A DNA stretch of 64,000 nucleotides from Modestobacter sp. VKM Ac-2982 (GTDB taxonomy: Bacteria > Actinomycetota > Actinomycetes > Mycobacteriales > Geodermatophilaceae), in assembly GCF_026967935.1 (NCBI RefSeq), contig NZ_JAPVBL010000005.1, positions 382,994-446,993 of the forward strand, written 5' to 3'. Under the pieces are notes generated by a model. It ran no database searches. It was not told the origin of the DNA and was given only the letters and a program-made list of their open reading frames with translations. Shown piece after piece: positions 1 through 64,000 of the stretch (its first letter is position 1; each line of letters starts with the position of its first letter). A program made the position numbers and the translations under genes.

Positions 1-189
1 GAGCTCGGAGTCGGTGTAGACGACCGTCCGCCCGTCCGGGGTGGCCGAGATGATCTCGGCGACCTCCCCTGCCACGGGGAACGTGGCCAGCGGCGTGAAG
101 GTGCGTGCCGGTGCGGCTGCGGCCGGGCCGGCGGCGGCCAGCAGGGCGAGCGCGCTGAGCGAGAGCACGGCGGTGACGGGACGGAGCAC
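1..189 (-). CDS. N-terminal part of a secreted protein (truncated by the window edge)
   Basis: Only the first 63 codons are in the window. The GTG start is preceded by a GAGGTGG ribosome-binding site at suitable spacing. Residues 1-27 form a classical signal peptide: Arg near the start, a Leu/Ala-rich core, and an Ala-rich cleavage region (GPAAAAPA). The mature part contains an EIISATPDGRTVVYTDSE stretch, which looks like the first blade of a beta-propeller or esterase-like/phytase-like exported protein. The family cannot be fixed from this piece. The export prediction is seen in the sequence; the propeller fold is inference. Confidence 0.6.
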   Translation of the reverse strand, partial: MLRPVTAVLSLSALALLAAAGPAAAAPARTFTPLATFPVAGEVAEIISATPDGRTVVYTDSEL

Positions 190-211
190 GGGCCACCTCA
201 GGAGTTCGGGT

Positions 212-230
212 CAGGGTCGCCCCGACCCTG
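212..230. terminator. Short hairpin between the CDGSH gene and the secreted-protein gene
   Basis: Perfect 8-bp stem CAGGGTCG/CGACCCTG with a 3-nt loop, downstream of the CDGSH stop and just upstream of the next minus-strand start. There is no U-tract, so it may be a terminator of the high-GC type or an attenuator. Confidence 0.35.
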
Positions 231-295
231 GTACGCCCGCACGGCCAGCAGGTGACCCACCGGCGAACAGGCGGTGGACCGGGGCCGACGTCCGC

Positions 296-703
296 TCAGG
301 TCGGCGGCCGGTGCCCGTCGTCGGACTCGCGACCGGCCTCCTGGAACAGCCGGGCCGCCGGCCGGGGCCGGGACGGGGCGCTGCCGGAGTGGAACCCGGC
401 GCGCTTGTGGGTGCCGTCGCAGAAGGGCTTGATCCCGGACTTCCCGCAGCGGCACAGCGCCACCGTCTTGCGGCCCGGGTCGATCTCCTGGCCGTCGGTG
501 TCGACCAGCTGGAAGTTCCCGCGCACGATCAGCGGCCCGTCCCGGTACGGCGTGATCGTCGCCGTCGGCTCGTCGGCCGGGGGCTCGTCACGCACCCGGG
601 CGTCGGTCACGTCGGCAGGGTCGTCGGGCACGGCGGCCGGGGTCTGGTCGGTGGGCACCGCTCCAGGGTGCCCGGGACCGGCCGTGCCCAACCGACCGCC
701 CAC
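296..703 (-). CDS. CDGSH-type iron-sulfur domain protein
   Basis: 135-aa protein. Its C-terminal half carries one CDGSH (mitoNEET-like) 2Fe-2S site with ligands C84, C86, C95 and H99 in the motif CRCGKSGIKPFCDGTH. It is preceded by the usual TPYRDGPLIVRG strand of bacterial single-motif members. The first 40 residues are acidic and Pro-rich and probably disordered. Family members bind a redox-labile 2Fe-2S cluster; the physiological partner is unknown. The GTG start at 703 has a GAGGTGG ribosome-binding site and lies 22 bp after the glnE stop, so it may be co-transcribed at the end of the gln cluster. A start further downstream is possible. Confidence 0.85.
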   Translation of the reverse strand: MGGRLGTAGPGHPGAVPTDQTPAAVPDDPADVTDARVRDEPPADEPTATITPYRDGPLIVRGNFQLVDTDGQEIDPGRKTVALCRCGKSGIKPFCDGTHKRAGFHSGSAPSRPRPAARLFQEAGRESDDGHRPPT

Positions 704-725
704 CCGCCACCTCGCCGAGGCCGGC

Positions 726-3700
726 TCAGCCCTCGTCGGTGTGGCCGTAGAAGACGCGCTCCACGACCGTGCGCGCGTGCCGGGTGACCCGCCGGTACTC
801 GTCGAGGAACTGCCCGGCGTCGGTCTCCGGCCCGTACCCGCACGCCCGCGCCACGCCGCTCAGCTCGAGCCCCTGCCGGGGCAGCTGGTCACCCGGCCGA
901 CCGCGGACCAGGAAGACGGCGTTGCGCGCCCGGCTGGCCAGCTCCCACGCCGACCGCAGCGCGTCTCGCTGCTCGGCGTCCAGCAGACCGGCCTCCGCCA
1001 GGGCCTCCAGGGCCGACACCGTGCCGGTGACCCGGAGCCCCGGGTGCGTCGCGGCGTGCTGCAGCTGGAGCAGTTGCGCGGTCCACTCCACGTCGGCCAG
1101 CCCGCCCCGGCCGAGCTTGGTGTGCGTGGCCGGGTCGGCACCGCGGGGCAGCCGCTCGCTGTCCACCCGGGCCTTGATCCGGCGGATCTCGGCCACCTGC
1201 TCGGCCGACAGCCCCTCGGCCGGGTACCGCAGCGGGTCGATCAGGGCGACGAACTCCCGGCCCAGCGCCTCGTCGCCGGCCACCGGCTCGGCGCGCAGCA
1301 GCGCCTGCACCTCCCAGGTGGAGACCCAGCGCTCGTAGTACTCGGCGAACGCGCTCAGGCTCCGCGACATCGCCCCCTGGCGGCCCTCGGGACGGAGGTT
1401 GGCGTCGACCTCGAAGGCCGGGTCGGGTGCGGGTTCGCTGAGCAGCCGGCGCAGGGCGTGCGCGATGGCGGTGGCCGCCGACGTGGCCCGGCTCTCGTCC
1501 GCACCCGGACGCAGGCGGTGCACGAACAGGACGTCGGCGTCCGAGCCGTAGCCCAGCTCGGCGCCGCCCAGCCGGCCCATGCCGATCACCGCGACGTCGA
1601 CCGGGACGTCCTCGACCGCCAGCCCGGTCTCGACGGCCCAGCTGCGCACCGCGGCGTCCAGCCCGGCGCGCAGGGTGGCCACCGCGACGTCGTACAGCGC
1701 CTGGCCGACCCGGAGCACCTCCAGCCGGCCGAGCAGGTCGGCGCAGGCGATCCGCAGCAGCTCCTGGCGGCGCAGGGACCGGAGCACCTGCACCCCGGCG
1801 CTCGGGCTGTCGGCCCGGGCCACCGCCTGCCGCCACGCCGAGGTCAGCGTCTCGGCGCTGCGGGGCTCCAGCTGGGCGTCGTCGGCCAGGATGCGCATCG
1901 CCTCCGGCGTGCGGGTCAGCAGGCCGGCGACGTACTGGCTGGAGCCCAGCAGCACGGCCAGCCGCTCGGCGGCCTGCCCCTCGTCCCGCAGCAGCCGCAG
2001 GAACCACTGGTCGTTGCCCAGCGCCTCGCTGACCTTGCGGTAGGCCAGCAGCCCGGCGTCGGGGTCGGCGCAGGAGGCGAACGTCTGCAGCAGCACGGGG
2101 AGCAGGTAGCGCTGCATGGACGCCGACCGGCTCAGCCCACCGGTGAGCACGGTCAGGTGCCGCAGCGCACCGTCGGGGTCGGCGAAGCCCAGCGCCCGCA
2201 GCCACTCCCCCGCCGCCTTCGGGCCCAGCTGCAGGTGCTCGCCCGGCACGCGGGCGACCGAGGACAGCAGCGGCCGGTAGAAGAGCTTCTCGTGCAGCCG
2301 GCGGACCACCCGGTTGTGCAGGGCCAGCTCCGCCTGCAGGACGGCGACCGAGTCGCCACGCTGGTCGGGCTTGTAGCCCAGCGAGCGGGCCAGCCAGCGC
2401 AGCTGGTCGTCGGCCACCGGCAGCAGGTGGGTGCGCCGCAGCCGCAGCAGCTGCAGCCGGTGCTCGACGGTGCGCAGGAAGCGGTAGGAGGCGATGAGCG
2501 TGGCGGCGTCCTCGCGCCCGATGTACCCGCCGGCGCCCAGGACGGTCAGCGCCGGGATCGTGCCGCCGGCGCGCAGCGACACGTCGGCCCGGCCGTGCAC
2601 CAGCTGCAGCAGCTGGACGCTGAACTCGACGTCCCGGAGGCCACCGCGGCCGAGCTTGAGCTGCCGCTCGGCCTGGGCGGCCGGGATGTTCTGCTCCACC
2701 CGGCGGCGCATCGCCTGGATGTCCGCCACGAAACCGGGCCGGTCACCGGCCTTCCAGACCAGCGGCCAGAGCTGGTCCACGTACTCCCGGCCCAGCGACG
2801 GGTCACCGGCCACCGGCCGCATCTTGAGCAGCGCCTGGAACTCCCAGGTGCTGGCCCACTGGTCGTAGTACGCGCGGTGCCCGGCCACGGTGCGCACCAG
2901 CGGACCGGCCTTGCCCTCCGGGCGCAGCGCCGCGTCCACCTCCCAGGCGGCCTGCCCGCAGACCCGCATGAGGGCACCGGCGACCCGCGCGGCGCTGGCG
3001 ACGGCCGCGGCGTCGTCCTCCCCCTCGACGGGTTCGGCGACGAAGACGACGTCGACGTCGCTGACGTAGTTCAGCTCCCGGCCACCGCACTTGCCCAGCC
3101 CGATGACGGCCAGCCGGCACGGGGTCGCGTCGGCCGGCTGCTCGGCGAGGGCCAGGGCGAGGCCGGCGGTGAGCACGGCACCGGCGATGTCGGAGAGCTC
3201 GGCGGCCACCTCGTCGGCGGGCAGCCCGTCGCCCAGGTCACGGCCGGCCAGCGAGAGGACGGCGCGCAGGTAGGCGTGCCGGAGGTCGCGGACCCGGGCG
3301 GGGTCGGCGTCGGGTGCCGCCGTGCCCAGCCGCACGCCCCACGGCGGGTCGTGCGGATCGGCCCCGACGGCGAAGAGGAGCTGCTGCTCGAGCTCGTGCG
3401 GGCTGGGGCGGGCGGTGCGGTCCGCGGTGTCCAGCACCACCCAGTCGGTCGGGTGTGCGGCCAGGTGGTCGGCGAGGCCGGCGGAGGCCCCGAGCACGGC
3501 CAGCAGCCGGGCACGCACGGTCGCCGAGCCGCGCAGCCGGGCCAGCAGGGCGGCCGCGAGCTCGCCGTCGGAGTCGGCGGCGTCCAGCGCCTCGACCAGC
3601 CGCGCGAGCGAGCGGACGGCGAGGTCCGGGTCGCCGGCGCGGGCCAGCGCGGAGACCACCGGGGCGGCCTCGGGGTCGGCCGGTTCGTTGCGCTCCAGGT

Positions 3701-3827
3701 CCCACAGCCCCAGCGCCGGGGAGGCCAGCAGCCGGGCCACCCGGGCGCCGTCGTCGAACCCGAAGCGCACCAGCCGGACGACGGCCCGGCGGGGAACCTC
3801 GTCGTCGAGCTGCGGAGCGGCCGCCAC
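726..3827 (-). CDS. glnE: Bifunctional glutamine synthetase adenylyltransferase / adenylyl-removing enzyme
   Basis: 1033 aa, the normal length for actinobacterial GlnE. It attaches AMP to glutamine synthetase and removes it, tuning ammonium assimilation. Two nucleotidyltransferase domains are visible: the first has GGRELNY...SDVDVVF at about residues 248-261, the second has LGGAELGYGSDADVLF at about 753-768. Each is followed by a helical GlnD-PII-type regulatory region containing KLGRGGLRDVEF or KLGRGGLADVEW. The GTG at 3827 was chosen because it begins 2 bp after the stop of the upstream amidotransferase gene and matches family length; the frame stays open upstream but those residues are non-homologous, Arg/Ala-rich shadow sequence. 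It is cotranscribed with the amidotransferase and lies near glnA2. Confidence 0.95.
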   Translation of the reverse strand: MAAAPQLDDEVPRRAVVRLVRFGFDDGARVARLLASPALGLWDLERNEPADPEAAPVVSALARAGDPDLAVRSLARLVEALDAADSDGELAAALLARLRGSATVRARLLAVLGASAGLADHLAAHPTDWVVLDTADRTARPSPHELEQQLLFAVGADPHDPPWGVRLGTAAPDADPARVRDLRHAYLRAVLSLAGRDLGDGLPADEVAAELSDIAGAVLTAGLALALAEQPADATPCRLAVIGLGKCGGRELNYVSDVDVVFVAEPVEGEDDAAAVASAARVAGALMRVCGQAAWEVDAALRPEGKAGPLVRTVAGHRAYYDQWASTWEFQALLKMRPVAGDPSLGREYVDQLWPLVWKAGDRPGFVADIQAMRRRVEQNIPAAQAERQLKLGRGGLRDVEFSVQLLQLVHGRADVSLRAGGTIPALTVLGAGGYIGREDAATLIASYRFLRTVEHRLQLLRLRRTHLLPVADDQLRWLARSLGYKPDQRGDSVAVLQAELALHNRVVRRLHEKLFYRPLLSSVARVPGEHLQLGPKAAGEWLRALGFADPDGALRHLTVLTGGLSRSASMQRYLLPVLLQTFASCADPDAGLLAYRKVSEALGNDQWFLRLLRDEGQAAERLAVLLGSSQYVAGLLTRTPEAMRILADDAQLEPRSAETLTSAWRQAVARADSPSAGVQVLRSLRRQELLRIACADLLGRLEVLRVGQALYDVAVATLRAGLDAAVRSWAVETGLAVEDVPVDVAVIGMGRLGGAELGYGSDADVLFVHRLRPGADESRATSAATAIAHALRRLLSEPAPDPAFEVDANLRPEGRQGAMSRSLSAFAEYYERWVSTWEVQALLRAEPVAGDEALGREFVALIDPLRYPAEGLSAEQVAEIRRIKARVDSERLPRGADPATHTKLGRGGLADVEWTAQLLQLQHAATHPGLRVTGTVSALEALAEAGLLDAEQRDALRSAWELASRARNAVFLVRGRPGDQLPRQGLELSGVARACGYGPETDAGQFLDEYRRVTRHARTVVERVFYGHTDEG

Positions 3828-3829
3828 CG

Positions 3830-4561
3830 TCAGCCCCGGCTGGTGGCGCGGGCGCGCACCAGGTCGGCGAACCGGGCCGCGAAGGGCGCCCACACCTCGG
3901 CGAGGTCCGGGTGCACGGCGCTCGCCCGGGCGCAGATCGTCTCGACGTCCAGGCCGCTGCCGGCCACGCCCACCGCATCGCCCTCGGCCCACTGCCGCAC
4001 CAGGTCCGGGTCGGTCTCGATGTGGAACTGCAGGCCGTACACGTGGTCGCCGACCCGGTAGGCCTGGTTCGCGTACCGCGGGTTGCTCGCCAGCAGGGTC
4101 GCGCCGGCCGGCAGCCGGTCGACCTCGTCGTGGTGCCACTGGAGCACGTCCGGCGACAGCGGCAGCGGACCGAACAGCGGGTCGGCGTCGGCGAGGTCCC
4201 GCTTGGCCACCAGCGTCGCCCCCACCTCGGGGCCGTCGGCCCCCACTCGGGTGCTGCCGCCGCCGACCTGGGCCAGCAGCTGGGCGCCCAGGCAGATCGC
4301 CAGGGTCGGGACGTCGGCCGCGACCGCCTGGCCGAGCAGGTGCCGGACGCCGACCAGCTCCGGCGAGGTCTGCTCGTCGTCCAGCGAGGACTGCGGCCCG
4401 CCCATCACCAGCAGGCCGTCGAACCCGGTCAGGTCCGCCGGCAGCGGCTCCCCGCGGGACAGCCGCCGCCCGTCCAGCTCCAGCCCCGCATCGCGCAACC
4501 ACTCCCCCAGCCGGGTCGGCGGGTCGGTGTCGGAGGGGACGACGACGAGCAGACGGGCCAT
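3830..4561 (-). CDS. Class-I glutamine amidotransferase (GMP synthase-like)
   Basis: 243 aa. Single GATase1 domain with the catalytic triad visible: nucleophile C90 in ICLGAQ, H180 and E182 in LQFHIE. The oxyanion strand is LLVMGGPQSS at about residues 51-60. Stand-alone members of this family hydrolyse glutamine and often pass ammonia to an unknown partner, or act as gamma-glutamyl hydrolases. No synthetase domain is fused here. It sits between glnA2 (upstream, separated by a 40-bp palindrome) and glnE (2 bp downstream), so a link to glutamine metabolism is inferred from context. The acceptor substrate cannot be named. Confidence 0.85.
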   Translation of the reverse strand: MARLLVVVPSDTDPPTRLGEWLRDAGLELDGRRLSRGEPLPADLTGFDGLLVMGGPQSSLDDEQTSPELVGVRHLLGQAVAADVPTLAICLGAQLLAQVGGGSTRVGADGPEVGATLVAKRDLADADPLFGPLPLSPDVLQWHHDEVDRLPAGATLLASNPRYANQAYRVGDHVYGLQFHIETDPDLVRQWAEGDAVGVAGSGLDVETICARASAVHPDLAEVWAPFAARFADLVRARATSRG

Positions 4562-4581
4562 GACGAGAGGCTAGTTCCCCG

Positions 4582-4621
4582 CCCGCCCGCGACAGAAATG
4601 GCCATTTCTGTCGCGGGCGGG
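4582..4621. terminator. Perfect 40-bp palindrome after glnA2
   Basis: Two exactly complementary 20-nt arms (4582-4601 and 4602-4621) with no spacer and central sequence GAAATGGCCATTTC. It begins 6 bp after the glnA2 stop and ends about 20 bp before the amidotransferase start. It is probably a transcription terminator or attenuator that separates glnA2 from the amidotransferase-glnE pair. The AT-rich core flanked by very GC-rich outer arms is unusual here. Confidence 0.6.
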
Positions 4622-4626
4622 GACGG

Positions 4627-5976
4627 CTACAGGCCGGGGAGGTAGCGCTTCAGCTCGAAGGGGGTGACGTTCTGCCGGTAGGAGTTGAACTCCTCCCACT
4701 TGTTGCGCAGGAAGAAGTCGAAGACGTGCTCCCCGAGGGTCTCGGCGACCAGCTCGCTGCCCTGCATCGCGGTGAGCGCCTCGCCGAGGGAGACCGGCAG
4801 GTCCTCGTAGCCGGCCGCCCGCCGCTCGGTGTCGGTCAGCGACCAGACGTCGTCCTCGGCCTCGGGCGGGAGCTCGTAGCCCTTCTCGATGCCGCGCAGC
4901 CCGGCGGCCAGCAGCACCGCGAAGGTGAGGTAGGGGTTGCACGCCGAGTCCGGTGATCGCACCTCGACCCGGGCGGAGTTGCCCTTGTTCGGCTTGTAGG
5001 AGGGCAGCCGCACCAGCGCCGACCGGTTGGCCCGGCCCCAGGTCGCCGCCGTGGGCGCCTCGGTGCCGGCCAGCAGCCGACGGTAGGAGTTGACCGTCTG
5101 GTTGGTGACCGCGGTCATCTCCCGGGCGTGGGTGAGCAGCCCGGCGATGAACTGCTTGCCGGTGGTCGACAACCGCATCGGGTCCGCCGGGTCATGGAAG
5201 GCGTTGCGGTCGCCCTCGAACAGCGACAGGTGGGTGTGCATCGCCGAGCCGGCCAGCTCGGTGAAGGGCTTGGGCATGAACGTCGCGTGCACGCCCTGGG
5301 CCAGCGCCACCTCCCGGACGACGTGCCGCAACGTCATGATGTTGTCGGCCATCGACAGCGCGTCGGCGTACCGCAGGTCGATCTCCTGCTGGCCGGGGGC
5401 GACCTCGTGGTGGCTGAACTCCACCGAGATGCCCATCGCCTCCAGCGCGAAGACCGCCTCGCGGCGGAAGTCGTGCGCCACGTTGTGCGTGGAGAGGTCG
5501 AAGTAGCCGCCGACGTCGGCCGGCTCCGGTGCACTGCCGTCGCTGGGCAGGTCCTTGAGCAGGAAGAACTCGATCTCGGGGTGGGTGTAGAAGGTGAAGC
5601 CCATGTCGGCGGCCTTGCTCAGCGCCCGCCGCAGCACGTGCCGCGGGTCGGCCCAGGCCGGTGACCCGTCGGGCAGCGTGATGTCGCAGAACATCCGGGC
5701 GGTCTCGCTGGCCTGCCCACGCGAGCCCGGCATGACCTGGAACGTGGCCGGGTCGGGCTTGGCCAGCATGTCGGACTCGTAGACCCGGGCGAAGCCCTCG
5801 ATCGCCGAGCCGTCGAAGCCGATGCCCTCCGCGAACGCGGCCTCGATCTCGGCCGGCGCCACCGCGACGGCCTTCAGGTAGCCCGAGACGTCGGTGAACC
5901 ACAGCCGCACGAAGCGGATGTCGCGCTCCTCCAGGGTGCGCAGGACGAACTCCTGCTGGCGGTCCATGCTCGGCAT
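4627..5976 (-). CDS. glnA2: Glutamine synthetase, GlnA2 type
   Basis: 449 aa. Forms glutamine from glutamate, ammonia and ATP. The N-terminus (MDRQQEFVLRTLEERDIRFV) closely matches mycobacterial GlnA2, and the length is that of the short GSI-alpha class rather than the roughly 478-aa adenylylated GlnA1. Typical GSI signatures are present: GFDGSAIEGF near residue 53, a metal-site HHEVAPGQQE, the ATP-binding MPKPF and the C-terminal NPYL. The ATG at 5976 has a GGAG six bases upstream; M4 at 5967 is the alternative and matches the mycobacterial start. Its frequent neighbour in actinobacteria is glnE, as here. A possible GlnR box lies just upstream. Confidence 0.95.
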   Translation of the reverse strand: MPSMDRQQEFVLRTLEERDIRFVRLWFTDVSGYLKAVAVAPAEIEAAFAEGIGFDGSAIEGFARVYESDMLAKPDPATFQVMPGSRGQASETARMFCDITLPDGSPAWADPRHVLRRALSKAADMGFTFYTHPEIEFFLLKDLPSDGSAPEPADVGGYFDLSTHNVAHDFRREAVFALEAMGISVEFSHHEVAPGQQEIDLRYADALSMADNIMTLRHVVREVALAQGVHATFMPKPFTELAGSAMHTHLSLFEGDRNAFHDPADPMRLSTTGKQFIAGLLTHAREMTAVTNQTVNSYRRLLAGTEAPTAATWGRANRSALVRLPSYKPNKGNSARVEVRSPDSACNPYLTFAVLLAAGLRGIEKGYELPPEAEDDVWSLTDTERRAAGYEDLPVSLGEALTAMQGSELVAETLGEHVFDFFLRNKWEEFNSYRQNVTPFELKRYLPGL

Positions 5977-5990
5977 GCTCCACTCCAGTC

Positions 5991-6006
5991 GTGACAGCGG
6001 TGTTAC
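5991..6006 (-). promoter_or_regulatory. Candidate GlnR box upstream of glnA2
   Basis: Read on the minus strand this is GTAAC-N6-GTCAC, which fits the 5-nt half-site / 6-nt spacer layout of actinobacterial GlnR operators (gTnAC-N6-GaAAC). The first half-site matches fully and the second in three of five positions. It lies 15-30 bp upstream of the glnA2 ATG. The match could be chance. Confidence 0.3.
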
Positions 6007-6164
6007 GTGGCCCCCAGCCTGCCCCCTCAGGGGGGCCGAGCGGAACAGGCGCCCCGGGACCGGTCACGCACCCCACCGCCCCGGCCGACGTGTGGCGTGA
6101 ACCACACTCCTCCGGAGCGTCCCCACCTGGGCGACCGGGCAGGGCGGCGACCACACTCACGGGT

Positions 6165-8018
6165 GTGAGTGATCAGCAGCGGACGGCGGAGTCGGTGCGA
6201 CAGCTGCGGGTGGCCCTCGCCCAGGTCGACACCCGGGTCGGGGACCTCGCGGGCAACGCCGAGCTGGTCGTCGACTGGACCCGGCGGGCCGCCGGCCGGG
6301 ACGCCCACCTGGTCGTGTTCCCGGAGATGACGCTGACCGGCTACCCGGCCGAGGACCTGGTGCTCCGGGAGTCCTTCGCCCGGGCCAGCGAGCAGACGCT
6401 GGTCGAGCTGGCGGGGACGCTGGCCGAGCAGGGCCTGGGGGGCACCGCCGTCGTCGTCGGCTACCTGGCACACACCGAGGGGGCCGGTCCGGCGCCGGTC
6501 GACGAGCCGCCCACCGACGCCGACGACGCCCCCGGCGACGCCAACCCCCGCCGCGGGGCCCCGCGCAACGCCGCGGCGCTGCTGCACGGCGGTGCCGTGG
6601 TCGCCCGCTACCACAAGCGCCACCTGCCCAACTACGGCGTCTTCGACGAGGCCCGCTACTTCGTGCCCGGCACCGAGCTGCCGGTCGTCCGGCTGCACGG
6701 GGTCGACGTCGCGCTCACGATCTGCGAGGACCTCTGGGTCGAGGGCGGCCCGTGCGGGGTGGCCGGCCAGGCCGGGGTCGACCTGGTCGTCTCCCCCAAC
6801 GCCTCCCCCTACGAGCGCGCCAAGGACGACCTGCGGCTGCCGCTGGTGCAGCGCCGCGCCGCGGAGGCGCGCGCCCCGATCGTCTACTGCAACCAGGTGG
6901 GCGGGCAGGACGAGCTGGTCTTCGACGGCGACTCGCTCGCCGTCTCCGCCGCAGGTGAGCTGCTCGCCCGCGCCCCGCAGTTCGTCGAGCACCTGCTCAC
7001 CGTCGACCTGACGGTGGACCCGGCGGCCGTGCCGGAGCGGCGGGAGGGCCGGATCGGGCCGATGACCGTCACCCGGCACCTGGTGTCCGACCACCCGGTG
7101 GCCGCCTACCCGGCACAGCCGGGCACGGTGGCCGAGCCGCTGAGCGACTGCGAGGAGGTCTGGCGGGCCCTGGTCCTGGGCCTGCGTGACTTCATCGACA
7201 AGAACGGCATGCCCTCGGTGGTGCTCGGCATGTCCGGCGGCATCGACTCGGCCCTGGTCGCCGCGCTGGCCGTCGACGCGCTCGGTGCCGACCGGGTGGT
7301 CGGCGTCGGGCTGCCGTCGAGGTGGTCCAGCGAGCACTCCCTGGCCGACGCCGCGGACTCGGCGCAGCGGCTGGGGATGCACTACTCCGTCGTCCCGATC
7401 GCCCCGGTGGTGACGGCGTTCGAGGCGGCGGTGGAGCTGTCCGGCGTGGCCGCGGAGAACCTGCAGGCCCGGGTGCGCGGCACGCTGCTGATGGGGTTGT
7501 CCAACCAGCACGGCCACCTGCTGCTGGCCACCAGCAACAAGAGCGAGGTCGCCGTCGGCTACTCGACGCTCTACGGCGACGCCGCCGGCGGGTTCGCCCC
7601 GATCAAGGACGTGCCCAAGACCCTCGTCTGGGACCTCGCCCGCTGGCGGAACGCACACGCCCGGGATCGCGGCGAGGTGGAGCCGATCCCGCAGAACTCG
7701 ATCGACAAGCCGCCGTCGGCCGAGCTGGCCCCCGGGCAGCAGGACAGCGACTCGCTCCCCTCCTACGAGGAGCTGGACGCCGTCATCGCCGACTACGTCG
7801 ACCGTGACCTGGGGTTGGCCCAGCTGCTCGAGCGCGGTCACGACCCGGAGGTGGTGGCCCGGGTGCTGCGGCTGGTCGACCTGGCGGAGTTCAAGCGCCG
7901 CCAGTCCGCGCCGGGCACCAAGATCTCGTTGAAGGCCTTCGGCCGCGACCGCCGGCTGCCGATCACCAACCGCTGGCGGGAGAGCCTGCCCAGCGTCCGC
8001 GAAGGAGCGGCCCGATGA
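6165..8018 (+). CDS. nadE: Glutamine-dependent NAD+ synthetase
   Basis: 617 aa from the GTG at 6165. Amidates nicotinic acid adenine dinucleotide to NAD+ using ammonia from glutamine. The N-terminal nitrilase-type glutaminase domain (about residues 10-290) shows the catalytic Glu in [14 protein letters not shown], Lys in [14 protein letters not shown] and Cys in LTICEDLW. The C-terminal synthetase domain has the PP-loop MSGGIDSAL near residue 355 and the GYSTLYGD and KDVPKT motifs. The frame extends upstream to 5991, but those residues are unrelated to the family; an alternative start is GTG 6195. It overlaps panB by 4 bp, so the two cofactor genes are translationally coupled. Confidence 0.95.
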
Positions 8019-8845
8019 CCGAGTCCCCCCTCTACGGCGGCACCTCCACCGCCCGGGTGCGCGTCCACCACCTGCAGCAGGCCAAGGACCGCGGGGAGAA
8101 GTGGGCGATGCTCACCGCCTACGACACCTACGCAGCAGCGGTGTTCGAGGAGGCCGGCATCCCGGTGCTGCTGGTCGGCGACTCCGCGGGCAACGTCGTC
8201 CTCGGGCACACCTCGACCGTGCCGGTGACGGTGGAGGACCTGCTGCTGATGACCCGGGCGGTCACCCGCTCGACGAAGCGTGCACTCATCGTCGCCGACC
8301 TGCCGTTCGGCAGCTACGAGTCCGGTCCGCAGCAGGCCTTCGACACCGCGGTGCGGATGATGAAGGAGGGCGGGGCCCAGGCGGTCAAGCTGGAGGGCGG
8401 CGTCCGGGTGGCGCCGCAGATCAAGCTGCTCACCGAGGCCGGCATCCCGGTGATGGCGCACATCGGCTTCACCCCGCAGAGCGAGCACGCCCTGGGCGGC
8501 TACCGGGTGCAGGGCCGCGGCGCCGGGGCCGAGCAGCTGCTGGCCGACGCGCACGCCGTGCAGGACGCCGGCGCGTTCGCCGTGGTGATGGAGATGGTGC
8601 CCGCCGAGATCGCCGGGCAGGTCACCAAGGAGCTGGCCATCCCGACGATCGGGATCGGCGCCGGGCCCGACTGCGACGCCCAGGTGCTCGTCTGGCCGGA
8701 CATGGCCGGGATGACCTCCGGGCGGGTGCCGAAGTTCGTGAAGAAGTACGCCGACCTGCGCGGCGAGCTCCTCCGGGCGGCCCAGGAGTACGCAGCAGAG
8801 GTCCGCGACGGCACGTTCCCGACGCCCGAGCACTCCTTCGACTGA
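8015..8845 (+). CDS. panB: 3-methyl-2-oxobutanoate hydroxymethyltransferase
   Basis: 276 aa. Transfers the hydroxymethyl group from 5,10-methylene-THF to ketoisovalerate, the first committed step of pantothenate and CoA synthesis. Family hallmarks are present: [10 protein letters not shown], the metal-site [23 protein letters not shown] and the C-terminal IGIGAG. Length is normal for the family. The ATG overlaps the nadE stop (ATGA). A strong bidirectional terminator starts at the stop codon. Confidence 0.96.
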
Positions 8846-8906
8846 GGCACAGGAGGCTCTTCACCCGGTCTCACGCCGAAGAGTGGGTGAAAAGCCTCCT
8901 GTGCCT
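8845..8906. terminator. Bidirectional terminator between panB and the F420-type reductase gene
   Basis: Two 22-nt arms, 8845-8866 and 8885-8906, pair with a single mismatch (AGGCACAGGAGGCT shared, then TTCACCC) around an 18-nt loop. It lies between two convergent genes that both stop within 12 bp of it. The AAAA/TTTT run inside the arm gives a short U-rich segment. Confidence 0.8.
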
Positions 8907-8917
8907 GTCGACTCGGC

Positions 8918-9613
8918 TCAGACGTCGGTGATGCGGACGCCGGCGTGGGCCTTGTAGCGGCGGTTGACCGACACCAGGTTGATCGTCAGCGCCTCGACCT
9001 GGCGGGCGTTGCGCAGCCGGCCGGCGTAGACCCCGCGCATGCCGGGCAGCCGCCCGGCGAGGGCCTGCACCAGGTCGGTGGCCTCCCGCACGTCACCGAC
9101 CACCATCACGTCGCCCTCGAGCGTCGGCTGGGAGAGGTCCTCCAGCGTGACGGCGGAGAGGTGGTGGAAGGCGCCCACGACGGAGCTGTCCGGCAGCAGG
9201 GCGGCGGCCTGCTGGCACACACTGCCCTCGGCGACGTCCAGCACGTAGGCGCCGAGCTCGTCCCAGCCCATCGGGACGACGCAGTCGATGACGACCTTGC
9301 CGGCCAGCGGGGTCGCCAGCTCGGCGAGGGTGTCGGCGTGCCCGGCGTACGGGACCGCGACGATCACCAGGTCCGCCGCCCCCGCGACGTCGGCGTTGGA
9401 GCCGCCGCGGACCGACACCCCGACGCCACCGGCGGCCGCATCGGCCCGGGTGGCCACCTCGCCGGCGACCTCCTCCGCGCGCTCGGCGTCCCGGGAACCC
9501 AGCAGCACACGCTGCCCGGCCGCGGCCAACCGCACCGCCAGACCCCGGCCCTGCGGCCCGGTGCCTCCGATCACGCCGACGACGAGGTCCTCCATCGCGC
9601 GTCCGTCCGTCAC
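8918..9613 (-). CDS. NADPH-dependent F420 reductase (NpdG-like)
   Basis: 231 aa. Enzymes of this family move hydride between NADPH and the deazaflavin coenzyme F420. The N-terminal Rossmann motif GVIGGTGPQGRG is followed by a GSRD dinucleotide-selecting loop. The central CVVPMGWD and the segment SVVGAFHHLSAVTL match the F420-binding half of the family. The GTG at 9613 is supported by an AGGAGGAG ribosome-binding site; M7 at 9595 is an alternative. It looks monocistronic and no F420-dependent oxidoreductase is adjacent. Assignment is by family motifs; a related NADP-oxidoreductase cannot be excluded. Confidence 0.8.
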   Translation of the reverse strand: MTDGRAMEDLVVGVIGGTGPQGRGLAVRLAAAGQRVLLGSRDAERAEEVAGEVATRADAAAGGVGVSVRGGSNADVAGAADLVIVAVPYAGHADTLAELATPLAGKVVIDCVVPMGWDELGAYVLDVAEGSVCQQAAALLPDSSVVGAFHHLSAVTLEDLSQPTLEGDVMVVGDVREATDLVQALAGRLPGMRGVYAGRLRNARQVEALTINLVSVNRRYKAHAGVRITDV

Positions 9614-9698
9614 GGCTCCTCCTGTCCTGTGGGCGCCCTTCCGGACGCACCTGCCGATGATCATGCCCCGAGCGGCCGCGGACGGCCGAGCGGGTGGG

Positions 9699-9887
9699 CT
9701 ACTCCCGGCCCTCTTCCCAGGCGCGGTCGGCGGCATCGGCCGCCTCGTTGCGTTCGGCGACCTTCTCCAGCGCGTCCTCGGCCTCCGCGCGGGTCTCGTA
9801 CGGACCCAGGCGGTGCCGCTCGGCACAGCCGTCCCGCGTCTCGACGGCGTGGTGCTTCAGGCAGTAGAACCACGGTCCCTGCGCCAT
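9699..9887 (-). CDS. Small conserved SPOR-like protein
   Basis: 62 aa, starting at ATG 9887 behind a GAGGAG ribosome-binding site. The sequence WFYCLKHHAVE...CAERHRLGPYETRAEAEDAL has the aromatic start and the LGPY-x-TRAEAE helix typical of a small family found widely in actinobacteria and often labelled SPOR domain. Two conserved Cys (in YCLKHH and GCAER) could bind metal. The C-terminal 25 residues form a charged helix. Its cellular role is not known. Confidence 0.7.
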   Translation of the reverse strand: MAQGPWFYCLKHHAVETRDGCAERHRLGPYETRAEAEDALEKVAERNEAADAADRAWEEGRE

Positions 9888-10064
9888 CGCCAGCTCCTCT
9901 CGTGGTCGTCCAGCGGTGGTCCTCCAGCCGCTGGTGTCCAGCTCAGGTGCCCAGCCTCGCACCCGACGGTCGACCCCGCCGCCGACCGACGGTTGCCCCC
10001 GACAACAGAACGGGTTCCGGAAATGGCGCGCTCCACCCGGTTCTGCTGAGCGCGCTGCTGCGGC

Positions 10065-11240
10065 ATGCTGCTGGCCATGGCGGGGGCCCACACGCCCGGT
10101 ACGCGCCGCGGCGGGGAGCCCACCCGCCCGGTGCGCGATCCACTGCGCACGGGGTGGGGTCCGGAGAACGCCCTGGTGGCCTGGGCCCTGGCGGCGCTGC
10201 TCGGGGTGCTCACGGTCCTGGGCTCGATCAACCTCTTCGTCGACGGCGCGGTGCGGGACGGCGCCAGCCGCCCCGTCTACGCCGTCACGCTGGGCGCCTG
10301 CCTGTTGATCGCCGCCTGGCTGGGCGTGCGTCGACGGGTCGGCGAGGCGGTGACCGTCGCCCTCGTGCTGTTCGGGGACCTGGTCTACGTGGTGCTCGCC
10401 TGGGCGACCGGCGACCCGCTGCGCTACGCCCCTCCCCTGATGCTGCTGTTCACCTGTCTGGTCGCCGCCTGGTTCCTGGGTGTCCGGGCGCTGGCGGTGC
10501 ACATGGTGGCCGTGGTCGTGGCCTGCTGGACGGCCCTGGCCGACAGCTATCCGGGCACCGCTGCGCTCCTCGTGGCCGTGGCCGCCAGCGCCGGCCTGCT
10601 CAACGCCGCCACGGTCGGGGTCTTCGTGCTGCGCCGCCGGGTGGAGCGGCTGCTGGCGGCCACCCAGGCGCTCTCCTCCACCGACCCGCTGACCGGCCTG
10701 GCGAACCGGCGGTCGCTGGTCGAGCAGGCGCCGCGGATCTGGCGGCAGGCCCGGCGCGACGGCCAGCGGGTGGCGGCGCTGGTGCTGGACCTGGACCACT
10801 TCAAGCGGCTCAACGACACCTACGGCCACGCGGTGGGGGACGCCGTGCTCCGTGCGGTGTCCCGCGCGCTGGCCGCCAGCGTGCGCCCCGCGGACGTGCT
10901 GGCGCGCACCGGCGGGGAGGAGCTCGTCGTCCTGGGGCTGGTGTCCGACCCCGACGAGGCCTGGCGGCTGGCGCAGCGGCTCCGGCTGGCCGTCGTGGAC
11001 AGCGGACGCGCGCAGCAGCGGGCGGTGACCGCCTCGATCGGGGTCGCGCTGGCGGGGCCGGTCGACGGCGAGGACCCCAGCGATGCGCTGTGGCGGCTGG
11101 TCGACCGGGCCGACGCGGCCATGTACGAGGCCAAGCAGGGCGGGCGGGACCGGGTGGTCGTGGCCGGCAGCACCCTCGGCCGGCACCCCCAGGTGACCGG
11201 AGGCTCGCGGCGGAGCCCGGCCGGCGGCGCGACGGCCTGA
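10065..11240 (+). CDS. Membrane-bound diguanylate cyclase (GGDEF domain)
   Basis: 391 aa (M5 at 10077 is an alternative start). Residues about 35-190 form six hydrophobic segments without a recognisable sensor fold. A GGDEF domain follows from about 200 to 370. The active-site signature is GGEEL (283-287), an accepted active variant. The product-inhibition I-site RPAD (274-277) lies exactly five residues ahead, so feedback by c-di-GMP is expected. SSTDPLTGLANRR and DLDHFKRLND are typical. It would raise c-di-GMP, a plausible input to the MshEN domain of PilB encoded at 38.2-39.9 kb. It is transcribed alone. Confidence 0.9.
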   Translation: MLLAMAGAHTPGTRRGGEPTRPVRDPLRTGWGPENALVAWALAALLGVLTVLGSINLFVDGAVRDGASRPVYAVTLGACLLIAAWLGVRRRVGEAVTVALVLFGDLVYVVLAWATGDPLRYAPPLMLLFTCLVAAWFLGVRALAVHMVAVVVACWTALADSYPGTAALLVAVAASAGLLNAATVGVFVLRRRVERLLAATQALSSTDPLTGLANRRSLVEQAPRIWRQARRDGQRVAALVLDLDHFKRLNDTYGHAVGDAVLRAVSRALAASVRPADVLARTGGEELVVLGLVSDPDEAWRLAQRLRLAVVDSGRAQQRAVTASIGVALAGPVDGEDPSDALWRLVDRADAAMYEAKQGGRDRVVVAGSTLGRHPQVTGGSRRSPAGGATA

Positions 11241-11301
11241 CCCGGACGGGCACCGCCGCCGTCCCCGGGCGGTCCGGACGGCGGTCTGCTTTCCTCCCTG
11301 C

Positions 11302-12624
11302 ATGACCGCGACCGCCGACCGGGTGGCCCCTGACCCCACCCGCACCGTGCCGCTGCCCCTGCGCGAGCAGGCCGACGTCCGGGACCGCTGGCTGACCCAG
11401 CGCCTGCTCGACGTGCTGCCCGGGCTGATGGACCGCGCGGAGATCGACCTGTGGGTGGTCGTCGGCCGCGAGTACAACGAGGACCCGGTGCTGCCGACGC
11501 TGCTGCCGGCGACCTGGCTGTCGGCCCGGCGGCGGACCATCCTGCTGTTCCACCGCAGCGACGACGGCGTCACGGCCGCGGCGGTCTCCCGGTACCCGGT
11601 CGGTCAGTTCCTCGGCTCCTGGGACGCCGACGAGCAGCCCGGGCTGACGGCGGAGGAGTCGCAGTGGTCCGCCGTCCGCCGCTTCGTCGACCAGGCCGCG
11701 CCGCGCAGGATCGGGGTCGACGTCTCGGCCACCTTCGCCCACGCCGACGGCCTGGCGCACACCGAGCACGACCTGCTGGTGCGGGCACTCGGCCCGCACG
11801 CGGAGAAGCTGGTGTCGGCCGAGCAGCTCGCGGTCGGCTGGCTGGAGACCCGGCTGCCGGAGGAGATCGCCGCACTGCACGCCCTGAACCGGCTGGCCCA
11901 CGAGGTCATCGCCGAGGCGTTCTCCCCGGCCGTGGTCACCGTGGGTGAGACGACGGCGCTCGACGTCGCCTGGTGGATCCGGCAGCGCTTCGCCGACCTC
12001 GGGGTGGACGCCTGGTTCCAGCCGACGGTGGGGCTGCAGCGGGCCGGCACGCCGCTCACCGACGAGCGCGGCACCGTGCTGCCCGGCGTCCCCTACGACG
12101 CGGTCATCGAGCCCGGTGACCTGGTGCACTGCGACGTCGGGCTCTCCAGCCTGGGCCTGATGACCGACACCCAGCGCAACGCCTACGTGCTCCGCCCCGG
12201 GGAGCACGCCGCCCCCGCCGGGCTGGTCGCGGCGCTGGGCGTCGGCAACCGGATGCAGGACCTGACGACCGCCGCACTCCAGCCGGGCCGGACCGGCGAC
12301 GAGGTGCTCGCCGCCGCCCGCGCCGCCGCGGCTGCGGCGGGCATCGACGGCGACGTCTACTCCCACCCGGTCGGGGTGCACGGCCACGGGGCCGGCCCGG
12401 CGATCGGGATGTGGGACCAGCAGCACGGCGTCCCCGGCGCCGGCTCGGCGCCGGTGCACCCGGACACCGTCTACGCCCTCGAGCTGTGCGTGCGGGTGCC
12501 GGTCGCGGAGTGGGGCGGTCAGCTGGTCCGGATGGCGCTGGAGCAGGGGATCGCGCTCACCGCTGCCGGGGTGGAGTACCTGGACGAGCGGCAGACGGAG
12601 CTGATCCTGATCCCGCCGGCCTGA
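11302..12624 (+). CDS. M24-family metallopeptidase (Xaa-Pro aminopeptidase-like)
   Basis: 440 aa. N-terminal creatinase-like domain (to about residue 190) and C-terminal pita-bread M24 domain. Candidate metal ligands are visible in order: Asp in HCDVGL, Asp in MTDTQRN, His in GVHGHGAGPAIG and Glu in YALELCV; the last ligand is probably Glu in ALEQG. The protein lacks a signal peptide and should be cytosolic. It probably cleaves N-terminal residues next to proline or an amide-like substrate; specificity is not predictable. The last 68 bp overlap the convergent K+ channel gene. Confidence 0.87.
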   Translation: MTATADRVAPDPTRTVPLPLREQADVRDRWLTQRLLDVLPGLMDRAEIDLWVVVGREYNEDPVLPTLLPATWLSARRRTILLFHRSDDGVTAAAVSRYPVGQFLGSWDADEQPGLTAEESQWSAVRRFVDQAAPRRIGVDVSATFAHADGLAHTEHDLLVRALGPHAEKLVSAEQLAVGWLETRLPEEIAALHALNRLAHEVIAEAFSPAVVTVGETTALDVAWWIRQRFADLGVDAWFQPTVGLQRAGTPLTDERGTVLPGVPYDAVIEPGDLVHCDVGLSSLGLMTDTQRNAYVLRPGEHAAPAGLVAALGVGNRMQDLTTAALQPGRTGDEVLAAARAAAAAAGIDGDVYSHPVGVHGHGAGPAIGMWDQQHGVPGAGSAPVHPDTVYALELCVRVPVAEWGGQLVRMALEQGIALTAAGVEYLDERQTELILIPPA

Positions 12625-13366
12625 GCTCCCCGGCCGGCTGCCCGGCCAGGTCCGCGCGCAGCCGGCGGACCTCCTCGGTCAGGTCGGCCAGCTGCGCACG
12701 CAGGACGGCGTCGTCCGCCTCGTCCTGGGCCTGGGCCGCGTCGGCGACCCGGCCGACGAACCAGGAGGCCACCGCCGCGGTCACCACCCCGAGCAGGGCG
12801 ATGCCGCCGATCATCAGCAGGGCCGCCACCAGCCGCCCCTCTCCGGTGACCGGGTACTCGTCGCCGTAGCCGACGGTGGTGATCGTGGTGAGCCCCCACC
12901 AGACGGCGTCCCCGTAGTCGGTGATGACGGCGTCGGGGGCGTCCCGCTCGGCGTCGTACACGGCCAGTGAGGCCATGAAGACGACGAGGGCCGAGATCGA
13001 GGTGACGTAGTAGGCGACCCGGCCGTGCAGCGAGACGGTGAGCCGGCGGTCGAGCACCCGGGCGACCCGGACCAGGCTGATGATCCGCAGTGGGCGCAGC
13101 AGGGGCAGCAGCACGGCCAGACCGTCGATCCAGTTCCGCCGGACGAAGTGCCACCGGCGCTCGGCCAGCACCAGCCGGACGACGTAGTCGGCCAGGAACA
13201 CCGGCCAGACCGCGACGGTCACCACCAGCAGCGCCGTCCGCACCCACCCGGGGACGTCCGGTTGCAGCACCCGCCAGGCGTAGGCGATGACGAACAGCAC
13301 CGCGATGACGATCAGCGGCCACTGACTGGCCCGCTCGTAGCGGGCCCTGATGTCCTCCCTCTGCAC
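12557..13366 (-). CDS. Voltage-gated-type potassium channel
   Basis: 269 aa. The selectivity filter TTVGYGD (163-169) is intact. Several hydrophobic helices precede it, and the segment RPLRIISLVRVARVLDRR (about 91-108) has regularly spaced Arg residues like an S4 voltage sensor. After the pore and inner helix comes a coiled-coil tail (about 210-250: DEADDAVLRAQLADLTEEVRRL) likely to mediate tetramer assembly. No RCK domain is present. The 3' end overlaps the M24 peptidase gene on the other strand by 68 bp, which is long for convergent genes. Confidence 0.9.
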   Translation of the reverse strand: MQREDIRARYERASQWPLIVIAVLFVIAYAWRVLQPDVPGWVRTALLVVTVAVWPVFLADYVVRLVLAERRWHFVRRNWIDGLAVLLPLLRPLRIISLVRVARVLDRRLTVSLHGRVAYYVTSISALVVFMASLAVYDAERDAPDAVITDYGDAVWWGLTTITTVGYGDEYPVTGEGRLVAALLMIGGIALLGVVTAAVASWFVGRVADAAQAQDEADDAVLRAQLADLTEEVRRLRADLAGQPAGELRPAGSGSAPSAARPGTPPRQR

Positions 13367-13384
13367 CCGGTCAGTCTCGCCGGG

Positions 13385-13807
13385 TCACTTCTCGCGCGCC
13401 TCGGCGGTCTTCTGGTCGTTGGCCTCCTGGATGGCGTCGACGAGTTCGTCCTTGTCCATCTTCGACCGGCCCTCCACGTCCAGCTCCTTGGCGACGTCGT
13501 AGAGGTGGGACTTCGAGGCGTTCGCGTCCACGCCGCCCTTGGTCTCCCGGTCAGTGTCCCGGCCGCCCTCCGCCTGGGGGTCACTCGGCCCCTTGTGGTC
13601 CTTGGGCTCCCAGTGGTCGCCCACCTTCTCGTGCGTGTGCTTCACCGCGCTCCAGGCCACCTGGTTGGCGCGCTGCGCGTCGTCGTACTCCTCGGCGGCG
13701 GAGTCGTGCGCCTTGGCGAAGGTCCGCTGCGCCTTCTCGTCCGAGCGCTGCAGGGTGCTGGGGATCTCGCTCTGCTTCGCGTCGCCGCTCTTCGTGGTCT
13801 TCGGCAC
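13385..13807 (-). CDS. ChaB-domain protein with C-terminal Rho_N-like domain
   Basis: 140 aa from a GTG with a CGAGGAGAAC ribosome-binding site. Residues 1-65 match the ChaB family: PSTLQRSDEKAQRTFAKAHDSA...EEYDDAQRANQVAWSAVK. A charged linker follows, then residues about 105-137 (SKSHLYDVAKELDVEGRSKMDKDELVDAI) form a Rho N-terminal/SAP-like helix-hairpin. ChaB was named for cation transport regulation in E. coli, but that role is poorly supported; the Rho_N part suggests nucleic-acid binding. It lies next to a K+ channel gene and close to other small stress-type proteins. Confidence 0.82.
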   Translation of the reverse strand: MPKTTKSGDAKQSEIPSTLQRSDEKAQRTFAKAHDSAAEEYDDAQRANQVAWSAVKHTHEKVGDHWEPKDHKGPSDPQAEGGRDTDRETKGGVDANASKSHLYDVAKELDVEGRSKMDKDELVDAIQEANDQKTAEAREK

Positions 13808-13851
13808 GGCCGTTCTCCTCGGTCGTCGGGACGGTTGACCTCGGACGGCTA

Positions 13852-13892
13852 CCCGGTGGGGAGCCCGGCCAGTCACCGGGCTCCCCACTGGG
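13852..13892 (-). terminator. Terminator of the GH10 xylanase gene
   Basis: A 17-bp stem (13852-13868 with 13876-13892, one G-T wobble) around a 7-nt loop, 18 bp after the xylanase stop codon and before the ChaB gene. Core pairing is GTGGGGAGCCCGG with CCGGGCTCCCCAC. Confidence 0.75.
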
Positions 13893-13910
13893 TTCAGGCG
13901 GTCCCGGCCG

Positions 13911-15095
13911 TCACCGGATGCCCAGCCAGCGGGCCTTGGCGAGGGTCACGGCGAGCGCCCAGTAGGCGGGCTTGCGGGTGTAGTCCTCGAACATCACGTT
14001 GGCCGCGCCGGTGCCCTCGAAGAAGACCGGCACCCACGAGTACTTGTCGTTGAAGCCCCAGATGGTGAAGGAGTTGCAGTCCTCGACGCCGAGGCAGGCC
14101 TCCAGCGCCCAGCGGTACCAGTCGGCCTGCTGGCTCAACTGCTGCCGGGTGGGCCGGCCGTCCTCCGCGAGCGGCATGCGGACGTCGAGCTCGGTGATCG
14201 CCGTCTCCAGGCCGAGGTCGTCGAAGCGCTGGAGGTTCTGCTCCAGCGTCGCCGGGAACGGGTACTCGAAGCTCAGGTGCGCCTGGGTGGCGAAGCCGTG
14301 CAGCGGCACGCCCTGGGCGAGGAGCTCCTGGGACAGGGCGTAGTAGGCGTCGCTCTTCGGCCCGATGTCGTCGACCGCGTAGTCGTTGAGGAACAGCTCC
14401 GCCGTCGGGTCGGCCTCGTGCGCCCAGCGGAAGGCGTCGGCGATGATGCCCGGACCGAGCTCGCTGATCCAGATGTTCTCCGGCCGGAGGGTCGGGTTCG
14501 CCCCGTCGGTGAAGATCTCGTTGGCGACGTCCCACTGCTGGATCTTGCCCGCGTAGCGGCCGACCACGGTCTGGATGTGGTCCTTGAGGATCGCGCGCAG
14601 CTCCTCGGGGGTGAAGTCACCCTCCTGCAGCCACGCCGGGTTCTGGCTGTGCCACAGCAGGGTGTGGCCGCGCACCTCCTGCCCGTGCTCCTCGGCGAAC
14701 TCGACGATCGCGTCCATGGGCTCGAAGTTGTACCGACCCTGCTCCGGGTGGATGAACTCCCACTTCATCTGGTTCTCCGGCGACAGCGAGCTGAACTCGC
14801 GCGCCAGCGCCTCGCGGTACTCCTCGTCGTAGGTGAAGGGGTCGGGGTAGTCCTGCTCGAGGTGGTGCCCGCCCCCGGCGACGGCGGTGCCGATCTCCAG
14901 GTCGCGCGGCGCCACGTCGCGCAGGCCGTGCCGGTCGAGGACCTTGTGGACGCGCTGCTCCACGGCCTGGTCAGGGACTCGGCCGCGTTCCCCGGCCGCT
15001 GCCGGGGCGAGGGTGGCGCCGAGGAGGACGGGCAGCACGCCCACCCCCACCGCGCACCGGACGAACGTTCGGGACAGGGACAGCTGGGAGCCCAT
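13911..15095 (-). CDS. Secreted endo-1,4-beta-xylanase, GH10
   Basis: 394 aa from ATG 15095. Residues 1-35 are a Sec signal peptide ending AAAG. The rest is one GH10 TIM barrel with no carbohydrate-binding module. Catalytic acid/base E193 is in WDVANEIF and nucleophile E302 in ITELDVR. Substrate-site motifs GHTLLWHSQNP and LNDYAV are present. It would cut the xylan backbone outside the cell. Actinobacterial GH10 proteins frequently act on plant debris, which fits a soil lifestyle. The LacI-type gene transcribed divergently is the likely regulator. A terminator follows. Confidence 0.93.
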   Translation of the reverse strand: MGSQLSLSRTFVRCAVGVGVLPVLLGATLAPAAAGERGRVPDQAVEQRVHKVLDRHGLRDVAPRDLEIGTAVAGGGHHLEQDYPDPFTYDEEYREALAREFSSLSPENQMKWEFIHPEQGRYNFEPMDAIVEFAEEHGQEVRGHTLLWHSQNPAWLQEGDFTPEELRAILKDHIQTVVGRYAGKIQQWDVANEIFTDGANPTLRPENIWISELGPGIIADAFRWAHEADPTAELFLNDYAVDDIGPKSDAYYALSQELLAQGVPLHGFATQAHLSFEYPFPATLEQNLQRFDDLGLETAITELDVRMPLAEDGRPTRQQLSQQADWYRWALEACLGVEDCNSFTIWGFNDKYSWVPVFFEGTGAANVMFEDYTRKPAYWALAVTLAKARWLGIR

Positions 15096-15134
15096 GGTGC
15101 AACCTCTCGTCGGCGTCGTCGCCATATCGGGAGT

Positions 15135-15142
15135 TTCCGGAA
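15135..15142. promoter_or_regulatory. Candidate operator (TTCCGGAA) upstream of the xylanase gene
   Basis: The 171-bp intergenic region between the divergent xylanase and LacI genes contains a perfect 8-bp palindrome at 15135-15142. A second, 14-bp palindrome with one mismatched pair (TCGGTGATCTCCGA) lies at 15201-15214, about 50 bp before the LacI start. Either could be the LacI-family operator; support is context only. Confidence 0.3.
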
Positions 15143-15266
15143 GTGCTGCGCGGCACGTTACGAACGAAGGGGTGCCGTGACAACAGGTCCTCGGCGTGTC
15201 TCGGTGATCTCCGATGGGCGCGCCGCAGCGCCGTAGGGTGAGTCCTCCGACGACGAGGAGGGACAC

Positions 15267-16286
15267 GTGTCCGAGACCCGCACGGTCACCATCGCGGCCA
15301 TCGCGGCCGAGGCGGGGGTGTCGGTGCCGACGGTGTCACGCGTCCTCAACGGCCGGTCCGACGTCGCACCGCACACCCGGGAACGGGTCGAGCGGCTGCT
15401 GCGCGACCACGGCTACCGGCGTCGCGGGGGCCGGCCCACCGCCGCTGCCCGGCTGATCGACCTGGTCTTCAACGACCTCGACAGCCCGTGGGCCGTGGAG
15501 ATCATCCGCGGCGTCGAGGACGCCGCCCACGCCGAGGGCGTGGGCACCGTCGTCACCGCGATCCACCGGCGGGCCAGCGACACCCGCTCGTGGCTGGACA
15601 ACCTCGCCGGGCGCAACAGCGACGGCGCGATCCTGGTGACCAGCGACGTCGACCCGGCGCTGCACGCCGAGCTGCGCCGGCTGCACGTCCCGGCCGTGGT
15701 GATCGACCCTGCCGGGGTCCCCGAACTGGACGTGCCGACGATCGGTGCCACCAACTGGGCCGGCGGGCTGACCGCCACGGAGCACCTGATCGGGCTGGGT
15801 CACCGCCGGATCGGGGTCGTGACCGGCACGCCCACCCTGCTGTGCAGCCGGGCTCGCCAGGACGGGCACCGGGCCGCACTGGAGGCCGCCGGGCTCACCG
15901 TCGACCCCGACCTGCAGATCGCCGGGGACTTCAGCCACGAGGCCGGCTTCCGGGCGGCCACGGAGCTGCTGCAGTTGCCCGAGCCGCCGACCGCCGTCGT
16001 GGCCGCCAACGACCAGATGGCCTTCGGGGTGTTCGAGGCCGTCCGCCGGGCCGGTCTGCGGGTGCCCGAGGACGTCAGCGTGATCGGCTTCGACGACCTG
16101 CCGGGCGCCCAGTGGTCCTCACCGCCGCTGACCACCGTGCACCAGCCGCTGTCGGAGATGGGGTCGCTCGCGGCCCGCACCGTGCTGCGTCTGGTGCGGG
16201 GCGAGCGCCTGGAGACCCCGCGGCTGGAGCTGTCCACCCGGCTCGTCGTCCGGGAGAGCACGGCGCCGCCCCGCCCCCGGGGCTGA
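15267..16286 (+). CDS. LacI-family transcriptional regulator
   Basis: 339 aa, GTG start behind a GAGGAGGG ribosome-binding site. N-terminal LacI helix-turn-helix (VTIAAIAAEAGVSVPTVSRV, about residues 7-26) and hinge helix, then a periplasmic-binding-protein-like sugar sensor (about 60-335) with the typical VIGFDDLPGA segment. Divergent orientation with the GH10 gene suggests that it represses xylanase until a xylo-oligosaccharide binds. That target is inference. Confidence 0.92.
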   Translation: MSETRTVTIAAIAAEAGVSVPTVSRVLNGRSDVAPHTRERVERLLRDHGYRRRGGRPTAAARLIDLVFNDLDSPWAVEIIRGVEDAAHAEGVGTVVTAIHRRASDTRSWLDNLAGRNSDGAILVTSDVDPALHAELRRLHVPAVVIDPAGVPELDVPTIGATNWAGGLTATEHLIGLGHRRIGVVTGTPTLLCSRARQDGHRAALEAAGLTVDPDLQIAGDFSHEAGFRAATELLQLPEPPTAVVAANDQMAFGVFEAVRRAGLRVPEDVSVIGFDDLPGAQWSSPPLTTVHQPLSEMGSLAARTVLRLVRGERLETPRLELSTRLVVRESTAPPRPRG

Positions 16287-16298
16287 GCGGCGCAGAGC

Positions 16299-16550
16299 TC
16301 AGGGGAGGTCGGCGGTCTCCGCGGACTGCCGGTGCCCACCCTGGGCGTCGTCGGGATCGGCGTTGATCGTGCGCTCCTCGGACTCGGCGAGGATGACCGC
16401 GGCCTGCACCTCGGGGTCCAGGCCCTCGTTCGTGGGGTCGGTGTCGCCCTCGACGGACTGCTCCTCGGGCAGCAGCCGCGCCCGCGACTCGACGTTCTGC
16501 TCGGTGACGTTGGCGATCGCCTCGGGGGACGGGTCCTTCATGGAGGGCAT
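16299..16550 (-). CDS. Small acidic protein of unknown function
   Basis: 83 aa (M4 at 16541 is an alternative start). Strongly acidic, with repeated Glu/Asp and no hydrophobic core, so probably disordered. The block DPEVQAAVILAESEERTINAD looks helical. I do not recognise a family. The gene is convergent with the LacI gene, 12 bp apart, and belongs to a run of small soluble proteins (16.3-18.6 kb). Confidence 0.55.
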   Translation of the reverse strand: MPSMKDPSPEAIANVTEQNVESRARLLPEEQSVEGDTDPTNEGLDPEVQAAVILAESEERTINADPDDAQGGHRQSAETADLP

Positions 16551-16614
16551 GGAACTCCCCTACCCACGTCCCCCGAGGCAATGCCTCGAGATCGAGAGCA
16601 GCGGTGCCTCGTGA

Positions 16615-16872
16615 TCAGAAGCGCTGCTGCTCGGTGTGGATCCCCAGGGCCTCGGCGACCTCTTGCACGTTGGTGAACTCCGTGCCGCTCGGCAACCGGT
16701 TCAGCGAGGCGAGCACACGGTCGGGAGCGTGGGACTCCTGCGCCTTGGCCACCAGGGTGTCCTTGTCGGCCGGCCAGACCTCCTTGCCGAGCGCCTCGGC
16801 GAGCGCGGCTCGCTGCTCGACGTCGGCCGGCTCCGTGCCGGGTGCGGTGGCGGGCTGGTGGGGATCGGTCAT
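16615..16872 (-). CDS. DUF2795-type small protein
   Basis: 85 aa from ATG 16872. The C-terminal part (LASLNRLPSGTEFTNVQEVAEALG) has the helix-loop pattern of DUF2795, a small actinobacterial domain whose members run roughly 60-130 aa and usually end in a similar LP-x-x-x-x-x-x-DV motif. The N-terminal half is polar. Function unknown. It lies 58 bp downstream of the baeRF2 gene in the same direction and may be cotranscribed. Confidence 0.65.
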   Translation of the reverse strand: MTDPHQPATAPGTEPADVEQRAALAEALGKEVWPADKDTLVAKAQESHAPDRVLASLNRLPSGTEFTNVQEVAEALGIHTEQQRF

Positions 16873-16930
16873 GCGGGTCCTCCTCGTGTCGATCGGCCGT
16901 GGACCGGCCGGTGTGTGGGTGGTCCGGGGG

Positions 16931-18058
16931 TCAGCTGGAGGTGGAGGCGTCGGTGTAGCGCAGGACGGCGGCCACCGGGATGTCACCGGGCATCGCCGTC
17001 CGCGGGACCACGACGACCGCCGCATCACTGCCGACGGCGGCGCGCAGCAGCGCCTGGTCGACCGGGACGCGCTCGGCGTCGGAGACCCCGAGGGCGGTCA
17101 TGTCCGACTCGTCCACGCCGATCTGCAACGGGTCGGGGCCGATGAGCAGCTGCTCGTCGTCGACCTGGTCGGCGAGGACCAGGGTCTCGACCTGGGCCTT
17201 GCGCAGCGCCTCGACGACCAGCGCGGTGCCCGTCACGGCCAGGCCGTGGGCGGAGGCGGCCTGGACCTGTTCGACGGCCCGCGCCTGCCCGTGCGCCTCG
17301 TGCTCGGCGACGAGCTCGAGCGCCCGGAGCTCGACCGGCGCCCGGTCGGCCCCGGCGGCCCGGCCGCCCTCCTCCATCGAGACCAGGACGTCGCCGACCT
17401 CCTTGCTGGCCTTGTCGGCGAGCAGCTGGCGGGCCCGGACGTCCCCGGCGACCAGCACGAACTGCGCTCCGCTCTGGACGACCAGCTGGTGGAGGTGGTC
17501 GGCCACCTGGCCGGCGTTCTCCTCCCACTGGTTCTCCGCGGTGTGCATGTAGGTGTTGTGCGCCCAGCCGCCGACCTTCACCTTGCGCATGTGGAAGGTG
17601 TCGCCCTCGATGGTCTCCTCGTCGGTGGGGCGGCCGGGGACGGTGGCCACGGAGACGTCGGCGCCGACGCGGTCGGCGACGACCACCACGTGCGGCACCC
17701 GACCGGCGAGCTGGCGCAGCACCGGCAGCAGGTCCGGGTAGGGCGACCAGCGGGCGACCGGGTCGCGCGGCACGTCGGCCAGCGCCTCGTCGAGGACGAC
17801 CGACCCGTCGGCGGCGACGACCAGGGCGCGGCCCCGCAGGGTGGCGATCTCACCACCCTCGTTGGCCTGCAGCAGCTGGCTGCGCACCGACTCGACCACC
17901 CCCTCGGGTGCGCCCGCAGCGGCCAGCTCCTCGCAGACCGCGCGGACCCGCAGTTCGACCTCGGCGTCGGCGTTCTCGGTGGTGTGGGTGACGTCAGCGC
18001 AGACCGTGGCGTACGGGCCGGGCGCGCTGAACACCTGCTCCAGGAAGGTCACGTCCAT
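16931..18058 (-). CDS. Rv2629-like baeRF2-family protein (eRF1-related fold)
   Basis: 375 aa, almost the length of Mycobacterium tuberculosis Rv2629 (374 aa as I recall). The domain order resembles archaeal/eukaryotic release factor 1 subdomains: an N-terminal part with PDLLPVLRQLAGRVPHVVVVADRVGADVSV, a central VLVAGDVRARQLLAD stretch, and a C-terminal VETLVLAD...VVVVPRTAMPG region. The family is suggested to act on ribosomes (hibernation or rescue) and Rv2629 is induced in dormancy. Here this is inference from family. The ATG at 18058 was chosen by homology. Neighbours are small stress-like proteins. Confidence 0.8.
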   Translation of the reverse strand: MDVTFLEQVFSAPGPYATVCADVTHTTENADAEVELRVRAVCEELAAAGAPEGVVESVRSQLLQANEGGEIATLRGRALVVAADGSVVLDEALADVPRDPVARWSPYPDLLPVLRQLAGRVPHVVVVADRVGADVSVATVPGRPTDEETIEGDTFHMRKVKVGGWAHNTYMHTAENQWEENAGQVADHLHQLVVQSGAQFVLVAGDVRARQLLADKASKEVGDVLVSMEEGGRAAGADRAPVELRALELVAEHEAHGQARAVEQVQAASAHGLAVTGTALVVEALRKAQVETLVLADQVDDEQLLIGPDPLQIGVDESDMTALGVSDAERVPVDQALLRAAVGSDAAVVVVPRTAMPGDIPVAAVLRYTDASTSS

Positions 18059-18233
18059 GGGACGGGGGGCTCCTTCGATGTGGTCGACGTGTGCGGACGG
18101 GGCCGGGTCTGGGCCCCGATCAGTGCGTCGTCGCGGCCTACCCACCGGTCCGGCCGTCTCACACCCGGTGTGTCAGGCCGTCCCGCCCGGGTAGGCGTCG
18201 GCAGAACTGATCCCACGACCGGAAGGAGCCGGG

Positions 18234-18578
18234 ATGTCCGAGCGCGACAGCCTCCCGCTGCCCGACTACGACCACCTGCCCGTGGGGAGCCTCACCTCAC
18301 GCATCCGCACCCTGGACGCCGACGGCCTGCAGACCGTGCTGGCCTACGAGAAGTCGCACGCCAACCGGGTGCAGGTCGTCTCGGCGATGGACCACCGGCT
18401 CAGCGAGCTGCGGTCCGGCGACCAGCCCTCCGGGGGTGACCCGGGCGCCGTCCAGCCCGAGCAGGCCCCGGCGCCGTCCGGCGGATCACCGGTCTCCGAG
18501 GCGACCACCGGACCGAAGATCAACCCGCCGTCCCAGGGCGACCCGACGAACCCGGCCCAGCCCCGCTCCACCGGCTGA
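18234..18578 (+). CDS. Small protein with DUF8129-like N-terminus
   Basis: 114 aa with an AAGGAG ribosome-binding site. Residues 7-62 (LPLPDYDHLPVGSLTSRIRTL...LAYEKSHANR) form a compact helical unit seen in many actinobacterial proteins, including lipid-droplet-associated ones. The remaining 50 residues are Pro/Gly/Ser-rich and disordered. The domain is recognisable but has no established biochemical role. Transcribed alone, divergent from the baeRF2 gene. Confidence 0.75.
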   Translation: MSERDSLPLPDYDHLPVGSLTSRIRTLDADGLQTVLAYEKSHANRVQVVSAMDHRLSELRSGDQPSGGDPGAVQPEQAPAPSGGSPVSEATTGPKINPPSQGDPTNPAQPRSTG

Positions 18579-18605
18579 TCCGGCGCCGTTCCGGCGATCG
18601 GGGAC

Positions 18606-18641
18606 GAGCCGGCCACCGCACGCCGAGGCGGCGGCCGGCTC
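18606..18641. terminator. Terminator at the end of tadC
   Basis: 9-bp stem GAGCCGGCC/GGCCGGCTC (18606-18614 with 18633-18641), overlapping the tadC stop codon and serving both converging transcripts. Confidence 0.6.
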
Positions 18642-19533
18642 AGCCGCTGAAAGCGGCGACGATGTCCATCACCGCAGGCCCGAGCAGCACGATGAACAGC
18701 GTCGGCAGGATGCAGAGGATCAGCGGGAAGATGACCTTCACCGGGATCTGCATCGCCTTCTCCTCGGCCCGCTGGCGGCGCTTGAGGCGCATCTCCTGGG
18801 CCTGGGTCCGCAGCACGTCGGCGATCGAGACCCCGTACTGGTCGGCCTGGACAACCGCGCGGATGAACCGACGCAGGTCCGGGACGGCGGTGCGCTCGGC
18901 GAGAGCGAGGTAGGCCTCCCGGCGGGGCTGGCCGACCGCGATGTCCTGGAGGGTGCGCACCAGCTCCTCGGCGAGCGGGCCGGTGCCGTTCTTCCCGGCC
19001 CGGGCCATCGCCGACTCGAAGCCCAGCCCCGCCTCCACGGCGATGGTCATCTGGTCCAGCGTGTCGGCCAGCTCCAGGCTGATGGCCTGCTGCCGCTCCT
19101 GCCCGCGGCTGTACAGCAGCAGCTCCGGCACGAAGTAGGCCACGCCGGTCACCGCCACGGCGAGGAGGCCGGGCAGGAGACCAGGGCGACCGGAGACGAC
19201 CACGAGCCCCAGGCCCGCAGCAACGACCGCGAGCACCAGCTTCGCCGCGATGAGCCGGGGCAGCGGCCAGGCCGCCGGGCGGCCGGCGGTGCCGGCCAGC
19301 CGGTTGAGCCGGGCGACGGTGCCGCGCGGCGTCAGCGCCCGGACCAGGCCGGCGCCCGCCCGGGACCCGGACCGGGCCGCGGAGGCAGAGCCCAGGTCCA
19401 GACCGCGGGTGAGGTTCTCCCGTGCCTGGACAGCGGCCGGCGCGGGTCGACTGAGGGTGGCCCAGCCGAGCACCGGCAGCGCGAGGGCCAGTGCGACGGC
19501 GGCCGTCAGCACGACGAGGGGCAGGTCCATCAT
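18640..19533 (-). CDS. tadC: Tad pilus inner-membrane platform protein TadC
   Basis: 297 aa. Type II secretion F domain (about residues 165-290) with hydrophobic helices at the N-terminus, in the middle (about 105-140) and at the extreme C-terminus. With TadB it forms the membrane platform turned by the TadA ATPase. It begins in a 1-bp stop/start overlap with tadB and is the last gene of the Tad operon. Typical elements: LELADTLDQMTIAVEAGLGF and ADQYGVSIADVLRTQAQEMR. Confidence 0.93.
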   Translation of the reverse strand: MMDLPLVVLTAAVALALALPVLGWATLSRPAPAAVQARENLTRGLDLGSASAARSGSRAGAGLVRALTPRGTVARLNRLAGTAGRPAAWPLPRLIAAKLVLAVVAAGLGLVVVSGRPGLLPGLLAVAVTGVAYFVPELLLYSRGQERQQAISLELADTLDQMTIAVEAGLGFESAMARAGKNGTGPLAEELVRTLQDIAVGQPRREAYLALAERTAVPDLRRFIRAVVQADQYGVSIADVLRTQAQEMRLKRRQRAEEKAMQIPVKVIFPLILCILPTLFIVLLGPAVMDIVAAFSG

Positions 19534-20474
19534 CAGAACCGGATCGCCACGGTCTTCTTGAGCCAGAAGCCGCCGACGGCCATCATCACCGCGGCCACCG
19601 CGAGCATGGCGTAGCCGGCGAGGCTCTGGGTGAACTTGGCCAGGTAGGCCGGGTTGGTCACCGAGAGGAACGCGACGATGCCGAACGGCAGCGCCATCAG
19701 CACGGTCGCCGACAGCTTCCCCTCCGCGGACAGCGCCTTCACCTGACGGCGGATCGCGTTGCGCTCCCGGATGGTGTGGCCGACCGCGTCCAGCACCTCC
19801 GCGAGGTTCCCGCCCACTTCCCGGTGGATGGCGATGGCCTGCGCGACCCAGACGAAGTCGTCGCTGCCCATCCGCGCGGCCACCTCGTCCAGGGCGTCGC
19901 TGAGGTCGCGTCCCACCCGGGTCTCGTTGAGGATCCGGGCGAACTCCTCCGACGTCGGCGACTCGGCCTCGTGGGACACCGAGTCGACCGACCGGAGCAG
20001 GCTGTGCCCGGCCCGCAGGCTGCTGGCCATCAGCTGCAGGGAGTCGTCGAGCTGGTCGGCGAACGCGGCCCGCCGCCGTGCGGCCCGCACCTTCAGCAGC
20101 AGCCTGGCACCCAGCGGCCCGGCCAGGGCGGCGAGGACGCCGAGCACCGGCCCCCCCAGCAGCGCCCCGGTGACACCCAGGCCGAGCGTGGCCACGCCGA
20201 CCAGCAGGACGAAGTCCGGCAGCGCCGTCGCGATCCCAGCCCGCTCCAGGGCGGCGGTGCCCGCGGCGGCCCGGCCCCGCCTCTCCAGCACCCTGCCCAC
20301 CGCCGCACCGGCGGCCGCCCCGGCACCGGCGAGTGCGGAGGACGGCGGCGCGTTGGCCGGGTCCAGCCGGCTGAGCGGGACCTGGGCGGGGCCCGCGGGC
20401 AGGACGACGAGAGCCGTCAGGAGCAGCGCGGCCAGCACAGCCGACACCCCCAGGACGAGGAACGCCGAGGTCAT
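19533..20474 (-). CDS. tadB: Tad pilus inner-membrane platform protein TadB
   Basis: 313 aa. N-terminal membrane segment, two hydrophobic helices near 90-130, one type II secretion F domain (about 150-280) and C-terminal membrane helices. Motifs LDDSLQLMASSLRAGHSLL and IHREVGGNLAEVLD are typical of TadB. Partner of TadC. Start and stop codons overlap neighbours by 1 bp (TGATG), as in the rest of this operon. Confidence 0.93.
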   Translation of the reverse strand: MTSAFLVLGVSAVLAALLLTALVVLPAGPAQVPLSRLDPANAPPSSALAGAGAAAGAAVGRVLERRGRAAAGTAALERAGIATALPDFVLLVGVATLGLGVTGALLGGPVLGVLAALAGPLGARLLLKVRAARRRAAFADQLDDSLQLMASSLRAGHSLLRSVDSVSHEAESPTSEEFARILNETRVGRDLSDALDEVAARMGSDDFVWVAQAIAIHREVGGNLAEVLDAVGHTIRERNAIRRQVKALSAEGKLSATVLMALPFGIVAFLSVTNPAYLAKFTQSLAGYAMLAVAAVMMAVGGFWLKKTVAIRF

Positions 20475-21886
20475 CAGGACCAGCTCCGCTGGCGGGGGAC
20501 GTCAGGAGCGCCGAAGACCCGCGGGGAGAGCGTGATCCCGAGGTCGTCGAACTTGTCGGTGAACCGCGGGCGGACCCCGGTGGGCACCGGCTTGCCGAGG
20601 AACTTCCCGTGTGCGTCGACGCCCGCGGAGTAGTCGAAGAGGAAGGCGTCCTGCAGGGTGACCGTCTCCCCCTCCATGCCCTGCACCTCGGTGACGTGGG
20701 TGACCCGCCGGCTGCCGTCGCGCAACCGGGTGATCTGCACGACGACGTCGACGGCGGAGGCGATCTGCTCGCGGATCGCCCGCAGCGGCAGGTCCATCCC
20801 GGCCATCAGCACGAGCGTCTCCAACCGGGCGATCGCGTCGCGCGGGGTGTTGGCGTGGACGGTGGACAGCGAGCCGTCGTGGCCGGTGTTCATCGCCTGC
20901 AGCATGTCCAGCGACTCACCACCGCGGCACTCCCCCACCACGATGCGATCGGGTCGCATGCGGAGTGAGTTGCGCACCAGGTCGCGGATGGTGATCGCGC
21001 CCTTGCCCTCGATGTTGGGCGGTCGGGACTCCAGGCGGACCACGTGGTCCTGTTGCAGCTGCAGCTCGACGGCGTCCTCGATGGTGACGATCCGTTCGCC
21101 CTCGGGGATGAACGAGGACAGCACGTTGAGCAGCGTCGTCTTCCCGGTGCCGGTGCCACCGGAGACGATCACGTTGAGCCGCGCCGCCACGCAGGCGTCG
21201 AGCAGCTCGGCCATCTCCGGTGACAGGGTGCCGAAGGCGATCAGGTCGTCGACGGTGAACGGGTCCTTGGAGAACTTGCGGATCGTGAGCGTGGAGCCGC
21301 TGAAGGCCAGCGGCGGGATGACGGCGTTGACCCGGGAGCCGTCGGCCAGGCGTGCGTCGACCAGCGGCGAGGACTCGTCGATCCGCCGTCCCACCCGGGA
21401 GACGATCCGGTCGATGACCCGGCGCAGGTGCTCCTCGGAGTTGAAGCGCGATGCGGTCCGGCTGAGCCGGCCGTGCTGCTCGACGTAGATGGAGTCCGGG
21501 CCGTTCACCATGATCTCGGTGACCGCGGGGTCGTCGAGCAGCCGCTGCAGCGGGCCGTAACCCAGGACGTCGTCGGCCAGCTCGGCGGTGAGCCGCTGCC
21601 GCTCGTCGCTGCTGAGCGGGACGCTCTCCTCCTCCACCACCTCGTCGAGCTCGCCGAGCACGATGGCGCGGAGCTGGTCCTCGCTCAGACTCGGGTCGTT
21701 CATCCGGCTGCCCATGCGCTCGAACAGCGCCTTGCCGACCCGGTCCTTGAGCCGGCTCAGGGCGTCGGGGACGGGTGGACCCGTGAAGCCGGCGGCGGGC
21801 GCGGTCGTCACCGGCGCGGCCGGCGCGGCCGGTACCGGTGCGACGGCGACGCCACGGGCGGCGTCCAGGCGGGAGGCGAGGTTCAT
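20474..21886 (-). CDS. tadA: Tad pilus assembly ATPase (TadA/CpaF)
   Basis: 470 aa. Cytoplasmic secretion ATPase that powers Flp pilus extension. An Ala/Pro-rich N-terminus is followed by the CpaF helical domain and the RecA-like core. Walker A GGTGTGKTT starts at residue 243. The Asp box (TIEDAVELQL), Walker B (IVVGECRGGE) and His box (GHDGSLSTVHAN) are all present, so it should be active. Normal length for the CpaF subfamily. Confidence 0.95.
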   Translation of the reverse strand: MNLASRLDAARGVAVAPVPAAPAAPVTTAPAAGFTGPPVPDALSRLKDRVGKALFERMGSRMNDPSLSEDQLRAIVLGELDEVVEEESVPLSSDERQRLTAELADDVLGYGPLQRLLDDPAVTEIMVNGPDSIYVEQHGRLSRTASRFNSEEHLRRVIDRIVSRVGRRIDESSPLVDARLADGSRVNAVIPPLAFSGSTLTIRKFSKDPFTVDDLIAFGTLSPEMAELLDACVAARLNVIVSGGTGTGKTTLLNVLSSFIPEGERIVTIEDAVELQLQQDHVVRLESRPPNIEGKGAITIRDLVRNSLRMRPDRIVVGECRGGESLDMLQAMNTGHDGSLSTVHANTPRDAIARLETLVLMAGMDLPLRAIREQIASAVDVVVQITRLRDGSRRVTHVTEVQGMEGETVTLQDAFLFDYSAGVDAHGKFLGKPVPTGVRPRFTDKFDDLGITLSPRVFGAPDVPRQRSWS

Positions 21887-23076
21887 CAGGACGCCGCCCG
21901 GTGCCGGGCGCGGACACGGCCGGGGCTGACCAGGGGCGTGGCGGCGAACCGGGCCACCAGTCGGCGCAGCTCCTTGGTCATCGGGTCCCGGCCACCGCTC
22001 TGCAGCAGGGGGACGCCCTGGTTGGTCGACGCCGGCACGGCCGACGACCGCGGGAGGACGACGTCCACGCCGGTGCCGATCGTCGTCTCCACGTCACGCA
22101 CCGACAGCCCACCCTTCGGGTCGGCGAAGTTCATCACCACGTGCCGGCCGGCCGGGATCATGCAGAGCTCGCGGAGGACGTCGAGCTCCTTGCGCAGGCC
22201 GCGCACCCCGGGCACGTCCATGCTGCTGAGCATCACGACGTCGGTGGCCCGGTCCAGGGCGGCGAGCGTCTGTTCGGACAGACCCGGGGCGGTGTCGACC
22301 ACGACGTAGCGGAACTCGCGGGCCAGCGCGGTGAGCAGCGCGGTGACGTCCGCTGCGGAGACGGTGTCACCGGCCGCCGGGGAGTCCGACCCGCACACGG
22401 CGTACAGCCCGCTGGGGTGCCCGGTCAGGAAGGTCTTGAGGACCATGGTGTCCTGGCTCGCCGGGCCGTGCACGGCGTCGGGCAGCGTGTGCTCGGGCAC
22501 CAGCCCCAGCGCCGAGGCGACGTCGCCGAACTGCACGTCCAGGTCGACCAGCACCGTGGACTGCGGCGCGGAGGCGGTCAGCCCGATGGCCAGGTTGGTC
22601 GCAACCGTCGTCTTGCCCACCCCGCCCTTCGGGGAGGCGACGGTGATCACCCGGCCCGTGTAGCGGCTGGTGTCGTCGGCCGGGCGCAGCGCACGCCGCC
22701 GGCCGGCCGCGGCCTGCGCGGCCCGCTCGATCGCCGCCCGGATCTCCCCGACGTCGGCGCCGGGGTCCAGCAGGTCGCGGATGCCGGCCCGCATGGCGGC
22801 CTGCCACAGCTCGGGCTCCGGCCGGGTGACGAGCACCACGCTGATCCCGGGGCACTGCGCGTCCATCCGGGCAGCCAGCGCGAGCACGTCGGGAGCCGGC
22901 GCCCCCGGGCCGATCATCAGCACCTCCGGCAGCTCGCCGTCGGTGAGCTGCTCGAACAGGCGTGCCGGGTCGCCGGGCAGCCGGCCGGCCGGCAGCACGT
23001 GGACGTCGCCGTCGGCGGCGGCGGAGACCCGCCGGGCCAGCTCGTCGTCGGACGCGGCGAGCACGACGCGGCTCAT
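21886..23076 (-). CDS. tadZ: Pilus localization ATPase (TadZ/CpaE, MinD-like)
   Basis: 396 aa from ATG 23076, which overlaps the cpaB stop by 4 bp. N-terminal receiver-like domain (about 1-125) without an obvious phosphoacceptor signature, then a MinD/ParA ATPase. The deviant Walker A KGGVGKTT starts near residue 150, and switch motifs DLDVQFGD and VVDTAPGL follow. TadZ proteins mark the polar or septal site where the Tad machine assembles. Start chosen by overlap and homology; the open frame to 23160 is not family-like. Confidence 0.9.
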   Translation of the reverse strand: MSRVVLAASDDELARRVSAAADGDVHVLPAGRLPGDPARLFEQLTDGELPEVLMIGPGAPAPDVLALAARMDAQCPGISVVLVTRPEPELWQAAMRAGIRDLLDPGADVGEIRAAIERAAQAAAGRRRALRPADDTSRYTGRVITVASPKGGVGKTTVATNLAIGLTASAPQSTVLVDLDVQFGDVASALGLVPEHTLPDAVHGPASQDTMVLKTFLTGHPSGLYAVCGSDSPAAGDTVSAADVTALLTALAREFRYVVVDTAPGLSEQTLAALDRATDVVMLSSMDVPGVRGLRKELDVLRELCMIPAGRHVVMNFADPKGGLSVRDVETTIGTGVDVVLPRSSAVPASTNQGVPLLQSGGRDPMTKELRRLVARFAATPLVSPGRVRARHRAAS

Positions 23077-23813
23077 GACCAGTCCTTTCCGTACACGTTG
23101 CCCGGGGTGATGACCTCGGTGCCGTCGATGTCGGCGCCGTCGGGTTCCAGGGAGAGCCACAGCGTGCCGTGCTCGGCGCCGAAGACGACGCCCTCGGCCT
23201 GCTCGGCGGTGACCGCCAGGGTGACCATCAGGCTGGCCGCCGGCGCCGCGGACCCGGCGGACGCGGTCTCGACGTCGGCTGCCTCACCGACCGGCGCCGG
23301 GGCGCCCTGCACCTGGGTGACCAGCACGCGGTGCAGGATCACGTGCGTGCTGGGCGGGTCACCCACGGACACGAAGACCCCGACCGTGTCACCGGCGGCG
23401 AGCCGGCCGCCCACGGCGCGCTGGGGCTCGAGCAGCACGCTGACCTCCTGCGCGCCGGCCGGGACGGCGACCGTGCCCGGGACCTGCAGCTGGTCCGGGC
23501 GGGCGAAGCGGGCGGCGAGCACCTGCTCCCCCGGCTGCAGGTCCACGGTGGCCACCTGGCCGACCAGGTCGGCGAGGTCGGTGACCCGGCCCGCCACCGC
23601 GGCCTTGGCCGGCACCTGCTCCTGCCGGACCAGGGCGGCCAGCTCGGGAGCCGCCGTCCCCGCGGGGACGAGTTGGTCCACGACCAGCACCTCCACGGTC
23701 TGCACACCGGCCAGGGCACGGGTGTCGGCGCCGCGCACGTAGGCCACCAGGACCACCGTGCCGACGAGCGCGAGGACCAGGGCCGCGAAGGCGGCCAGCA
23801 GTCGGCGTCTCAC
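23073..23813 (-). CDS. cpaB: Flp pilus assembly protein CpaB/RcpC
   Basis: 246 aa. One N-terminal membrane anchor (residues 5-27), then a SAF/RcpC domain (about 40-190) with VLVVDQLVPAGT and LQPGEQVLAARF typical of the family. In Gram-negatives CpaB works with the outer-membrane secretin; here there is no secretin and it is presumed to act in the wall zone around the pilus. It overlaps tadZ by 4 bp and follows the TadG-like gene. Confidence 0.88.
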   Translation of the reverse strand: MRRRLLAAFAALVLALVGTVVLVAYVRGADTRALAGVQTVEVLVVDQLVPAGTAAPELAALVRQEQVPAKAAVAGRVTDLADLVGQVATVDLQPGEQVLAARFARPDQLQVPGTVAVPAGAQEVSVLLEPQRAVGGRLAAGDTVGVFVSVGDPPSTHVILHRVLVTQVQGAPAPVGEAADVETASAGSAAPAASLMVTLAVTAEQAEGVVFGAEHGTLWLSLEPDGADIDGTEVITPGNVYGKDWS

Positions 23814-23822
23814 AGAGGGCCC

Positions 23823-24797
23823 CTATCGGATGAGTCGGAGGATGTTGGTGCCGAGCGCGGGCGCGTCGGAGCTGTAGCTGAAGGCCTCGGAGAGGTCGAC
23901 GAAGCGGGTGAAGTAGCCGCTCACGCACCGGTCGTTCCCGGAGCACGGCTTCGGGCTGGTGGAGAACTGGCCGCCGAAGTGGAAGCCGGTGAGCCGGAAG
24001 GCCGCGTAGCCGTAGACCCGGTACCACGCGTTGTTCCCCGTGCCGTCGTACTCGTCGAAGATCGGCAGGAGCACGGTCCGGTCGATCCACTGCGACACGT
24101 CCGCCGCGGAGCACGACGAGGGCGGGGTGTTGCCCGTCGAGGAGTACGAGCGCTGCTCGATGGCGCTCGCGACGCTGCACGTGCCCGTTTCGGTGTCCAG
24201 GTACCCGAACCCGCCCGGGACGAAGTTGCCCGAGGGGCCGGTGCAGGACATCGCGTCCGCGGTCCCCTTGGTCAAGGTGATCGTGTGCACGGTGGTCGCC
24301 GACGGCAGACCGCCGTGGGTCTGCCGCTCGAACTCGCACCACGAGAAGGTCAGCGGCAGCACCGCCGTGCCGGCGTCCGGGCTGCCCCAGCCGACGGTGG
24401 CCGAGGCGGTCACCCCCGTGGCGTCGTGCCCGATCACCGGCGCGAACCAGTGCTGCACCGGGGTGCTGCCGGTGACGCTGACGCTCAGCGGGTCGCTCGA
24501 CAGCACCGGCGGGGCGGCGCTGGCGTCGCCGTCGTTGGCTGCCACGACGGCCGAAGCTGTCGCGACCATGTCACCGCAGGCTCCGCGGGCGCAGTCCTGG
24601 GCGACGGCGAACGCGGCCGCGTCGGCCGCGACCTGGAGCCGGGCCCGCTCGGCGTAGAGCGCACCGACGTCGACCGCGATCGCGGCGAAGCCGAGCATCG
24701 GGACCATCAGCAGCGACAGCACGACGGCGGCGGCCCCGTGCTCGTCGCCGAGCCGGCGCGCCGTCCGGGAGGTGACCCGGGAGATCAGCCGTTGCAC
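23823..24797 (-). CDS. TadG-like pilus assembly protein
   Basis: 324 aa from GTG 24797, chosen because it gives a short overlap (13 bp) with tadE and puts the Tad_N motif near the N-terminus. Residues about 14-60 carry the TadE/G-type anchor (EHGAAAVVLSLLMVPMLGF) followed by AERARLQVAADAAAFAVAQD. The exported C-terminal 260 residues contain several Cys and aromatic repeats and no von Willebrand A domain that I can see. TadE/G proteins are minor pseudopilins needed for Flp pilus biogenesis. Confidence 0.82.
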   Translation of the reverse strand: MQRLISRVTSRTARRLGDEHGAAAVVLSLLMVPMLGFAAIAVDVGALYAERARLQVAADAAAFAVAQDCARGACGDMVATASAVVAANDGDASAAPPVLSSDPLSVSVTGSTPVQHWFAPVIGHDATGVTASATVGWGSPDAGTAVLPLTFSWCEFERQTHGGLPSATTVHTITLTKGTADAMSCTGPSGNFVPGGFGYLDTETGTCSVASAIEQRSYSSTGNTPPSSCSAADVSQWIDRTVLLPIFDEYDGTGNNAWYRVYGYAAFRLTGFHFGGQFSTSPKPCSGNDRCVSGYFTRFVDLSEAFSYSSDAPALGTNILRLIR

Positions 24798-25195
24798 CGC
24801 ATGACCCCCTTGGCGCTCAGGCTCAGACCCGAGCCGAAGAACCCGGTCAGGTAGGGCTTGGGGTAGCTGATGGTCACGCTCACGTACGTGCTGCTGCCGA
24901 TGCCGCCGAGAAGCGGGCACGACGCGGGCGTGATCGTGATCTGCGCGTCGGTGATGTCCGGGTCCAGCGTGGCGGCTGCACCGCGGACGGCGGTGCGGGC
25001 GGCGGCCTGGTCGTTCTGCAGGGCCATCGCCCGGGCGCCTTCACGGGCAGCCGCGGACAGCGTCCCCTGCACCGAGAAGGCGTGACCGAACTCGGCGATG
25101 CCGAGGACGAGCGTGATGAGCAGCGGGACGATCATCGCGAACTCCACCGCGCTCGCCCCGCGCTCGTCGCGCAGCCGGCGTCCGACCATGTCCAC
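24785..25195 (-). CDS. tadE: TadE-like minor pseudopilin
   Basis: 136 aa (M3 at 25189 is an alternative start). The N-terminus DERGASAVEFAMIVPLLITL is the TadE prepilin signal: cleavage after Gly with Glu at +5 and Phe at +6 of the mature form. A 20-residue hydrophobic helix follows, then a short exported beta-rich domain with one Cys pair. It is expected to be processed by a prepilin peptidase and to prime or cap Flp pili. First gene of the block after the flp terminator. Confidence 0.88.
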   Translation of the reverse strand: MDMVGRRLRDERGASAVEFAMIVPLLITLVLGIAEFGHAFSVQGTLSAAAREGARAMALQNDQAAARTAVRGAAATLDPDITDAQITITPASCPLLGGIGSSTYVSVTISYPKPYLTGFFGSGLSLSAKGVMRCNG

Positions 25196-25232
25196 CTCCT
25201 CATCCGTACGTCGTGGGTCTGCATGTGTGCAG

Positions 25233-25268
25233 CGGCGCGGCGGCCCCCCGGAGGAGGCCGCCGCGCCG
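25233..25268 (-). terminator. Attenuating hairpin between flp and tadE
   Basis: Perfect 13-bp stem CGGCGCGGCGGCC/GGCCGCCGCGCCG with a 10-nt loop, 32 bp after the flp stop. It probably lets most transcripts end after flp so that the major pilin is made in excess, with read-through supplying the assembly genes. Confidence 0.7.
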
Positions 25269-25299
25269 GGCAGCCGCTACTGGACTCAGGCGTGCAGGG

Positions 25300-25512
25300 T
25301 CAGGGCGTGACGGTCCCGCCGAGCTCCGTGGTGATGCTGGTGAAGAGGGTGTTCAGCTGACCACCGAGGGCGGTGACGGCGACGATGATCACGACGGCGA
25401 TCAGGCCGACCATCAGGCCGTACTCGACGGCGGTGGCGCCCTTCTCCTCCTTCTTGAGCCGGTCGGAGGCGACGGAGACGAGCGTGAACAGGGTCGTGTA
25501 GAGCTGGGTCAC
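25300..25512 (-). CDS. flp: Flp/Fap major pilin (type IVb)
   Basis: 70 aa, GTG start. Contains the Flp signature GATAVEYGL followed by a 20-residue hydrophobic helix; processing after Gly would leave ATAVEY with Glu+5 and Tyr+6 as in all Flp pilins. The mature protein would be about 46 aa. It is the structural subunit of the Tad pilus encoded downstream. The 63-70-bp leader holds a motility-type promoter (25582-25610). Confidence 0.93.
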   Translation of the reverse strand: MTQLYTTLFTLVSVASDRLKKEEKGATAVEYGLMVGLIAVVIIVAVTALGGQLNTLFTSITTELGGTVTP

Positions 25513-25581
25513 GAGGTGCTCCTCTGTGGGTCGTGCCGACTGGAGCGGGTCGGCTGACCCGTCCTCGCGGCTGCACCGAGA

Positions 25582-25610
25582 CCATCGAGTTCCGCCGGAG
25601 CGAACTTGAG
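25582..25610 (-). promoter_or_regulatory. FliA/WhiG-type promoter of flp
   Basis: Minus-strand sequence CTCAAG (25605-25610), 16 bp, then TCGATGG (25582-25588). The -35 element and spacing are identical to the pilA site and almost identical to the pilM site. It lies about 70 bp upstream of the flp start codon, so transcription would begin about 60 bp upstream. Confidence 0.6.
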
Positions 25611-25708
25611 CAACACCCCCCGTCCGGGGTACCGACGCCAGCCATCCGGGGAAGATCGCCGGAGACCGTCACGCAGCGTTGCGGTCCCCGCGCTCCGCGG
25701 GCGTTGTG

Positions 25709-26100
25709 TCAGGAGAACGGGAGTGCGACTCCCACAGGGGCCCCGAGCAGCAACAAGGCGCCGGCGGCGAGTGCGGGGAACACGATGCGGTCGGGCAGCA
25801 GCCGGTGCGGCAGGTCCACGACGGCCAGCAGCACGGCGACGACGGCGAGCAGCAGGAAGGCGGGCAGCTCCGCCGTCGGACCGATGCGCAGCGCGATCAG
25901 GCCGGCGAGCAGGCCGGTGGCCACCGCGAGGACCGGCGGGCGGACCGCGGCGCTCCCCGGGCCATGAGGTCGGCCGGTCGCGCGCCGGCCGACCAATGGA
26001 ACCGCCCGGCGACCCGGTTCACCAGTGCTCCGGCGAGCAGACCGAACGGCGAGGCGCCGACGGTGACCGCGGTCAGCGCGGGGTCACCGGACAGGCTCAC
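25709..26100 (-). pseudogene. Decayed A24 prepilin peptidase (TadV-like remnant)
   Basis: From GTG 26100 the first frame reads a peptidase-like N-terminus (GASPFGLLAGALVNRVAGRF, compare GAAVGSFLNVVIWRVP of PilD). Homology then continues in another frame from about 25990: VLAVATGLLAGLIALRIGP, ELPAFLLLAVVAVLLAVVDL and HRLLPDRIVFPALAAG align with the middle of PilD encoded at 29.7-30.4 kb. The zinc-binding CxxC pairs are missing. The frame stops at 25709 before the second catalytic Asp motif (GxGDxK), and I find no such motif in the following 190 bp. It sits just upstream of flp, where a TadV gene would be expected. Confidence 0.65.
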
Positions 26101-26179
26101 GGCGGCCACCCTGCACGCCGCCACTCCTGGACCCGGCAGGCCGGGAGCCCGCGCGTCCGGCCAGCTCACCGACCCCGGC

Positions 26180-26599
26180 TCAGTGCCCGGTCGGGCGGGG
26201 CGTCCCCGGCGCACCTGGACCGAGCAGCCGCTCGATGATGCGCCGGTCACCCGGCCAGGCGTCCAGCAGCACGTCCCGGGGCACCCGGCGGGCGGCGTAG
26301 CGCAGCGCCAGGGCGACCACCACGACGTCGTCCAGTGGCCCGATGACCGGCAGGAACTCCGGGATCAGGTCGATCGGCGAGAGCACCCACAGCCCGGCCA
26401 GCAACAGCGCCACCTTCGCCCGGCGCGGCACCGCAGGATGCCGGCGCAGCCGGCGGAGAGCGGTGGCGCAGGCGGGAAGGAACCGGGCCAGCTCCCGAGC
26501 CGTGCCCGGCGGCAGCGTGCGGGCCAGCAGCACGAGCACCGCCCAGCTGAGCAGGACGACGGCCACGGCGACGCCCACCCAGGTCAGCCAGCGCGTCAC
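26180..26599 (-). CDS. YkvA-family (DUF1232) membrane protein
   Basis: 139 aa from GTG 26599. One N-terminal transmembrane helix (residues 4-24), then the DUF1232 core: VPRRAKVALLLAGLWVLSPIDLIPEFLPVIG with the signature SPIDLIPE and LDDVVVVALALRYA. The family is widespread and of unknown biochemical function. The gene lies between the two pilus loci but has no obvious pilus role. Confidence 0.85.
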   Translation of the reverse strand: MTRWLTWVGVAVAVVLLSWAVLVLLARTLPPGTARELARFLPACATALRRLRRHPAVPRRAKVALLLAGLWVLSPIDLIPEFLPVIGPLDDVVVVALALRYAARRVPRDVLLDAWPGDRRIIERLLGPGAPGTPRPTGH

Positions 26600-26756
26600 C
26601 CGCGCAGTCTCCCAGCCCACCGCCCGACCGGGAGACCCGACCGCAGGGGTGGCCCAGGGGGACGGAGGCGGCTCGTGTGCCCTGTGGGGCGGCCGTGAGA
26701 CGACACGGTGCAGCAACCTGCGGGGAACTGCTGGACGGTCTGCCTACCGTCCGGCC

Positions 26757-26963
26757 ATGCGCCCGAAGCGACTCCCCCCGGTCCCCCAGCCGACCGCCCG
26801 CCTGCAGCAGCTGACGCTGATCGCCGCAGCCCGGGTGAGCGCCTGCCGGACGGCGTCCAGCCAGCAGATCACCGACATCGTGCGGGTCACGGTGGACGAC
26901 GAGGTGGACACCACCACGTTCCGGGCGATCGTCGCCGAGGTCGGCGGCGACGCCGCGCGCTGA
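26757..26963 (+). CDS. Small protein of unknown function
   Basis: 68 aa from ATG 26757, without a clear ribosome-binding site. Basic N-terminus, then LQQLTLIAAARVSACRTAS and an acidic DIVRVTVDDEVDTTTFRAIVAEV stretch that could fold as a small helical unit. I do not recognise a family. It is the only plus-strand candidate inside the pilus block. Confidence 0.4.
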   Translation: MRPKRLPPVPQPTARLQQLTLIAAARVSACRTASSQQITDIVRVTVDDEVDTTTFRAIVAEVGGDAAR

Positions 26964-27063
26964 CCGCCGGGCGTGTGGGCGCGACGCCCAGGTGGTGCGC
27001 GTCGGCGACGGTGCGCGCCCTCGGTCTCCTGGCCGGACTCTCGTGTCGACGGCGCCTGAGAAC

Positions 27064-27110
27064 TGACCCCCTCGCGACGGGCGCCTCAGGCCCGCGGCAC
27101 GAAGGGGTCA
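27064..27110. terminator. Bidirectional terminator after pilO
   Basis: 11-bp stem with one mismatch (TGACCCCCTCG 27064-27074 with CGAAGGGGTCA 27100-27110) around a 25-nt loop, between the small plus-strand ORF and the pilO stop. An alternative pairing of GGCGCCTGAG (about 27050) with a CTCAGGC segment in the loop is possible. Confidence 0.55.
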
Positions 27111-27136
27111 CGACCCGACGTCGGGAGGCGGCCGCC

Positions 27137-27814
27137 TCACTCGCCGGCGGCCGCCGTCGCGTCGCCGACCGTCGGGGCCATGGTGAAGGCGTACGTGGTG
27201 AACGACGCCTCCACGTCGCCGGTCGCCGTGGCGGGACGACCGCCACCGGCGATCGCCGCGTCCTGACTCGTGGCGGTGAGGCCCGAGATCAGCAGGAGGC
27301 GGTCAGTGCCGGTCTGCAGCTCGGAGACGAAGCTCTCCACGGCATCGGACGAGCCGATGACCGAGACGCTCACCTGCATGCTGAGGACGGCGACAGCCGG
27401 GGTGCTGCCGTCCGACACCGCGCCGGTGGTGCTGCCCTCCGCGCCCACGGCGGGTGCCGGCGCCTCCACCGGTACCGGTGTCGCCGTGGTGAGCTGGACG
27501 ATCGTCAGACCGGTGTTCTGAGCCGTCTCCTGCAGCCGGCGCGTGAGACCGGGGAGGTCCGCCTGGGCCGGGATGCTGGCTTGGAGACCGGCCAGCTCGG
27601 CGCGGTGCTCGTCGAGGTGCTCGAACTGGTCCGCCAGGCCGATGAGCGCGAGTTCCCGCGCATCGTTCTGGACCGTCAGGAGCTCGGCCGACTCGCGGAT
27701 CGAGGCGGTCTCGGCGCGGATGGGGTCCACGACCAGGAGCCAGCCTCCTGCCAGCACAGCCAGCCCGACGACAGCAGCGCCGGCGGCCCGCGATCTGTTG
27801 CTCAGCGTCGTCAC
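27137..27814 (-). CDS. pilO: Type IV pilus alignment protein PilO
   Basis: 225 aa. Bitopic: one N-terminal membrane helix (about 12-30), coiled coil (about 35-90), then the PilO/GspM-like ferredoxin fold. Between them is a low-complexity linker (ATPVPVEAPAPAVGAEGSTTG). With PilN and PilM it couples the cytoplasmic ATPases to the growing pilus. It starts 1 bp after pilN. Assignment rests on position and topology because PilO sequences diverge strongly. Confidence 0.82.
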   Translation of the reverse strand: MTTLSNRSRAAGAAVVGLAVLAGGWLLVVDPIRAETASIRESAELLTVQNDARELALIGLADQFEHLDEHRAELAGLQASIPAQADLPGLTRRLQETAQNTGLTIVQLTTATPVPVEAPAPAVGAEGSTTGAVSDGSTPAVAVLSMQVSVSVIGSSDAVESFVSELQTGTDRLLLISGLTATSQDAAIAGGGRPATATGDVEASFTTYAFTMAPTVGDATAAAGE

Positions 27815-27815
27815 C

Positions 27816-28484
27816 TCACTCCTCCCCGTCGTCGGTGAATCGGTCGGCGAGCGCCATCGAGTCGAACTCGACCATCGCGGACACCATGTAGTAGACGTCG
27901 CCCTGCGATTCGGTGATCGACGCCGTGCCGAACCATGGACTCGACAGACCCGGTACGGCCGCGAGCTGCTCGATCCAGGTGGCGCTGTCGGGCAGGCTCG
28001 CGGACCTGGCAGTGAACGTGATCGTGCCGGTCGGGCTAACCACGGTCGGATCCGAAGGGGCCTCGCTTCCCACGGTCGAGTTCACGGCGGCCGTCAGCGA
28101 CTCGATGGTCACGTTGTCGGGTGCGGTGGCAGCAATGGCGCGGAGGTAGGGCTGCCAGAGCACCTCCGTCTCGGTCACCTGCAGCCGCGCTGCCTCGATG
28201 GCGCGGATCTGCGTCAGCACCTCTGGCACCTCCGCGAACCTCTGCTGCTGAGCCGCGAGGTCCGCAGCTCTGGCCTCGACGACGGCGAGATCTGCTGTCG
28301 CCCGGTCCTGCTGGACCTCGGCGAGCACCCAGCCGGCCGCGCAGACGCTGATCGTGACGAGCAGCCCGAGCGCCAGCCACGCCCGCAGCTTGACGAACCG
28401 ACGCCTGGCCAGGACCTCGGGCGGGAGCAGGTTGACCTGAGGCAGCGCCTCCGGCCGGATCAGGGTGTCCGTGCCGCGGCTCAT
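27816..28484 (-). CDS. pilN: Type IV pilus assembly protein PilN
   Basis: 222 aa from ATG 28484, which overlaps the pilM stop (ATGA). The N-terminal cytoplasmic tail has the conserved VNLLPPEVLARR motif that docks into PilM (VNLLP). A single membrane helix (about 36-56), coiled coil (about 58-90) and a ferredoxin-like periplasmic-type domain follow. Partner of PilM and PilO. Confidence 0.9.
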   Translation of the reverse strand: MSRGTDTLIRPEALPQVNLLPPEVLARRRFVKLRAWLALGLLVTISVCAAGWVLAEVQQDRATADLAVVEARAADLAAQQQRFAEVPEVLTQIRAIEAARLQVTETEVLWQPYLRAIAATAPDNVTIESLTAAVNSTVGSEAPSDPTVVSPTGTITFTARSASLPDSATWIEQLAAVPGLSSPWFGTASITESQGDVYYMVSAMVEFDSMALADRFTDDGEE

Positions 28485-29533
28485 GACGCCACTCCCTGGG
28501 CGAGGCCGATCGACACTGCGAGTCGGTCGAGCTGGCCGGCGAGCGAACTCGCCAGCTCCGCGTCGACGTCCACCCACTCGAGCGGGTCGGCTATGGCGAC
28601 GGGCATCCGACTCTCGCTGGCCAGGCGCCGGCGGAACCCGCCCAGGTCCGCGCCACCACCGGTGAGGAGGGCGAGATCGATGCCGGCACCCGGATGCTGG
28701 CTCGCGTAGTACACGAAGGTGTTGCGGATCGACTCGACGAGGGAACGGGTCACCTCGCTGACCGCAGCGGTCGCCGGCTCACGGAGGCCGACTCCCGTCG
28801 GCACGGCGCCGATCCCGTGCCGTTCACCCGCCTCCACGGTCAGCCGCCCGGTGGCGACCGCATCGGCCGCCTCCATTCCCTCCGCGGCGATGATGCGGAC
28901 CAGTTTCGGGACACCTCGGGCCGCGACGAGCACCGTGGTGGCGCGCTCACCGATGTCGACCACCGCGACCGTCTGGTCCCGGCGGGCGCCGCGGATCAGC
29001 GCCCGCTGCAGCGCGAACGCGCTCAGATCGACCATCAGCGGACGGAGTCCGGCAGCCTCCACCGCCCGCAGGTTCGTGCCGACGGTGTCTCGGCGGGCGG
29101 CCACGAGCATGCCGCGGACCTGCCGGGCACCGCTGTGGGAGACCTCTTCGGTCGGGACGAAGTCGAGCAGCGCCTCGTCGACGGGCATGGGCAGCAGGTC
29201 CGCGACCTGGAACGGCAGTGACCGCTTCAGATCTGCCATCGGCATCCACGGCAGCTCGATCTCACGTACGACGATCCGCTGGTTGCCGACGCCGATGACG
29301 ACGTTCTTGGTGGTGAAGCCGGCTTGGGTCCAGAGCCGGCGCAGCGCGTCGGCCACGGCCTGGGTGTCGACCACCTCGCTGTCGTGGACCGAGCCGGGCG
29401 GCAGGTCGACGGCGCCGTAGCGGACCAGGGTGGCCCGGGCGTCGGCCTGCGGGCCCTCCTTGCCGAACTCCAGTTCGGCGCCGCGGACCTGGGTGGCCCC
29501 TAGGTCGAGTCCGACGACGTGGGTCCTTGCCAC
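28481..29533 (-). CDS. pilM: Type IV pilus actin-like protein PilM
   Basis: 350 aa from GTG 29533 with a GAGGGGAG ribosome-binding site. Actin/FtsA-like ATPase with VGLDLGATQVRGAELE (phosphate 1), VAVVDIGERATTVLVA (phosphate 2) and LALLTGGGADLGGF (adenosine) motifs. It forms the cytoplasmic ring that binds the PilN tail and contacts PilB and PilT. First gene of the pilMNO transcript, with its own motility-type promoter upstream. Confidence 0.93.
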   Translation of the reverse strand: MARTHVVGLDLGATQVRGAELEFGKEGPQADARATLVRYGAVDLPPGSVHDSEVVDTQAVADALRRLWTQAGFTTKNVVIGVGNQRIVVREIELPWMPMADLKRSLPFQVADLLPMPVDEALLDFVPTEEVSHSGARQVRGMLVAARRDTVGTNLRAVEAAGLRPLMVDLSAFALQRALIRGARRDQTVAVVDIGERATTVLVAARGVPKLVRIIAAEGMEAADAVATGRLTVEAGERHGIGAVPTGVGLREPATAAVSEVTRSLVESIRNTFVYYASQHPGAGIDLALLTGGGADLGGFRRRLASESRMPVAIADPLEWVDVDAELASSLAGQLDRLAVSIGLAQGVAS

Positions 29534-29607
29534 TCGCACTCCCCTCTGACCACGTGCGGTGACGTGGTTCCCGCGAAGGACGAAGAACCGGTCACGTCGC
29601 ACTCTCT

Positions 29608-29636
29608 CTATCGGATGTGCCGGCCCCGAACTTGAC
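29608..29636 (-). promoter_or_regulatory. FliA/WhiG-type promoter of pilMNO
   Basis: Minus-strand GTCAAG (29631-29636), 16 bp, then CCGATAG (29608-29614); the TTCG after the -35 element is also shared with the flp site. It lies in the 137-bp gap between pilD and pilM, about 75 bp from the pilM start. Confidence 0.6.
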
Positions 29637-29670
29637 CTGCGCGCGCCTGCAGATCGGGTGGGGCACCACG

Positions 29671-30450
29671 TCACATCAGCACCCCGAGGTAGGCCTGCCA
29701 CAGCTGCTCGCCCGCGAGCGATCCGACGGCGCTGCCGGCGAGCATCCAGGGACCGAAGGGAATGCCCGACGTCCGTACCGCACGGCCGGTGAGCAGGAGT
29801 CCGACGGCGAAGGCGCCGCCGAGCAGGAAGGCCGCGAAGGAACCGACCACGAGCGGGCCCCAGCCCAGCCACGCCAGGTACATCCCGAGCAGGCCCGCGA
29901 GCTTGACGTCGCCGAACCCCATGCCGCCCGGCTTGGCGACCGCGAGCAGGAAGTACGCCGAGAACAGCAGCCCCCCTCCGGCGGCGGCCCGGACGAGGCT
30001 CCCGAGGTCGCCCTCGACGAGGGAGGCGCCGACGAGCAGGACGCCGCCGACACCGTAGGACGGCAGGACGAGGACGTCGGGCAGCCGGTGCGTGTCCAGG
30101 TCGATCAGGGCGAGCGCCAGGCCGACCGCGGCCAGGTAGAGGAAGGCCGGCAGCTCCGGCACGAGTCCGAACCGCCATCCCACCAGGAGGAAGAGGCCGA
30201 CCGTCGCCGCCTCGACCAGCGGGTAGCGGACGGCGATCGGCGTGGCGCAGTCCCGGCACCGTCCCCGCAGCAGCATCCACGAGAGGACCGGGACGTTGTC
30301 GCGGACCCGGATCGGGCTGTCGCAGCGTGGACATGCGCTCGGTGGCGCAACCACCGATCGGCTCACCGGCACCCGCCAGATCACGACGTTGAGGAACGAC
30401 CCGACCGCGGCGCCCAGGAGGGCCAGGAACACGAGCAGGAGTGCGGTCAC
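29671..30450 (-). CDS. pilD: Prepilin peptidase / N-methyltransferase
   Basis: 259 aa polytopic aspartic protease of the A24 family. The N-terminal cytoplasmic loop has the two zinc-binding pairs CPRC and CRDC. Catalytic Asp motifs are LIDLDTHRLPD and GGMGFGDVKL. Both domains are complete, so it should cleave and methylate PilA and the minor pilins. Because the only other peptidase-like sequence in the window is decayed, it may also have to process the Flp pilin, or another peptidase outside the window does. It overlaps the pilX-like gene by 4 bp. Confidence 0.95.
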   Translation of the reverse strand: MTALLLVFLALLGAAVGSFLNVVIWRVPVSRSVVAPPSACPRCDSPIRVRDNVPVLSWMLLRGRCRDCATPIAVRYPLVEAATVGLFLLVGWRFGLVPELPAFLYLAAVGLALALIDLDTHRLPDVLVLPSYGVGGVLLVGASLVEGDLGSLVRAAAGGGLLFSAYFLLAVAKPGGMGFGDVKLAGLLGMYLAWLGWGPLVVGSFAAFLLGGAFAVGLLLTGRAVRTSGIPFGPWMLAGSAVGSLAGEQLWQAYLGVLM

Positions 30451-32354
30451 GTCGTCTTCACGTAGCTGGGTGTCTTGATCTCACCGCTGTACTTCAGCGC
30501 CCACTGGGAGTTCGCCCAGCGCGGGAAGAACGGCGGCGCGGCGTCCTTCAGGCGGGCGTCGTAGAGGTAGTCCTTGTCGTAGCCGCTGCCGTTGGTCGTC
30601 GAGGCCGGTCCTCGCCAGCGTTGGGCGATGGACCCGTTCACCCGCAGCACACCCTTGCCCGGACCATCCGCCCAGCTCTGCACGAGAAAGCTGTGCTGGA
30701 GGGTCTGGATGGACGCGGCGATCTGGAGGCCCGTGGACGGGTTGTTGGCTCCGGTCGCCGGGTCGGCCACCCGCGTGGGCCACGTGCCCTCCGCGTCATA
30801 CCTGCCGGCGCCGGCCTCGCCTTCGTCCCGCGGGTCACCCCACTGCCAGCTGCTGCAGCTCCACCACGAGCACTGCTGCTGGGAGTTGACGGTGACGAGG
30901 CGGGGGTGCATCACCTCCACCGTGTTGGTCGCCACCAGGCCGACCATGTCGTTCCCATTGGGCCCGCCGGCGAGGACCAGGTCACCGGCGACGACGACGG
31001 ACTGTGCCGCCGCGATCGTGACGCGCCCCTTGACGACGCCCTGGACGTAGACGTTGCCCTCGCCGCAGTACTTCTCTGGGCGGGCCATCTGGATGTCGTA
31101 GGTGTAGGACTGGTTCCCGGCGGTAGGCGTGGTGCGGGTGCTGGCGGCGAAGGTCCCCAACGGCAGTTGCTCGTTGCTGGGCCCACCGATGCTGTCGGCG
31201 TAGCACTGGCGCCGGGGCACGCTGGCCGGCGCGCCGTCGACGTAGATCACCATGTCCGACGCCACGGGAACGGTGGCGCCGCCGCTGCTCGCCAGCGCCG
31301 TGCCGGTTCCGCAGTTCGGCGTTCCCCCCGTGGGCGAGGCGACCGCGAGGACGAGGCCGGCGACCGCGGAGTCCTTGCTCCAGACCGTCATGGTGGCGTT
31401 CGAGTTGAAGATCACCCGGGTCGCCCCGTGGTAGTGGCACCCCGGCAGTTCCCTGAACATCGCCGAGTTGTCCGGCAGGTACACGGGGTTGGCGTACGAC
31501 GGCGCCTGCCCGAAGGTCGCGGTCGATCCGCTGGCGGCGAACGTGCTCCCGCTGCGCAGGCACCGGTTCCAGGTGCTCGGGGTGCCCGCGACGACACCCT
31601 GGCAGCCGGGGTCGGCCGACTCGATGCCCGACGAGAAGCGCCCCCCGACACTGAGCACCGAGTCGTTGGTGAACAGGCGGCCGTCCAGGACGTCACCGGC
31701 GGCGAACTGGATCTCCGTGCAACCCGAGCGGCCCTGCCAGTGGTACTTCGCCGAGCTGCTCCCGTTCGCGCCGCACTCGGTCCGCGTCGTCCCACTGAGC
31801 GCGGGGTCCATGGACTCGAAGTCGGTGTAGTAGAGGTAGTCGGTCGAGCCACCCTTGCCGACGGCCACCTCGATCGTGCGGTACACGCCGTTCACCCGCC
31901 CCGTGGAGGTGACCCGGACGGTGCCCTCGGCGTCCTGCTTGCTGCCGTCGACGCTGTAGTGGAAGTACCCCGCAGCGTTGGTGGTGTCGCGCACGTCGAC
32001 CGGCAGCCAGTCGGCGGCGGTCGCCGTCGTCCACCCGCAGGTGTTGGCGGTGGTGGTCCGTCCCTTCAGGGCCCGGTTCGAGCAGTCGACCGTCCGCGCG
32101 TAGGCGTCATCGCGGTTCAACCGCGAGAGGTAGTCGTCCACCCCTGCCTGGGCCGCTGTGATCGCACCGGAATGGTCCTGGGTCCGGCGCGAGAAGTCCT
32201 GGCTCGGGATCGCATAGGCCAACACGGCGGTCAGCATGAGAGCAAGAACGAGCATGCCCGACACCACGAAGATCATCGCGACGCCGGCGTCGGACTCCCG
32301 GATCGTTCCCCGCCCGGCGCCAGCACCGCCGGTGTCGGGCCCGTTGACGCTCAT
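30447..32354 (-). CDS. Large PilX-like minor pilin candidate
   Basis: 635 aa. Residues about 24-48 (GVAMIFVVSGMLVLALMLTAVL) resemble a processed pilin helix but have Phe instead of the conserved Glu at +5. Loss of Glu+5 is a mark of tip-located pseudopilins such as GspK and many PilX proteins. The remaining roughly 585 residues are exported, beta-rich, Ser/Thr/Gly-rich, with many Cys and a late VYVQGVVKGRVTIAAAQSVV segment recalling stacked-strand folds. I do not recognise a named domain. It overlaps pilW-like (ATGA) and pilD (4 bp), so it is tightly coupled to pilin processing genes. Confidence 0.75.
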   Translation of the reverse strand: MSVNGPDTGGAGAGRGTIRESDAGVAMIFVVSGMLVLALMLTAVLAYAIPSQDFSRRTQDHSGAITAAQAGVDDYLSRLNRDDAYARTVDCSNRALKGRTTTANTCGWTTATAADWLPVDVRDTTNAAGYFHYSVDGSKQDAEGTVRVTSTGRVNGVYRTIEVAVGKGGSTDYLYYTDFESMDPALSGTTRTECGANGSSSAKYHWQGRSGCTEIQFAAGDVLDGRLFTNDSVLSVGGRFSSGIESADPGCQGVVAGTPSTWNRCLRSGSTFAASGSTATFGQAPSYANPVYLPDNSAMFRELPGCHYHGATRVIFNSNATMTVWSKDSAVAGLVLAVASPTGGTPNCGTGTALASSGGATVPVASDMVIYVDGAPASVPRRQCYADSIGGPSNEQLPLGTFAASTRTTPTAGNQSYTYDIQMARPEKYCGEGNVYVQGVVKGRVTIAAAQSVVVAGDLVLAGGPNGNDMVGLVATNTVEVMHPRLVTVNSQQQCSWWSCSSWQWGDPRDEGEAGAGRYDAEGTWPTRVADPATGANNPSTGLQIAASIQTLQHSFLVQSWADGPGKGVLRVNGSIAQRWRGPASTTNGSGYDKDYLYDARLKDAAPPFFPRWANSQWALKYSGEIKTPSYVKTT

Positions 32355-33094
32355 GACCCTTCCTGCTGCTGCACGAACAGTGCTTGTGCGTTCGGCAGCA
32401 GGACGCGCTGGATGAAGGTGGTGTCACCCCGGGCGCTGGGGCTCGTCCCGACGACCCGCAGGGAGAGCTCGACCGCGACGATCGCCTCACGTTGGGTCGA
32501 GGACAAGGTGCTGCCCGCCAGGGCGGCCCCGGCAGCGTCGAGGTAGCTGAACAGCGGAACCGTGCCGTCGGTGCGCACGCCGCTCGCGAGGAGCCGCGTG
32601 CTCCTGCGCGCAGCACAGGCGCTGTCGGCGGTGGTGCAGAACTGGTAGCCACCTGCCCCGGGCGTCGCCGAGTCCGGCCGCTGGACGACCTCCGTCAGCT
32701 GGCCGGCCGTCGTCCCACTCGTCGCGACGGCATAGCTGACCTTGCGGGGGCCGGCGTTGTTCCCGGTGTTGTCCAGGTTCGAGTAGAGGACGACCGAGTA
32801 TCCGGAGGCGCTCACCACAGCCGGCTCGGCCGTGCACCCGGCGCAGCTCGACAGCAGCTGGCTCTGCCGAACGGCCGAACGCAGGCTGCGGGCCATCACC
32901 TCGACCGAGTTGCGCGCGGTGTTCACCTGGTCCAGACGGGCCTCGTTGCGGGCGCTCGTGCGTCCCACGCCGGCGATCAGCGTGACGGTCGCCGCCATGA
33001 CGAGGCTGGCCACGAAGATGCTGACCATGAGCTCGACCAGCGTCACGCCCTCCTCGCCCCGCAGCGCGGCGCTCCGGCGCGGGCCCCGGCTCAC
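32351..33094 (-). CDS. PilW-like minor pilin
   Basis: 247 aa from GTG 33094 (GTGA overlap with the upstream gene). Class III prepilin signal EEGVTLVELMVS with Glu at +5, then a long hydrophobic helix and the helix-1 extension ARNEARLDQVNTARNSVEVMARSLR. The C-terminal domain contains a CAGC and a further CTTADSAC pair that could form disulfides. Expected to be processed by PilD and to sit at or near the pilus tip. Confidence 0.85.
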   Translation of the reverse strand: MSRGPRRSAALRGEEGVTLVELMVSIFVASLVMAATVTLIAGVGRTSARNEARLDQVNTARNSVEVMARSLRSAVRQSQLLSSCAGCTAEPAVVSASGYSVVLYSNLDNTGNNAGPRKVSYAVATSGTTAGQLTEVVQRPDSATPGAGGYQFCTTADSACAARRSTRLLASGVRTDGTVPLFSYLDAAGAALAGSTLSSTQREAIVAVELSLRVVGTSPSARGDTTFIQRVLLPNAQALFVQQQEGS

Positions 33095-35010
33095 GGCCCC
33101 ACCGAGTTGTTGGACCCGGCCCCGTTGAGGGTGAGCGGACCGTTCACGCCGACGACGACCGTCCCGCGGAACGAGCAGGAGCCCATCCAGCCGGACTTCG
33201 ACCACTCGTAGATCTTCCAGGTCCCCTGCGGGAGGTTTCCGGTCACCGTGGTGCTGCTCCTGGTCGTCGGGGACGGGCTGCCCCACGAGTCGGTCCGGTT
33301 CTGTGTGGCACCGTCGACCCGGTACGAGTAGTAGTAGGTGCTGCCGAGCCGCTGGCAGCTGATGGTGCTCGGCGCCGCGACCAGGTAGCGCGCCAGCGCC
33401 ACCCCGGTCACCCGCACCTCGACCTGGGGCGTCTCCCACGTCTGCACGGTCGGGTAGCCGTACCGCACCGTCACGACTCCCGCGCTGGGACAGGCGGCGC
33501 CCACCGCAGGTCCGCCACCCGACGCCGGTGCGGCGAACACGTACCAGTCACCCGCGGGCAGCGGGACGGGGCCGACGGCCGCTGCGGTCCCGTCGCCGAG
33601 CTCGACCGCCAGGCTGGCCGGCGACGGCACCTGGCAGGAACCGGTGGCGGCGGTGGCGGACACTGCCCAGATCGCCCCGGCGCCGGTCGGCACGTTCGTC
33701 AGCTGCAGCGTCGACGCAGCCCAGGCCAGTGCGGGGTTCGGGCCGGGCTCGAGCGGGATGTCCCCCGGACCCTGCGCGCAGCCGAAGGCGGCGCCCTGAG
33801 CGAAGAAGGACCAGTTACCGGGTGGCAGTGAGCCCGCCGTCGGGTCGACGGTCCGGGCGCGAGGGCTGCTGCACCCGGACGTGTCGTCGGCCGGCACGGC
33901 GAGGACGGTCCCGCCGGGAGGCGCGTCGGTGACCGTGAACTGGGCGAACGCGTACGCCACGGTGAGGGTGGCGGCACCGCCGGCCGGCACCTCGGCGAGC
34001 GGCAGGTCGGCCGGCTGCGTCGACCCGAGGTATGCCCCGTACTTCGCCGGCCAGAGGTCGGTCAGCTGCATCGTCAGGCCGGTCAACGGCTGTTGGACGA
34101 CGGAGGTGGACCCGGTGTTCTGCGAGCTGTAGATGCTCAGCTCCATGCCTGCGACGTCCTCCGCCGTCACACCTGCGCCGGTCACCTGGACAGTGAGGGA
34201 GCCCGACCGGTCGTAGGTCATCGGGGTCACGGCGATCAGCTGGCCCTGCTGCACCGTGCCGACACTCTTGCTGGGCTCGGCCACCCCGGCGACGTCCACG
34301 TGGCCGGCGGCATGGAGGCTCACCGTGTACTCGGCCCCGCCGGCCGGTGGGGTGACCGGAACGGTGGCACATCCGGAGGTGTCCGTGAGCCCAGTGCGTG
34401 TCTCGCTGCCCGAGGTCACCGTGACCGGGATTCCCGCGTTGCCCGCGCCGGTGGCGTCGACGACGGAGACAGCCACGTAGGAGGCCACCGTCGACAGGCT
34501 GGACGCCTTCGTCGGCGCGAGGACCGTGCTGTTGGTGACCGGGCGAACCGATCCCATGTTCGGCCACGTCACCCTGGTCGTGACGATCAGCGTCGGGTAC
34601 CTGACGAGCGACCCGCCCTCGCAGGCGGACGAGCCGGTCCCCGTCAGACTCCACCGGCTGCTCCGCGTGACCGTGTAGCCCACGGAGTCGACGACGAGCG
34701 GGCTTCCGGCCGTGCCGCCGGCCAGGGGGTGGGGATTGGTGACCGACCCCTCGTCGGCCAGCCGGCGGGGGCCGTCGACCGAGGCGTTGAACTGCTGGCG
34801 GACGATGTCGAGTTCGCGGGCGGCCAGGTTCGTGGCCGCCACGCGGTTGCGGTCGTTGACCGATGATCTCTGGGCAGCGAAGAGGATCCCGAGGGCCGCC
34901 GTGGAGAGGACGGCGAGGAGGACCGCAGCGACGATGACCTCGACGAGGGTGAAGCCGCGCTCGTCGCCCAAGGGCAGGCGGCGCCGCCGGCTCGTCGCCG
35001 TGTCACTCAT
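33091..35010 (-). CDS. Very large PilV-like pilin with C-terminal beta-sandwich domains
   Basis: 639 aa from ATG 35010, three to four times the length of normal minor pilins. The class III signal DERGFTLVEVIVAAVLL is intact (cleavage after Gly, Glu at +5). After the pilin stalk (to about 130) come exported beta-rich modules. One reads NAGIPVTVTSGSETRTGLTD followed by SGCATVPVTPPAGG, like a carboxypeptidase-regulatory/Ig-type fold common in actinobacterial adhesins. Later segments repeat a PAG-x-W-x-x-F/V pattern (PPGNWSFFAQ, PAGDWYVFAA, PQGTWKIYEW), suggesting three related repeats. Likely a tip adhesin. Confidence 0.8.
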   Translation of the reverse strand: MSDTATSRRRRLPLGDERGFTLVEVIVAAVLLAVLSTAALGILFAAQRSSVNDRNRVAATNLAARELDIVRQQFNASVDGPRRLADEGSVTNPHPLAGGTAGSPLVVDSVGYTVTRSSRWSLTGTGSSACEGGSLVRYPTLIVTTRVTWPNMGSVRPVTNSTVLAPTKASSLSTVASYVAVSVVDATGAGNAGIPVTVTSGSETRTGLTDTSGCATVPVTPPAGGAEYTVSLHAAGHVDVAGVAEPSKSVGTVQQGQLIAVTPMTYDRSGSLTVQVTGAGVTAEDVAGMELSIYSSQNTGSTSVVQQPLTGLTMQLTDLWPAKYGAYLGSTQPADLPLAEVPAGGAATLTVAYAFAQFTVTDAPPGGTVLAVPADDTSGCSSPRARTVDPTAGSLPPGNWSFFAQGAAFGCAQGPGDIPLEPGPNPALAWAASTLQLTNVPTGAGAIWAVSATAATGSCQVPSPASLAVELGDGTAAAVGPVPLPAGDWYVFAAPASGGGPAVGAACPSAGVVTVRYGYPTVQTWETPQVEVRVTGVALARYLVAAPSTISCQRLGSTYYYSYRVDGATQNRTDSWGSPSPTTRSSTTVTGNLPQGTWKIYEWSKSGWMGSCSFRGTVVVGVNGPLTLNGAGSNNSVGP

Positions 35011-35056
35011 CCGAGGCTCCTCCCCTGGCCGGTTCCGTTGCTCCTGACGTGCTGAA

Positions 35057-35090
35057 GGTGGGGCGAGGGGGTCGTCCCCGTCGCCCCACC
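35057..35090 (-). terminator. Attenuating hairpin after pilA
   Basis: Stem of about 14 bp with one mismatch (35057-35070 with 35076-35090), core GGTGGGGCGA/TCGCCCCACC, placed between pilA and the large minor-pilin gene. Same arrangement as the hairpin after flp. Confidence 0.65.
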
Positions 35091-35111
35091 CGTCCCGGCT
35101 GCGAACTCCGG

Positions 35112-35537
35112 TCAGCTGCAGTCGGCGCTCGTCTTCTGCTGGATGCCTGCTGCGGCGCTGGCCTTGAACGAGCCCGTGCCCTTGGTGCTCTTGATGCAGA
35201 ACGACCACGTCTCGGCCGTGGCTGTCGTCCCGATCCCGGACACCAGGCTCACGTTGGGGCTCACGTTGTTCGTCACCACGCCGCCGACGGTCCACTGGCC
35301 ACCGGTCTGCGCAAGGGCCGGAACGGTGGTGTTGTCGACGTACCAGGTGGCGACCTCGGTGGCGAGCACCTTGGTGTCCGATTCGGCGGCCGCGTTCTGG
35401 GCCTTCTTCTGCTGGTTGAGATAGACGGGAATTGCGATGGCCGCGAGGATCCCGATGATGACGACGACCACGAGAAGCTCGATCAGGGTGAACCCCTTCT
35501 CCTTCTCGTTGCTGGACACGCGGATCTGAGTGACCAC
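35112..35537 (-). CDS. pilA: Type IV major pilin PilA
   Basis: 141 aa, GTG start at 35537 with GGGAG upstream. Type IVa prepilin: 14-residue charged leader, cleavage site KEKG/FTLIELLVVVVIIGILA with Glu at +5, then the long amphipathic helix. The C-terminal domain is small (about 90 aa) and carries a likely disulfide between the Cys in WSFCIKS and the penultimate Cys. Major structural subunit. Transcribed from its own motility-type promoter and followed by a hairpin, consistent with high, separate expression. Confidence 0.93.
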   Translation of the reverse strand: MVTQIRVSSNEKEKGFTLIELLVVVVIIGILAAIAIPVYLNQQKKAQNAAAESDTKVLATEVATWYVDNTTVPALAQTGGQWTVGGVVTNNVSPNVSLVSGIGTTATAETWSFCIKSTKGTGSFKASAAAGIQQKTSADCS

Positions 35538-35613
35538 TGAAAGGCTCCCATGCGGGTTGGTGTATGCGTCGGTGTGACCCGCCGGGAACCTTCTTGTGTC
35601 CCGACTGACATCG

Positions 35614-35642
35614 CTATCGACTCGGGAGATGTCGGGCTTGAG
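35614..35642 (-). promoter_or_regulatory. FliA/WhiG-type promoter of pilA
   Basis: Minus-strand CTCAAG (35637-35642), 16 bp, then TCGATAG (35614-35620), in the 152-bp gap between pilC and pilA, about 77 bp from the GTG start. Confidence 0.62.
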
Positions 35643-35689
35643 CACTTTCGGGTGAACATTCTCCGGGTCCCTCGATGTGGTGACGGCAG

Positions 35690-36955
35690 TCAGGACATGA
35701 CGTTGAAGATCTCGAAGATCGGCAGATAGAGCGCCACGATGATCGAACCGATCAGCGCGCCGAGAATGGCGATCATGAGCGGCTCGATGAGCGAAGTGAG
35801 CTGCTCGGTGGTCGCCTCCACCTCGGCGTCGTAGAACTCGGCGATCTTCTCCATCATCTGGTCCAGTGCCCCCGTGTCCTCGCCGACGGACATGAGCTGG
35901 ACCACCATGGGCGGGAACACCGGGTGATTCGACAATGGGCCGGTCAGCGGCAGCCCCGTCCGCACGGACTCGCCCACGTCGTCGACGGCCCGCTCGATCA
36001 CGACATTGCCGCTGGTCTGGCCGACGATCTCCAGCGCCTGGAGAATCGGGACGCCGGCGCCGAGCATCGTCCCGAAGTTCCTGCTGAACCGGGCGACGGC
36101 GACCTTGCGGAAGAGTTGGCCGAACACCGGCAGCTTCAGTTTCAACGGGTCGAGGGCGTTGCGGACCGCGCTGTCGTTCTTGTGCCTGCGCCACCAGAGC
36201 CCGCCGGCGACGGCCACCAGCAGGAGCACGGGGGCGGCCCACGTCATGACCTCGGACAGGACGACCAGGAACTGTGTGGGCCAGGGGAGCGCGCTGTCGA
36301 AGCCGGCGAACATGTCCTCGAAGATCGGCACGATGAAGAGCAGCATGCCGATCACGGCGAGGATCGCGAAGGTGAAGACCACGATGGGATAGGTCATCGC
36401 CGACTTGATCTTCCCGCGCAACTTCGTCTCGGCCTCGAAGTTCTTGGCCAGCGACTCGAGTGCCTGGTCGAGGAAGCCGCCGATCTCGCCGGCCCTGATC
36501 ATGTTCAGCATGAGGGGCGGGAAGATCTCCGGGTGTGCGCCGAATGCTGCCGACAGGGCGGTGCCCTTCTCCACGTCGTCGCGCACCTGCTGCAACACCC
36601 GGGCGAGCTTCTTGTTCTCCGTCTGCTCGGCGAGCACGCCCAAGGAGCGCAGCAGCGTCAGGCCCGCGCCGATCATCGTCGACAACTGGCGCGCCATGAC
36701 CGCCAGGGCCTTGAGTTCCACGCGCTCGCCGAGGCCCGGGATGGAGATCTCGCGCTGCAGCCCGCTGACCTTGACCTCCCGCACATCGATCGGCGTGAGG
36801 CCTCGCGCGCGCAGCCGGTTCCCGACGGCGGACTGGCTGACCGCGTCGATCCGTCCCTTGACCAACCGGCCGGACGAGTTGCGGACCGTGTACTCGTAGG
36901 TCTTCGGGGTGGGGGCCGTGGTGTCCGCCCCGGGCACGCCGGTCGTCGTCGCCAC
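35690..36955 (-). CDS. pilC: Type IV pilus platform protein PilC
   Basis: 421 aa, GTG start 2 bp after pilT. Two type II secretion F domains (about 85-205 and 285-410) separated by membrane helices (about 180-200, 235-255), and a final helix near 385-410. Motifs LSTMIGAGLTLLRSL and GTMLGAGVPILQALEI are the two paired F-domain signatures. It is the inner-membrane rotor acted on by PilB and PilT. The first 60 residues resemble the usual PilC N-terminal strand (YEYTVRNSSGRLVKG). Confidence 0.95.
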   Translation of the reverse strand: MATTTGVPGADTTAPTPKTYEYTVRNSSGRLVKGRIDAVSQSAVGNRLRARGLTPIDVREVKVSGLQREISIPGLGERVELKALAVMARQLSTMIGAGLTLLRSLGVLAEQTENKKLARVLQQVRDDVEKGTALSAAFGAHPEIFPPLMLNMIRAGEIGGFLDQALESLAKNFEAETKLRGKIKSAMTYPIVVFTFAILAVIGMLLFIVPIFEDMFAGFDSALPWPTQFLVVLSEVMTWAAPVLLLVAVAGGLWWRRHKNDSAVRNALDPLKLKLPVFGQLFRKVAVARFSRNFGTMLGAGVPILQALEIVGQTSGNVVIERAVDDVGESVRTGLPLTGPLSNHPVFPPMVVQLMSVGEDTGALDQMMEKIAEFYDAEVEATTEQLTSLIEPLMIAILGALIGSIIVALYLPIFEIFNVMS

Positions 36956-36957
36956 GA

Positions 36958-38124
36958 TCAGGTCCCCGGAACGAAAGCGGAATGGCGGGTGTCGCCGCGG
37001 GAGAGAGGGATGCGCGACAGGGGGGACCGCCCGGTCAGGCGCGTGAAGTCGTCGGCATTGCGGCAGGTGTCCAGCCCGGTCTCGAACGTGATGTGCCCTG
37101 CCGACACGAGCTTGGCCAGCTGCTGGTCCATGGTGGTCATGCCCCAGTCAGCCCCCGCCTGCATCGCCGAGTAGATCTGATGGGACTTGCCTTCGCGGAT
37201 GAGGTTGCGGATCGCGGGCGTGGCGACCAGCACCTCGGCTGCCACGACTCGGCCAGTACCGTCGGCGCGCCGGCACAGGGACTGGCACACGACCCCCTGC
37301 AGCGAGCCGGCGAGCTGGGCCCGCACCTGCTGCTGCTGATGGGCCGGGAAGACGTCGATGACGCGGTTGATGGTCTGTGCGGCGTCCTGGGTGTGCAGGC
37401 TCGCCAGGACCAGGTGGCCGGTCTCCGCCGCGGTCAGCGCCACGGAGATGGTCTCCAGGTCGCGCATCTCGCCCAGCAGGATGATGTCGGGATCCTGGCG
37501 GAGCACGTGCCGGAGCGCGGCACCGAAGGAGTGGGTGTCCGACCCGACCTCACGCTGGTTCACCAGGGATCTCGCGTGCCGGTGCATGAACTCGATCGGG
37601 TCCTCGATCGTCATGATGTGGTCCGCGCGGGTCCGGTTGGCGAGATCGATGAGGGACGCGAGCGTCGTGGACTTGCCGGATCCGGTCGGTCCCGTGACGA
37701 GGACGAGCCCGCGCGGAAGGCCGGCGAAGGTGTGCACCACCGACGGGAGGCCCAACTCCTCGAGCGGCTTGATCTCGTTCGGCACGGCGCGGATCGCGGC
37801 GCCCACCGAGTCGCGCTGCCGGTACACGTTGACCCGGAACCGGCCCACGCCGCGCAGCGCGTGGGCGAAGTCCAGCTCGAGCTCAGCCTCGAACTTCGCA
37901 CGCTGCTGCTGGTCGAGCACGCTGTAGAGGGTTCGCTGGATCACCGCCGAGGTCAGGACCGGCAGGCTCGTCAGCGGGTGGAGGGTGCCGTGGATCCGGA
38001 CAACGGGTGGCGAGCCGGCGGTCAGGTGCAGGTCGGATGCGCCGGACGCGACCAGGTGCCGCAGCGCCGCGTCGAGGTCGATGTCACCGGCCTCGGGGTG
38101 GGTGTCGCCGGGTGTCTCGCTCAC
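36958..38124 (-). CDS. pilT: Type IV pilus retraction ATPase PilT
   Basis: 388 aa from GTG 38124 (AGGAG 8 bp upstream; GTG 38130 is in frame). Walker A GPTGSGKST starts at residue 145. Asp box TIEDPIEF, Walker B DIILLGEMRDLETI and His box HTQDA follow. The PilT-specific AIRNLIREGK motif, needed for retraction, is intact. Its presence indicates that the pilus can retract, so twitching or DNA uptake is possible. Between pilB and pilC in one operon. Confidence 0.95.
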   Translation of the reverse strand: MSETPGDTHPEAGDIDLDAALRHLVASGASDLHLTAGSPPVVRIHGTLHPLTSLPVLTSAVIQRTLYSVLDQQQRAKFEAELELDFAHALRGVGRFRVNVYRQRDSVGAAIRAVPNEIKPLEELGLPSVVHTFAGLPRGLVLVTGPTGSGKSTTLASLIDLANRTRADHIMTIEDPIEFMHRHARSLVNQREVGSDTHSFGAALRHVLRQDPDIILLGEMRDLETISVALTAAETGHLVLASLHTQDAAQTINRVIDVFPAHQQQQVRAQLAGSLQGVVCQSLCRRADGTGRVVAAEVLVATPAIRNLIREGKSHQIYSAMQAGADWGMTTMDQQLAKLVSAGHITFETGLDTCRNADDFTRLTGRSPLSRIPLSRGDTRHSAFVPGT

Positions 38125-38200
38125 GTGCACGTCTCCTGTCCCTCGCCGCGCGCGGTCGGGCCACGCCGTCCACCGGTCGATGATCGATCCCTCACCTGTT

Positions 38201-39877
38201 TCAGCTGACCACGCGGAGGACTTCCTCGATCGACGTCTCGCCCGACCGGACCTTGGCCCAGCCGTCCTCGCGGAGGGATGACATGCCCTGGTCCCGGGCC
38301 GTCCGGGCGATCTCTGCGCTGGAGGAGCGGTTGACCGCATGCCGCTCGATCTCCTCCGTCACGGTCATCACCTCGTGGACGGCGAGGCGGCCGTGATAGC
38401 CGGTTCCGGAGCAGGCCGAGCAGCCAACCGGCCGACACAGCTTGGGCAGCTCCTGGCCGGGCTCCCACGGAAAGCCCACCGAGGCGAGTTCTTCGGGGTC
38501 GGCGGCGTAGCCCTCCTTGCACTTGGCGCACAGCCGCCGAGCCAGTCGCTGGGCCACCACGCAGCCGAGTGCGGACCCGATGAGGAAGGGCGCGATCCCC
38601 ATCTCCACCAGTCGGGTCACGGCGCTGGGAGCGTCGTTCGTGTGCAGCGTCGACAGGACGAGGTGGCCCGTGAGCGCGGCCTCGACGGCGATCTGGGCGG
38701 TCTCCCGGTCGCGGATCTCGCCCACCAGGATGACGTCAGGATCCAGCCGCAGGATGGAGCGCAGTGCGCTGGCGAACGTCAGGCCTGCCTTGGGGTTCAC
38801 CTGCGCCTGGTTGATCCCGTCGAGTCGGTACTCCACCGGATCCTCGACCGTGATCACGTTGATCTCCGGGCGGGACACCGCGTTGACGGTGGCGTACAGG
38901 GTCGTGGACTTGCCCGAGCCGGTCGGCCCGGTGACCAGGATCATCCCGTAGGGCTTGGAGTACGCGCGTCGGTAGGCGGCCAGGTTCTGGTCGCGGAACG
39001 AGAGCTCGCTCAGCTCCAGGTTGGCGGTGGAGTTGTCCAGGATTCGCAGGGCGACCTTCTCTCCCCACACGGTCGGCAGCGTCGCCACCCGGAGATCGAT
39101 CTTGCGCCCTTGGTGGACGACGGACATCCGACCGTCCTGGGGTTTGCGCCGCTCGGAGATGTCGAGCTCACTCATGATCTTGATGCGCGACACCACCCGC
39201 GCCTGCATGTGCTGGGGTGCGTTCTGCATCTCGTGCAGAACCCCATCGATGCGGTAACGGACCCGCAGACCGTGCTCGGCCGGCTCGATGTGGATGTCGG
39301 ATGCGCGGTCCCGGATGGCCTGAGTCACGAGCAGGTCCACGTACCGGACGATGGGTGCGTCGTCGTCGACGAACTTGCCCATGGTGCTGAGGACATCCAC
39401 CTCCATGACCTGTGTCGCCGCCTGGAACGACGAGGACAAGCCGTCGATCTCGTCGTCGGCGCGGCAGAACCGCTCGATGGCGCTCACCAGGTCCTCGCGG
39501 CTGGCGATGATCGGGATGACCCGCATGCCGGTCGCCGTCGACACGTCGTCGACCGCGACCACGTTCCCCGGGTCGGACATCGCGAGGACCAGAGACGACG
39601 CTTCGGTTGCGACCGGCAGCACGCCGTACCGTCGGCACAGGGCCGGGGGCACCAGGGAGACCGCTCTGGGATCGACCGGGTAGTCCGACAGGTCGATGAA
39701 GTCCATGTCGACCTGGCTGGCCAACGCCGCCACCAGCTGGGCCCCCGTGATCATCCCGAGGTCGACGAGAATGCCACCGAGCGTCTTGCCGCGAACCGAC
39801 TGCTCGCCCAGCGCCGACGCGACCTCGAGCTCCGTCACGAGGCCCTGCTCGACCAGGATCTCTCCGAGCTGCTTCAT
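38201..39877 (-). CDS. pilB: Type IV pilus extension ATPase PilB with MshEN domain
   Basis: 558 aa from ATG 39877. The N-terminal domain holds two 24-residue MshEN repeats, Q3-Q26 and T32-Q55, separated by exactly five residues; this unit binds c-di-GMP in MshE and related ATPases. The usual first-position Arg of repeat 1 is Gln3 here. The second part is the RecA-like ATPase: Walker A GPTGSGKSTTLY near 315, Asp box TVEDPVEY, Walker B VILVGEIRDRET, His box STLHTND, and the tetra-Cys zinc site (CAKC ... CSAC). First gene of the pilB-pilT-pilC operon. Confidence 0.95.
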   Translation of the reverse strand: MKQLGEILVEQGLVTELEVASALGEQSVRGKTLGGILVDLGMITGAQLVAALASQVDMDFIDLSDYPVDPRAVSLVPPALCRRYGVLPVATEASSLVLAMSDPGNVVAVDDVSTATGMRVIPIIASREDLVSAIERFCRADDEIDGLSSSFQAATQVMEVDVLSTMGKFVDDDAPIVRYVDLLVTQAIRDRASDIHIEPAEHGLRVRYRIDGVLHEMQNAPQHMQARVVSRIKIMSELDISERRKPQDGRMSVVHQGRKIDLRVATLPTVWGEKVALRILDNSTANLELSELSFRDQNLAAYRRAYSKPYGMILVTGPTGSGKSTTLYATVNAVSRPEINVITVEDPVEYRLDGINQAQVNPKAGLTFASALRSILRLDPDVILVGEIRDRETAQIAVEAALTGHLVLSTLHTNDAPSAVTRLVEMGIAPFLIGSALGCVVAQRLARRLCAKCKEGYAADPEELASVGFPWEPGQELPKLCRPVGCSACSGTGYHGRLAVHEVMTVTEEIERHAVNRSSSAEIARTARDQGMSSLREDGWAKVRSGETSIEEVLRVVS

Positions 39878-39934
39878 CAGTCCCCCGTGGATCCTGAGCC
39901 GGCCGCGCACGTGCGCACCGCTCGCTCCACTGCC

Positions 39935-39963
39935 TCATCGGCGGGTGTGCGGACTTTCCTTAC
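39935..39963 (-). promoter_or_regulatory. Possible FliA/WhiG-type promoter of pilB
   Basis: Minus-strand GTAAGG (39958-39963), 16 bp, then CCGATGA (39935-39941). The -10 part and spacing match the other pilus sites but the -35 part matches GTCAAG in only four of six bases. It lies about 60 bp upstream of the pilB ATG. Confidence 0.4.
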
Positions 39964-40170
39964 CCCCGACCTGCAGTGGGGTTGGAAACGTGACACGACG
40001 TGAGGAAGCCCTCAGGCCGGGTGGCCCCGCGGCGGACGAGCCGGACTCGGCGAGGTGACCCTCCACGCCGCAGGGACACCTCGACCGCAGCCTGCTCCTC
40101 CGGGACGGCTGCTCATCCGGGACGGCGGGTCCGCCGGCCCGGCCCGGCCCGGGCAGCTCAGCGGGGGGCG

Positions 40171-40577
40171 ACGGACGAGTCGGCCTGTACGCCGGGTTCT
40201 GTCCCCGGGCGCCTCGCGGCGTCCCGATGAGCGGCCATCCATCTAGGCCTGCCGTTGCCGACAGGCTCGAGCGGTCCACCCGCAGGCTCGGGCGGGCAGC
40301 CCTCGAACGCCTGCGCAGGACGGCGGCGGACCGCCGTCCCTTTTCGACCTTGCTCCGGGTGGGGTTTACCGAGCCACACCGGTCACCCGGTGTGCGGTGG
40401 TCTCTTACACCGCCGTTTCACCCTTACCAGTGCACGCACTGGCGGTCTGTTCTCTGTGGCACTTTCCCGCGGGTCACCCCGGGTCGCTGTTGGCGACCAC
40501 CCTGCCCTGTGGAGCCCGGACGTTCCTCGGCGGCAGGGTCTCCCCCACCGACGCGACCGCCCAGCCGACTCGTCCGT
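40171..40577 (-). ncRNA. rnpB: RNase P RNA (bacterial type A)
   Basis: About 407 nt; catalytic RNA that matures tRNA 5' ends. The ends pair as P1: ACGGACGAGTCGGC at the 5' end (40577-40564) and GCCGACTCGTCCGT at the 3' end (40184-40171). Conserved region I, GAGGAACGTCCGGGCTCC, is at 40528-40511; conserved AAGGGTGAAACGGCGGTGTA and the 3' ACAGAACCCGGCGTACAGGC are present. The AACG variant of region I is the form I recall from Streptomyces. Open frames crossing this segment are not genes. The 293-bp gap to pilB otherwise contains only the pilB leader. Confidence 0.95.
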
Positions 40578-40618
40578 CGTGCCGGCAGCCTACCCCCGCC
40601 GCTCAGGCCGGCTGCGGC

Positions 40619-41347
40619 TCAGCCCCAGTAGAGCCGGAAGCCGACCTGGCGCCCGCCGTCCTCGGTCAGGGTCGCCATGTCGACCTGCCGGCGTGCCTGC
40701 TCCTCCACCGGGTCGTCGGACAGCGCCTCAAGGTAGCGGCGGTGCTCGACGAGGGAGGCGACGGCGGTCTCGACGCCGGCGCTGACGTCGACCACGTGCG
40801 GCGGCGGGTACCCGACCGCGTGCACGGCGACGTACTGCACCCCCGACCACGGCGTCTCGGTCAGGTCGGGGAAGATCCACTCGTTGCCCGCGTCGGCCAC
40901 CGCGTCCAGCAGCGACCGGGTCAGCGCCCGGTGGTCGGCGGAGTTGAGCGCGCCGGGGGTGACCTCCGGCGGGGTCCAGGTGTCCCCGCCGTGCATGACC
41001 ACGACCAGGTCGGGCCGGTGCCGGCGCAGTGCCCCGGCGAGGTCCCGGCGCAGCTGCAGGTCGGCGACGAGCACGCCGTCGGAGTGGTCGAGGAACTCCA
41101 CCTCCGAGACGCCGACGACGGCGGCCGACCGGCGCTCCTCCTCCTCGCGCAGCGGACCGGCCTCGGCCGGGGACAGCCCGGCGATGCCCGCCTCGCCGCG
41201 GGTGGCCAGCAGGTAGTGCACCTCCTTGCCCGCCGCCGTCCACGCCGCGACCGCGGCCGCGGGGCCGTACTCGATGTCGTCGGGGTGCGCGGCGACGACG
41301 AGGGCGCGCTGCCAGTCGTCGGGGAACGGGGCGGGAGCGGTGGCCAT
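40619..41347 (-). CDS. PIG-L (LmbE)-type zinc deacetylase
   Basis: 242 aa from ATG 41347. The zinc site AHPDD is near residue 20 and the distal His lies in NSADHRAL; VVVMHGGDTW is a typical strand. The family includes MshB (mycothiol synthesis) and Mca (mycothiol conjugate amidase), but this protein is shorter than both and lacks their extended C-terminal parts, so another N-acetyl-sugar substrate is likely. It lies between the MFS gene and rnpB and may be cotranscribed with the MFS gene (17 bp gap). Confidence 0.87.
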   Translation of the reverse strand: MATAPAPFPDDWQRALVVAAHPDDIEYGPAAAVAAWTAAGKEVHYLLATRGEAGIAGLSPAEAGPLREEEERRSAAVVGVSEVEFLDHSDGVLVADLQLRRDLAGALRRHRPDLVVVMHGGDTWTPPEVTPGALNSADHRALTRSLLDAVADAGNEWIFPDLTETPWSGVQYVAVHAVGYPPPHVVDVSAGVETAVASLVEHRRYLEALSDDPVEEQARRQVDMATLTEDGGRQVGFRLYWG

Positions 41348-41364
41348 GTCCGGAGTCTGCCCGC

Positions 41365-42885
41365 TCAGCGGGCCGGGGCGGTCTCCGGCTCCGCCGCCCG
41401 CGGCCCGCCCTCGCTCGGGGCCGGGGCGCGCACCAGCCACAGCACCAGGAGCCCGCCCACGATGCCGGCGCCGCCACTGACCAGGAAGACCTCCCGCAGC
41501 CCGCTGGCGTAGGCGCTGCCCAGCAGGTCGGCGAGGCCGGCCCGGTCCGCGGGGGGCGCCGAGCCGACGAGCTGACCGGCCTGGCCGGCGGTCAGCGCGG
41601 AGGCGGTGTCCGCGGGGTCGGCTGCGCCGGCGTCCCGGAGCACGCCGGCCGCCTGCGCGGTGAAGACGCTGCCGAGCACCGCCACGCCCAGGGCGAAACC
41701 GAGCTGCCGGGCGGTGTTCACCGCACCCGAGGCCATCCCGCTGCGCTCGCGCGGCACTGCGGCCAGCGCAGAGGACGCCAGCGACGGGTTGGCCACCCCG
41801 ACCCCGATGCCCAGCACGGCCAGCCCCGGGACCAGGACCCGCCACGAGGAGTCGGCCTGCACGAAGGCCATCAGCAGCGCGGCCACACCGATGACGACCA
41901 GCCCGCCGCCGACCACGAACCGCGGGGGCAGCGTCTGGAGCCAGCGCCCGGCGAAGGCGGCCACGACGAAGCTGAACGCCGAGAGCGGGATGAACACCAG
42001 CCCGGCCTGCAGCGGTGAGAGCCCGAGCACCGACTGCAGCCACAGCGAGATGTAGAGGCTGCCGCTGAACGCCGCGGCGTTCAGCAGGAGCGCGCCGAGC
42101 ATGATCCCGGTGAAGGAGCGGTTGCCGAACAGCCGGACGTCGAGCATCGGCGCCGGGCGACCGCGCTCGACGCGCACCCAGGCGGCCAGCACGAGGACGC
42201 CGGCGGCCAGCGGGCCCCAGGCGACCGGGGCGCTCCACCCGTCGGCGGCGGCGCGCACGAGACCGAAGACGATCCCCGAGGCGCCGAGGGTGAACAGCAC
42301 GATGCCGGGGACGTCGGGCCGCGGGGCGTTCGGCTGGCGCGACTCCTGCACCGCGACGAGGGTCAGCACGACGCCGAACACGCTGATCGGCAGGTTGACG
42401 AAGAAGATCCACCGCCAGTCCAGCTCGGTGAGCGCGCCGCCCAGGATCGGGCCCAGGGCCGCGGCCGCCCCGACCACGGCCCCCCAGATCCCGAAGGCGG
42501 TCCCGCGGTCGCGCCCCTCGTAGCTGGTGTTGATCAGCGCGATCGTGGTGGCCAGCATGGCCGCCGCCCCGACGCCCTGCACCGCCCGCGCCCCGATCAG
42601 CAGCTCAGCGCTGGGGGCGAGCCCGCAGGCCAGCGACGCCACGGCGAAGAGCACCAGGCCCATCAAGTAGACCCGCCGCCGCCCGTACAGGTCCGCGAGC
42701 GACCCGGCGCCGAGCACCAGGGCAGCCAGCGCGAGCGCGTACACGTCGACGACCCACTGGAGCTGGCCGAAGCTGGTGTCCAGGTCGGTGGACATGTCGG
42801 GCAGGGCGACGTTCACGATCGTGACGTCGATGAGGAGCATGAACGTGCCGGTGCAGATCGCGACCAGCGGCAACCACGAGCGCAT
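41365..42885 (-). CDS. DHA2-family MFS multidrug transporter (EmrB/QacA type)
   Basis: 506 aa from ATG 42885 (ATG 42900 is in frame). Fourteen-helix drug:H+ antiporter pattern: motif D1 LLIDVTIVNVALPDM in helix 1, motif A GSLADLYGRRRVYLMG between helices 2 and 3, and motif C ALGPILGGALTE in helix 5. Exports a hydrophobic compound of unknown identity using the proton gradient. Divergent from an Lrp-type regulator across 88 bp, so that protein may control it. The deacetylase gene follows. Confidence 0.92.
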   Translation of the reverse strand: MRSWLPLVAICTGTFMLLIDVTIVNVALPDMSTDLDTSFGQLQWVVDVYALALAALVLGAGSLADLYGRRRVYLMGLVLFAVASLACGLAPSAELLIGARAVQGVGAAAMLATTIALINTSYEGRDRGTAFGIWGAVVGAAAALGPILGGALTELDWRWIFFVNLPISVFGVVLTLVAVQESRQPNAPRPDVPGIVLFTLGASGIVFGLVRAAADGWSAPVAWGPLAAGVLVLAAWVRVERGRPAPMLDVRLFGNRSFTGIMLGALLLNAAAFSGSLYISLWLQSVLGLSPLQAGLVFIPLSAFSFVVAAFAGRWLQTLPPRFVVGGGLVVIGVAALLMAFVQADSSWRVLVPGLAVLGIGVGVANPSLASSALAAVPRERSGMASGAVNTARQLGFALGVAVLGSVFTAQAAGVLRDAGAADPADTASALTAGQAGQLVGSAPPADRAGLADLLGSAYASGLREVFLVSGGAGIVGGLLVLWLVRAPAPSEGGPRAAEPETAPAR

Positions 42886-42973
42886 GGTGCCACTGTGCAA
42901 CGGTCCTGGGACGGAACCCGGCTCACCCGGCCCACGGTGACGGGATCCTCCATCTCAGGACCCGTAGTGCAGG

Positions 42974-43981
42974 ATGGCGACCGTGCTCGACGCAGTGGAC
43001 CGCCAGATCGTGCACGCCATGCAGGTCGACGGCCGGGCGCCGTTCAGCCGGATCGGCGCCGTCCTGGGCGTCTCGGAGCAGACCGTGGCCCGCCGGTGGC
43101 GGCGGCTGCGGGCCGACGGCGTGGTCCGGGTGCTCGGGCTCACCACCCCGGAGGCCACCGAGCCCAGCTGGCACATCCGGATGCGGGTGCAGCCGGCCGC
43201 CGCGGGCGCCGTGGCGGACGCCCTGGCCCGCCGTCCCGACGTGTCGTGGGTGAGCCTGACCGCCGGCGGCGCGGAGATCACCTGCTCGACGCGGCCCCGT
43301 ACGACCCGCCAGCGCGACGCCCTGCTGCTGGACCGGCTGCCGCGCACCGTCCAGGTCATCGACCTGGCCGCGTTCTCGGTGCTGCACTCCTACGTCGGCG
43401 GCGCCTACGAGTGGACCGACTTCGACGACCCGCTCAGCGCGGAGCAGATCGCCGCCCTGGGCCCGGACTCGTCCCGGGCGGCCCCCACCCCCGTGGTCCT
43501 CGACCCGGAGGACGAGCTGCTGCTGGCCGCGCTCGCCACCGACGGCCGGCTCAGCTGGGCCGAGCTCGCCGGGGTCACCGGCTGGTCGGAGAGCCGGGTG
43601 GCCCGGCGGGTGGAGGCGCTGCGCTCCGCCGGCGCCCTCTACTTCGACCTGGAGATCGCCACCGAGCTGCTCGGGCACCCGGTGAGCGCACTGCTCTGGC
43701 TGGGCGTCGCCCCGCAGGACATCGCCCACGTCGGTGAGTCCCTGGCCCGCGCACCGGAGACCGGGTTCACCGCAGTCGTCACCGGCCCGGCCAACCTGAT
43801 GGTGGCGGTGACCTGCCGGGACACCGCCCACCTGTACCGCTTCCTCACCGACCGGGTCGGCGCCCTGCCGGTGCGCACGCTGGAGACCTCGACGGTGCTG
43901 CGCCGGGTCAAGCAGGCCGGCAGCCTGATGGACGGTCCGCGGCTCACCGACCCCGAGCCGCCCCCGGTCCGCGGCCGCTGA
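42974..43981 (+). CDS. Lrp/AsnC-family regulator with two tandem modules
   Basis: 335 aa, twice the normal Lrp length. Two helix-turn-helix/RAM units are visible: the first HTH around residues 8-50 (VDGRAPFSRIGAVLGVSEQTVARR) and the second around 178-225 (DGRLSWAELAGVTGWSESRVARR), each followed by a ligand-sensing alpha/beta domain. Such fused forms are common in actinobacteria and act as internal dimers. ATG 42974 has little ribosome-binding signal; GTG 42983 is an alternative. Likely regulates the divergent MFS gene. Confidence 0.88.
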   Translation: MATVLDAVDRQIVHAMQVDGRAPFSRIGAVLGVSEQTVARRWRRLRADGVVRVLGLTTPEATEPSWHIRMRVQPAAAGAVADALARRPDVSWVSLTAGGAEITCSTRPRTTRQRDALLLDRLPRTVQVIDLAAFSVLHSYVGGAYEWTDFDDPLSAEQIAALGPDSSRAAPTPVVLDPEDELLLAALATDGRLSWAELAGVTGWSESRVARRVEALRSAGALYFDLEIATELLGHPVSALLWLGVAPQDIAHVGESLARAPETGFTAVVTGPANLMVAVTCRDTAHLYRFLTDRVGALPVRTLETSTVLRRVKQAGSLMDGPRLTDPEPPPVRGR

Positions 43982-43992
43982 TCCGCAGCTTC

Positions 43993-44072
43993 GATCAGGT
44001 CACCTGATCCAGCGCTGTCCCACCGCACCAACGTTGATGCGGTGGGACAGTCTCCGATCAGGTGACCTGATC
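43993..44072. repeat. Compound palindromic element, copy 1
   Basis: Three palindromes in 80 bp: GATCAGGT-C-ACCTGATC at 43993-44009, a 36-bp hairpin with CTGTCCCACCGCA/TGCGGTGGGACAG arms at 44015-44050 (one mismatch pair), and GATCAGGTGACCTGATC at 44056-44072. The last overlaps the DoxX-like stop codon. A related copy lies at 63908-63970. It sits between convergent genes and may terminate both. Confidence 0.75.
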
Positions 44073-44445
44073 AACGCTGCGCCCCTCCGCGCGGGCGGGC
44101 GACCCGCAGCGCGGCGCTGAGCATCGGCACCTGGAGAGGGATCCGCGCCACCGCGACCGTGAGCCTGGCCGGGTCGCGCCGGAACCTGCGGAGCGTCTGG
44201 GCGTGCGCGGGCAGCACGCCGACCAGCACGGCGACCGCGGCCCAGCCTCCGAGCCGGCGGGTCCGCGGGACGGCGAGCAGGGCAGCCGTGGCCAGCTCCG
44301 CCACCCCGCTGCCGGTCACCCACGGCCGGGCAGGCCCCAGCTCCGGGGGGATCATCCAGTCGTAGGTCTGCGGCCGCACCAGGTGCACCGCGCCCGACCC
44401 GGCCATCCCGACGGCCATCACCAGTGCGCGCACGTCGTCCCTCAT
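44071..44445 (-). CDS. DoxX-like small membrane protein
   Basis: 124 aa from ATG 44445, with four hydrophobic segments: about 6-24, 46-62, 66-85 and 95-112. The pattern SGAVHLVRPQTYDWMIPPELG and SGVAELATAALLAVP is typical of the DoxX/SURF4-like family of four-helix proteins, whose bacterial members lack a settled function. The start codon overlaps that of the divergent TauE gene if its first ATG is used. The stop codon lies inside the GATCAGGTGACCTGATC palindrome. Confidence 0.78.
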   Translation of the reverse strand: MRDDVRALVMAVGMAGSGAVHLVRPQTYDWMIPPELGPARPWVTGSGVAELATAALLAVPRTRRLGGWAAVAVLVGVLPAHAQTLRRFRRDPARLTVAVARIPLQVPMLSAALRVARPRGGAQR

Positions 44446-44470
44446 GAACCGGACAGTAGGCTCCGCGGCC

Positions 44471-45226
44471 GTGTCCCCTGTCGACCTGCTCATCGCCGCA
44501 GGGGTCGCTCTCCTGGCCGGCGGCATCAACTCGATCGCCGGCGGCGGGTCGCTGATCCTGTTCCCCGTTCTGGTCGGCCTGGGGCTGGGGACGGTCGCGG
44601 CCAACGTCACCAACTCGGTCGCCCAGTGGCCCGGGTACATCGGCGGGGTGCTCGGCTTCCGCAAGGAGTACAGCGGTCAGCGGGGCCGGATGATCCGGTT
44701 CTCGGTGGTCGCGGTGCTCGGCGGCACGGTGGGATCGGTGCTGCTGCTGACCACGCCGACCGAGGCCTTCGACACCGTCGTCCCGCTGCTGGTCTTCCTC
44801 GCCAGCATCCTGCTGGCCTTCCAGACGATGATCACCAAGCGGCTCAAGAAGCAGCCGGAAGGCGTCGTCCACGCCGACCCCGTGTGGCTGTACGTGGCGC
44901 TGTTCCTGGCCACCGTCTACGGCGGCTACTTCGGCGGCGCGCTGGGCGTCATCCTGGTCGGCGTCCTGGGGCTGGGGCTCGGCCGGCTCAAGCTGGCCAA
45001 CGCGATGAAGAGCGCGATCTCCCTGGTCACCGCCTCGGTGACCGTCGTCGTCTTCGGCATCTGGGGCCCGGTGGAGTGGGCCTACGTCGCCGTCTGTGCC
45101 CCGGCTGCCCTGCTCGGCGGGTTCCTCGGCGCGAAGGTGGCGACCCGCATCCCGACCACGCCGCTGCGCGTGCTCATCGTCGCGTTCGGCATCGGGGTGT
45201 CGATCTACCTCTTCCTCCGCACCTGA
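44471..45226 (+). CDS. TauE/SafE-family membrane exporter
   Basis: 251 aa from GTG 44471; ATG 44444 is also in frame but would overlap the divergent start codon. Eight or so membrane helices with the two TauE repeat signatures: GGINSIAGGGSLILFPVLVG in the first half and TVYGGYFGGALGVILVGVLG in the second. Family members export small organosulfur or sulfite-type anions, or other carboxylates; the substrate here is unknown. A strong terminator follows between this gene and nadA. Confidence 0.9.
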   Translation: MSPVDLLIAAGVALLAGGINSIAGGGSLILFPVLVGLGLGTVAANVTNSVAQWPGYIGGVLGFRKEYSGQRGRMIRFSVVAVLGGTVGSVLLLTTPTEAFDTVVPLLVFLASILLAFQTMITKRLKKQPEGVVHADPVWLYVALFLATVYGGYFGGALGVILVGVLGLGLGRLKLANAMKSAISLVTASVTVVVFGIWGPVEWAYVAVCAPAALLGGFLGAKVATRIPTTPLRVLIVAFGIGVSIYLFLRT

Positions 45227-45239
45227 CCTCAGCTCCCGC

Positions 45240-45298
45240 TGATCATCGGCGAGTGGCTGCACGGCACGCCGGCCGGGACAGCCGATCGCCGATGATCA
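45240..45298. terminator. Bidirectional terminator between the TauE gene and nadA
   Basis: Perfect 13-bp stem TGATCATCGGCGA/TCGCCGATGATCA (45240-45252 with 45286-45298), extended after one mismatch by about 6 more pairs (GTGGCTG with CAGCCG, including one G-T). It lies between two convergent genes. Confidence 0.78.
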
Positions 45299-45312
45299 CC
45301 TGCGGGTGGGCC

Positions 45313-46344
45313 TCACTCGCCGCCGCGGCCGGGCTCGCCGATCGCGATCATCGCCTCGACCGCCCGCCGGGCGCGGGCTGCCGTCTGCGGGTCGACGTCG
45401 ATCGCGCCCTCGCCGGTGCGCAGCGTGTGCAGCAGCTTCGCCGGGGTGATCATCTTCATGTAGCGGCAGGCTGCCCGGGCGTTCATCGGGATGAACTCGG
45501 TCGTCGAGTTCAGCGACCGCAGCTGGTGCAGGATGCCGATCTCGGTGGCCACCAGCACCTGGCCGGCGGTGCTGGCCGCGGCGGCGGTGACCATGCCCCC
45601 GGTCGAGAGCACCCGGGTGCGGTCGGCCGGCAGGTCACCGTGGCTGACCAGGTCCAGCACCGAGGTGGTGCACCCGCACTCGGGGTGCACCAGGATCTCC
45701 GCGTCGGGGTGGGCGGCGATCTGCGACCGGACGTCGGCCGGGCTGATCCCGGCGTGCACGTGGCACTCCCCCGCCCAGATCGAGATGTTCGACCGGCCGG
45801 TCACCCGCTTCACGTGTGCGCCGAGGAACTGGTCGGGCAGGAAGAGGATCCCCTGGTCGGCCGGGATCGACCGCACCACGTCGGCGGCGTTGGACGACGT
45901 GCAGCAGATGTCGGTCTCGGCCTTCACCGCCGCGGTGGTGTTGACGTAGCTGACCACGACGGCACCGGGGTGCTCGGCCTTCCACTCCCGCAGCTGCTCG
46001 GCGGTGATGCTGTCGGCCAGCGAGCAGCCGGCGGCGTGGTCGGGCAGCAGCACGGTCTTGTCCGGCGACAGGATCTTCGCCGTCTCGGCCATGAAGTGGA
46101 CGCCGCAGAAGACGATCTCGCGGGCGTCGGTCTCGGCGGCGACCCGGGAGAGGTACAGCGAGTCGCCGGTGAAGTGGGCGACGTCCTGGATCTCGGGGAC
46201 CTGGTAGTTGTGCGCCAGGACGACGGCGCCGCGCTCGTCGGCCAGCCGGCGGACCTCCGCCGCCCACGTCTCGTACTCGGCGGCGGACATGGTGCGCTCA
46301 TCGGCTGGCACGGTGCGGTCAGCGGCGGCGACGGTCGCGGTCAC
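45313..46344 (-). CDS. nadA: Quinolinate synthase
   Basis: 343 aa, GTG start with GAGGAG 4 bp upstream. Condenses iminoaspartate with dihydroxyacetone phosphate to quinolinate, the precursor of NAD. Cys residues expected to bind the 4Fe-4S cluster lie in [16 protein letters not shown] and HPECGCTTS. Substrate motifs [12 protein letters not shown] and [10 protein letters not shown] are present. nadB and nadC are not adjacent in this window, which is unusual because they often follow nadA. nadE at 6-8 kb completes NAD synthesis. Confidence 0.96.
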
Positions 46345-46416
46345 AGAGCTCCTCAGGAGGCCGGGTCGGGTACCGGTAGGTCCAACAGTGCGGGCCGGGA
46401 ACGGCTTCCCGGGCGG

Positions 46417-47511
46417 TCAGCCGAGGTGGGAGGTGTCGTTCACCAGCCGCACCGAGGTGCGGCCGTCGGAGGACCAGGTGACCGTCGACAGCGACGCGGC
46501 CTCCAGGAACACCCGGTGCACGATCTCGTCCCCCACGCCCAGGCCGGCGGCGAGCAGGAGCTTGATCGGGGTCACGTGGCTGACCAGCAGCACCGTCTTC
46601 CCGGCGTGCCGCTCCAGGACCCGCGCCCGCGCCCGGGCGACCCGGGCGGAGACGTCGGCGACCGACTCCCCGCCGGGCGGGCGGACGTCGGTCGCACCCG
46701 ACCAGCGCCGGAACGCCAGCGGGCTCTTCGCCTGGGCCTCGGCCGCGGTGAGGCCCTCCCACGCGCCGAAGTCCAGCTCGCGCAGGTCGGTGTCGACCTC
46801 GACCGGGACGCCGAGCACCTGCGCGGCCGCCTCGGCGGTCTGCCGGGTGCGCTGCAGCGGGGAGCTGACGATCACGTCGATCCCCCGCCCGGCCAGGTGC
46901 CGGGCCGCGGCCTCGGCGTCCGCGCGCCCGAGCTCGGACAGCGGCAGGTCGCTGCTGCCACTGAACCGACGCTCCGGGGTGTGCTCGGTGCGCCCGTGCC
47001 GCAGCAGGTGGGTCACGGTGACGACGACCGGCGCCGGCTCGGCGGTCGGCTGGGTGTCGTCCTCGACCACCACCGGTTCGGTGGCCAGGTCGCGACGCAC
47101 CGGCTTGCCGTCCATCGCGCTGTTCGCCAGCGCGTCCGCGGCGCCGTTCTGCGCCCGCGGGATCCAGGTGTAGCGCACCGAGCCGAGCTGCCGGGCGATG
47201 TCCCGGGCCTGCACGGCGAGCTTCTTCATGTCCGGGTGCTTGATCTGCCAGCGGCCGGACATCTGCTCGACGACCAGCTTGGAGTCCATCCGGACCTCGA
47301 CGCTCGAGCTCGGGTCGAGGTCGAGAACCGCCTGCAGCCCGGCGACCAGACCGCCGTACTCGGCGACGTTGTTGGTGGCCCGGCCGACGGACTCGGCCCG
47401 CTCGGCGAGCAGCCGGCCGGTCTCGGCGTCCTTCACCAGCGCGCCGTACCCGGCCGGCCCCGGGTTGCCCCGCGACCCGCCGTCCGCTTCGACGATGAGT
47501 CGGCGGCTCAC
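46417..47511 (-). CDS. Bifunctional RNase H / acid phosphatase (Rv2228c-like)
   Basis: 364 aa, the same length I recall for Mycobacterium tuberculosis Rv2228c. The N-terminal RNase HI domain (1-135) has the acidic site residues in VEADGGSRGNPG, NNVAEYGGL and VRMDSKLVVE. The C-terminal histidine-phosphatase domain (about 165-360) starts with the LLRHGRTEH motif, and the second His is in LLVSHVTPIK. Orthologues remove RNA from RNA-DNA hybrids and have alpha-ribazole-5'-phosphate phosphatase activity (B12 pathway). GTG start overlaps the upstream stop (GTGA). Confidence 0.93.
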   Translation of the reverse strand: MSRRLIVEADGGSRGNPGPAGYGALVKDAETGRLLAERAESVGRATNNVAEYGGLVAGLQAVLDLDPSSSVEVRMDSKLVVEQMSGRWQIKHPDMKKLAVQARDIARQLGSVRYTWIPRAQNGAADALANSAMDGKPVRRDLATEPVVVEDDTQPTAEPAPVVVTVTHLLRHGRTEHTPERRFSGSSDLPLSELGRADAEAAARHLAGRGIDVIVSSPLQRTRQTAEAAAQVLGVPVEVDTDLRELDFGAWEGLTAAEAQAKSPLAFRRWSGATDVRPPGGESVADVSARVARARARVLERHAGKTVLLVSHVTPIKLLLAAGLGVGDEIVHRVFLEAASLSTVTWSSDGRTSVRLVNDTSHLG

Positions 47512-48248
47512 AGCCCGGACTCGGCGGTGCGGACCAGGACCCGGTTGCAGTTCTCGCAACGCAGCACGGTGTGCGGGTCGGCGTTGCGGTAGGAGGCCAG
47601 CTCGGTGCCGTAGAACTCGATCCGGCAGCCCTGGCACTGACGGGCCTTCAGCTCGGCGGCGCCGGTGCTGCCGGTCTGCGCGGCGACCCGGTCGTAGACC
47701 TTCAGCAGGTCGGCCGGGACGGTGGCGGCGATCTCGTCGCGCTTGGCCTGGTGCTGCTGGGTGGCCTCGGCGATCTGCGCCAGCGCCTCGTCCCGCCGCT
47801 GCTCGGCCTGCTCCTGGTCGGCCTGCGCCCCGGCCAGCCCGCCCTGCGCCGTGGCGAGGGCGGAGTCGGCGGTCTCGCGGCGCTCCATCAGCTCGAGCAC
47901 CTGGTCCTCCAGGTCGCCCTGCCGGCGGTTCAGCGACTCCAGCTCGTGCTGCAGGCTGGTGATCTCCTTGGGGGTGGCCCCGCCGGAGTCGATCCGCGAC
48001 TGGTCGCGGGCGGCCCGCTGCCGGACGGTGTCGACGTCGCCCTCCAGCCGCTTCTGCTCGCGGTCGAGGTCTCGCACCTCGGTCTCGGCCCGGACGACGT
48101 CGTCGAGGAGGGCCCGTTGCGCCTCCTGGGCGGCATCGACGGCGGCGAGCTCGGGAAGGGTGCGCTTGCGGTGGGCGAGTTGCGCGAGGGCGACGTCCTC
48201 CGCAGCGAGGGCCAGCAGCTTCTGCTGGTCGAAGTGGTCAGCCTGCAC
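47508..48248 (-). CDS. Coiled-coil protein with C4 zinc ribbon (Rv2229c-like)
   Basis: 246 aa. Residues about 10-180 form an antiparallel coiled coil rich in Glu, Gln and Arg. The C-terminus has two Cys pairs, CQGC and CENC, as a zf-RING_7 ribbon (CT398 family). Structures of the family resemble coiled-coil hairpin proteins associated with transcription or secretion, but the role is not established. It is cotranscribed with the RNase H gene (4-bp overlap) in many actinobacteria. Confidence 0.9.
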   Translation of the reverse strand: MQADHFDQQKLLALAAEDVALAQLAHRKRTLPELAAVDAAQEAQRALLDDVVRAETEVRDLDREQKRLEGDVDTVRQRAARDQSRIDSGGATPKEITSLQHELESLNRRQGDLEDQVLELMERRETADSALATAQGGLAGAQADQEQAEQRRDEALAQIAEATQQHQAKRDEIAATVPADLLKVYDRVAAQTGSTGAAELKARQCQGCRIEFYGTELASYRNADPHTVLRCENCNRVLVRTAESGL

Positions 48249-48326
48249 GGGCTCAACCTACCCGCGCCGCGGGGGCCGCCGGACCACCCGGCCCGGCCCG
48301 CCCGCAGCGACTCGGACCCGGTGCGG

Positions 48327-49184
48327 TCAGCGGCGGGGAGGGCCGTCGACCCGGAACGTCCACGGGTCGGTGCGCCGGCCGGACACGGTGACCTGGACCT
48401 GCCCGCCCAGGTCCAGGTGCAGCAGGTCGGCGGCGACCGGCAGCCACGGCCACTCCGACGCGTAGTGCGCCACGTCGCAGAGAGCCGGTCCCGGGACCTC
48501 GGCCGCGTCGACCGCCGGGTGGTGCTTGACGTCGCTGGTCAGGAAGACGTCGGCGCCGGCGTCGGCGGCCGCGGCCAGCAGGGACCCGCCGCTGCCGCCG
48601 CAGACGGCGACGGTGCGCACGGGCCGGCCGGGGTCACCGACGACCCGCACGCCCCCGGGTGTGGCGGGCAGCGCGGCGGCCACCCGCTCGGCGAACCGCT
48701 GCAGGCTGGTCGCCTCTCGGAGCACCCCGACCCGGCCGAGCCCGGCCCCGGGGGCGGCCGCCGGTTCCAGCGGCACCGGGTCCACCAGCCCCACGGCTGC
48801 GGCCAGCGCGTCGTTGACGCCGTGGCCGGCGGCCCGGTCGGCGTTGGTGTGCGCGACGAACAGCCCGATGCCGGCACGGACCAGCCGGTGCACCAGGCGG
48901 CCCTTGGGATCGTCGGCGGGCACACCGTGCACCGGGGTGAGCAGCAGCGGATGGTGGGTGACCAGCAGGTCGGCGCCCAGGTCGATCGCCTCGTCCACCA
49001 CGGCGGACGTCGGGTCGACGGCGAAGAGCACCGAGCGGACCACCTCGGCGGGGTCCCCGCACACCAGCCCGACGGCGTCCCACGGCTCGGCGAGCGCCGG
49101 GTCGTACCGGGCCTCCAGCGCGGCGGTCACCGCACCCAGGGGGCGGCCGGAGCCGCTCGGCTCCCCCATCGCCGGACCGCTCAT
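48327..49184 (-). CDS. Nif3-like dinuclear metal centre protein
   Basis: 285 aa from ATG 49184 (M6 at 49169 is an alternative). Nif3/YqfO family: metal-binding residues in LVTHHPLLL, AHTNAD and the late FLTSDVKHH and DVAHYASE motifs. The family forms hexameric toroids with a dinuclear metal site; enzyme activity is uncertain (GTP cyclohydrolase I type 2 has been proposed for some). The PII-like insert of larger family members is absent. Same direction as the two preceding conserved genes, 78 bp upstream of them. Confidence 0.9.
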   Translation of the reverse strand: MSGPAMGEPSGSGRPLGAVTAALEARYDPALAEPWDAVGLVCGDPAEVVRSVLFAVDPTSAVVDEAIDLGADLLVTHHPLLLTPVHGVPADDPKGRLVHRLVRAGIGLFVAHTNADRAAGHGVNDALAAAVGLVDPVPLEPAAAPGAGLGRVGVLREATSLQRFAERVAAALPATPGGVRVVGDPGRPVRTVAVCGGSGGSLLAAAADAGADVFLTSDVKHHPAVDAAEVPGPALCDVAHYASEWPWLPVAADLLHLDLGGQVQVTVSGRRTDPWTFRVDGPPRR

Positions 49185-49252
49185 CGCCCACCTCAACACC
49201 GCGGCTGCCACGGGAGGGGACTGTAGGGCAGCGCCCTCCCCGGCCACCGCCG

Positions 49253-50371
49253 TCACCGGAGGCGGACCGGCCCGGCCCCGATCGGGGTGCGCAGCAGCAG
49301 GTAGGGGTACCGGCGCTGGTCGACGCCGCCGGCATAGCGGGCCTGCCGGTGCAGCTGGTTGGCGGTGACGTAGAGGTGCCCGTCGGCGGCCACCGACATG
49401 GTGTCCGGCCACAGCAGCCGGGGGTCGTGCACGACGGTCTCGATCGTGCCGTCGGGGCGGCGGCGCAGGATCGCGTTCTGCTCCCCCGCGGTCGCGTAGA
49501 GGTTGCCGGCGTCGTCGGTCTCCAGCCCGTCCCCGGCGCTGCCCTTGTCGCCCTCGTCGACGACGGTCGCCGCCACCGCGTCGTCGTCCAGGCTGCGGTC
49601 GACCAGCGCATCGGTGGCCACGCTGTACCAGTGCCGGGCGGCCAGCGGGCAGTACCAGAGCCGCGCGCCGTCGGCGGAGATCGCGATCCCGTCCGAGCCC
49701 ATCGCCACCGGCTGCGGCTCGGCGTCGGGCTCGGGCTGCTCCAGGAACGGCCGGCCCTCCACCATGAGCAGCAGCTCCGGCGGCACCTGCGCCTTGGTGG
49801 AGGGGTGGTCGCGCAGTCGGCGCCAGGAGTCACCGGTGGCCAGGTCGACCACGATGATCGCGTTCTCGCCGGAGTCGGCGGAGTCGGTGATGTAGGCGAC
49901 CCCCGCCTCGCCCCGGCGCAGGTCGAACCGGACGTCGTTGAGGTACGTCGTCTCCAGGGCGGTCTCCCGCGGGAGGACGATCGTCTGCACGACGGTGTCG
50001 GTGCCCAGGTCGATGCAGACCAGCTTCGGGCCACCGATCTGGGTGGGCTGGAAGAGCGGGGAGCCGGTGTCGAGCACCCAGAGCCGGTCGGCCGGGTCGA
50101 CGACGATGCTCTGCACGCTGACGAAGGCACCTCGGTCGTCGTCGCCGGAGGGCGAGTTCCACGCCTCGTCGGGGAAGGCGACGACCTCGCCGTCCCGGAT
50201 CTCGGCGACGGTGGCGCGCACGTCGTCGCCCCACTTCGGGAAGTTCACGAAGACCCGGCCGGTGTGCGACACCGAGACCCCGGTCGGCATCGGCCCCTCG
50301 GTGAAGGCGTGCACCACCTCCAGCTCACCGGAGGTGCGGTCGGTCTGCAGGTCGGCGGCGCTCGGTGTCAT
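49253..50371 (-). CDS. Major royal jelly / Yellow-family beta-propeller protein
   Basis: 372 aa, no signal peptide. Start GVSVSHTGRVFVNFPKWGDD, then SVVQSIVVDP-like blades (VSVQSIVVDPADRLWVLDTG), TYLNDVRFD, and WPDTMSVAADGHLYVTANQL near the end. These match the MRJP/Yellow family, originally insect royal jelly and dopachrome-converting proteins and also present in many bacteria, where the function is unknown. The six-bladed propeller is related in shape to gluconolactonase/SMP-30. Transcribed alone in the minus direction. Confidence 0.82.
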   Translation of the reverse strand: MTPSAADLQTDRTSGELEVVHAFTEGPMPTGVSVSHTGRVFVNFPKWGDDVRATVAEIRDGEVVAFPDEAWNSPSGDDDRGAFVSVQSIVVDPADRLWVLDTGSPLFQPTQIGGPKLVCIDLGTDTVVQTIVLPRETALETTYLNDVRFDLRRGEAGVAYITDSADSGENAIIVVDLATGDSWRRLRDHPSTKAQVPPELLLMVEGRPFLEQPEPDAEPQPVAMGSDGIAISADGARLWYCPLAARHWYSVATDALVDRSLDDDAVAATVVDEGDKGSAGDGLETDDAGNLYATAGEQNAILRRRPDGTIETVVHDPRLLWPDTMSVAADGHLYVTANQLHRQARYAGGVDQRRYPYLLLRTPIGAGPVRLR

Positions 50372-50407
50372 GGACCCGTTGTGCCCCGCCCACCGTCGGC
50401 TGCAACC

Positions 50408-50902
50408 TCAGGTGGTCGGCCGGACCATCGCGACCCGGGGCCCGTGCCGGTCGAGCCCCAGCCCGGTCTCCCGGCGGCGCAACGCCTGCAGGCCGGGGGT
50501 CAGCTCGGTGGTGACCGCCCAGCCGTGCCGGGCGTAGAACGGGGCGTTCCACGGGACGTCGGCGTAGGTGAGCAGCGTGACCCGGTCGGCTCCGTGGCGC
50601 CGGGCCGTGTCCAGGGTGGCGGCCAGCAGCGCGGTGCCGATCCCGCGCCGGCCGTGCGCCGGGTGCACCGACAGCTGCTCGAGGTGGACGGCGCCGTCCA
50701 CCAGCTCCAGGACGGCGAACCCGGCCACCGGGCGGCCGGCGACCAGCACCCGCCAGGCGCGGGCGCGTTCCTCGGCGGGCGCCGGCGGTGGGAGGTCGGT
50801 GATGCCCAACGGCCAGAACAGCTCGTCGGCCGCGGCCTCCACCGCCGCCAGCTCGGCCAGGTCCGCATCGTCGGCGTCGCGCACCTGCCCACCGGCCGAC
50901 AT
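50408..50902 (-). CDS. GNAT-family N-acetyltransferase
   Basis: 164 aa from ATG 50902, with AGGG about 8 bp upstream. The acetyl-CoA pyrophosphate loop is LSVHPAHGRRGIGTALL (about 77-93). The C-terminal NAPFYARHGWAVT segment is the usual GNAT beta-6/7 region. The acceptor is unknown. A perfect 16-bp palindrome lies 12-27 bp upstream of the start codon and could be an operator. Confidence 0.88.
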   Translation of the reverse strand: MSAGGQVRDADDADLAELAAVEAAADELFWPLGITDLPPPAPAEERARAWRVLVAGRPVAGFAVLELVDGAVHLEQLSVHPAHGRRGIGTALLAATLDTARRHGADRVTLLTYADVPWNAPFYARHGWAVTTELTPGLQALRRRETGLGLDRHGPRVAMVRPTT

Positions 50903-50913
50903 GTCGACACCCT

Positions 50914-50929
50914 GACACGTCGACGTGTC
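50914..50929. promoter_or_regulatory. Palindromic candidate operator upstream of the GNAT gene
   Basis: Perfect 16-bp palindrome GACACGTCGACGTGTC, with a further 8-bp palindrome TGTCGACA at 50902-50909 overlapping the start codon. The position immediately upstream of the start suits a repressor of the MarR or TetR type. No such regulator is adjacent. Confidence 0.4.
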
Positions 50930-50949
50930 GATTCCCGCGCTCTTTCTGG

Positions 50950-51033
50950 TCCGACGCCGAGTGCGCAGTACTGGTCGACGACACGCGCCGACACGCCGGA
51001 GCGGGCGGCAACGACTGCGCACTCGGCGTCGGA
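50950..51033 (-). terminator. Long-stem hairpin after the ABC exporter gene
   Basis: Perfect 20-bp inverted repeat (TCCGACGCCGAGTGCGCAGT 50950-50969 with 51014-51033) enclosing a 44-nt loop, starting 13 bp after the ABC exporter stop. Probably a terminator; the loop is unusually long. Confidence 0.6.
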
Positions 51034-51045
51034 TGGGCCGAGCCC

Positions 51046-54000
51046 TCAGTCCATCAGCGGGTCGGCGTCCTCGTCGGCGGTGTAGGACGCCCACAGCGCC
51101 GCGTAGGCACCGCCCGCGGCCAGCAGCTCGGCGTGCGGCCCGACCTCGACGACCCGGCCGCCGTCCAGCACCGCCACCCGGTCGGCCCGGGCCGCGGTGG
51201 TGAGCCGGTGCGCGACGACGAGCGTCGTCCGCCGCCGGGCGACGACGTCGGCCGCCCGGGTGACCGCCGCCTCGGTGGCCAGGTCCAGCGACGCGGTCGC
51301 CTCGTCCAGCAGCAGGACGTCGGGGTCGACCAGCTGCGCGCGGGCCAGCGCGAGCAGCTGCCGCTGCCCGGCCGACAGCGACCGCCCGCGCTCCCCCACC
51401 CGCGTCCGGTAGCCCTGCGGCAGCCCCTCGACCATCGCGTGCGCCCCCACCGCGCGGGCGGCGGCCTCCACCTCGGCGTCCGCGGCGTCGGGGCGGCCGT
51501 AGGCGATCGCGTCGCGCACCGTGCCGGCGAACAGGAACGCCTCCTGCGGGACGACGCCCAGCCGCGCCCGGTACTGCAGCAGGTCCAGCGAGCGCAGGTC
51601 GGCGCCGTCGACGCAGACCGCCCCGGACGTCGGGTCGTAGAAGCGGGCGACCAGCTTCACCACCGTCGACTTGCCCGCCCCGGTCTCGCCCACCAGCGCC
51701 AGGGTCTCCCCCGGTGCCACGGTCAGCGAGACGTCGCGCAGCGCCGGGGCCGGGGCGCCGCGGTAGCTGAACGTGACGTCGGCCAGCCGCACCTCCCCGC
51801 GCAGCCGGCCCACCGGCGCCGGGTCGGCCGCGGCCGGGGTGGAGGTCGGCGTCCGCAGCAGGCCGCGCAGCCGCCGCAGCCCCACGGAGGCCTGCTGGTA
51901 GCTGTCGAACACCTGCGAGAGCTGCTGCACCGGGGAGAAGAAGGTGTTCACATACAGGACGAAGGCCAGCAGCACACCCGCGGTGATGTCCCCGGCCGCC
52001 AGCCGCGCGGCCCCCACCGCCAGCACCGCGGCGGCGGCCACCTCGGAGAGGAACTCCACGAACGGGAAGTAGGTGGCGATGTACCGCTGGGCCCGCAGCC
52101 GCACGTCGCGGTAGGCCTGCGCGTACCCGTGGAAGACGGCGGTCGAGTGGTCGGCCCGGTCGAAGGCCTGGGTCACCCGGATGCCGGCGACGTCCTCCTG
52201 CAGCCGGGCGTTGACCGCGCTGACCCGCTCCCGGGCCTCGGTGTAGGCCGGCACCGACCGGGACCGGAACCACACGGTGGTGACCGCCAGCACCGGCAGC
52301 GACGCGACCAGCACCAGCGCCAGGACGACGTCGTAGAGGAAGACGATGACCAGCACCCCGACCAGGGTGAGCACGCTGATCACCGCCGTGGTCAGCCCGG
52401 TCTGCAGGAACGCCGACAGCGCGTCGACGTCGGTCGTCATCCGGGTCATGATCCGGCCGCCGAGCTCGCGCTCGTAGTAGTCCAGCCCCAGCCGCTGGAG
52501 CTGGGCGAAGGTCTTCACCCGCAGCGTGTAGAGCAGCCGTTCGCCCGTGCGACCGGTGAGCCAGGCGGCGCCCCGTGCGACCAGCAGGCCGGCAGCGACG
52601 ACGGCCAGCGCGATGCCGGCGACCCCCAGCAGCAGGGACGTCGACCCCTCGGTGATCCCCCGGTCGACGCCGGTCCGCACCAGCGCGGGGATCGCCAGCT
52701 GGGCCGCCGTGTCCAGGGCGACCAGCACCAGCGCACCGGCCAGCGGCCACCGGAACGGCCGGATCAGCCGCCACAGCGAGAACTCCCGGTCCCCGGCGCG
52801 GGCGCGGTCGGCCGGCACGTCCGGGTCGTCGACCGTCGGGGGCAGCCCGGCGACCAGCTGCCGCAGCGCGGGGGTGGGCGCAGCGGCTGCCATCGCCGAG
52901 CCCCGGCCGCCGATGGACGGGGCCGCCGGCTGCGCCGGGCCGTCGTCCTCGGCGACCGGCTCGAGCTCCGGCCAGGCGGCCGGGGTGACCGTGCCGGCCG
53001 GTGGCGCGTCGTCGACCTCCGGCTCGCCGCCGGTGCCGGACAGCAGCAGCCGGTACAGCGGTGAGCGCGCCTCCAGCTCCGCCGCGGTGCCGACGTCGAC
53101 CACCCGGCCGGCGTCCAGCACGGCCACCCGGTCGGCCAGCGCGAGGGTGGAGCGGCGGTGCGCGACCAGCAGCGTCGTCCGGCCCCGGACGGCGCTGCGC
53201 AACGCGGCGTGGATCCGGGCCTCGACCGCGGCGTCGACCGCGGAGGTGGCGTCGTCGAGCAGCAGCACCCGCGGGTCGGTGAGCAGCGCGCGGGCCAGGG
53301 CGACCCGCTGCCGCTGCCCGCCGGAGAGGGTCAGCCCCTGCTCGCCGACGACGGTGTCGTAGCCGTCGGGCAGCTCGCTGATGAACCCGTCCGCCTGGGC
53401 GGCGCGCGCGGCGGCCCGGACCTCGGCGTCGCCGGCGTCCGGGCGGCCGAAGGCGATGTTGGCGCGCACCGAGTCGGAGAACAGGAAGCTCTCCTCGAAG
53501 ACGATGCCCAGCGCGCCGCGCAGCTCACCGAGGTCCAGGTCCCGGACGTCGCGGCCGCCGATCCGCACGGCACCGGCGGAGACGTCGTAGAAGCGCGGCA
53601 GCAGGCTCACCACGCTCGACTTGCCCGAGCCCGACGTGCCGATCAGCGCGAGCGTCTCCCCCGGCTCCACCCGCAGCGACACCCCCGACAGCACCGGCCG
53701 GCCCGGCCCGTGACCGAAGGTCACCTCGTCCAGCTCCAGCGGCAGCGGACCCGCGGGCAGTGGGTCGGCGCCGGACACCACCGTCGGGCGGGCGTCGACG
53801 ATCTCCAGCACCCGCTCCACCCCGGCCCGGGCCTGCTGCCCGATGGTGAGGACGGCGGCGAGCTGGCGCACCGGCGAGACGAGCACGGCCAGGTAGGTGG
53901 CGAAGGCCAGGAAGGTGCCCAGCGTGATCGACCCGCGCAGCGCCAGCCACCCGCCCAGCGCGAGCACGCCGACCTGGCCCAGCGCGGGGACCGCCTGCAG

Positions 54001-54807
54001 CAGCGGGTTGTAGTGGGCGGTGAAGCGCACCACCCGCATCCGGGCGCCGAACAGCCGGCGGGCGCCCTCGTCGAGCCGGTCCAGCTCCCGGTCCTCCTGC
54101 CCGAAGCCCTTGACCACCCGCACCCCGGTGACGGCGGCCTCGACGTCCCCGGCCACCGCCCCGGCCTGCTGCTGGGCGGCCCAGTTCGCCGGGAAGAGGT
54201 CCCGGCGGGAGCGCAGCGCCAGCCACCACAGCGCCGGCCCGACGGCCAGCGCGACGAGGGTGAGCAGCGGGGACAGCCACGCCATCACGCCCAGGGACAC
54301 CACGAACAGCAGCGCGTTGCCGGTCAGGTTGGGCAGGAAGGCCAGCAGCCCCTGCACGAGGGTGATGTCGCTGATCGAGCGGCTCACCGCCTGGCCGGTC
54401 TGCAACCGGTCCTGCCCCGGCCCGTCCAACCGGGACAACGCCGCGGCGACGTCGTTGCGCAGGTCCTGCTGGACGTCCAGCGACAGCCGGCCGGCCAGGT
54501 AGCGGCGGACGAACCCGGCCGCGAAGCGCAGCACCCCGGCCAGCACGAGCGCGACGATGAACGGGGTGACGTCCACGGCGCGCCCCGACTCGGCGCCGGC
54601 CACGACCCGGTCGACCACCTCGCGGGTCAGCAGCGGCACCCCGGCGGCGATGACCGAGCCGATCAGCGCCGCCCCGAACGCGCCGATCAGGTCACGCCGG
54701 TGCCGCAGGCAGTAGCCGACCAGCCGGCGGAACCAGCCACCCGCGGGCACCGGTGCGGTGGGCTCGGCGGGCCGGGCGGCGGCGGTCTGCTGGACGGTGG
54801 CCGTCAC
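51046..54807 (-). CDS. Fused ABC exporter (TMD-NBD-TMD-NBD)
   Basis: 1253 aa in one chain from GTG 54807. Two type IV (B-family) half-transporters are joined by an acidic/Pro-rich linker (about 590-650). NBD1: Walker A GTSGSGKSS, signature LSGGQ (494-498), Walker B LLLDD with Asp519 replacing the catalytic Glu. NBD2: Walker A GETGAGKST, signature LSAGQ (1144-1148), Walker B LLLDE with Glu1169. The pattern predicts one competent ATP site (NBD2 Walker motifs with the NBD1 signature) and one degenerate site, as in heterodimeric drug exporters; Rv0194 of M. tuberculosis is a similar fusion. The substrate is unknown. Confidence 0.92.
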   Translation of the reverse strand: MTATVQQTAAARPAEPTAPVPAGGWFRRLVGYCLRHRRDLIGAFGAALIGSVIAAGVPLLTREVVDRVVAGAESGRAVDVTPFIVALVLAGVLRFAAGFVRRYLAGRLSLDVQQDLRNDVAAALSRLDGPGQDRLQTGQAVSRSISDITLVQGLLAFLPNLTGNALLFVVSLGVMAWLSPLLTLVALAVGPALWWLALRSRRDLFPANWAAQQQAGAVAGDVEAAVTGVRVVKGFGQEDRELDRLDEGARRLFGARMRVVRFTAHYNPLLQAVPALGQVGVLALGGWLALRGSITLGTFLAFATYLAVLVSPVRQLAAVLTIGQQARAGVERVLEIVDARPTVVSGADPLPAGPLPLELDEVTFGHGPGRPVLSGVSLRVEPGETLALIGTSGSGKSSVVSLLPRFYDVSAGAVRIGGRDVRDLDLGELRGALGIVFEESFLFSDSVRANIAFGRPDAGDAEVRAAARAAQADGFISELPDGYDTVVGEQGLTLSGGQRQRVALARALLTDPRVLLLDDATSAVDAAVEARIHAALRSAVRGRTTLLVAHRRSTLALADRVAVLDAGRVVDVGTAAELEARSPLYRLLLSGTGGEPEVDDAPPAGTVTPAAWPELEPVAEDDGPAQPAAPSIGGRGSAMAAAAPTPALRQLVAGLPPTVDDPDVPADRARAGDREFSLWRLIRPFRWPLAGALVLVALDTAAQLAIPALVRTGVDRGITEGSTSLLLGVAGIALAVVAAGLLVARGAAWLTGRTGERLLYTLRVKTFAQLQRLGLDYYERELGGRIMTRMTTDVDALSAFLQTGLTTAVISVLTLVGVLVIVFLYDVVLALVLVASLPVLAVTTVWFRSRSVPAYTEARERVSAVNARLQEDVAGIRVTQAFDRADHSTAVFHGYAQAYRDVRLRAQRYIATYFPFVEFLSEVAAAAVLAVGAARLAAGDITAGVLLAFVLYVNTFFSPVQQLSQVFDSYQQASVGLRRLRGLLRTPTSTPAAADPAPVGRLRGEVRLADVTFSYRGAPAPALRDVSLTVAPGETLALVGETGAGKSTVVKLVARFYDPTSGAVCVDGADLRSLDLLQYRARLGVVPQEAFLFAGTVRDAIAYGRPDAADAEVEAAARAVGAHAMVEGLPQGYRTRVGERGRSLSAGQRQLLALARAQLVDPDVLLLDEATASLDLATEAAVTRAADVVARRRTTLVVAHRLTTAARADRVAVLDGGRVVEVGPHAELLAAGGAYAALWASYTADEDADPLMD

Positions 54808-54910
54808 CGCCGGACCAGGCCGGTGCGGCGGTGGTCTCCCGGGCACGGCACGTCGTCCAGTGTGCGTCGTCCTGGGCCGGTGCGCCGCGCCCGGGTGGGA
54901 GGCTGCTCCC

Positions 54911-56869
54911 GTGGCGGAGCGGGGGTTGCGGGCGCCGGCCTGGCTCGAGGAGCTGGTGCACACCAGCCCCACGAGCGTGCCGTGGCGCGACGTCACCCGC
55001 TTCACCCTGGTCATTCCCGGCCCGCTGGCCCTCGCCCTGGCGATCGGAGGCGTGCAGGGAGCGGCGGTGGGGGCCGGGGTCTTCGCCACCATGGGCGCGC
55101 TGGCCGCGACGTTGGCGCCGCAGTCGGGCCCGCTCCGGGTCCGACTGCGCCGGGTCGCCGCAGCGTCGCTGCTGGGCGGGGTCGGCCTGCTCGTCGGGCA
55201 CGGCCTGAGTGGCGGCGGCTGGCAGCCGGTGCTGCTGATGGTCGTCGTCTCGGCGATCGCCGCCCTGCTGAGCTCGATCAGCGGGGCCTTCTCCCTGGGC
55301 GCCCTGCAGCTGCTCATCTACACCGCGATCTCCTCCGGGCTGGAGACCCCGCTGTCGGCCGGCGTGGAGCTCGGGTTCTTCCTGGCCGGGGCGGCGTGGG
55401 GCGCCCTCGCCGTCCTGGTGCAGGCCCGCACCGAACCGCTGGACCCCGACCGGTCCGCGGTGGGGGCGGTCTTCACCCGGGTCGCCGAGCTGCTCGCGGC
55501 GATCGGCACCGACCGCACCGAGGAGGCCCGCCGGGAGCTCACGCTCGCGCTGAACGCCGGCTACGACCGGGTCCTCTACGCGCGCAGCCGCTCGGCCGGC
55601 CGCAGCCGGGAACTCGCCGAGCTGGCCGGGGTGCTCAACGCCGCGGCACCGCTGGTGGAGGGCGCGGTGGCCAGCGCCCGGGGCGGGGTGCCGGCCGACT
55701 CCCGGGACATCGGGGCCGCGCACGCCCTGGCCACCGCCGTCACCAGCCGCCGTCCGGTGCTGGGCGAACGGCCGCCGCCGGTCGAGGACGCACCCGCGCC
55801 GCGCCGGGCGGTCCGGCACGGCCTGCGGCTGGTGTGGAACGTCGTCGGTGACCCGGAGGAGCGGGCCTCGGCGGCGGTGGTGCGCCCCGAGCTGGAGTGG
55901 CGGGTGCGGCTGCACGACCTGTTCGACCGCACCGTGGGCAACGCCGACTCCCGGGCGTTCGTCGTCCGGCTCACGCTGTGCATGACGGTCGCCGAGATCG
56001 CCCGCCAGCTGCTGCCGATCGAGCGGCCCTACTGGGTGCTGCTGACCGTGGCCATCGTGCTCAAGCCCGACTACGGCTCGGTGTTCACCCGGGCGGTGCA
56101 GCGCGGCGCGGGCACGCTGCTCGGCGTCCTGATCGGCTCGCTGCTGCTGACCTTCCTGGAGCGCGATGCCTGGGTGCTGCTCCCGCTGGCACTGTCCGCC
56201 GGGGCGCTGCCGTGGGCCCGCAGCGGCAACTTCGGCCTGTTCTCCGTCTTCCAGACGCCGCTGATCATCCTGCTGCTGGACCTGGCCACGCCCAGTGGCG
56301 CCGGGCTGGTCGGTGCCCGGCTGGTCGACACCCTGATCGGCTGCGGGATCGTGCTGGTGTTCGGCTACCTGCTGTGGCCGCAGACCTGGCGGGCCCCGCT
56401 GGACGACGCGCTGCGCAGCGCCACCCTGGCGCTGGACCGCTTCGTCGACGCCGCGTTCACCCAGGGCCCCGAGGCCACCCGGCGGGCCCGCCGGGGCAGC
56501 TACCGGGCGCTGACCGAGCTGCAGACGCAGCTGCAGCGCCGGCTGGCCGAGCCGCCGCCGATCAGCAGCCGGGCGGCGGCCTGGTGGCCGGTGATCGTGC
56601 AGCTGGAGCGGACGTCGGACGCCGTCACCGAGGCGGTCATCGCGCTGCGCGCCGGCGAACCGGCCCCCGACCCGGCGCAGGTCGGCGTGCTGCGCAAGGC
56701 GATCCGGGAGCTGGAGCGGGACCTGCGCGAGCACCGCGCCCCCGACGACGCCGAGATCGACGCCGACGGCGTGCTGGCCCCGGTCGCCCGGGAGGTGGAC
56801 GCAGCCCGGCGGCTGATCCGGGAGACCACCCCGGGCCGGCGGTCCGGCGTCCGCGGCACCGAGGACTGA
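54911..56869 (+). CDS. FUSC-family membrane transporter
   Basis: 652 aa from GTG 54911 (GGGAGG upstream). Two sets of membrane helices: about 30-170, and 365-500 with the FUSC_2 core ERPYWVLLTVAIVLKPDYGSV. Each is followed by a soluble helical region (about 180-340 and 510-652). The family includes YccS and AaeB-type exporters of aromatic acids; the cargo here is not known. Divergent from the ABC exporter across about 100 bp, and convergent with the GGDEF-EAL gene 12 bp away. Confidence 0.88.
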   Translation: MAERGLRAPAWLEELVHTSPTSVPWRDVTRFTLVIPGPLALALAIGGVQGAAVGAGVFATMGALAATLAPQSGPLRVRLRRVAAASLLGGVGLLVGHGLSGGGWQPVLLMVVVSAIAALLSSISGAFSLGALQLLIYTAISSGLETPLSAGVELGFFLAGAAWGALAVLVQARTEPLDPDRSAVGAVFTRVAELLAAIGTDRTEEARRELTLALNAGYDRVLYARSRSAGRSRELAELAGVLNAAAPLVEGAVASARGGVPADSRDIGAAHALATAVTSRRPVLGERPPPVEDAPAPRRAVRHGLRLVWNVVGDPEERASAAVVRPELEWRVRLHDLFDRTVGNADSRAFVVRLTLCMTVAEIARQLLPIERPYWVLLTVAIVLKPDYGSVFTRAVQRGAGTLLGVLIGSLLLTFLERDAWVLLPLALSAGALPWARSGNFGLFSVFQTPLIILLLDLATPSGAGLVGARLVDTLIGCGIVLVFGYLLWPQTWRAPLDDALRSATLALDRFVDAAFTQGPEATRRARRGSYRALTELQTQLQRRLAEPPPISSRAAAWWPVIVQLERTSDAVTEAVIALRAGEPAPDPAQVGVLRKAIRELERDLREHRAPDDAEIDADGVLAPVAREVDAARRLIRETTPGRRSGVRGTED

Positions 56870-56881
56870 GCAGCCCGCTCC

Positions 56882-59548
56882 TCAGGACGGCGCGCGGACA
56901 CCCTGCTGCAGGAGCGCCCCGGCCTCGGCGGCGGGCAGCGCCCGGTGGAACAGCCATCCCTGGGCCTGGTCGCACCCGTCGGCCCGGAGCCGCGCCAGCT
57001 GCTCGGGCTCCTCGACGCCCTCGGCGACCACGGTCAGCCCGAAGGTGTGCGCCGCCCGGATCATCAGCGCCACCAGGTCGCCGTGGCCGGCGTCGCCGGA
57101 GCCGATGAAGCTGCGGTCGATCTTGAGCGTGTCGACCGGCATGTGCCCCAGCTGCCCGATGGAGGTGTAGCCGGTGCCGAAGTCGTCGATGGCGACGGCG
57201 ACGCCCAGGGCCCGCAGGGTGGCCAGGTGGTCCATCGCCGACGGGTCGGCCACCAGGACGGTCTCGGTCACCTCGAGCACGAGCAGCTGGGCGGGCAACC
57301 CCGAGGCGACCAGCGCGTCGGCGACGTCCTGCACGACCCGACGGTCCGTGAGGTGCCGACCGGAGATGTTCACCGCGACAGTCGGCTCCGGCTCGTCCTG
57401 GGCCACCCCGGCGGCGCTGCGCCACTCGGCGAGCTGCCGGGTGGCCTCGTGCAGCACCCAGCGGTCCAGCTCGCAGATCAGCTGGGACTCCTCGGCCGCC
57501 GGGACGAAGAGGTCCGGCGGGACCAGCCCGTGCCCGGGCCGCTGCCAGCGCACCAGGGCCTCGTACCCGATCACCCGGTCCGAGGCCACGTCGACCACGG
57601 GTTGGTAGTGCAGCTCCATCTCACCGTCCGCCAGGCCCACCCTGATCGCCGCCTCCAGCGCAGCCCGCTCGGCGAGCTGCCCGCGCAGCACCTCGTCGAA
57701 GACCTCGGCGCGACCGCGACCGTGCCGCTTGGCCCGGTAGGCAGCGGTGTCCGCCTCGACGAACAGGACGTCGGCGTCGGTGTCGCCGTCCCGGCTGACC
57801 GCCACGCCGACGCTGGCGCCGACCCGCACCGTGTGGCGGGACAGCCGGATCGGCTCGCTGGTCGCCGCGATCAGCCGCTCGGCGAGCTCGACCAGCGTGC
57901 GCTCGTCCTCCACCGCCTCGACCAGCACGACGAACTCGTCGCCGCCCAGCCGGCACACCACGTCCCCCGCCCGGACCGCCGCCGACAGCCGGCCGGCGAC
58001 CTCCCGCAGCACGTCGTCCCCGGCAGCGTGCCCATGCGTGTCGTTGACCGACTTGAAGCCGTCCAGGTCGACGAACAGCAGGCCGGTCATGGCCCCCGAA
58101 CGCTGGCCGCGGGACAGCGCCGCCGCGGTCAGCTGCAGCGCCTGCGCCCGGTTGGGCAGCTCGGTCAGCGGGTCGTGCGCGGCCTGGTGGGCGAGCGCGG
58201 ACTGCAGCTCGTCGCGTTGGCGCACCGAGCTGACGATCTGCCGCACCGAGGCGTGCACGACCGCACCGAGCGGACCGGGCAACGGCTCGGCCAGGACGGT
58301 GTCGGCGAGGTCCCCACGGGCCACGGCCTGGGCCTGGTCCTGGATGCGGCGGAGGCTGGCCACCGCCGCGCCCAACGCCGTGGAGACGGTGCGCACCTCG
58401 CGCGGGCCACCGCCCTCGACCTCCACGAGCTCCCCGCGACTCACCTGGTCGGCCTGCCCGGCCAGCACGCCGAGCGAGCGGGACACGCTGCGGCCGAGGA
58501 CGACGGCACCGACCGTTGCGGTCAGCAGGAGGCCGAGGCCGGCCAGCAGCGTGGCCGTCCGGCGACCGTCGGCCGCGTCGCGGTCGGCGGCCGCGCTCGC
58601 CCGGGCGCCGGCGACCGCGGTGTCCAACAGCTCCGTGAAGGTCGCGTCCCGCGCGGTGCTCCCGTTGACCAGGGCCGCGACCTGCTCGATGGGGAGAGGC
58701 TCAGCGGTGCCCTGCTCGACCTGCGCGGCGAGGACGTCGTCCACCGCGGTCACCGCCGCGGACGCGCGGACGCCGTCCCATGCCCCGGCCAGGGCCGGCT
58801 GGGACAGGTCGTCCAGCTGCCGCTGTGCGTCGGTGTAGGCGACCCAGGCGCCGCGCCAGTCCAGCTCGCTGGCCCCGATGCCGGAGAGACGGAGCTGGGA
58901 GCCGAGGAACAGCGGGACCACGCGGCTGGCGGCCTGGGTCAGCTCGGCGACCAGCTCGACGTCGCGGGTGGCCCGATAGGTCCCGATCGTCACCTCCTGG
59001 GCACTGGCCTCCGTTGCCGCCTCCTGCTGAGCTGCCATGAGCTGAGCCGAGACGTCCAGGTACTCCCGGTAGGTGTCCTGCAGCGAGCTCATCCGGTAGT
59101 GCGCGCCGGCCCGGACGTCGACGAGCCGGGCGGTGGCCCGTACGGCGGCCCAGGCGCCCACGGAGGCGGCGGGCACCGAGGCCAGCGCCCGGTCGGTGAC
59201 CTGCTGCGCCTGGGCGATGGCCTGCTCTGCCTGCGCCAGCTGGGCCTGCACCATCTCCGGGGAGAGCCCGGTCATCGCGCTCAGGGCCGGGTCGAGCAGC
59301 ACCGTCGCGGACAGCACCGGGACGACCTCGTGCTCCACCCCGCTGCGGGCGGCGTCCAGCTGCGCCACCGCCTGCACGGCGGCCTCGGCCCGCTCGGCGG
59401 TGGTCGCCTCGGACATCGCGGAGCGCACGATCGCCGTGGTCAGTGCGACCACGCCCAGCAACGGGACCAGCACCAGCGCCACGAGGTAGGCCCAGAGGGG
59501 CACGCCTCTGCGCGGCGACCTGCGTGCGGAGGACGGGCTGGGCGGCAT
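56882..59548 (-). CDS. GGDEF-EAL dual c-di-GMP enzyme with membrane sensor
   Basis: 888 aa from ATG 59548 (in-frame ATG 59593 possible). Membrane helix about 18-42, extracytoplasmic helical sensor to about 325, second membrane helix, HAMP-like linker, GGDEF then EAL. GGDEF is canonical (535-539) with an I-site RAGD five residues before it. The EAL motif is at 663-665 and the other catalytic elements are intact (VNISGR, EVTETV, DDFGTGYTS, LKIDRS, AEGVEE), so both synthesis and hydrolysis are possible. It may set c-di-GMP levels for the pilus ATPase PilB. A candidate motility-type promoter abuts the start. Confidence 0.92.
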   Translation of the reverse strand: MPPSPSSARRSPRRGVPLWAYLVALVLVPLLGVVALTTAIVRSAMSEATTAERAEAAVQAVAQLDAARSGVEHEVVPVLSATVLLDPALSAMTGLSPEMVQAQLAQAEQAIAQAQQVTDRALASVPAASVGAWAAVRATARLVDVRAGAHYRMSSLQDTYREYLDVSAQLMAAQQEAATEASAQEVTIGTYRATRDVELVAELTQAASRVVPLFLGSQLRLSGIGASELDWRGAWVAYTDAQRQLDDLSQPALAGAWDGVRASAAVTAVDDVLAAQVEQGTAEPLPIEQVAALVNGSTARDATFTELLDTAVAGARASAAADRDAADGRRTATLLAGLGLLLTATVGAVVLGRSVSRSLGVLAGQADQVSRGELVEVEGGGPREVRTVSTALGAAVASLRRIQDQAQAVARGDLADTVLAEPLPGPLGAVVHASVRQIVSSVRQRDELQSALAHQAAHDPLTELPNRAQALQLTAAALSRGQRSGAMTGLLFVDLDGFKSVNDTHGHAAGDDVLREVAGRLSAAVRAGDVVCRLGGDEFVVLVEAVEDERTLVELAERLIAATSEPIRLSRHTVRVGASVGVAVSRDGDTDADVLFVEADTAAYRAKRHGRGRAEVFDEVLRGQLAERAALEAAIRVGLADGEMELHYQPVVDVASDRVIGYEALVRWQRPGHGLVPPDLFVPAAEESQLICELDRWVLHEATRQLAEWRSAAGVAQDEPEPTVAVNISGRHLTDRRVVQDVADALVASGLPAQLLVLEVTETVLVADPSAMDHLATLRALGVAVAIDDFGTGYTSIGQLGHMPVDTLKIDRSFIGSGDAGHGDLVALMIRAAHTFGLTVVAEGVEEPEQLARLRADGCDQAQGWLFHRALPAAEAGALLQQGVRAPS

Positions 59549-59554
59549 GACATG

Positions 59555-59583
59555 GCATCGGCCCGACCGCGACCTCGGTCGAG
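59555..59583 (-). promoter_or_regulatory. Weak FliA/WhiG-like promoter at the GGDEF-EAL gene
   Basis: Minus-strand CTCGAC (59578-59583), 16 bp, then CCGATGC (59555-59561). The -10 part and spacing match the pilus promoters; the -35 part has two substitutions relative to CTCAAG. The start codon lies 7 bp downstream of the -10 element, so the transcript would be leaderless, in agreement with the absence of a ribosome-binding site. Confidence 0.3.
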
Positions 59584-59630
59584 CCGCGGGCACCCGTCCG
59601 GGTGAGACGGCACCGCGGGCTGGAGGGGGG

Positions 59631-59702
59631 TGGGCGCGGCAGGGATCGAACCTGCGACCGCTCGCTTGTAAGGCGAGAGCTCTCCCGCTGAGCTACGCGC
59701 CC
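59631..59702 (-). tRNA. tRNA-Val (anticodon TAC)
   Basis: 72 nt. Acceptor GGGCGCG/CGCGCCC, D arm GCTC...GAGC, anticodon stem CTCGC/GCGAG with loop CTTACAA (anticodon TAC), T arm GCAGG-TTCGATC-CCTGC and discriminator A. The 3' CCA is not encoded. Confidence 0.95.
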
Positions 59703-59769
59703 GTGCGGCCAGGGTAGCGGGAGGACCCCGCCACCCCCGCCGCTCGACGGGCTCCCGGCCGACCGCAGC

Positions 59770-60237
59770 TCAGGCGGCGGAGAGCTCCGCGACCGCGTCC
59801 TTCCAACCGGACTGCGCACGCGCGTCGCCGGGCTGGTTGACCTCGGCGAAGACCAGCGTGCCCTCGGCGTCGACGAGGAACGTGCCGCGCAGCGGCATCC
59901 CGGCCCGCTCGTTGAACACCCCGTAGGCCTGGGCGGTCGCGCCGTGCGGCCAGAAGTCCGACAGCAGCGGGAAGCCGAAGCCCTGCTCGGCCCGGAACGC
60001 CTTGAGGCTGAAGGTGGGGTCGGTGGAGATGGCCACCACCTGGACCCCGGCGTCGGCGTACGTGGCCAGCTCGTCGCGCAGCTGGCACAGCTCGCCGGTG
60101 CAGATCCCGGAGAAGGCGAACGGGTAGAACACGACGAGGACCGGAGCACCGCGCAGCCCGGAGAGGGAGACGACCTGCTTGTCCTGGTCGGGGAGGCTGA
60201 ACTCGGGGGCGGCGTCGCCCACGGTGAGGGTCATCAC
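59770..60237 (-). CDS. ahpE: Peroxiredoxin AhpE
   Basis: 155 aa (M2 at 60234 equally possible). One thioredoxin-fold domain; peroxidatic C46 in FSGICTGELC with C51 five residues on; the FYPFAFSGIC context with GTFLVDAEG is typical of the AhpE group of 1-Cys-type peroxiredoxins. It reduces peroxides and peroxynitrite in the cytosol. Gene order ahpE, DUF3052, aceE is also that of mycobacteria. The DUF3052 gene lies 11 bp upstream in the same direction. Confidence 0.92.
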   Translation of the reverse strand: MMTLTVGDAAPEFSLPDQDKQVVSLSGLRGAPVLVVFYPFAFSGICTGELCQLRDELATYADAGVQVVAISTDPTFSLKAFRAEQGFGFPLLSDFWPHGATAQAYGVFNERAGMPLRGTFLVDAEGTLVFAEVNQPGDARAQSGWKDAVAELSAA

Positions 60238-60248
60238 CCGATCGTGCC

Positions 60249-60674
60249 TCAGCGGCGCGAGCGGGCCGCCTTCGGGGTGACCAGCCGGATGCCCGACCAG
60301 TCCTTCGCCGCGGAGATGCTGGAGGTCTGTGCGAGCCCGGCGGTGGGGGCGGCCTCGGTGACGTCACCGGGCTCGACGTGGCCGGGGCGCCCGGACTTCG
60401 GCACGAGCAGCCAGACGACGCCGTCCTCGGCGAGGGAGGCGATCGAGTCGACGAGCGCGTCGATCAGGTCGCCGTCCTCGTCGCGCCACCACAGCAGGAC
60501 GACGTCGGCCACCTCGTCGGAGTCCTCGTCGACCATCTCGCCGCCCGAGAGCTCGACGACGGAGTCGCGCAGGTCCTCGTCGGCGTCCTCGTCCCAGCCG
60601 AGCTCCTGCACGACCATGCCCGGCTTGATCCCCAGCCGGGCAGCCATGCTGGTGCTGCCCGAGTCGACGCTCAT
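60249..60674 (-). CDS. DUF3052-family protein (Rv2239c-like)
   Basis: 141 aa from ATG 60674 with GGAGG 9-10 bp upstream. Begins SGSTSMAARLGIKPGMVVQELGWDED, contains ADVVLLWWRDEDGDLIDAL and VWLLVPKSGRPGHVEPGDV, and ends with DWSGIRLVTP. This is the DUF3052 family, restricted to actinobacteria, as far as I know without a defined function. Cotranscribed with ahpE and divergent from aceE. Confidence 0.88.
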   Translation of the reverse strand: MSVDSGSTSMAARLGIKPGMVVQELGWDEDADEDLRDSVVELSGGEMVDEDSDEVADVVLLWWRDEDGDLIDALVDSIASLAEDGVVWLLVPKSGRPGHVEPGDVTEAAPTAGLAQTSSISAAKDWSGIRLVTPKAARSRR

Positions 60675-61071
60675 CCCCGCTGTTCCTCCGTGTGCTCGCT
60701 GCCCGGTCTGTCCGGGCGGTGTCGTGTGCTGCTGTGCGGTCTCTGTCCCGCCCCGTCGCGTGGTGCGCCGGTGCGATCGTCCTGGGGGGATGGTGCCCTG
60801 TCCTGACCCGGCCTGCCTGGTCGGGACCTCTCGTGGACTCGACCCGACCCCCTCTGCCCGGGTGGAGGGCGGCCCCTGGCGTGCCCGTCCCCCGCGTCTC
60901 GCGGGGGTGCGGGCCCACGTGTCCGGGCCACCGTTGCAGCGGAGCGTAGGGCATCGACGGGCAGGCGCAAGGCCCTGACCGGGCGGCACGGTCGCGCCGC
61001 GCGTCCCGTCTGACGGGACACGGCACGGGGCGGACGTGACGTGCGCCGCCCCGGCAGGAGACGATGTGGCC
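60675..61071. other. Long gene-free upstream region of aceE
   Basis: 397 bp without a credible gene. It contains a hairpin CCCCCGCG-TCT-CGCGGGGG at 60889-60907 and a 17-bp palindrome GTCCCGTC-T-GACGGGAC at 61003-61019, some 53-69 bp before the aceE ATG, suitable as an operator. No RNA family is recognised. Confidence 0.4.
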
Positions 61072-63885
61072 ATGAGCGCAACGCAGCAGTCGGACGGAGA
61101 CCCCGCCCGCACCATCGGCAGCCCCCGTGCGGTCATCACCGACGGGCGGGCCAGCCAACTCCCCGACACCGACCCGGACGAGACCCAGGAGTGGCTGGAG
61201 TCCCTGGACGCGGTCGTCGACCATGCCGGTCGCGGCCGAGCCCGCTACCTGATGCTCCGGATGCTCGAGCGCAGCCGCGAGCAGCAGGTCGGCGTACCCG
61301 CGTTGCGCAGCACCGACTACATCAACACGATCGCGCCGGAGCAGGAGCCGTGGTTCCCCGGTGACGAGGACGTCGAGCGTCGGATCCGGGCCTACATCCG
61401 GTGGAACGCCGCGATCATGGTCCACCGCGCGCAGCGCCCGGGCATCGCCGTCGGCGGTCACATCTCCTCCTACGCGTCGTCCGCATCGCTGTACGAGGTC
61501 GGCTTCAACCACTTCTTCCGCGGCAAGGACCACCCCGGCGGCGGCGACCAGATCTACTTCCAGGGGCACGCCTCCCCCGGCATCTACGCCCGGGCCTACC
61601 TCGAGGGCCGGCTCGACGAGCACCAGCTCGACGGCTTCCGGCAGGAGGTCAGCCACCCCGGCGGTGGCCTGTCGTCCTACCCGCACCCGCGGTTGATGCC
61701 CGACTTCTGGGAGTTCCCCACCGTCTCGATGGGCCTCGGCCCGCTGAACGCGATCTACCAGGCGCGGTTCAACCGCTACCTGCACGACCGCGGCATCGCC
61801 GACACCGCCGACCAGCACGTGTGGGCGTTCCTCGGCGACGGCGAGATGGACGAGCCCGAGTCGCTGGGGCCGATCGGCCTGGCCGCGCGTGAGGAGCTGG
61901 ACAACCTCACGTTCGTCGTCAACTGCAACCTGCAGCGGCTCGACGGTCCGGTCCGCGGCAACGGCAAGGTCATCCAGGAGCTGGAGTCCTTCTTCCGCGG
62001 CGCCGGCTGGAACGTCATCAAGGTGATCTGGGGCCGCGGCTGGGACAGGCTGCTGGCCGCCGACCGCGACGGCGCGCTGGTCAACCTGATGAACTCGACG
62101 CCGGACGGCGACTACCAGACCTACAAGGCCGAGGACGGCGCCTACGTCCGCGAGCACTTCTTCGGCCGCGACCCGCGCACCCGCAAGCTGGTCGAGGGGA
62201 TGAGCGACAAGGAGGTCTGGGAGCTCCAGCGCGGCGGCCACGACTACCGCAAGGTCTACGCCGCCTACAAGGCCGCGATGGACCACAAGGGCCAGCCCAC
62301 CGTCATCCTCGCCAAGACCATCAAGGGCTGGACGCTCGGCAACCACTTCGAGGGCCGCAACTCCACGCACCAGATGAAGAAGCTGACCGCGGAGGACCTG
62401 GCGAACTTCCGGGACCGGCTGTACCTGCCGATCCCCGACGAGCAGCTGGACAAGACCCTGCCGCCCTACTACAAGCCGGCACCGGACTCCGACGAGATGC
62501 AGTACATGGAGGAGCGGAAGCGCCAGCTGGGCGGGTCGATCCCCCGGCGCAGCTACGCGGCCAAGCCCCTCAAGGCACCCGACGACAAGGCCTTCGAGGT
62601 CGTGCGGCGGGGCTCGGGCAAGCAGGAGGTCGCCACCACCATGGCGTTCGTCCGGCTGCTCAAGGAGCTCATCAAGGACCCGGAGCTCGGCCCCCGCTTC
62701 GTCCCGGTGATCCCCGACGAGGCCCGCACCTTCGGGCTGGACTCGCTCTTCCCGACGAAGAAGATCTACAACCCGCACGGCCAGAACTACACCTCGGTCG
62801 ACCGCGAGCTGATGCTGGCCTACAAGGAGTCCACGACCGGGCAGATCCTGCACGAGGGGATCAACGAGGCCGGTTCCACGGCGTCGTTCATCGCCGCCGG
62901 GACGTCGTACGCGACGCACGGCGAGCCGATGATCCCGATCTACATCTTCTACTCGATGTTCGGCTTCCAGCGGACCGGCGACTCGTTCTGGGCGGCCGGT
63001 GACCAGATGACCCGCGGGTTCCTGCTGGGCGCCACCGCCGGGCGCACCACGCTGAACGGCGAGGGCCTGCAGCACGAGGACGGGCACTCGCTGCTGCTCG
63101 CGGAGACCAACCCGGCGGTCGTCTCCTACGACCCGGCGTTCTCCTTCGAGCTCGGGCACATCATCAAGGACGCCCTGCGCCGGATGTACGGCGAGGACCC
63201 GGGCGCCCCGCTGGGCGGACACCGCAGCCCCGACGTCATGTACTACCTGACGATCTACAACGAGCCGTACGTCCAGCCGGCCGAGCCCGAGGGGCTGGAC
63301 GTCACCGGGCTGCTGGCCGGCATGTACCGCTACGCCGAGGGCCCGCAGCTGGAGGACGGCAAGAAGGCCCAGGTGCTGGCGTCCGGGGTGGCCGTGCCGT
63401 GGGCGCTGCGGGCGCAGGAGCTGCTGGCCCAGGACTGGGGCGTCTCGGCCGACGTCTGGTCGGTGACCTCGTGGAACGAGCTGCGTCGCGAGGCGGTCCA
63501 GACCGAGGAGTGGAACCTGCTGAACCCGGCGGAGGAGCCCAAGGTCCCCTACGTCACCCAGCAGCTGACCGACGTCCCCGGCCCGGTCATCGCCGTCTCG
63601 GACTGGATGAAGGCGGTGCCGGACCTGCTCGCCCCGTTCGTCCCGGGCGGCCTGACGTCGCTGGGCACCGACGGGTTCGGGCTGTCCGACACACGTCCGG
63701 CGCTGCGCCGGCACTTCCGGGTCGACGCCGAGTCGATCGTGGTGCGCACGCTGGCCTCGCTGGCGCAGTACGGCGAGATCGAGCGGGACGTCGTCCGGCA
63801 GGCGGTGGAGAAGTACCAGATCGGTGAGGTGCAGGCCGCTCCCGCCGACACCAGCACCGCCCCGGAGCAGCAGCCCGAGGCGTAG
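61072..63885 (+). CDS. aceE: Pyruvate dehydrogenase E1 component, homodimeric type
   Basis: 937 aa. Thiamine-diphosphate enzyme that decarboxylates pyruvate and feeds acetyl groups to E2 of the pyruvate dehydrogenase complex. The ThDP/Mg motif is GDGEMDEPE...[10 protein letters not shown]1-specific segments include [20 protein letters not shown] and [12 protein letters not shown] 61072 is preceded by AGGAG at 11 bp; the in-frame GTG 61066, with 5-bp spacing, is an equally good start. E2 and E3 are not encoded here. Confidence 0.96.
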
Positions 63886-63907
63886 TCGCCGCCGAGCTCC
63901 CGTTCAC

Positions 63908-63970
63908 CGGTGATCAGGTGACCTGATCACCGACTGTCCCCCCGCACCAGCGCTGGTGCGGGGGGACAGT
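63908..63970. repeat. Compound palindromic element, copy 2
   Basis: Two palindromes: a 25-bp one with 12-bp arms, CGGTGATCAGGT-G-ACCTGATCACCG (63908-63932), then a perfect 38-bp hairpin 63933-63970 with CTGTCCCCCCGCACCAGC arms. Both modules match the element at 43993-44072. It follows aceE by 22 bp and probably terminates it. Confidence 0.75.
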
Positions 63971-64000
63971 CGTTGGTGCGGGCGGACGTCGCCCAGGCAG

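Follow-up and report, generated by a model that had tools for sequence, protein, structure and literature searches.

The locus raises the question of whether one alternative sigma factor drives two kinds of pilus in an actinobacterium and, if so, which factor that would be. The window, which is the whole stretch of 64,000 nucleotides from Modestobacter sp. VKM Ac-2982 that was analysed, carries a Tad cluster (18640-25512) and a type IV pilus (T4P) cluster (27137-39910), both on the minus strand by Pfam matches. A preliminary description of this DNA had reported promoter-like sites of one layout in front of flp, pilM and pilA, and the sequence, layout and coordinates of all three were confirmed in the window (Table 1). 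The distance to the gene start, given there as 70-77 bp, was likewise borne out, with the sites ending 69 (flp), 74 (pilM), and 76 nt (pilA) upstream of the GTG starts at 25512, 29533, and 35537, respectively, and the names of the three genes were upheld by Pfam.

Table 1. Predicted promoters and genes of the two pilus clusters, in window coordinates.
Feature	Position	Strand	Basis
flp promoter (predicted)	25582..25610	-	-35 CTCAAG, N16, -10 TCGATGG
pilM promoter (predicted)	29608..29636	-	-35 GTCAAG, N16, -10 CCGATAG
pilA promoter (predicted)	35614..35642	-	-35 CTCAAG, N16, -10 TCGATAG
flp, Flp/Fap pilin of Tad cluster	25300..25512	-	Pfam PF04964 (Flp_Fap), 64.0 bits
Rest of Tad cluster: TadE, TadG-like, RcpC/CpaB, TadZ-like ATPase, TadA-like ATPase, TadB, TadC	18640..25195	-	Pfam TadE, Tad, RcpC, AAA_31, T2SSE, T2SSF (twice)
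pilM	28481..29533	-	Pfam PilM_2, 126.4 bits
pilN-like and pilO-like, after pilM	27137..28577	-	Position; PilO 20.1 bits, under the 22-bit cut-off; pilN-like ORF without Pfam family
pilA, type IV pilin, start GTG 35537	35112..35537	-	N_methyl, 37.8 bits; frame and stop read
Minor pilins, PilX-like ORF, prepilin peptidase PilD, between pilA and pilM	29671..35295	-	Pfam N_methyl, A24_N_bact, Peptidase_A24
pilC, pilT-like, pilB (with MshEN domain)	35690..39910	-	Pfam T2SSF, T2SSE, MshEN

Regarding the genes themselves, the Tad (type IVb) locus is complete by Pfam, comprising flp, TadE/G, RcpC, and TadZ-, TadA-, TadB-, and TadC-like proteins, with the Tad letters beyond the Pfam names assigned by gene order, and tad genes are reported for every Geodermatophilaceae genome of a previous study, the accessible passages of which are silent on their regulation (PMC9686282). 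The type IVa pilus locus has pilA, pilB, pilC, pilD, and pilM by Pfam, and its PilX-like ORF (30447-32354) matched no Pfam family. Of 22 other genomes of the genus, none gave a PilM match, and of 34 other family members one did; the closest named PilM proteins (50-56% identity) belong to Cellulomonas, Actinotalea, and one Actinomycetales metagenome-assembled genome (MAG). Because of this patchy distribution, the T4P cluster was probably gained by transfer or retained by few members, and its promoters would then match a sigma factor that is resident in the genome. The idea that the PilD of the T4P cluster replaces a decayed tad prepilin peptidase was unsupported, since the latter gene also looks broken in two genomes without a PilM match (G021 and G005).

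The sites stand out within the window. TCAAG occurs 52 times there, and TCAAG-N16-YCGAT three times, exactly at the flp, pilM, and pilA sites; a search of the flp region against Rfam gave nothing close to a gathering score. The strict pattern STCAAG-N16-YCGATRG was found three times in the 4.78-Mb genome, each time at a window site, and never in the reversed control, a post hoc count in that the pattern was derived from these same three sites. A matrix was therefore built from sites of other genomes with the window sites excluded; 13 training sites were typed, one of which (L086, 28 nt) was dropped, leaving 12 (8 flp and 4 pilM). With this matrix, the three highest scores in the window were those of the flp, pilA, and pilM sites (21.6, 20.0, and 17.3, with the next best at 14.5), and the scores of pilA and pilM are the more independent ones because the training sites at flp are orthologous to that of the window. 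When the pattern STCAAG-N16-CCGATAG was searched in the whole genome with two mismatches, there was no enrichment (70 matches vs 88 in the control), and so near-consensus sites alone are meaningful.

The local consensus of the window sites, CTCAAG-N16-(C/T)CGAT(G/A), resembles that of sigma-28 promoters. TCAA stands at the position of TAAA at all three sites (three of four letters) and, in the family, is also the usual -35 element at flbD and at flagellin genes; the spacing to the GCCGATAA-like element is 16 throughout, with about 15-16 expected for sigma-28. The -10 element has a CGAT core at each site and matches GCCGATAA at 4/8 (flp), 6/8 (pilM), and 6/8 letters (pilA). Against the TAAA...GCCGATAA criterion in the accessible text of PMC8325347, which allows at most two mismatches in total, the sites exceed the limit with five (flp), three (pilA), and three (pilM).

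Conservation in front of flp was assessed in 57 genomes, in which 36 matches gave 30 retained loci and, after three with too short an upstream sequence had been dropped (L093, L095, and L107), 27 scoreable ones. The element was present (matrix score of at least 10) at 10 of the 27, own locus counted, and at none of the 27 coding-region controls; the count is descriptive rather than a test because eight of the ten positives are training sites, initially found by a simple pattern and by eye. All ten site-bearing flp copies share at least 59% identity with the query; among the 17 loci below a score of 10, four reach this identity and 13, comprising every more divergent copy, do not. A wider survey of 38 genomes chosen from named loci gave 16 flp matches in 11 of them, with one convincing site (genome G138, identical with G089), weak scores of 11.4 and 13.3 at two further copies, and two short loci. 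We also considered whether the flp site requires a T4P and rejected this, as genomes of the same genus without a PilM match retain the site.

The element is more widespread in front of pilM. In a first set of 15 genomes, four had CTCAAG-N16-[CTG]CGAT, and these four sites entered the training set; one had an N15 version and ten had neither. PilM was then aligned with named genomes, and 80 of 229 loci were kept, 78 of them scoreable after two with a short upstream sequence (L203 and L216) had been dropped. A site scoring at least 13 was found at 47 of these 78 loci, including one (L240) that is a contig of the training genome G089, as compared with 1/80, 0/71, and 2/78 in the offset controls. 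Among 95 T4P loci (1.5 Mb), 92 matrix sites scored at least 16.5, five of these rows being the four training sites and a second copy of one. Seventy-three of the 92 are found at -20 to 220 nt from the start of a gene whose product is related to a pil protein of the window (pilM, 39; pilA, 13; minor pilin, 8; pilB, 6; pilT-like, 6; PilX-like, 1) and 19 are not. At the pilM and flp loci, the site is positioned 33-94 nt upstream of the start.

These data bear on whether three GC-rich upstream regions merely resemble one another by chance. The origin of the strict pattern in the sites themselves and the lack of a genomic excess at two mismatches would fit this explanation; however, other genera and families have the element in the same position, and the offset controls are nearly empty. 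The spacers have moreover diverged: at flp, flbD, and flagellin genes they are just 0.37-0.41 identical, so that the element is kept while its surroundings drift, and the motif columns reach 0.90-1.00, a value partly built in by the search. We regard a chance resemblance as scarcely credible.

The association with motility extends beyond the pili. The genome is that of a flagellated bacterium, with four flagellin-domain matches on one contig (C8), and its flbD gene, followed by MotA-like and MotB-like ORFs as read from the sequence, has CTCAAG-N16-CCGATGA 65 nt upstream of its GTG start. FlbD was matched in 58 of 97 genomes, from which 30 loci were kept and one (L162) was dropped as too short. 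All 29 scoreable flbD loci of the family and order scored at least 10, and 24 of them at least 13; the background, taken from shuffled T4P loci, was 155 sites scoring at least 9 per 543946 bases, or about 0.06 per 220 nt. Flagellin genes have CTCAAG or GTCAAG and the same N16, followed by CCGT. N16-YCGA was found at 24/29 flbD and 0/20 flagellin regions, and N16-YCGT at 0/29 and 16/20, respectively. The 20 flagellin regions were chosen by hand, 16 from the family of the window and four from outside it, and these four are the ones without a match. The existence of two such -10 classes, together with that of two paralogous sigma factors in the genome, suggests that the two factors share out the work between them; flbD itself, a flagellar operon, falls in the pilus class.

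The first of these sigma factors is WhiG (C1:1371768-1372616), which scores 389.7 bits on the WhiG equivalog model NF004935 (cut-off 343) and lies between XerC-like and M23-peptidase-like genes, both named from their sequence. The second is a divergent FliA-type factor encoded within the flagellar cluster (C8:783544-784203), with 150.8 bits on TIGR02479, under the model cut-off of 189.6, and 152 bits in a separate search. We searched all 77 genomes behind the 78 scoreable pilM loci (L262 and L258 come from the same genome) with TIGR02479 at E 1e-38. A FliA/WhiG-family sigma factor was encoded in 41 of the 47 site-positive and in 7 of the 30 site-negative genomes (Fisher p 2e-8, ignoring kinship). 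Of the 30 site-negative genomes, 19 or more presumably belong to one family, Microbacteriaceae, with no sigma match at this threshold in any of them, and the association accordingly rests on few independent lineages. Exceptions occur in both directions: six site-positive genomes had no FliA/WhiG-family match at the same threshold, and the seven sigma-bearing site-negatives include four in which a relaxed pattern picks up a weaker copy, one with a copy recognized by eye (L232), and one with sites before pilB and pilA (L255). Sigma absences are soft since several of the genomes are MAGs.

The same co-occurrence bears on a second explanation, namely that the conserved element is no promoter but is bound as an operator by an activator or repressor acting on pilus and motor genes. 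At the level of sequence, two blocks at a fixed distance could indeed be bound by such a regulator. However, the two blocks are not repeats of one another, and the spacing, the likeness to the flagellar consensus, the position of 33-94 nt before the start, and the co-occurrence with sigma genes fit a promoter, which makes an operator very improbable.

If the sites are sigma-28-type promoters, their reader may still be the FliA-type sigma factor of the flagellar cluster and not WhiG. The genome does encode this factor, and the flagellar operon of flbD is in the same -10 class as the pilus genes. With TIGR02479 scores split by our own limits (above 250 bits, WhiG-type; 140-196 bits, FliA-type), the 41 sigma-bearing site-positive genomes divide into 22 with WhiG-type only (including one fragment of 204 bits), 15 with both, and four with FliA-type only, one of which is a fragment. 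Two genomes without a flagellin match (G074 and G086) have a FliA-type gene 7-8 kb from pilM, with no WhiG-type gene found; in G086, where the distance is about 8 kb, CTCAAG-N15-CCGATGG precedes pilB. Against a FliA-type reader stand the 22 genomes with WhiG-type only, several of them MAGs that may miss genes, and the flagellin genes, which as the expected FliA targets differ in their -10 element. Genome G089 also argues against it: it gave two WhiG-type matches and none to FliA-type, flagellin, or FlbD, yet carries a site before pilM (score 20.5; used for training) and another before one flp copy (16.6). Given the 22 genomes and the retention of sites in G089 without a FliA-type gene, WhiG is the likelier reader in the lineage of the window, and we consider FliA-type control of these sites unlikely, if by a good deal less so than an operator; a FliA-type sigma factor may take the reader role in other lineages.

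Considering the sites, their conservation, the sigma genes found in the genome, and the co-occurrence of site and sigma factor, we think it probable that the three sites are sigma-28 (FliA/WhiG) promoters, most likely read by WhiG, which would place the T4P, the flp-led Tad operon, and flbD-motA under common control. The preliminary description had proposed one alternative sigma factor for the Tad pilus and the T4P. Its core stands, in that an element of sigma-28 type is common to flp, pilA, and pilM, recurs at flbD in the family, and at pilM tracks sigma genes; as a refinement, WhiG is the likelier reader than the FliA-type protein. In the mechanism we envisage, RNA polymerase with WhiG would read the three sites and start pilA and pilM of the T4P together with the Tad operon, as well as flbD-motA of the flagellar genes and perhaps cheB, such that appendage and motor genes would be switched on in one programme. 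Since relatives keep the promoter mostly where a WhiG- or FliA-type gene is present, one switch probably governs several appendages. The activity of WhiG may in turn be set by an RsiG/c-di-GMP switch; RsiG is reported in 16/16 Geodermatophilaceae in the part of PMC8325347 available to us.

The preliminary description knew of no such system in actinobacteria, but the idea as such has precedents there, T4P genes having been linked to WhiG or WhiG-like sigma factors in two of them, as set out in the accessible text of one paper (PMC8325347). The T4P cluster of Rubrobacter has predicted WhiG promoters with mapped starts and, like that of Modestobacter, several such promoters in one cluster of a WhiG-bearing actinobacterium. 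Its consensus, however, is TAAA/GCCGATAA as opposed to CTCAAG-N16-CCGAT, its further targets are DGC/PDE genes whereas those predicted here are flp, flbD, and possibly cheB, and its accessible text mentions neither tad nor flp (PMC8325347). In Actinoplanes, also an actinomycete, T4P and flagellar genes are directed by WhiG-like sigma factors, and thus by one sigma family; A. missouriensis differs in being a sporangial organism with zoospore motility, and that text mentions no Tad pilus for it (PMC8325347). A Tad operon under FliA control is described for Bdellovibrio, in which the flagellar sigma factor drives the Tad/Flp operon (flp1-flp2), as tested with reporters in Escherichia coli; this is a Gram-negative predator with FliA and not WhiG, and the portion of the article accessible to us places pilA among the genes not regulated by FliA (PMC5430801). 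Streptomyces has the same sigma factor as Modestobacter by the WhiG equivalog model, and its WhiG is a dedicated sporulation factor (PMC8325347, as far as accessible), whereas the predicted targets in Modestobacter are appendage and motility genes. Among the matches listed for the open-licence PMC literature, none linked Tad or Flp to FliA/WhiG in an actinobacterium, and none placed both pilus types of such an organism under the control of a single sigma factor of this family. What appears to be new, as far as we searched, is therefore the predicted placement of both pili of one actinobacterium in a single WhiG-type promoter class, as well as the apparent spread of the pilM site, its association with sigma genes, and the putative split into -10 classes.

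A broader proposal, to which we would give somewhat less than even chances, is that WhiG is basically an appendage sigma factor, serving the T4P in most non-Streptomyces actinomycetes that have both and, in some, also the Tad pilus and the flbD-motor operon. Lineages with FliA would have split the regulon by two -10 letters (CCGAT for WhiG and CCGTA for FliA) with the same -35 element and spacer length, sporulation would be a later use, and T4P clusters could travel between genomes with their promoters and be wired to a resident WhiG at once. These results provide a testable map of the role of WhiG in actinobacteria other than Streptomyces, here in a family in which this factor may be gated by c-di-GMP. 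They predict joint switching of two pilus types and a flagellar motor operon, as well as a separation of two paralogous sigma factors by the letters of the -10 element, and CTCAAG-N16-CCGAT may be used to find operons for pili and motility in actinobacterial genomes that lack annotation.

Further candidate targets were sought in the genome of Modestobacter sp. VKM Ac-2982 with CTCAAG-N15..17-YCGAT, which gave 18 matches vs 8 in the control. Ten of the 18 lie within called ORFs; the eight intergenic ones precede flp, pilA, flbD, a CheB gene, a gene for a NarL-type regulator, and a 111-aa ORF, with two lacking a called gene. The product of the CheB gene scores 420 bits on the CheB model, and its receiver domain starts at residue 25. 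Since the called ATG overlaps the -10 element, this site would be a cheB promoter only if translation begins further downstream. A closely similar regulator gene elsewhere has TTCAAG-N16-TCCGATGG upstream.

The leader of flp carries an inverted repeat that was present, by eye, in most of the 24 aligned flp leaders, both with and without the promoter motif. Apparent compensating changes were noted by eye in this repeat across the alignment, and its stem was recovered by alifold; a comparison of the flp leader with Rfam gave no family at or above its cut-off. The repeat may form a hairpin in the RNA, or it may serve as an operator.

Elsewhere in the genome, predicted WhiG-type sites precede the genes for two highly similar NarL-type response regulators, the receiver regions of which appear atypical by eye and in this respect recall WhiI of Streptomyces, a target of WhiG. 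In two other genomes, G074 (locus L073) and G086 (L077), a FliA-type sigma gene lies 7-8 kb from pilM, as if it were dedicated to the pilus; neither genome gave flagellin matches. The MshEN domain, which binds c-di-GMP in other systems, was detected in PilB, and if it also binds c-di-GMP here, a second control point for this messenger would be added.

The tad-type prepilin peptidase gene looks broken in the window and in the relatives G021 and G005. In the window, it is divided among frames and the GDVK-type segment is absent; the gene is an open frame in G004, G003, G011, G007, and G033. By sequence, G021 and G005 also have a DUF1232 gene upstream of flp.

Features of the window and of two further loci in the same genome (G000)
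Feature	Position	Strand	Remark
Inverted repeat CGGGTC-loop-GACCCG	25546-25561	minus	flp leader, between promoter and RBS
tad-type prepilin peptidase gene, apparently broken	about 25630-26250	minus	upstream of flp
DUF1232 gene	26180-26716	minus	between pilO and peptidase remnant
PilB with MshEN domain	38201-39910	minus	MshEN 76.7 bits
NarL-type response regulator	L129:5369-6187 (G000:C1)		predicted WhiG-type site upstream
NarL-type response regulator	L120:1545-2282 (G000:C8)		predicted WhiG-type site upstream
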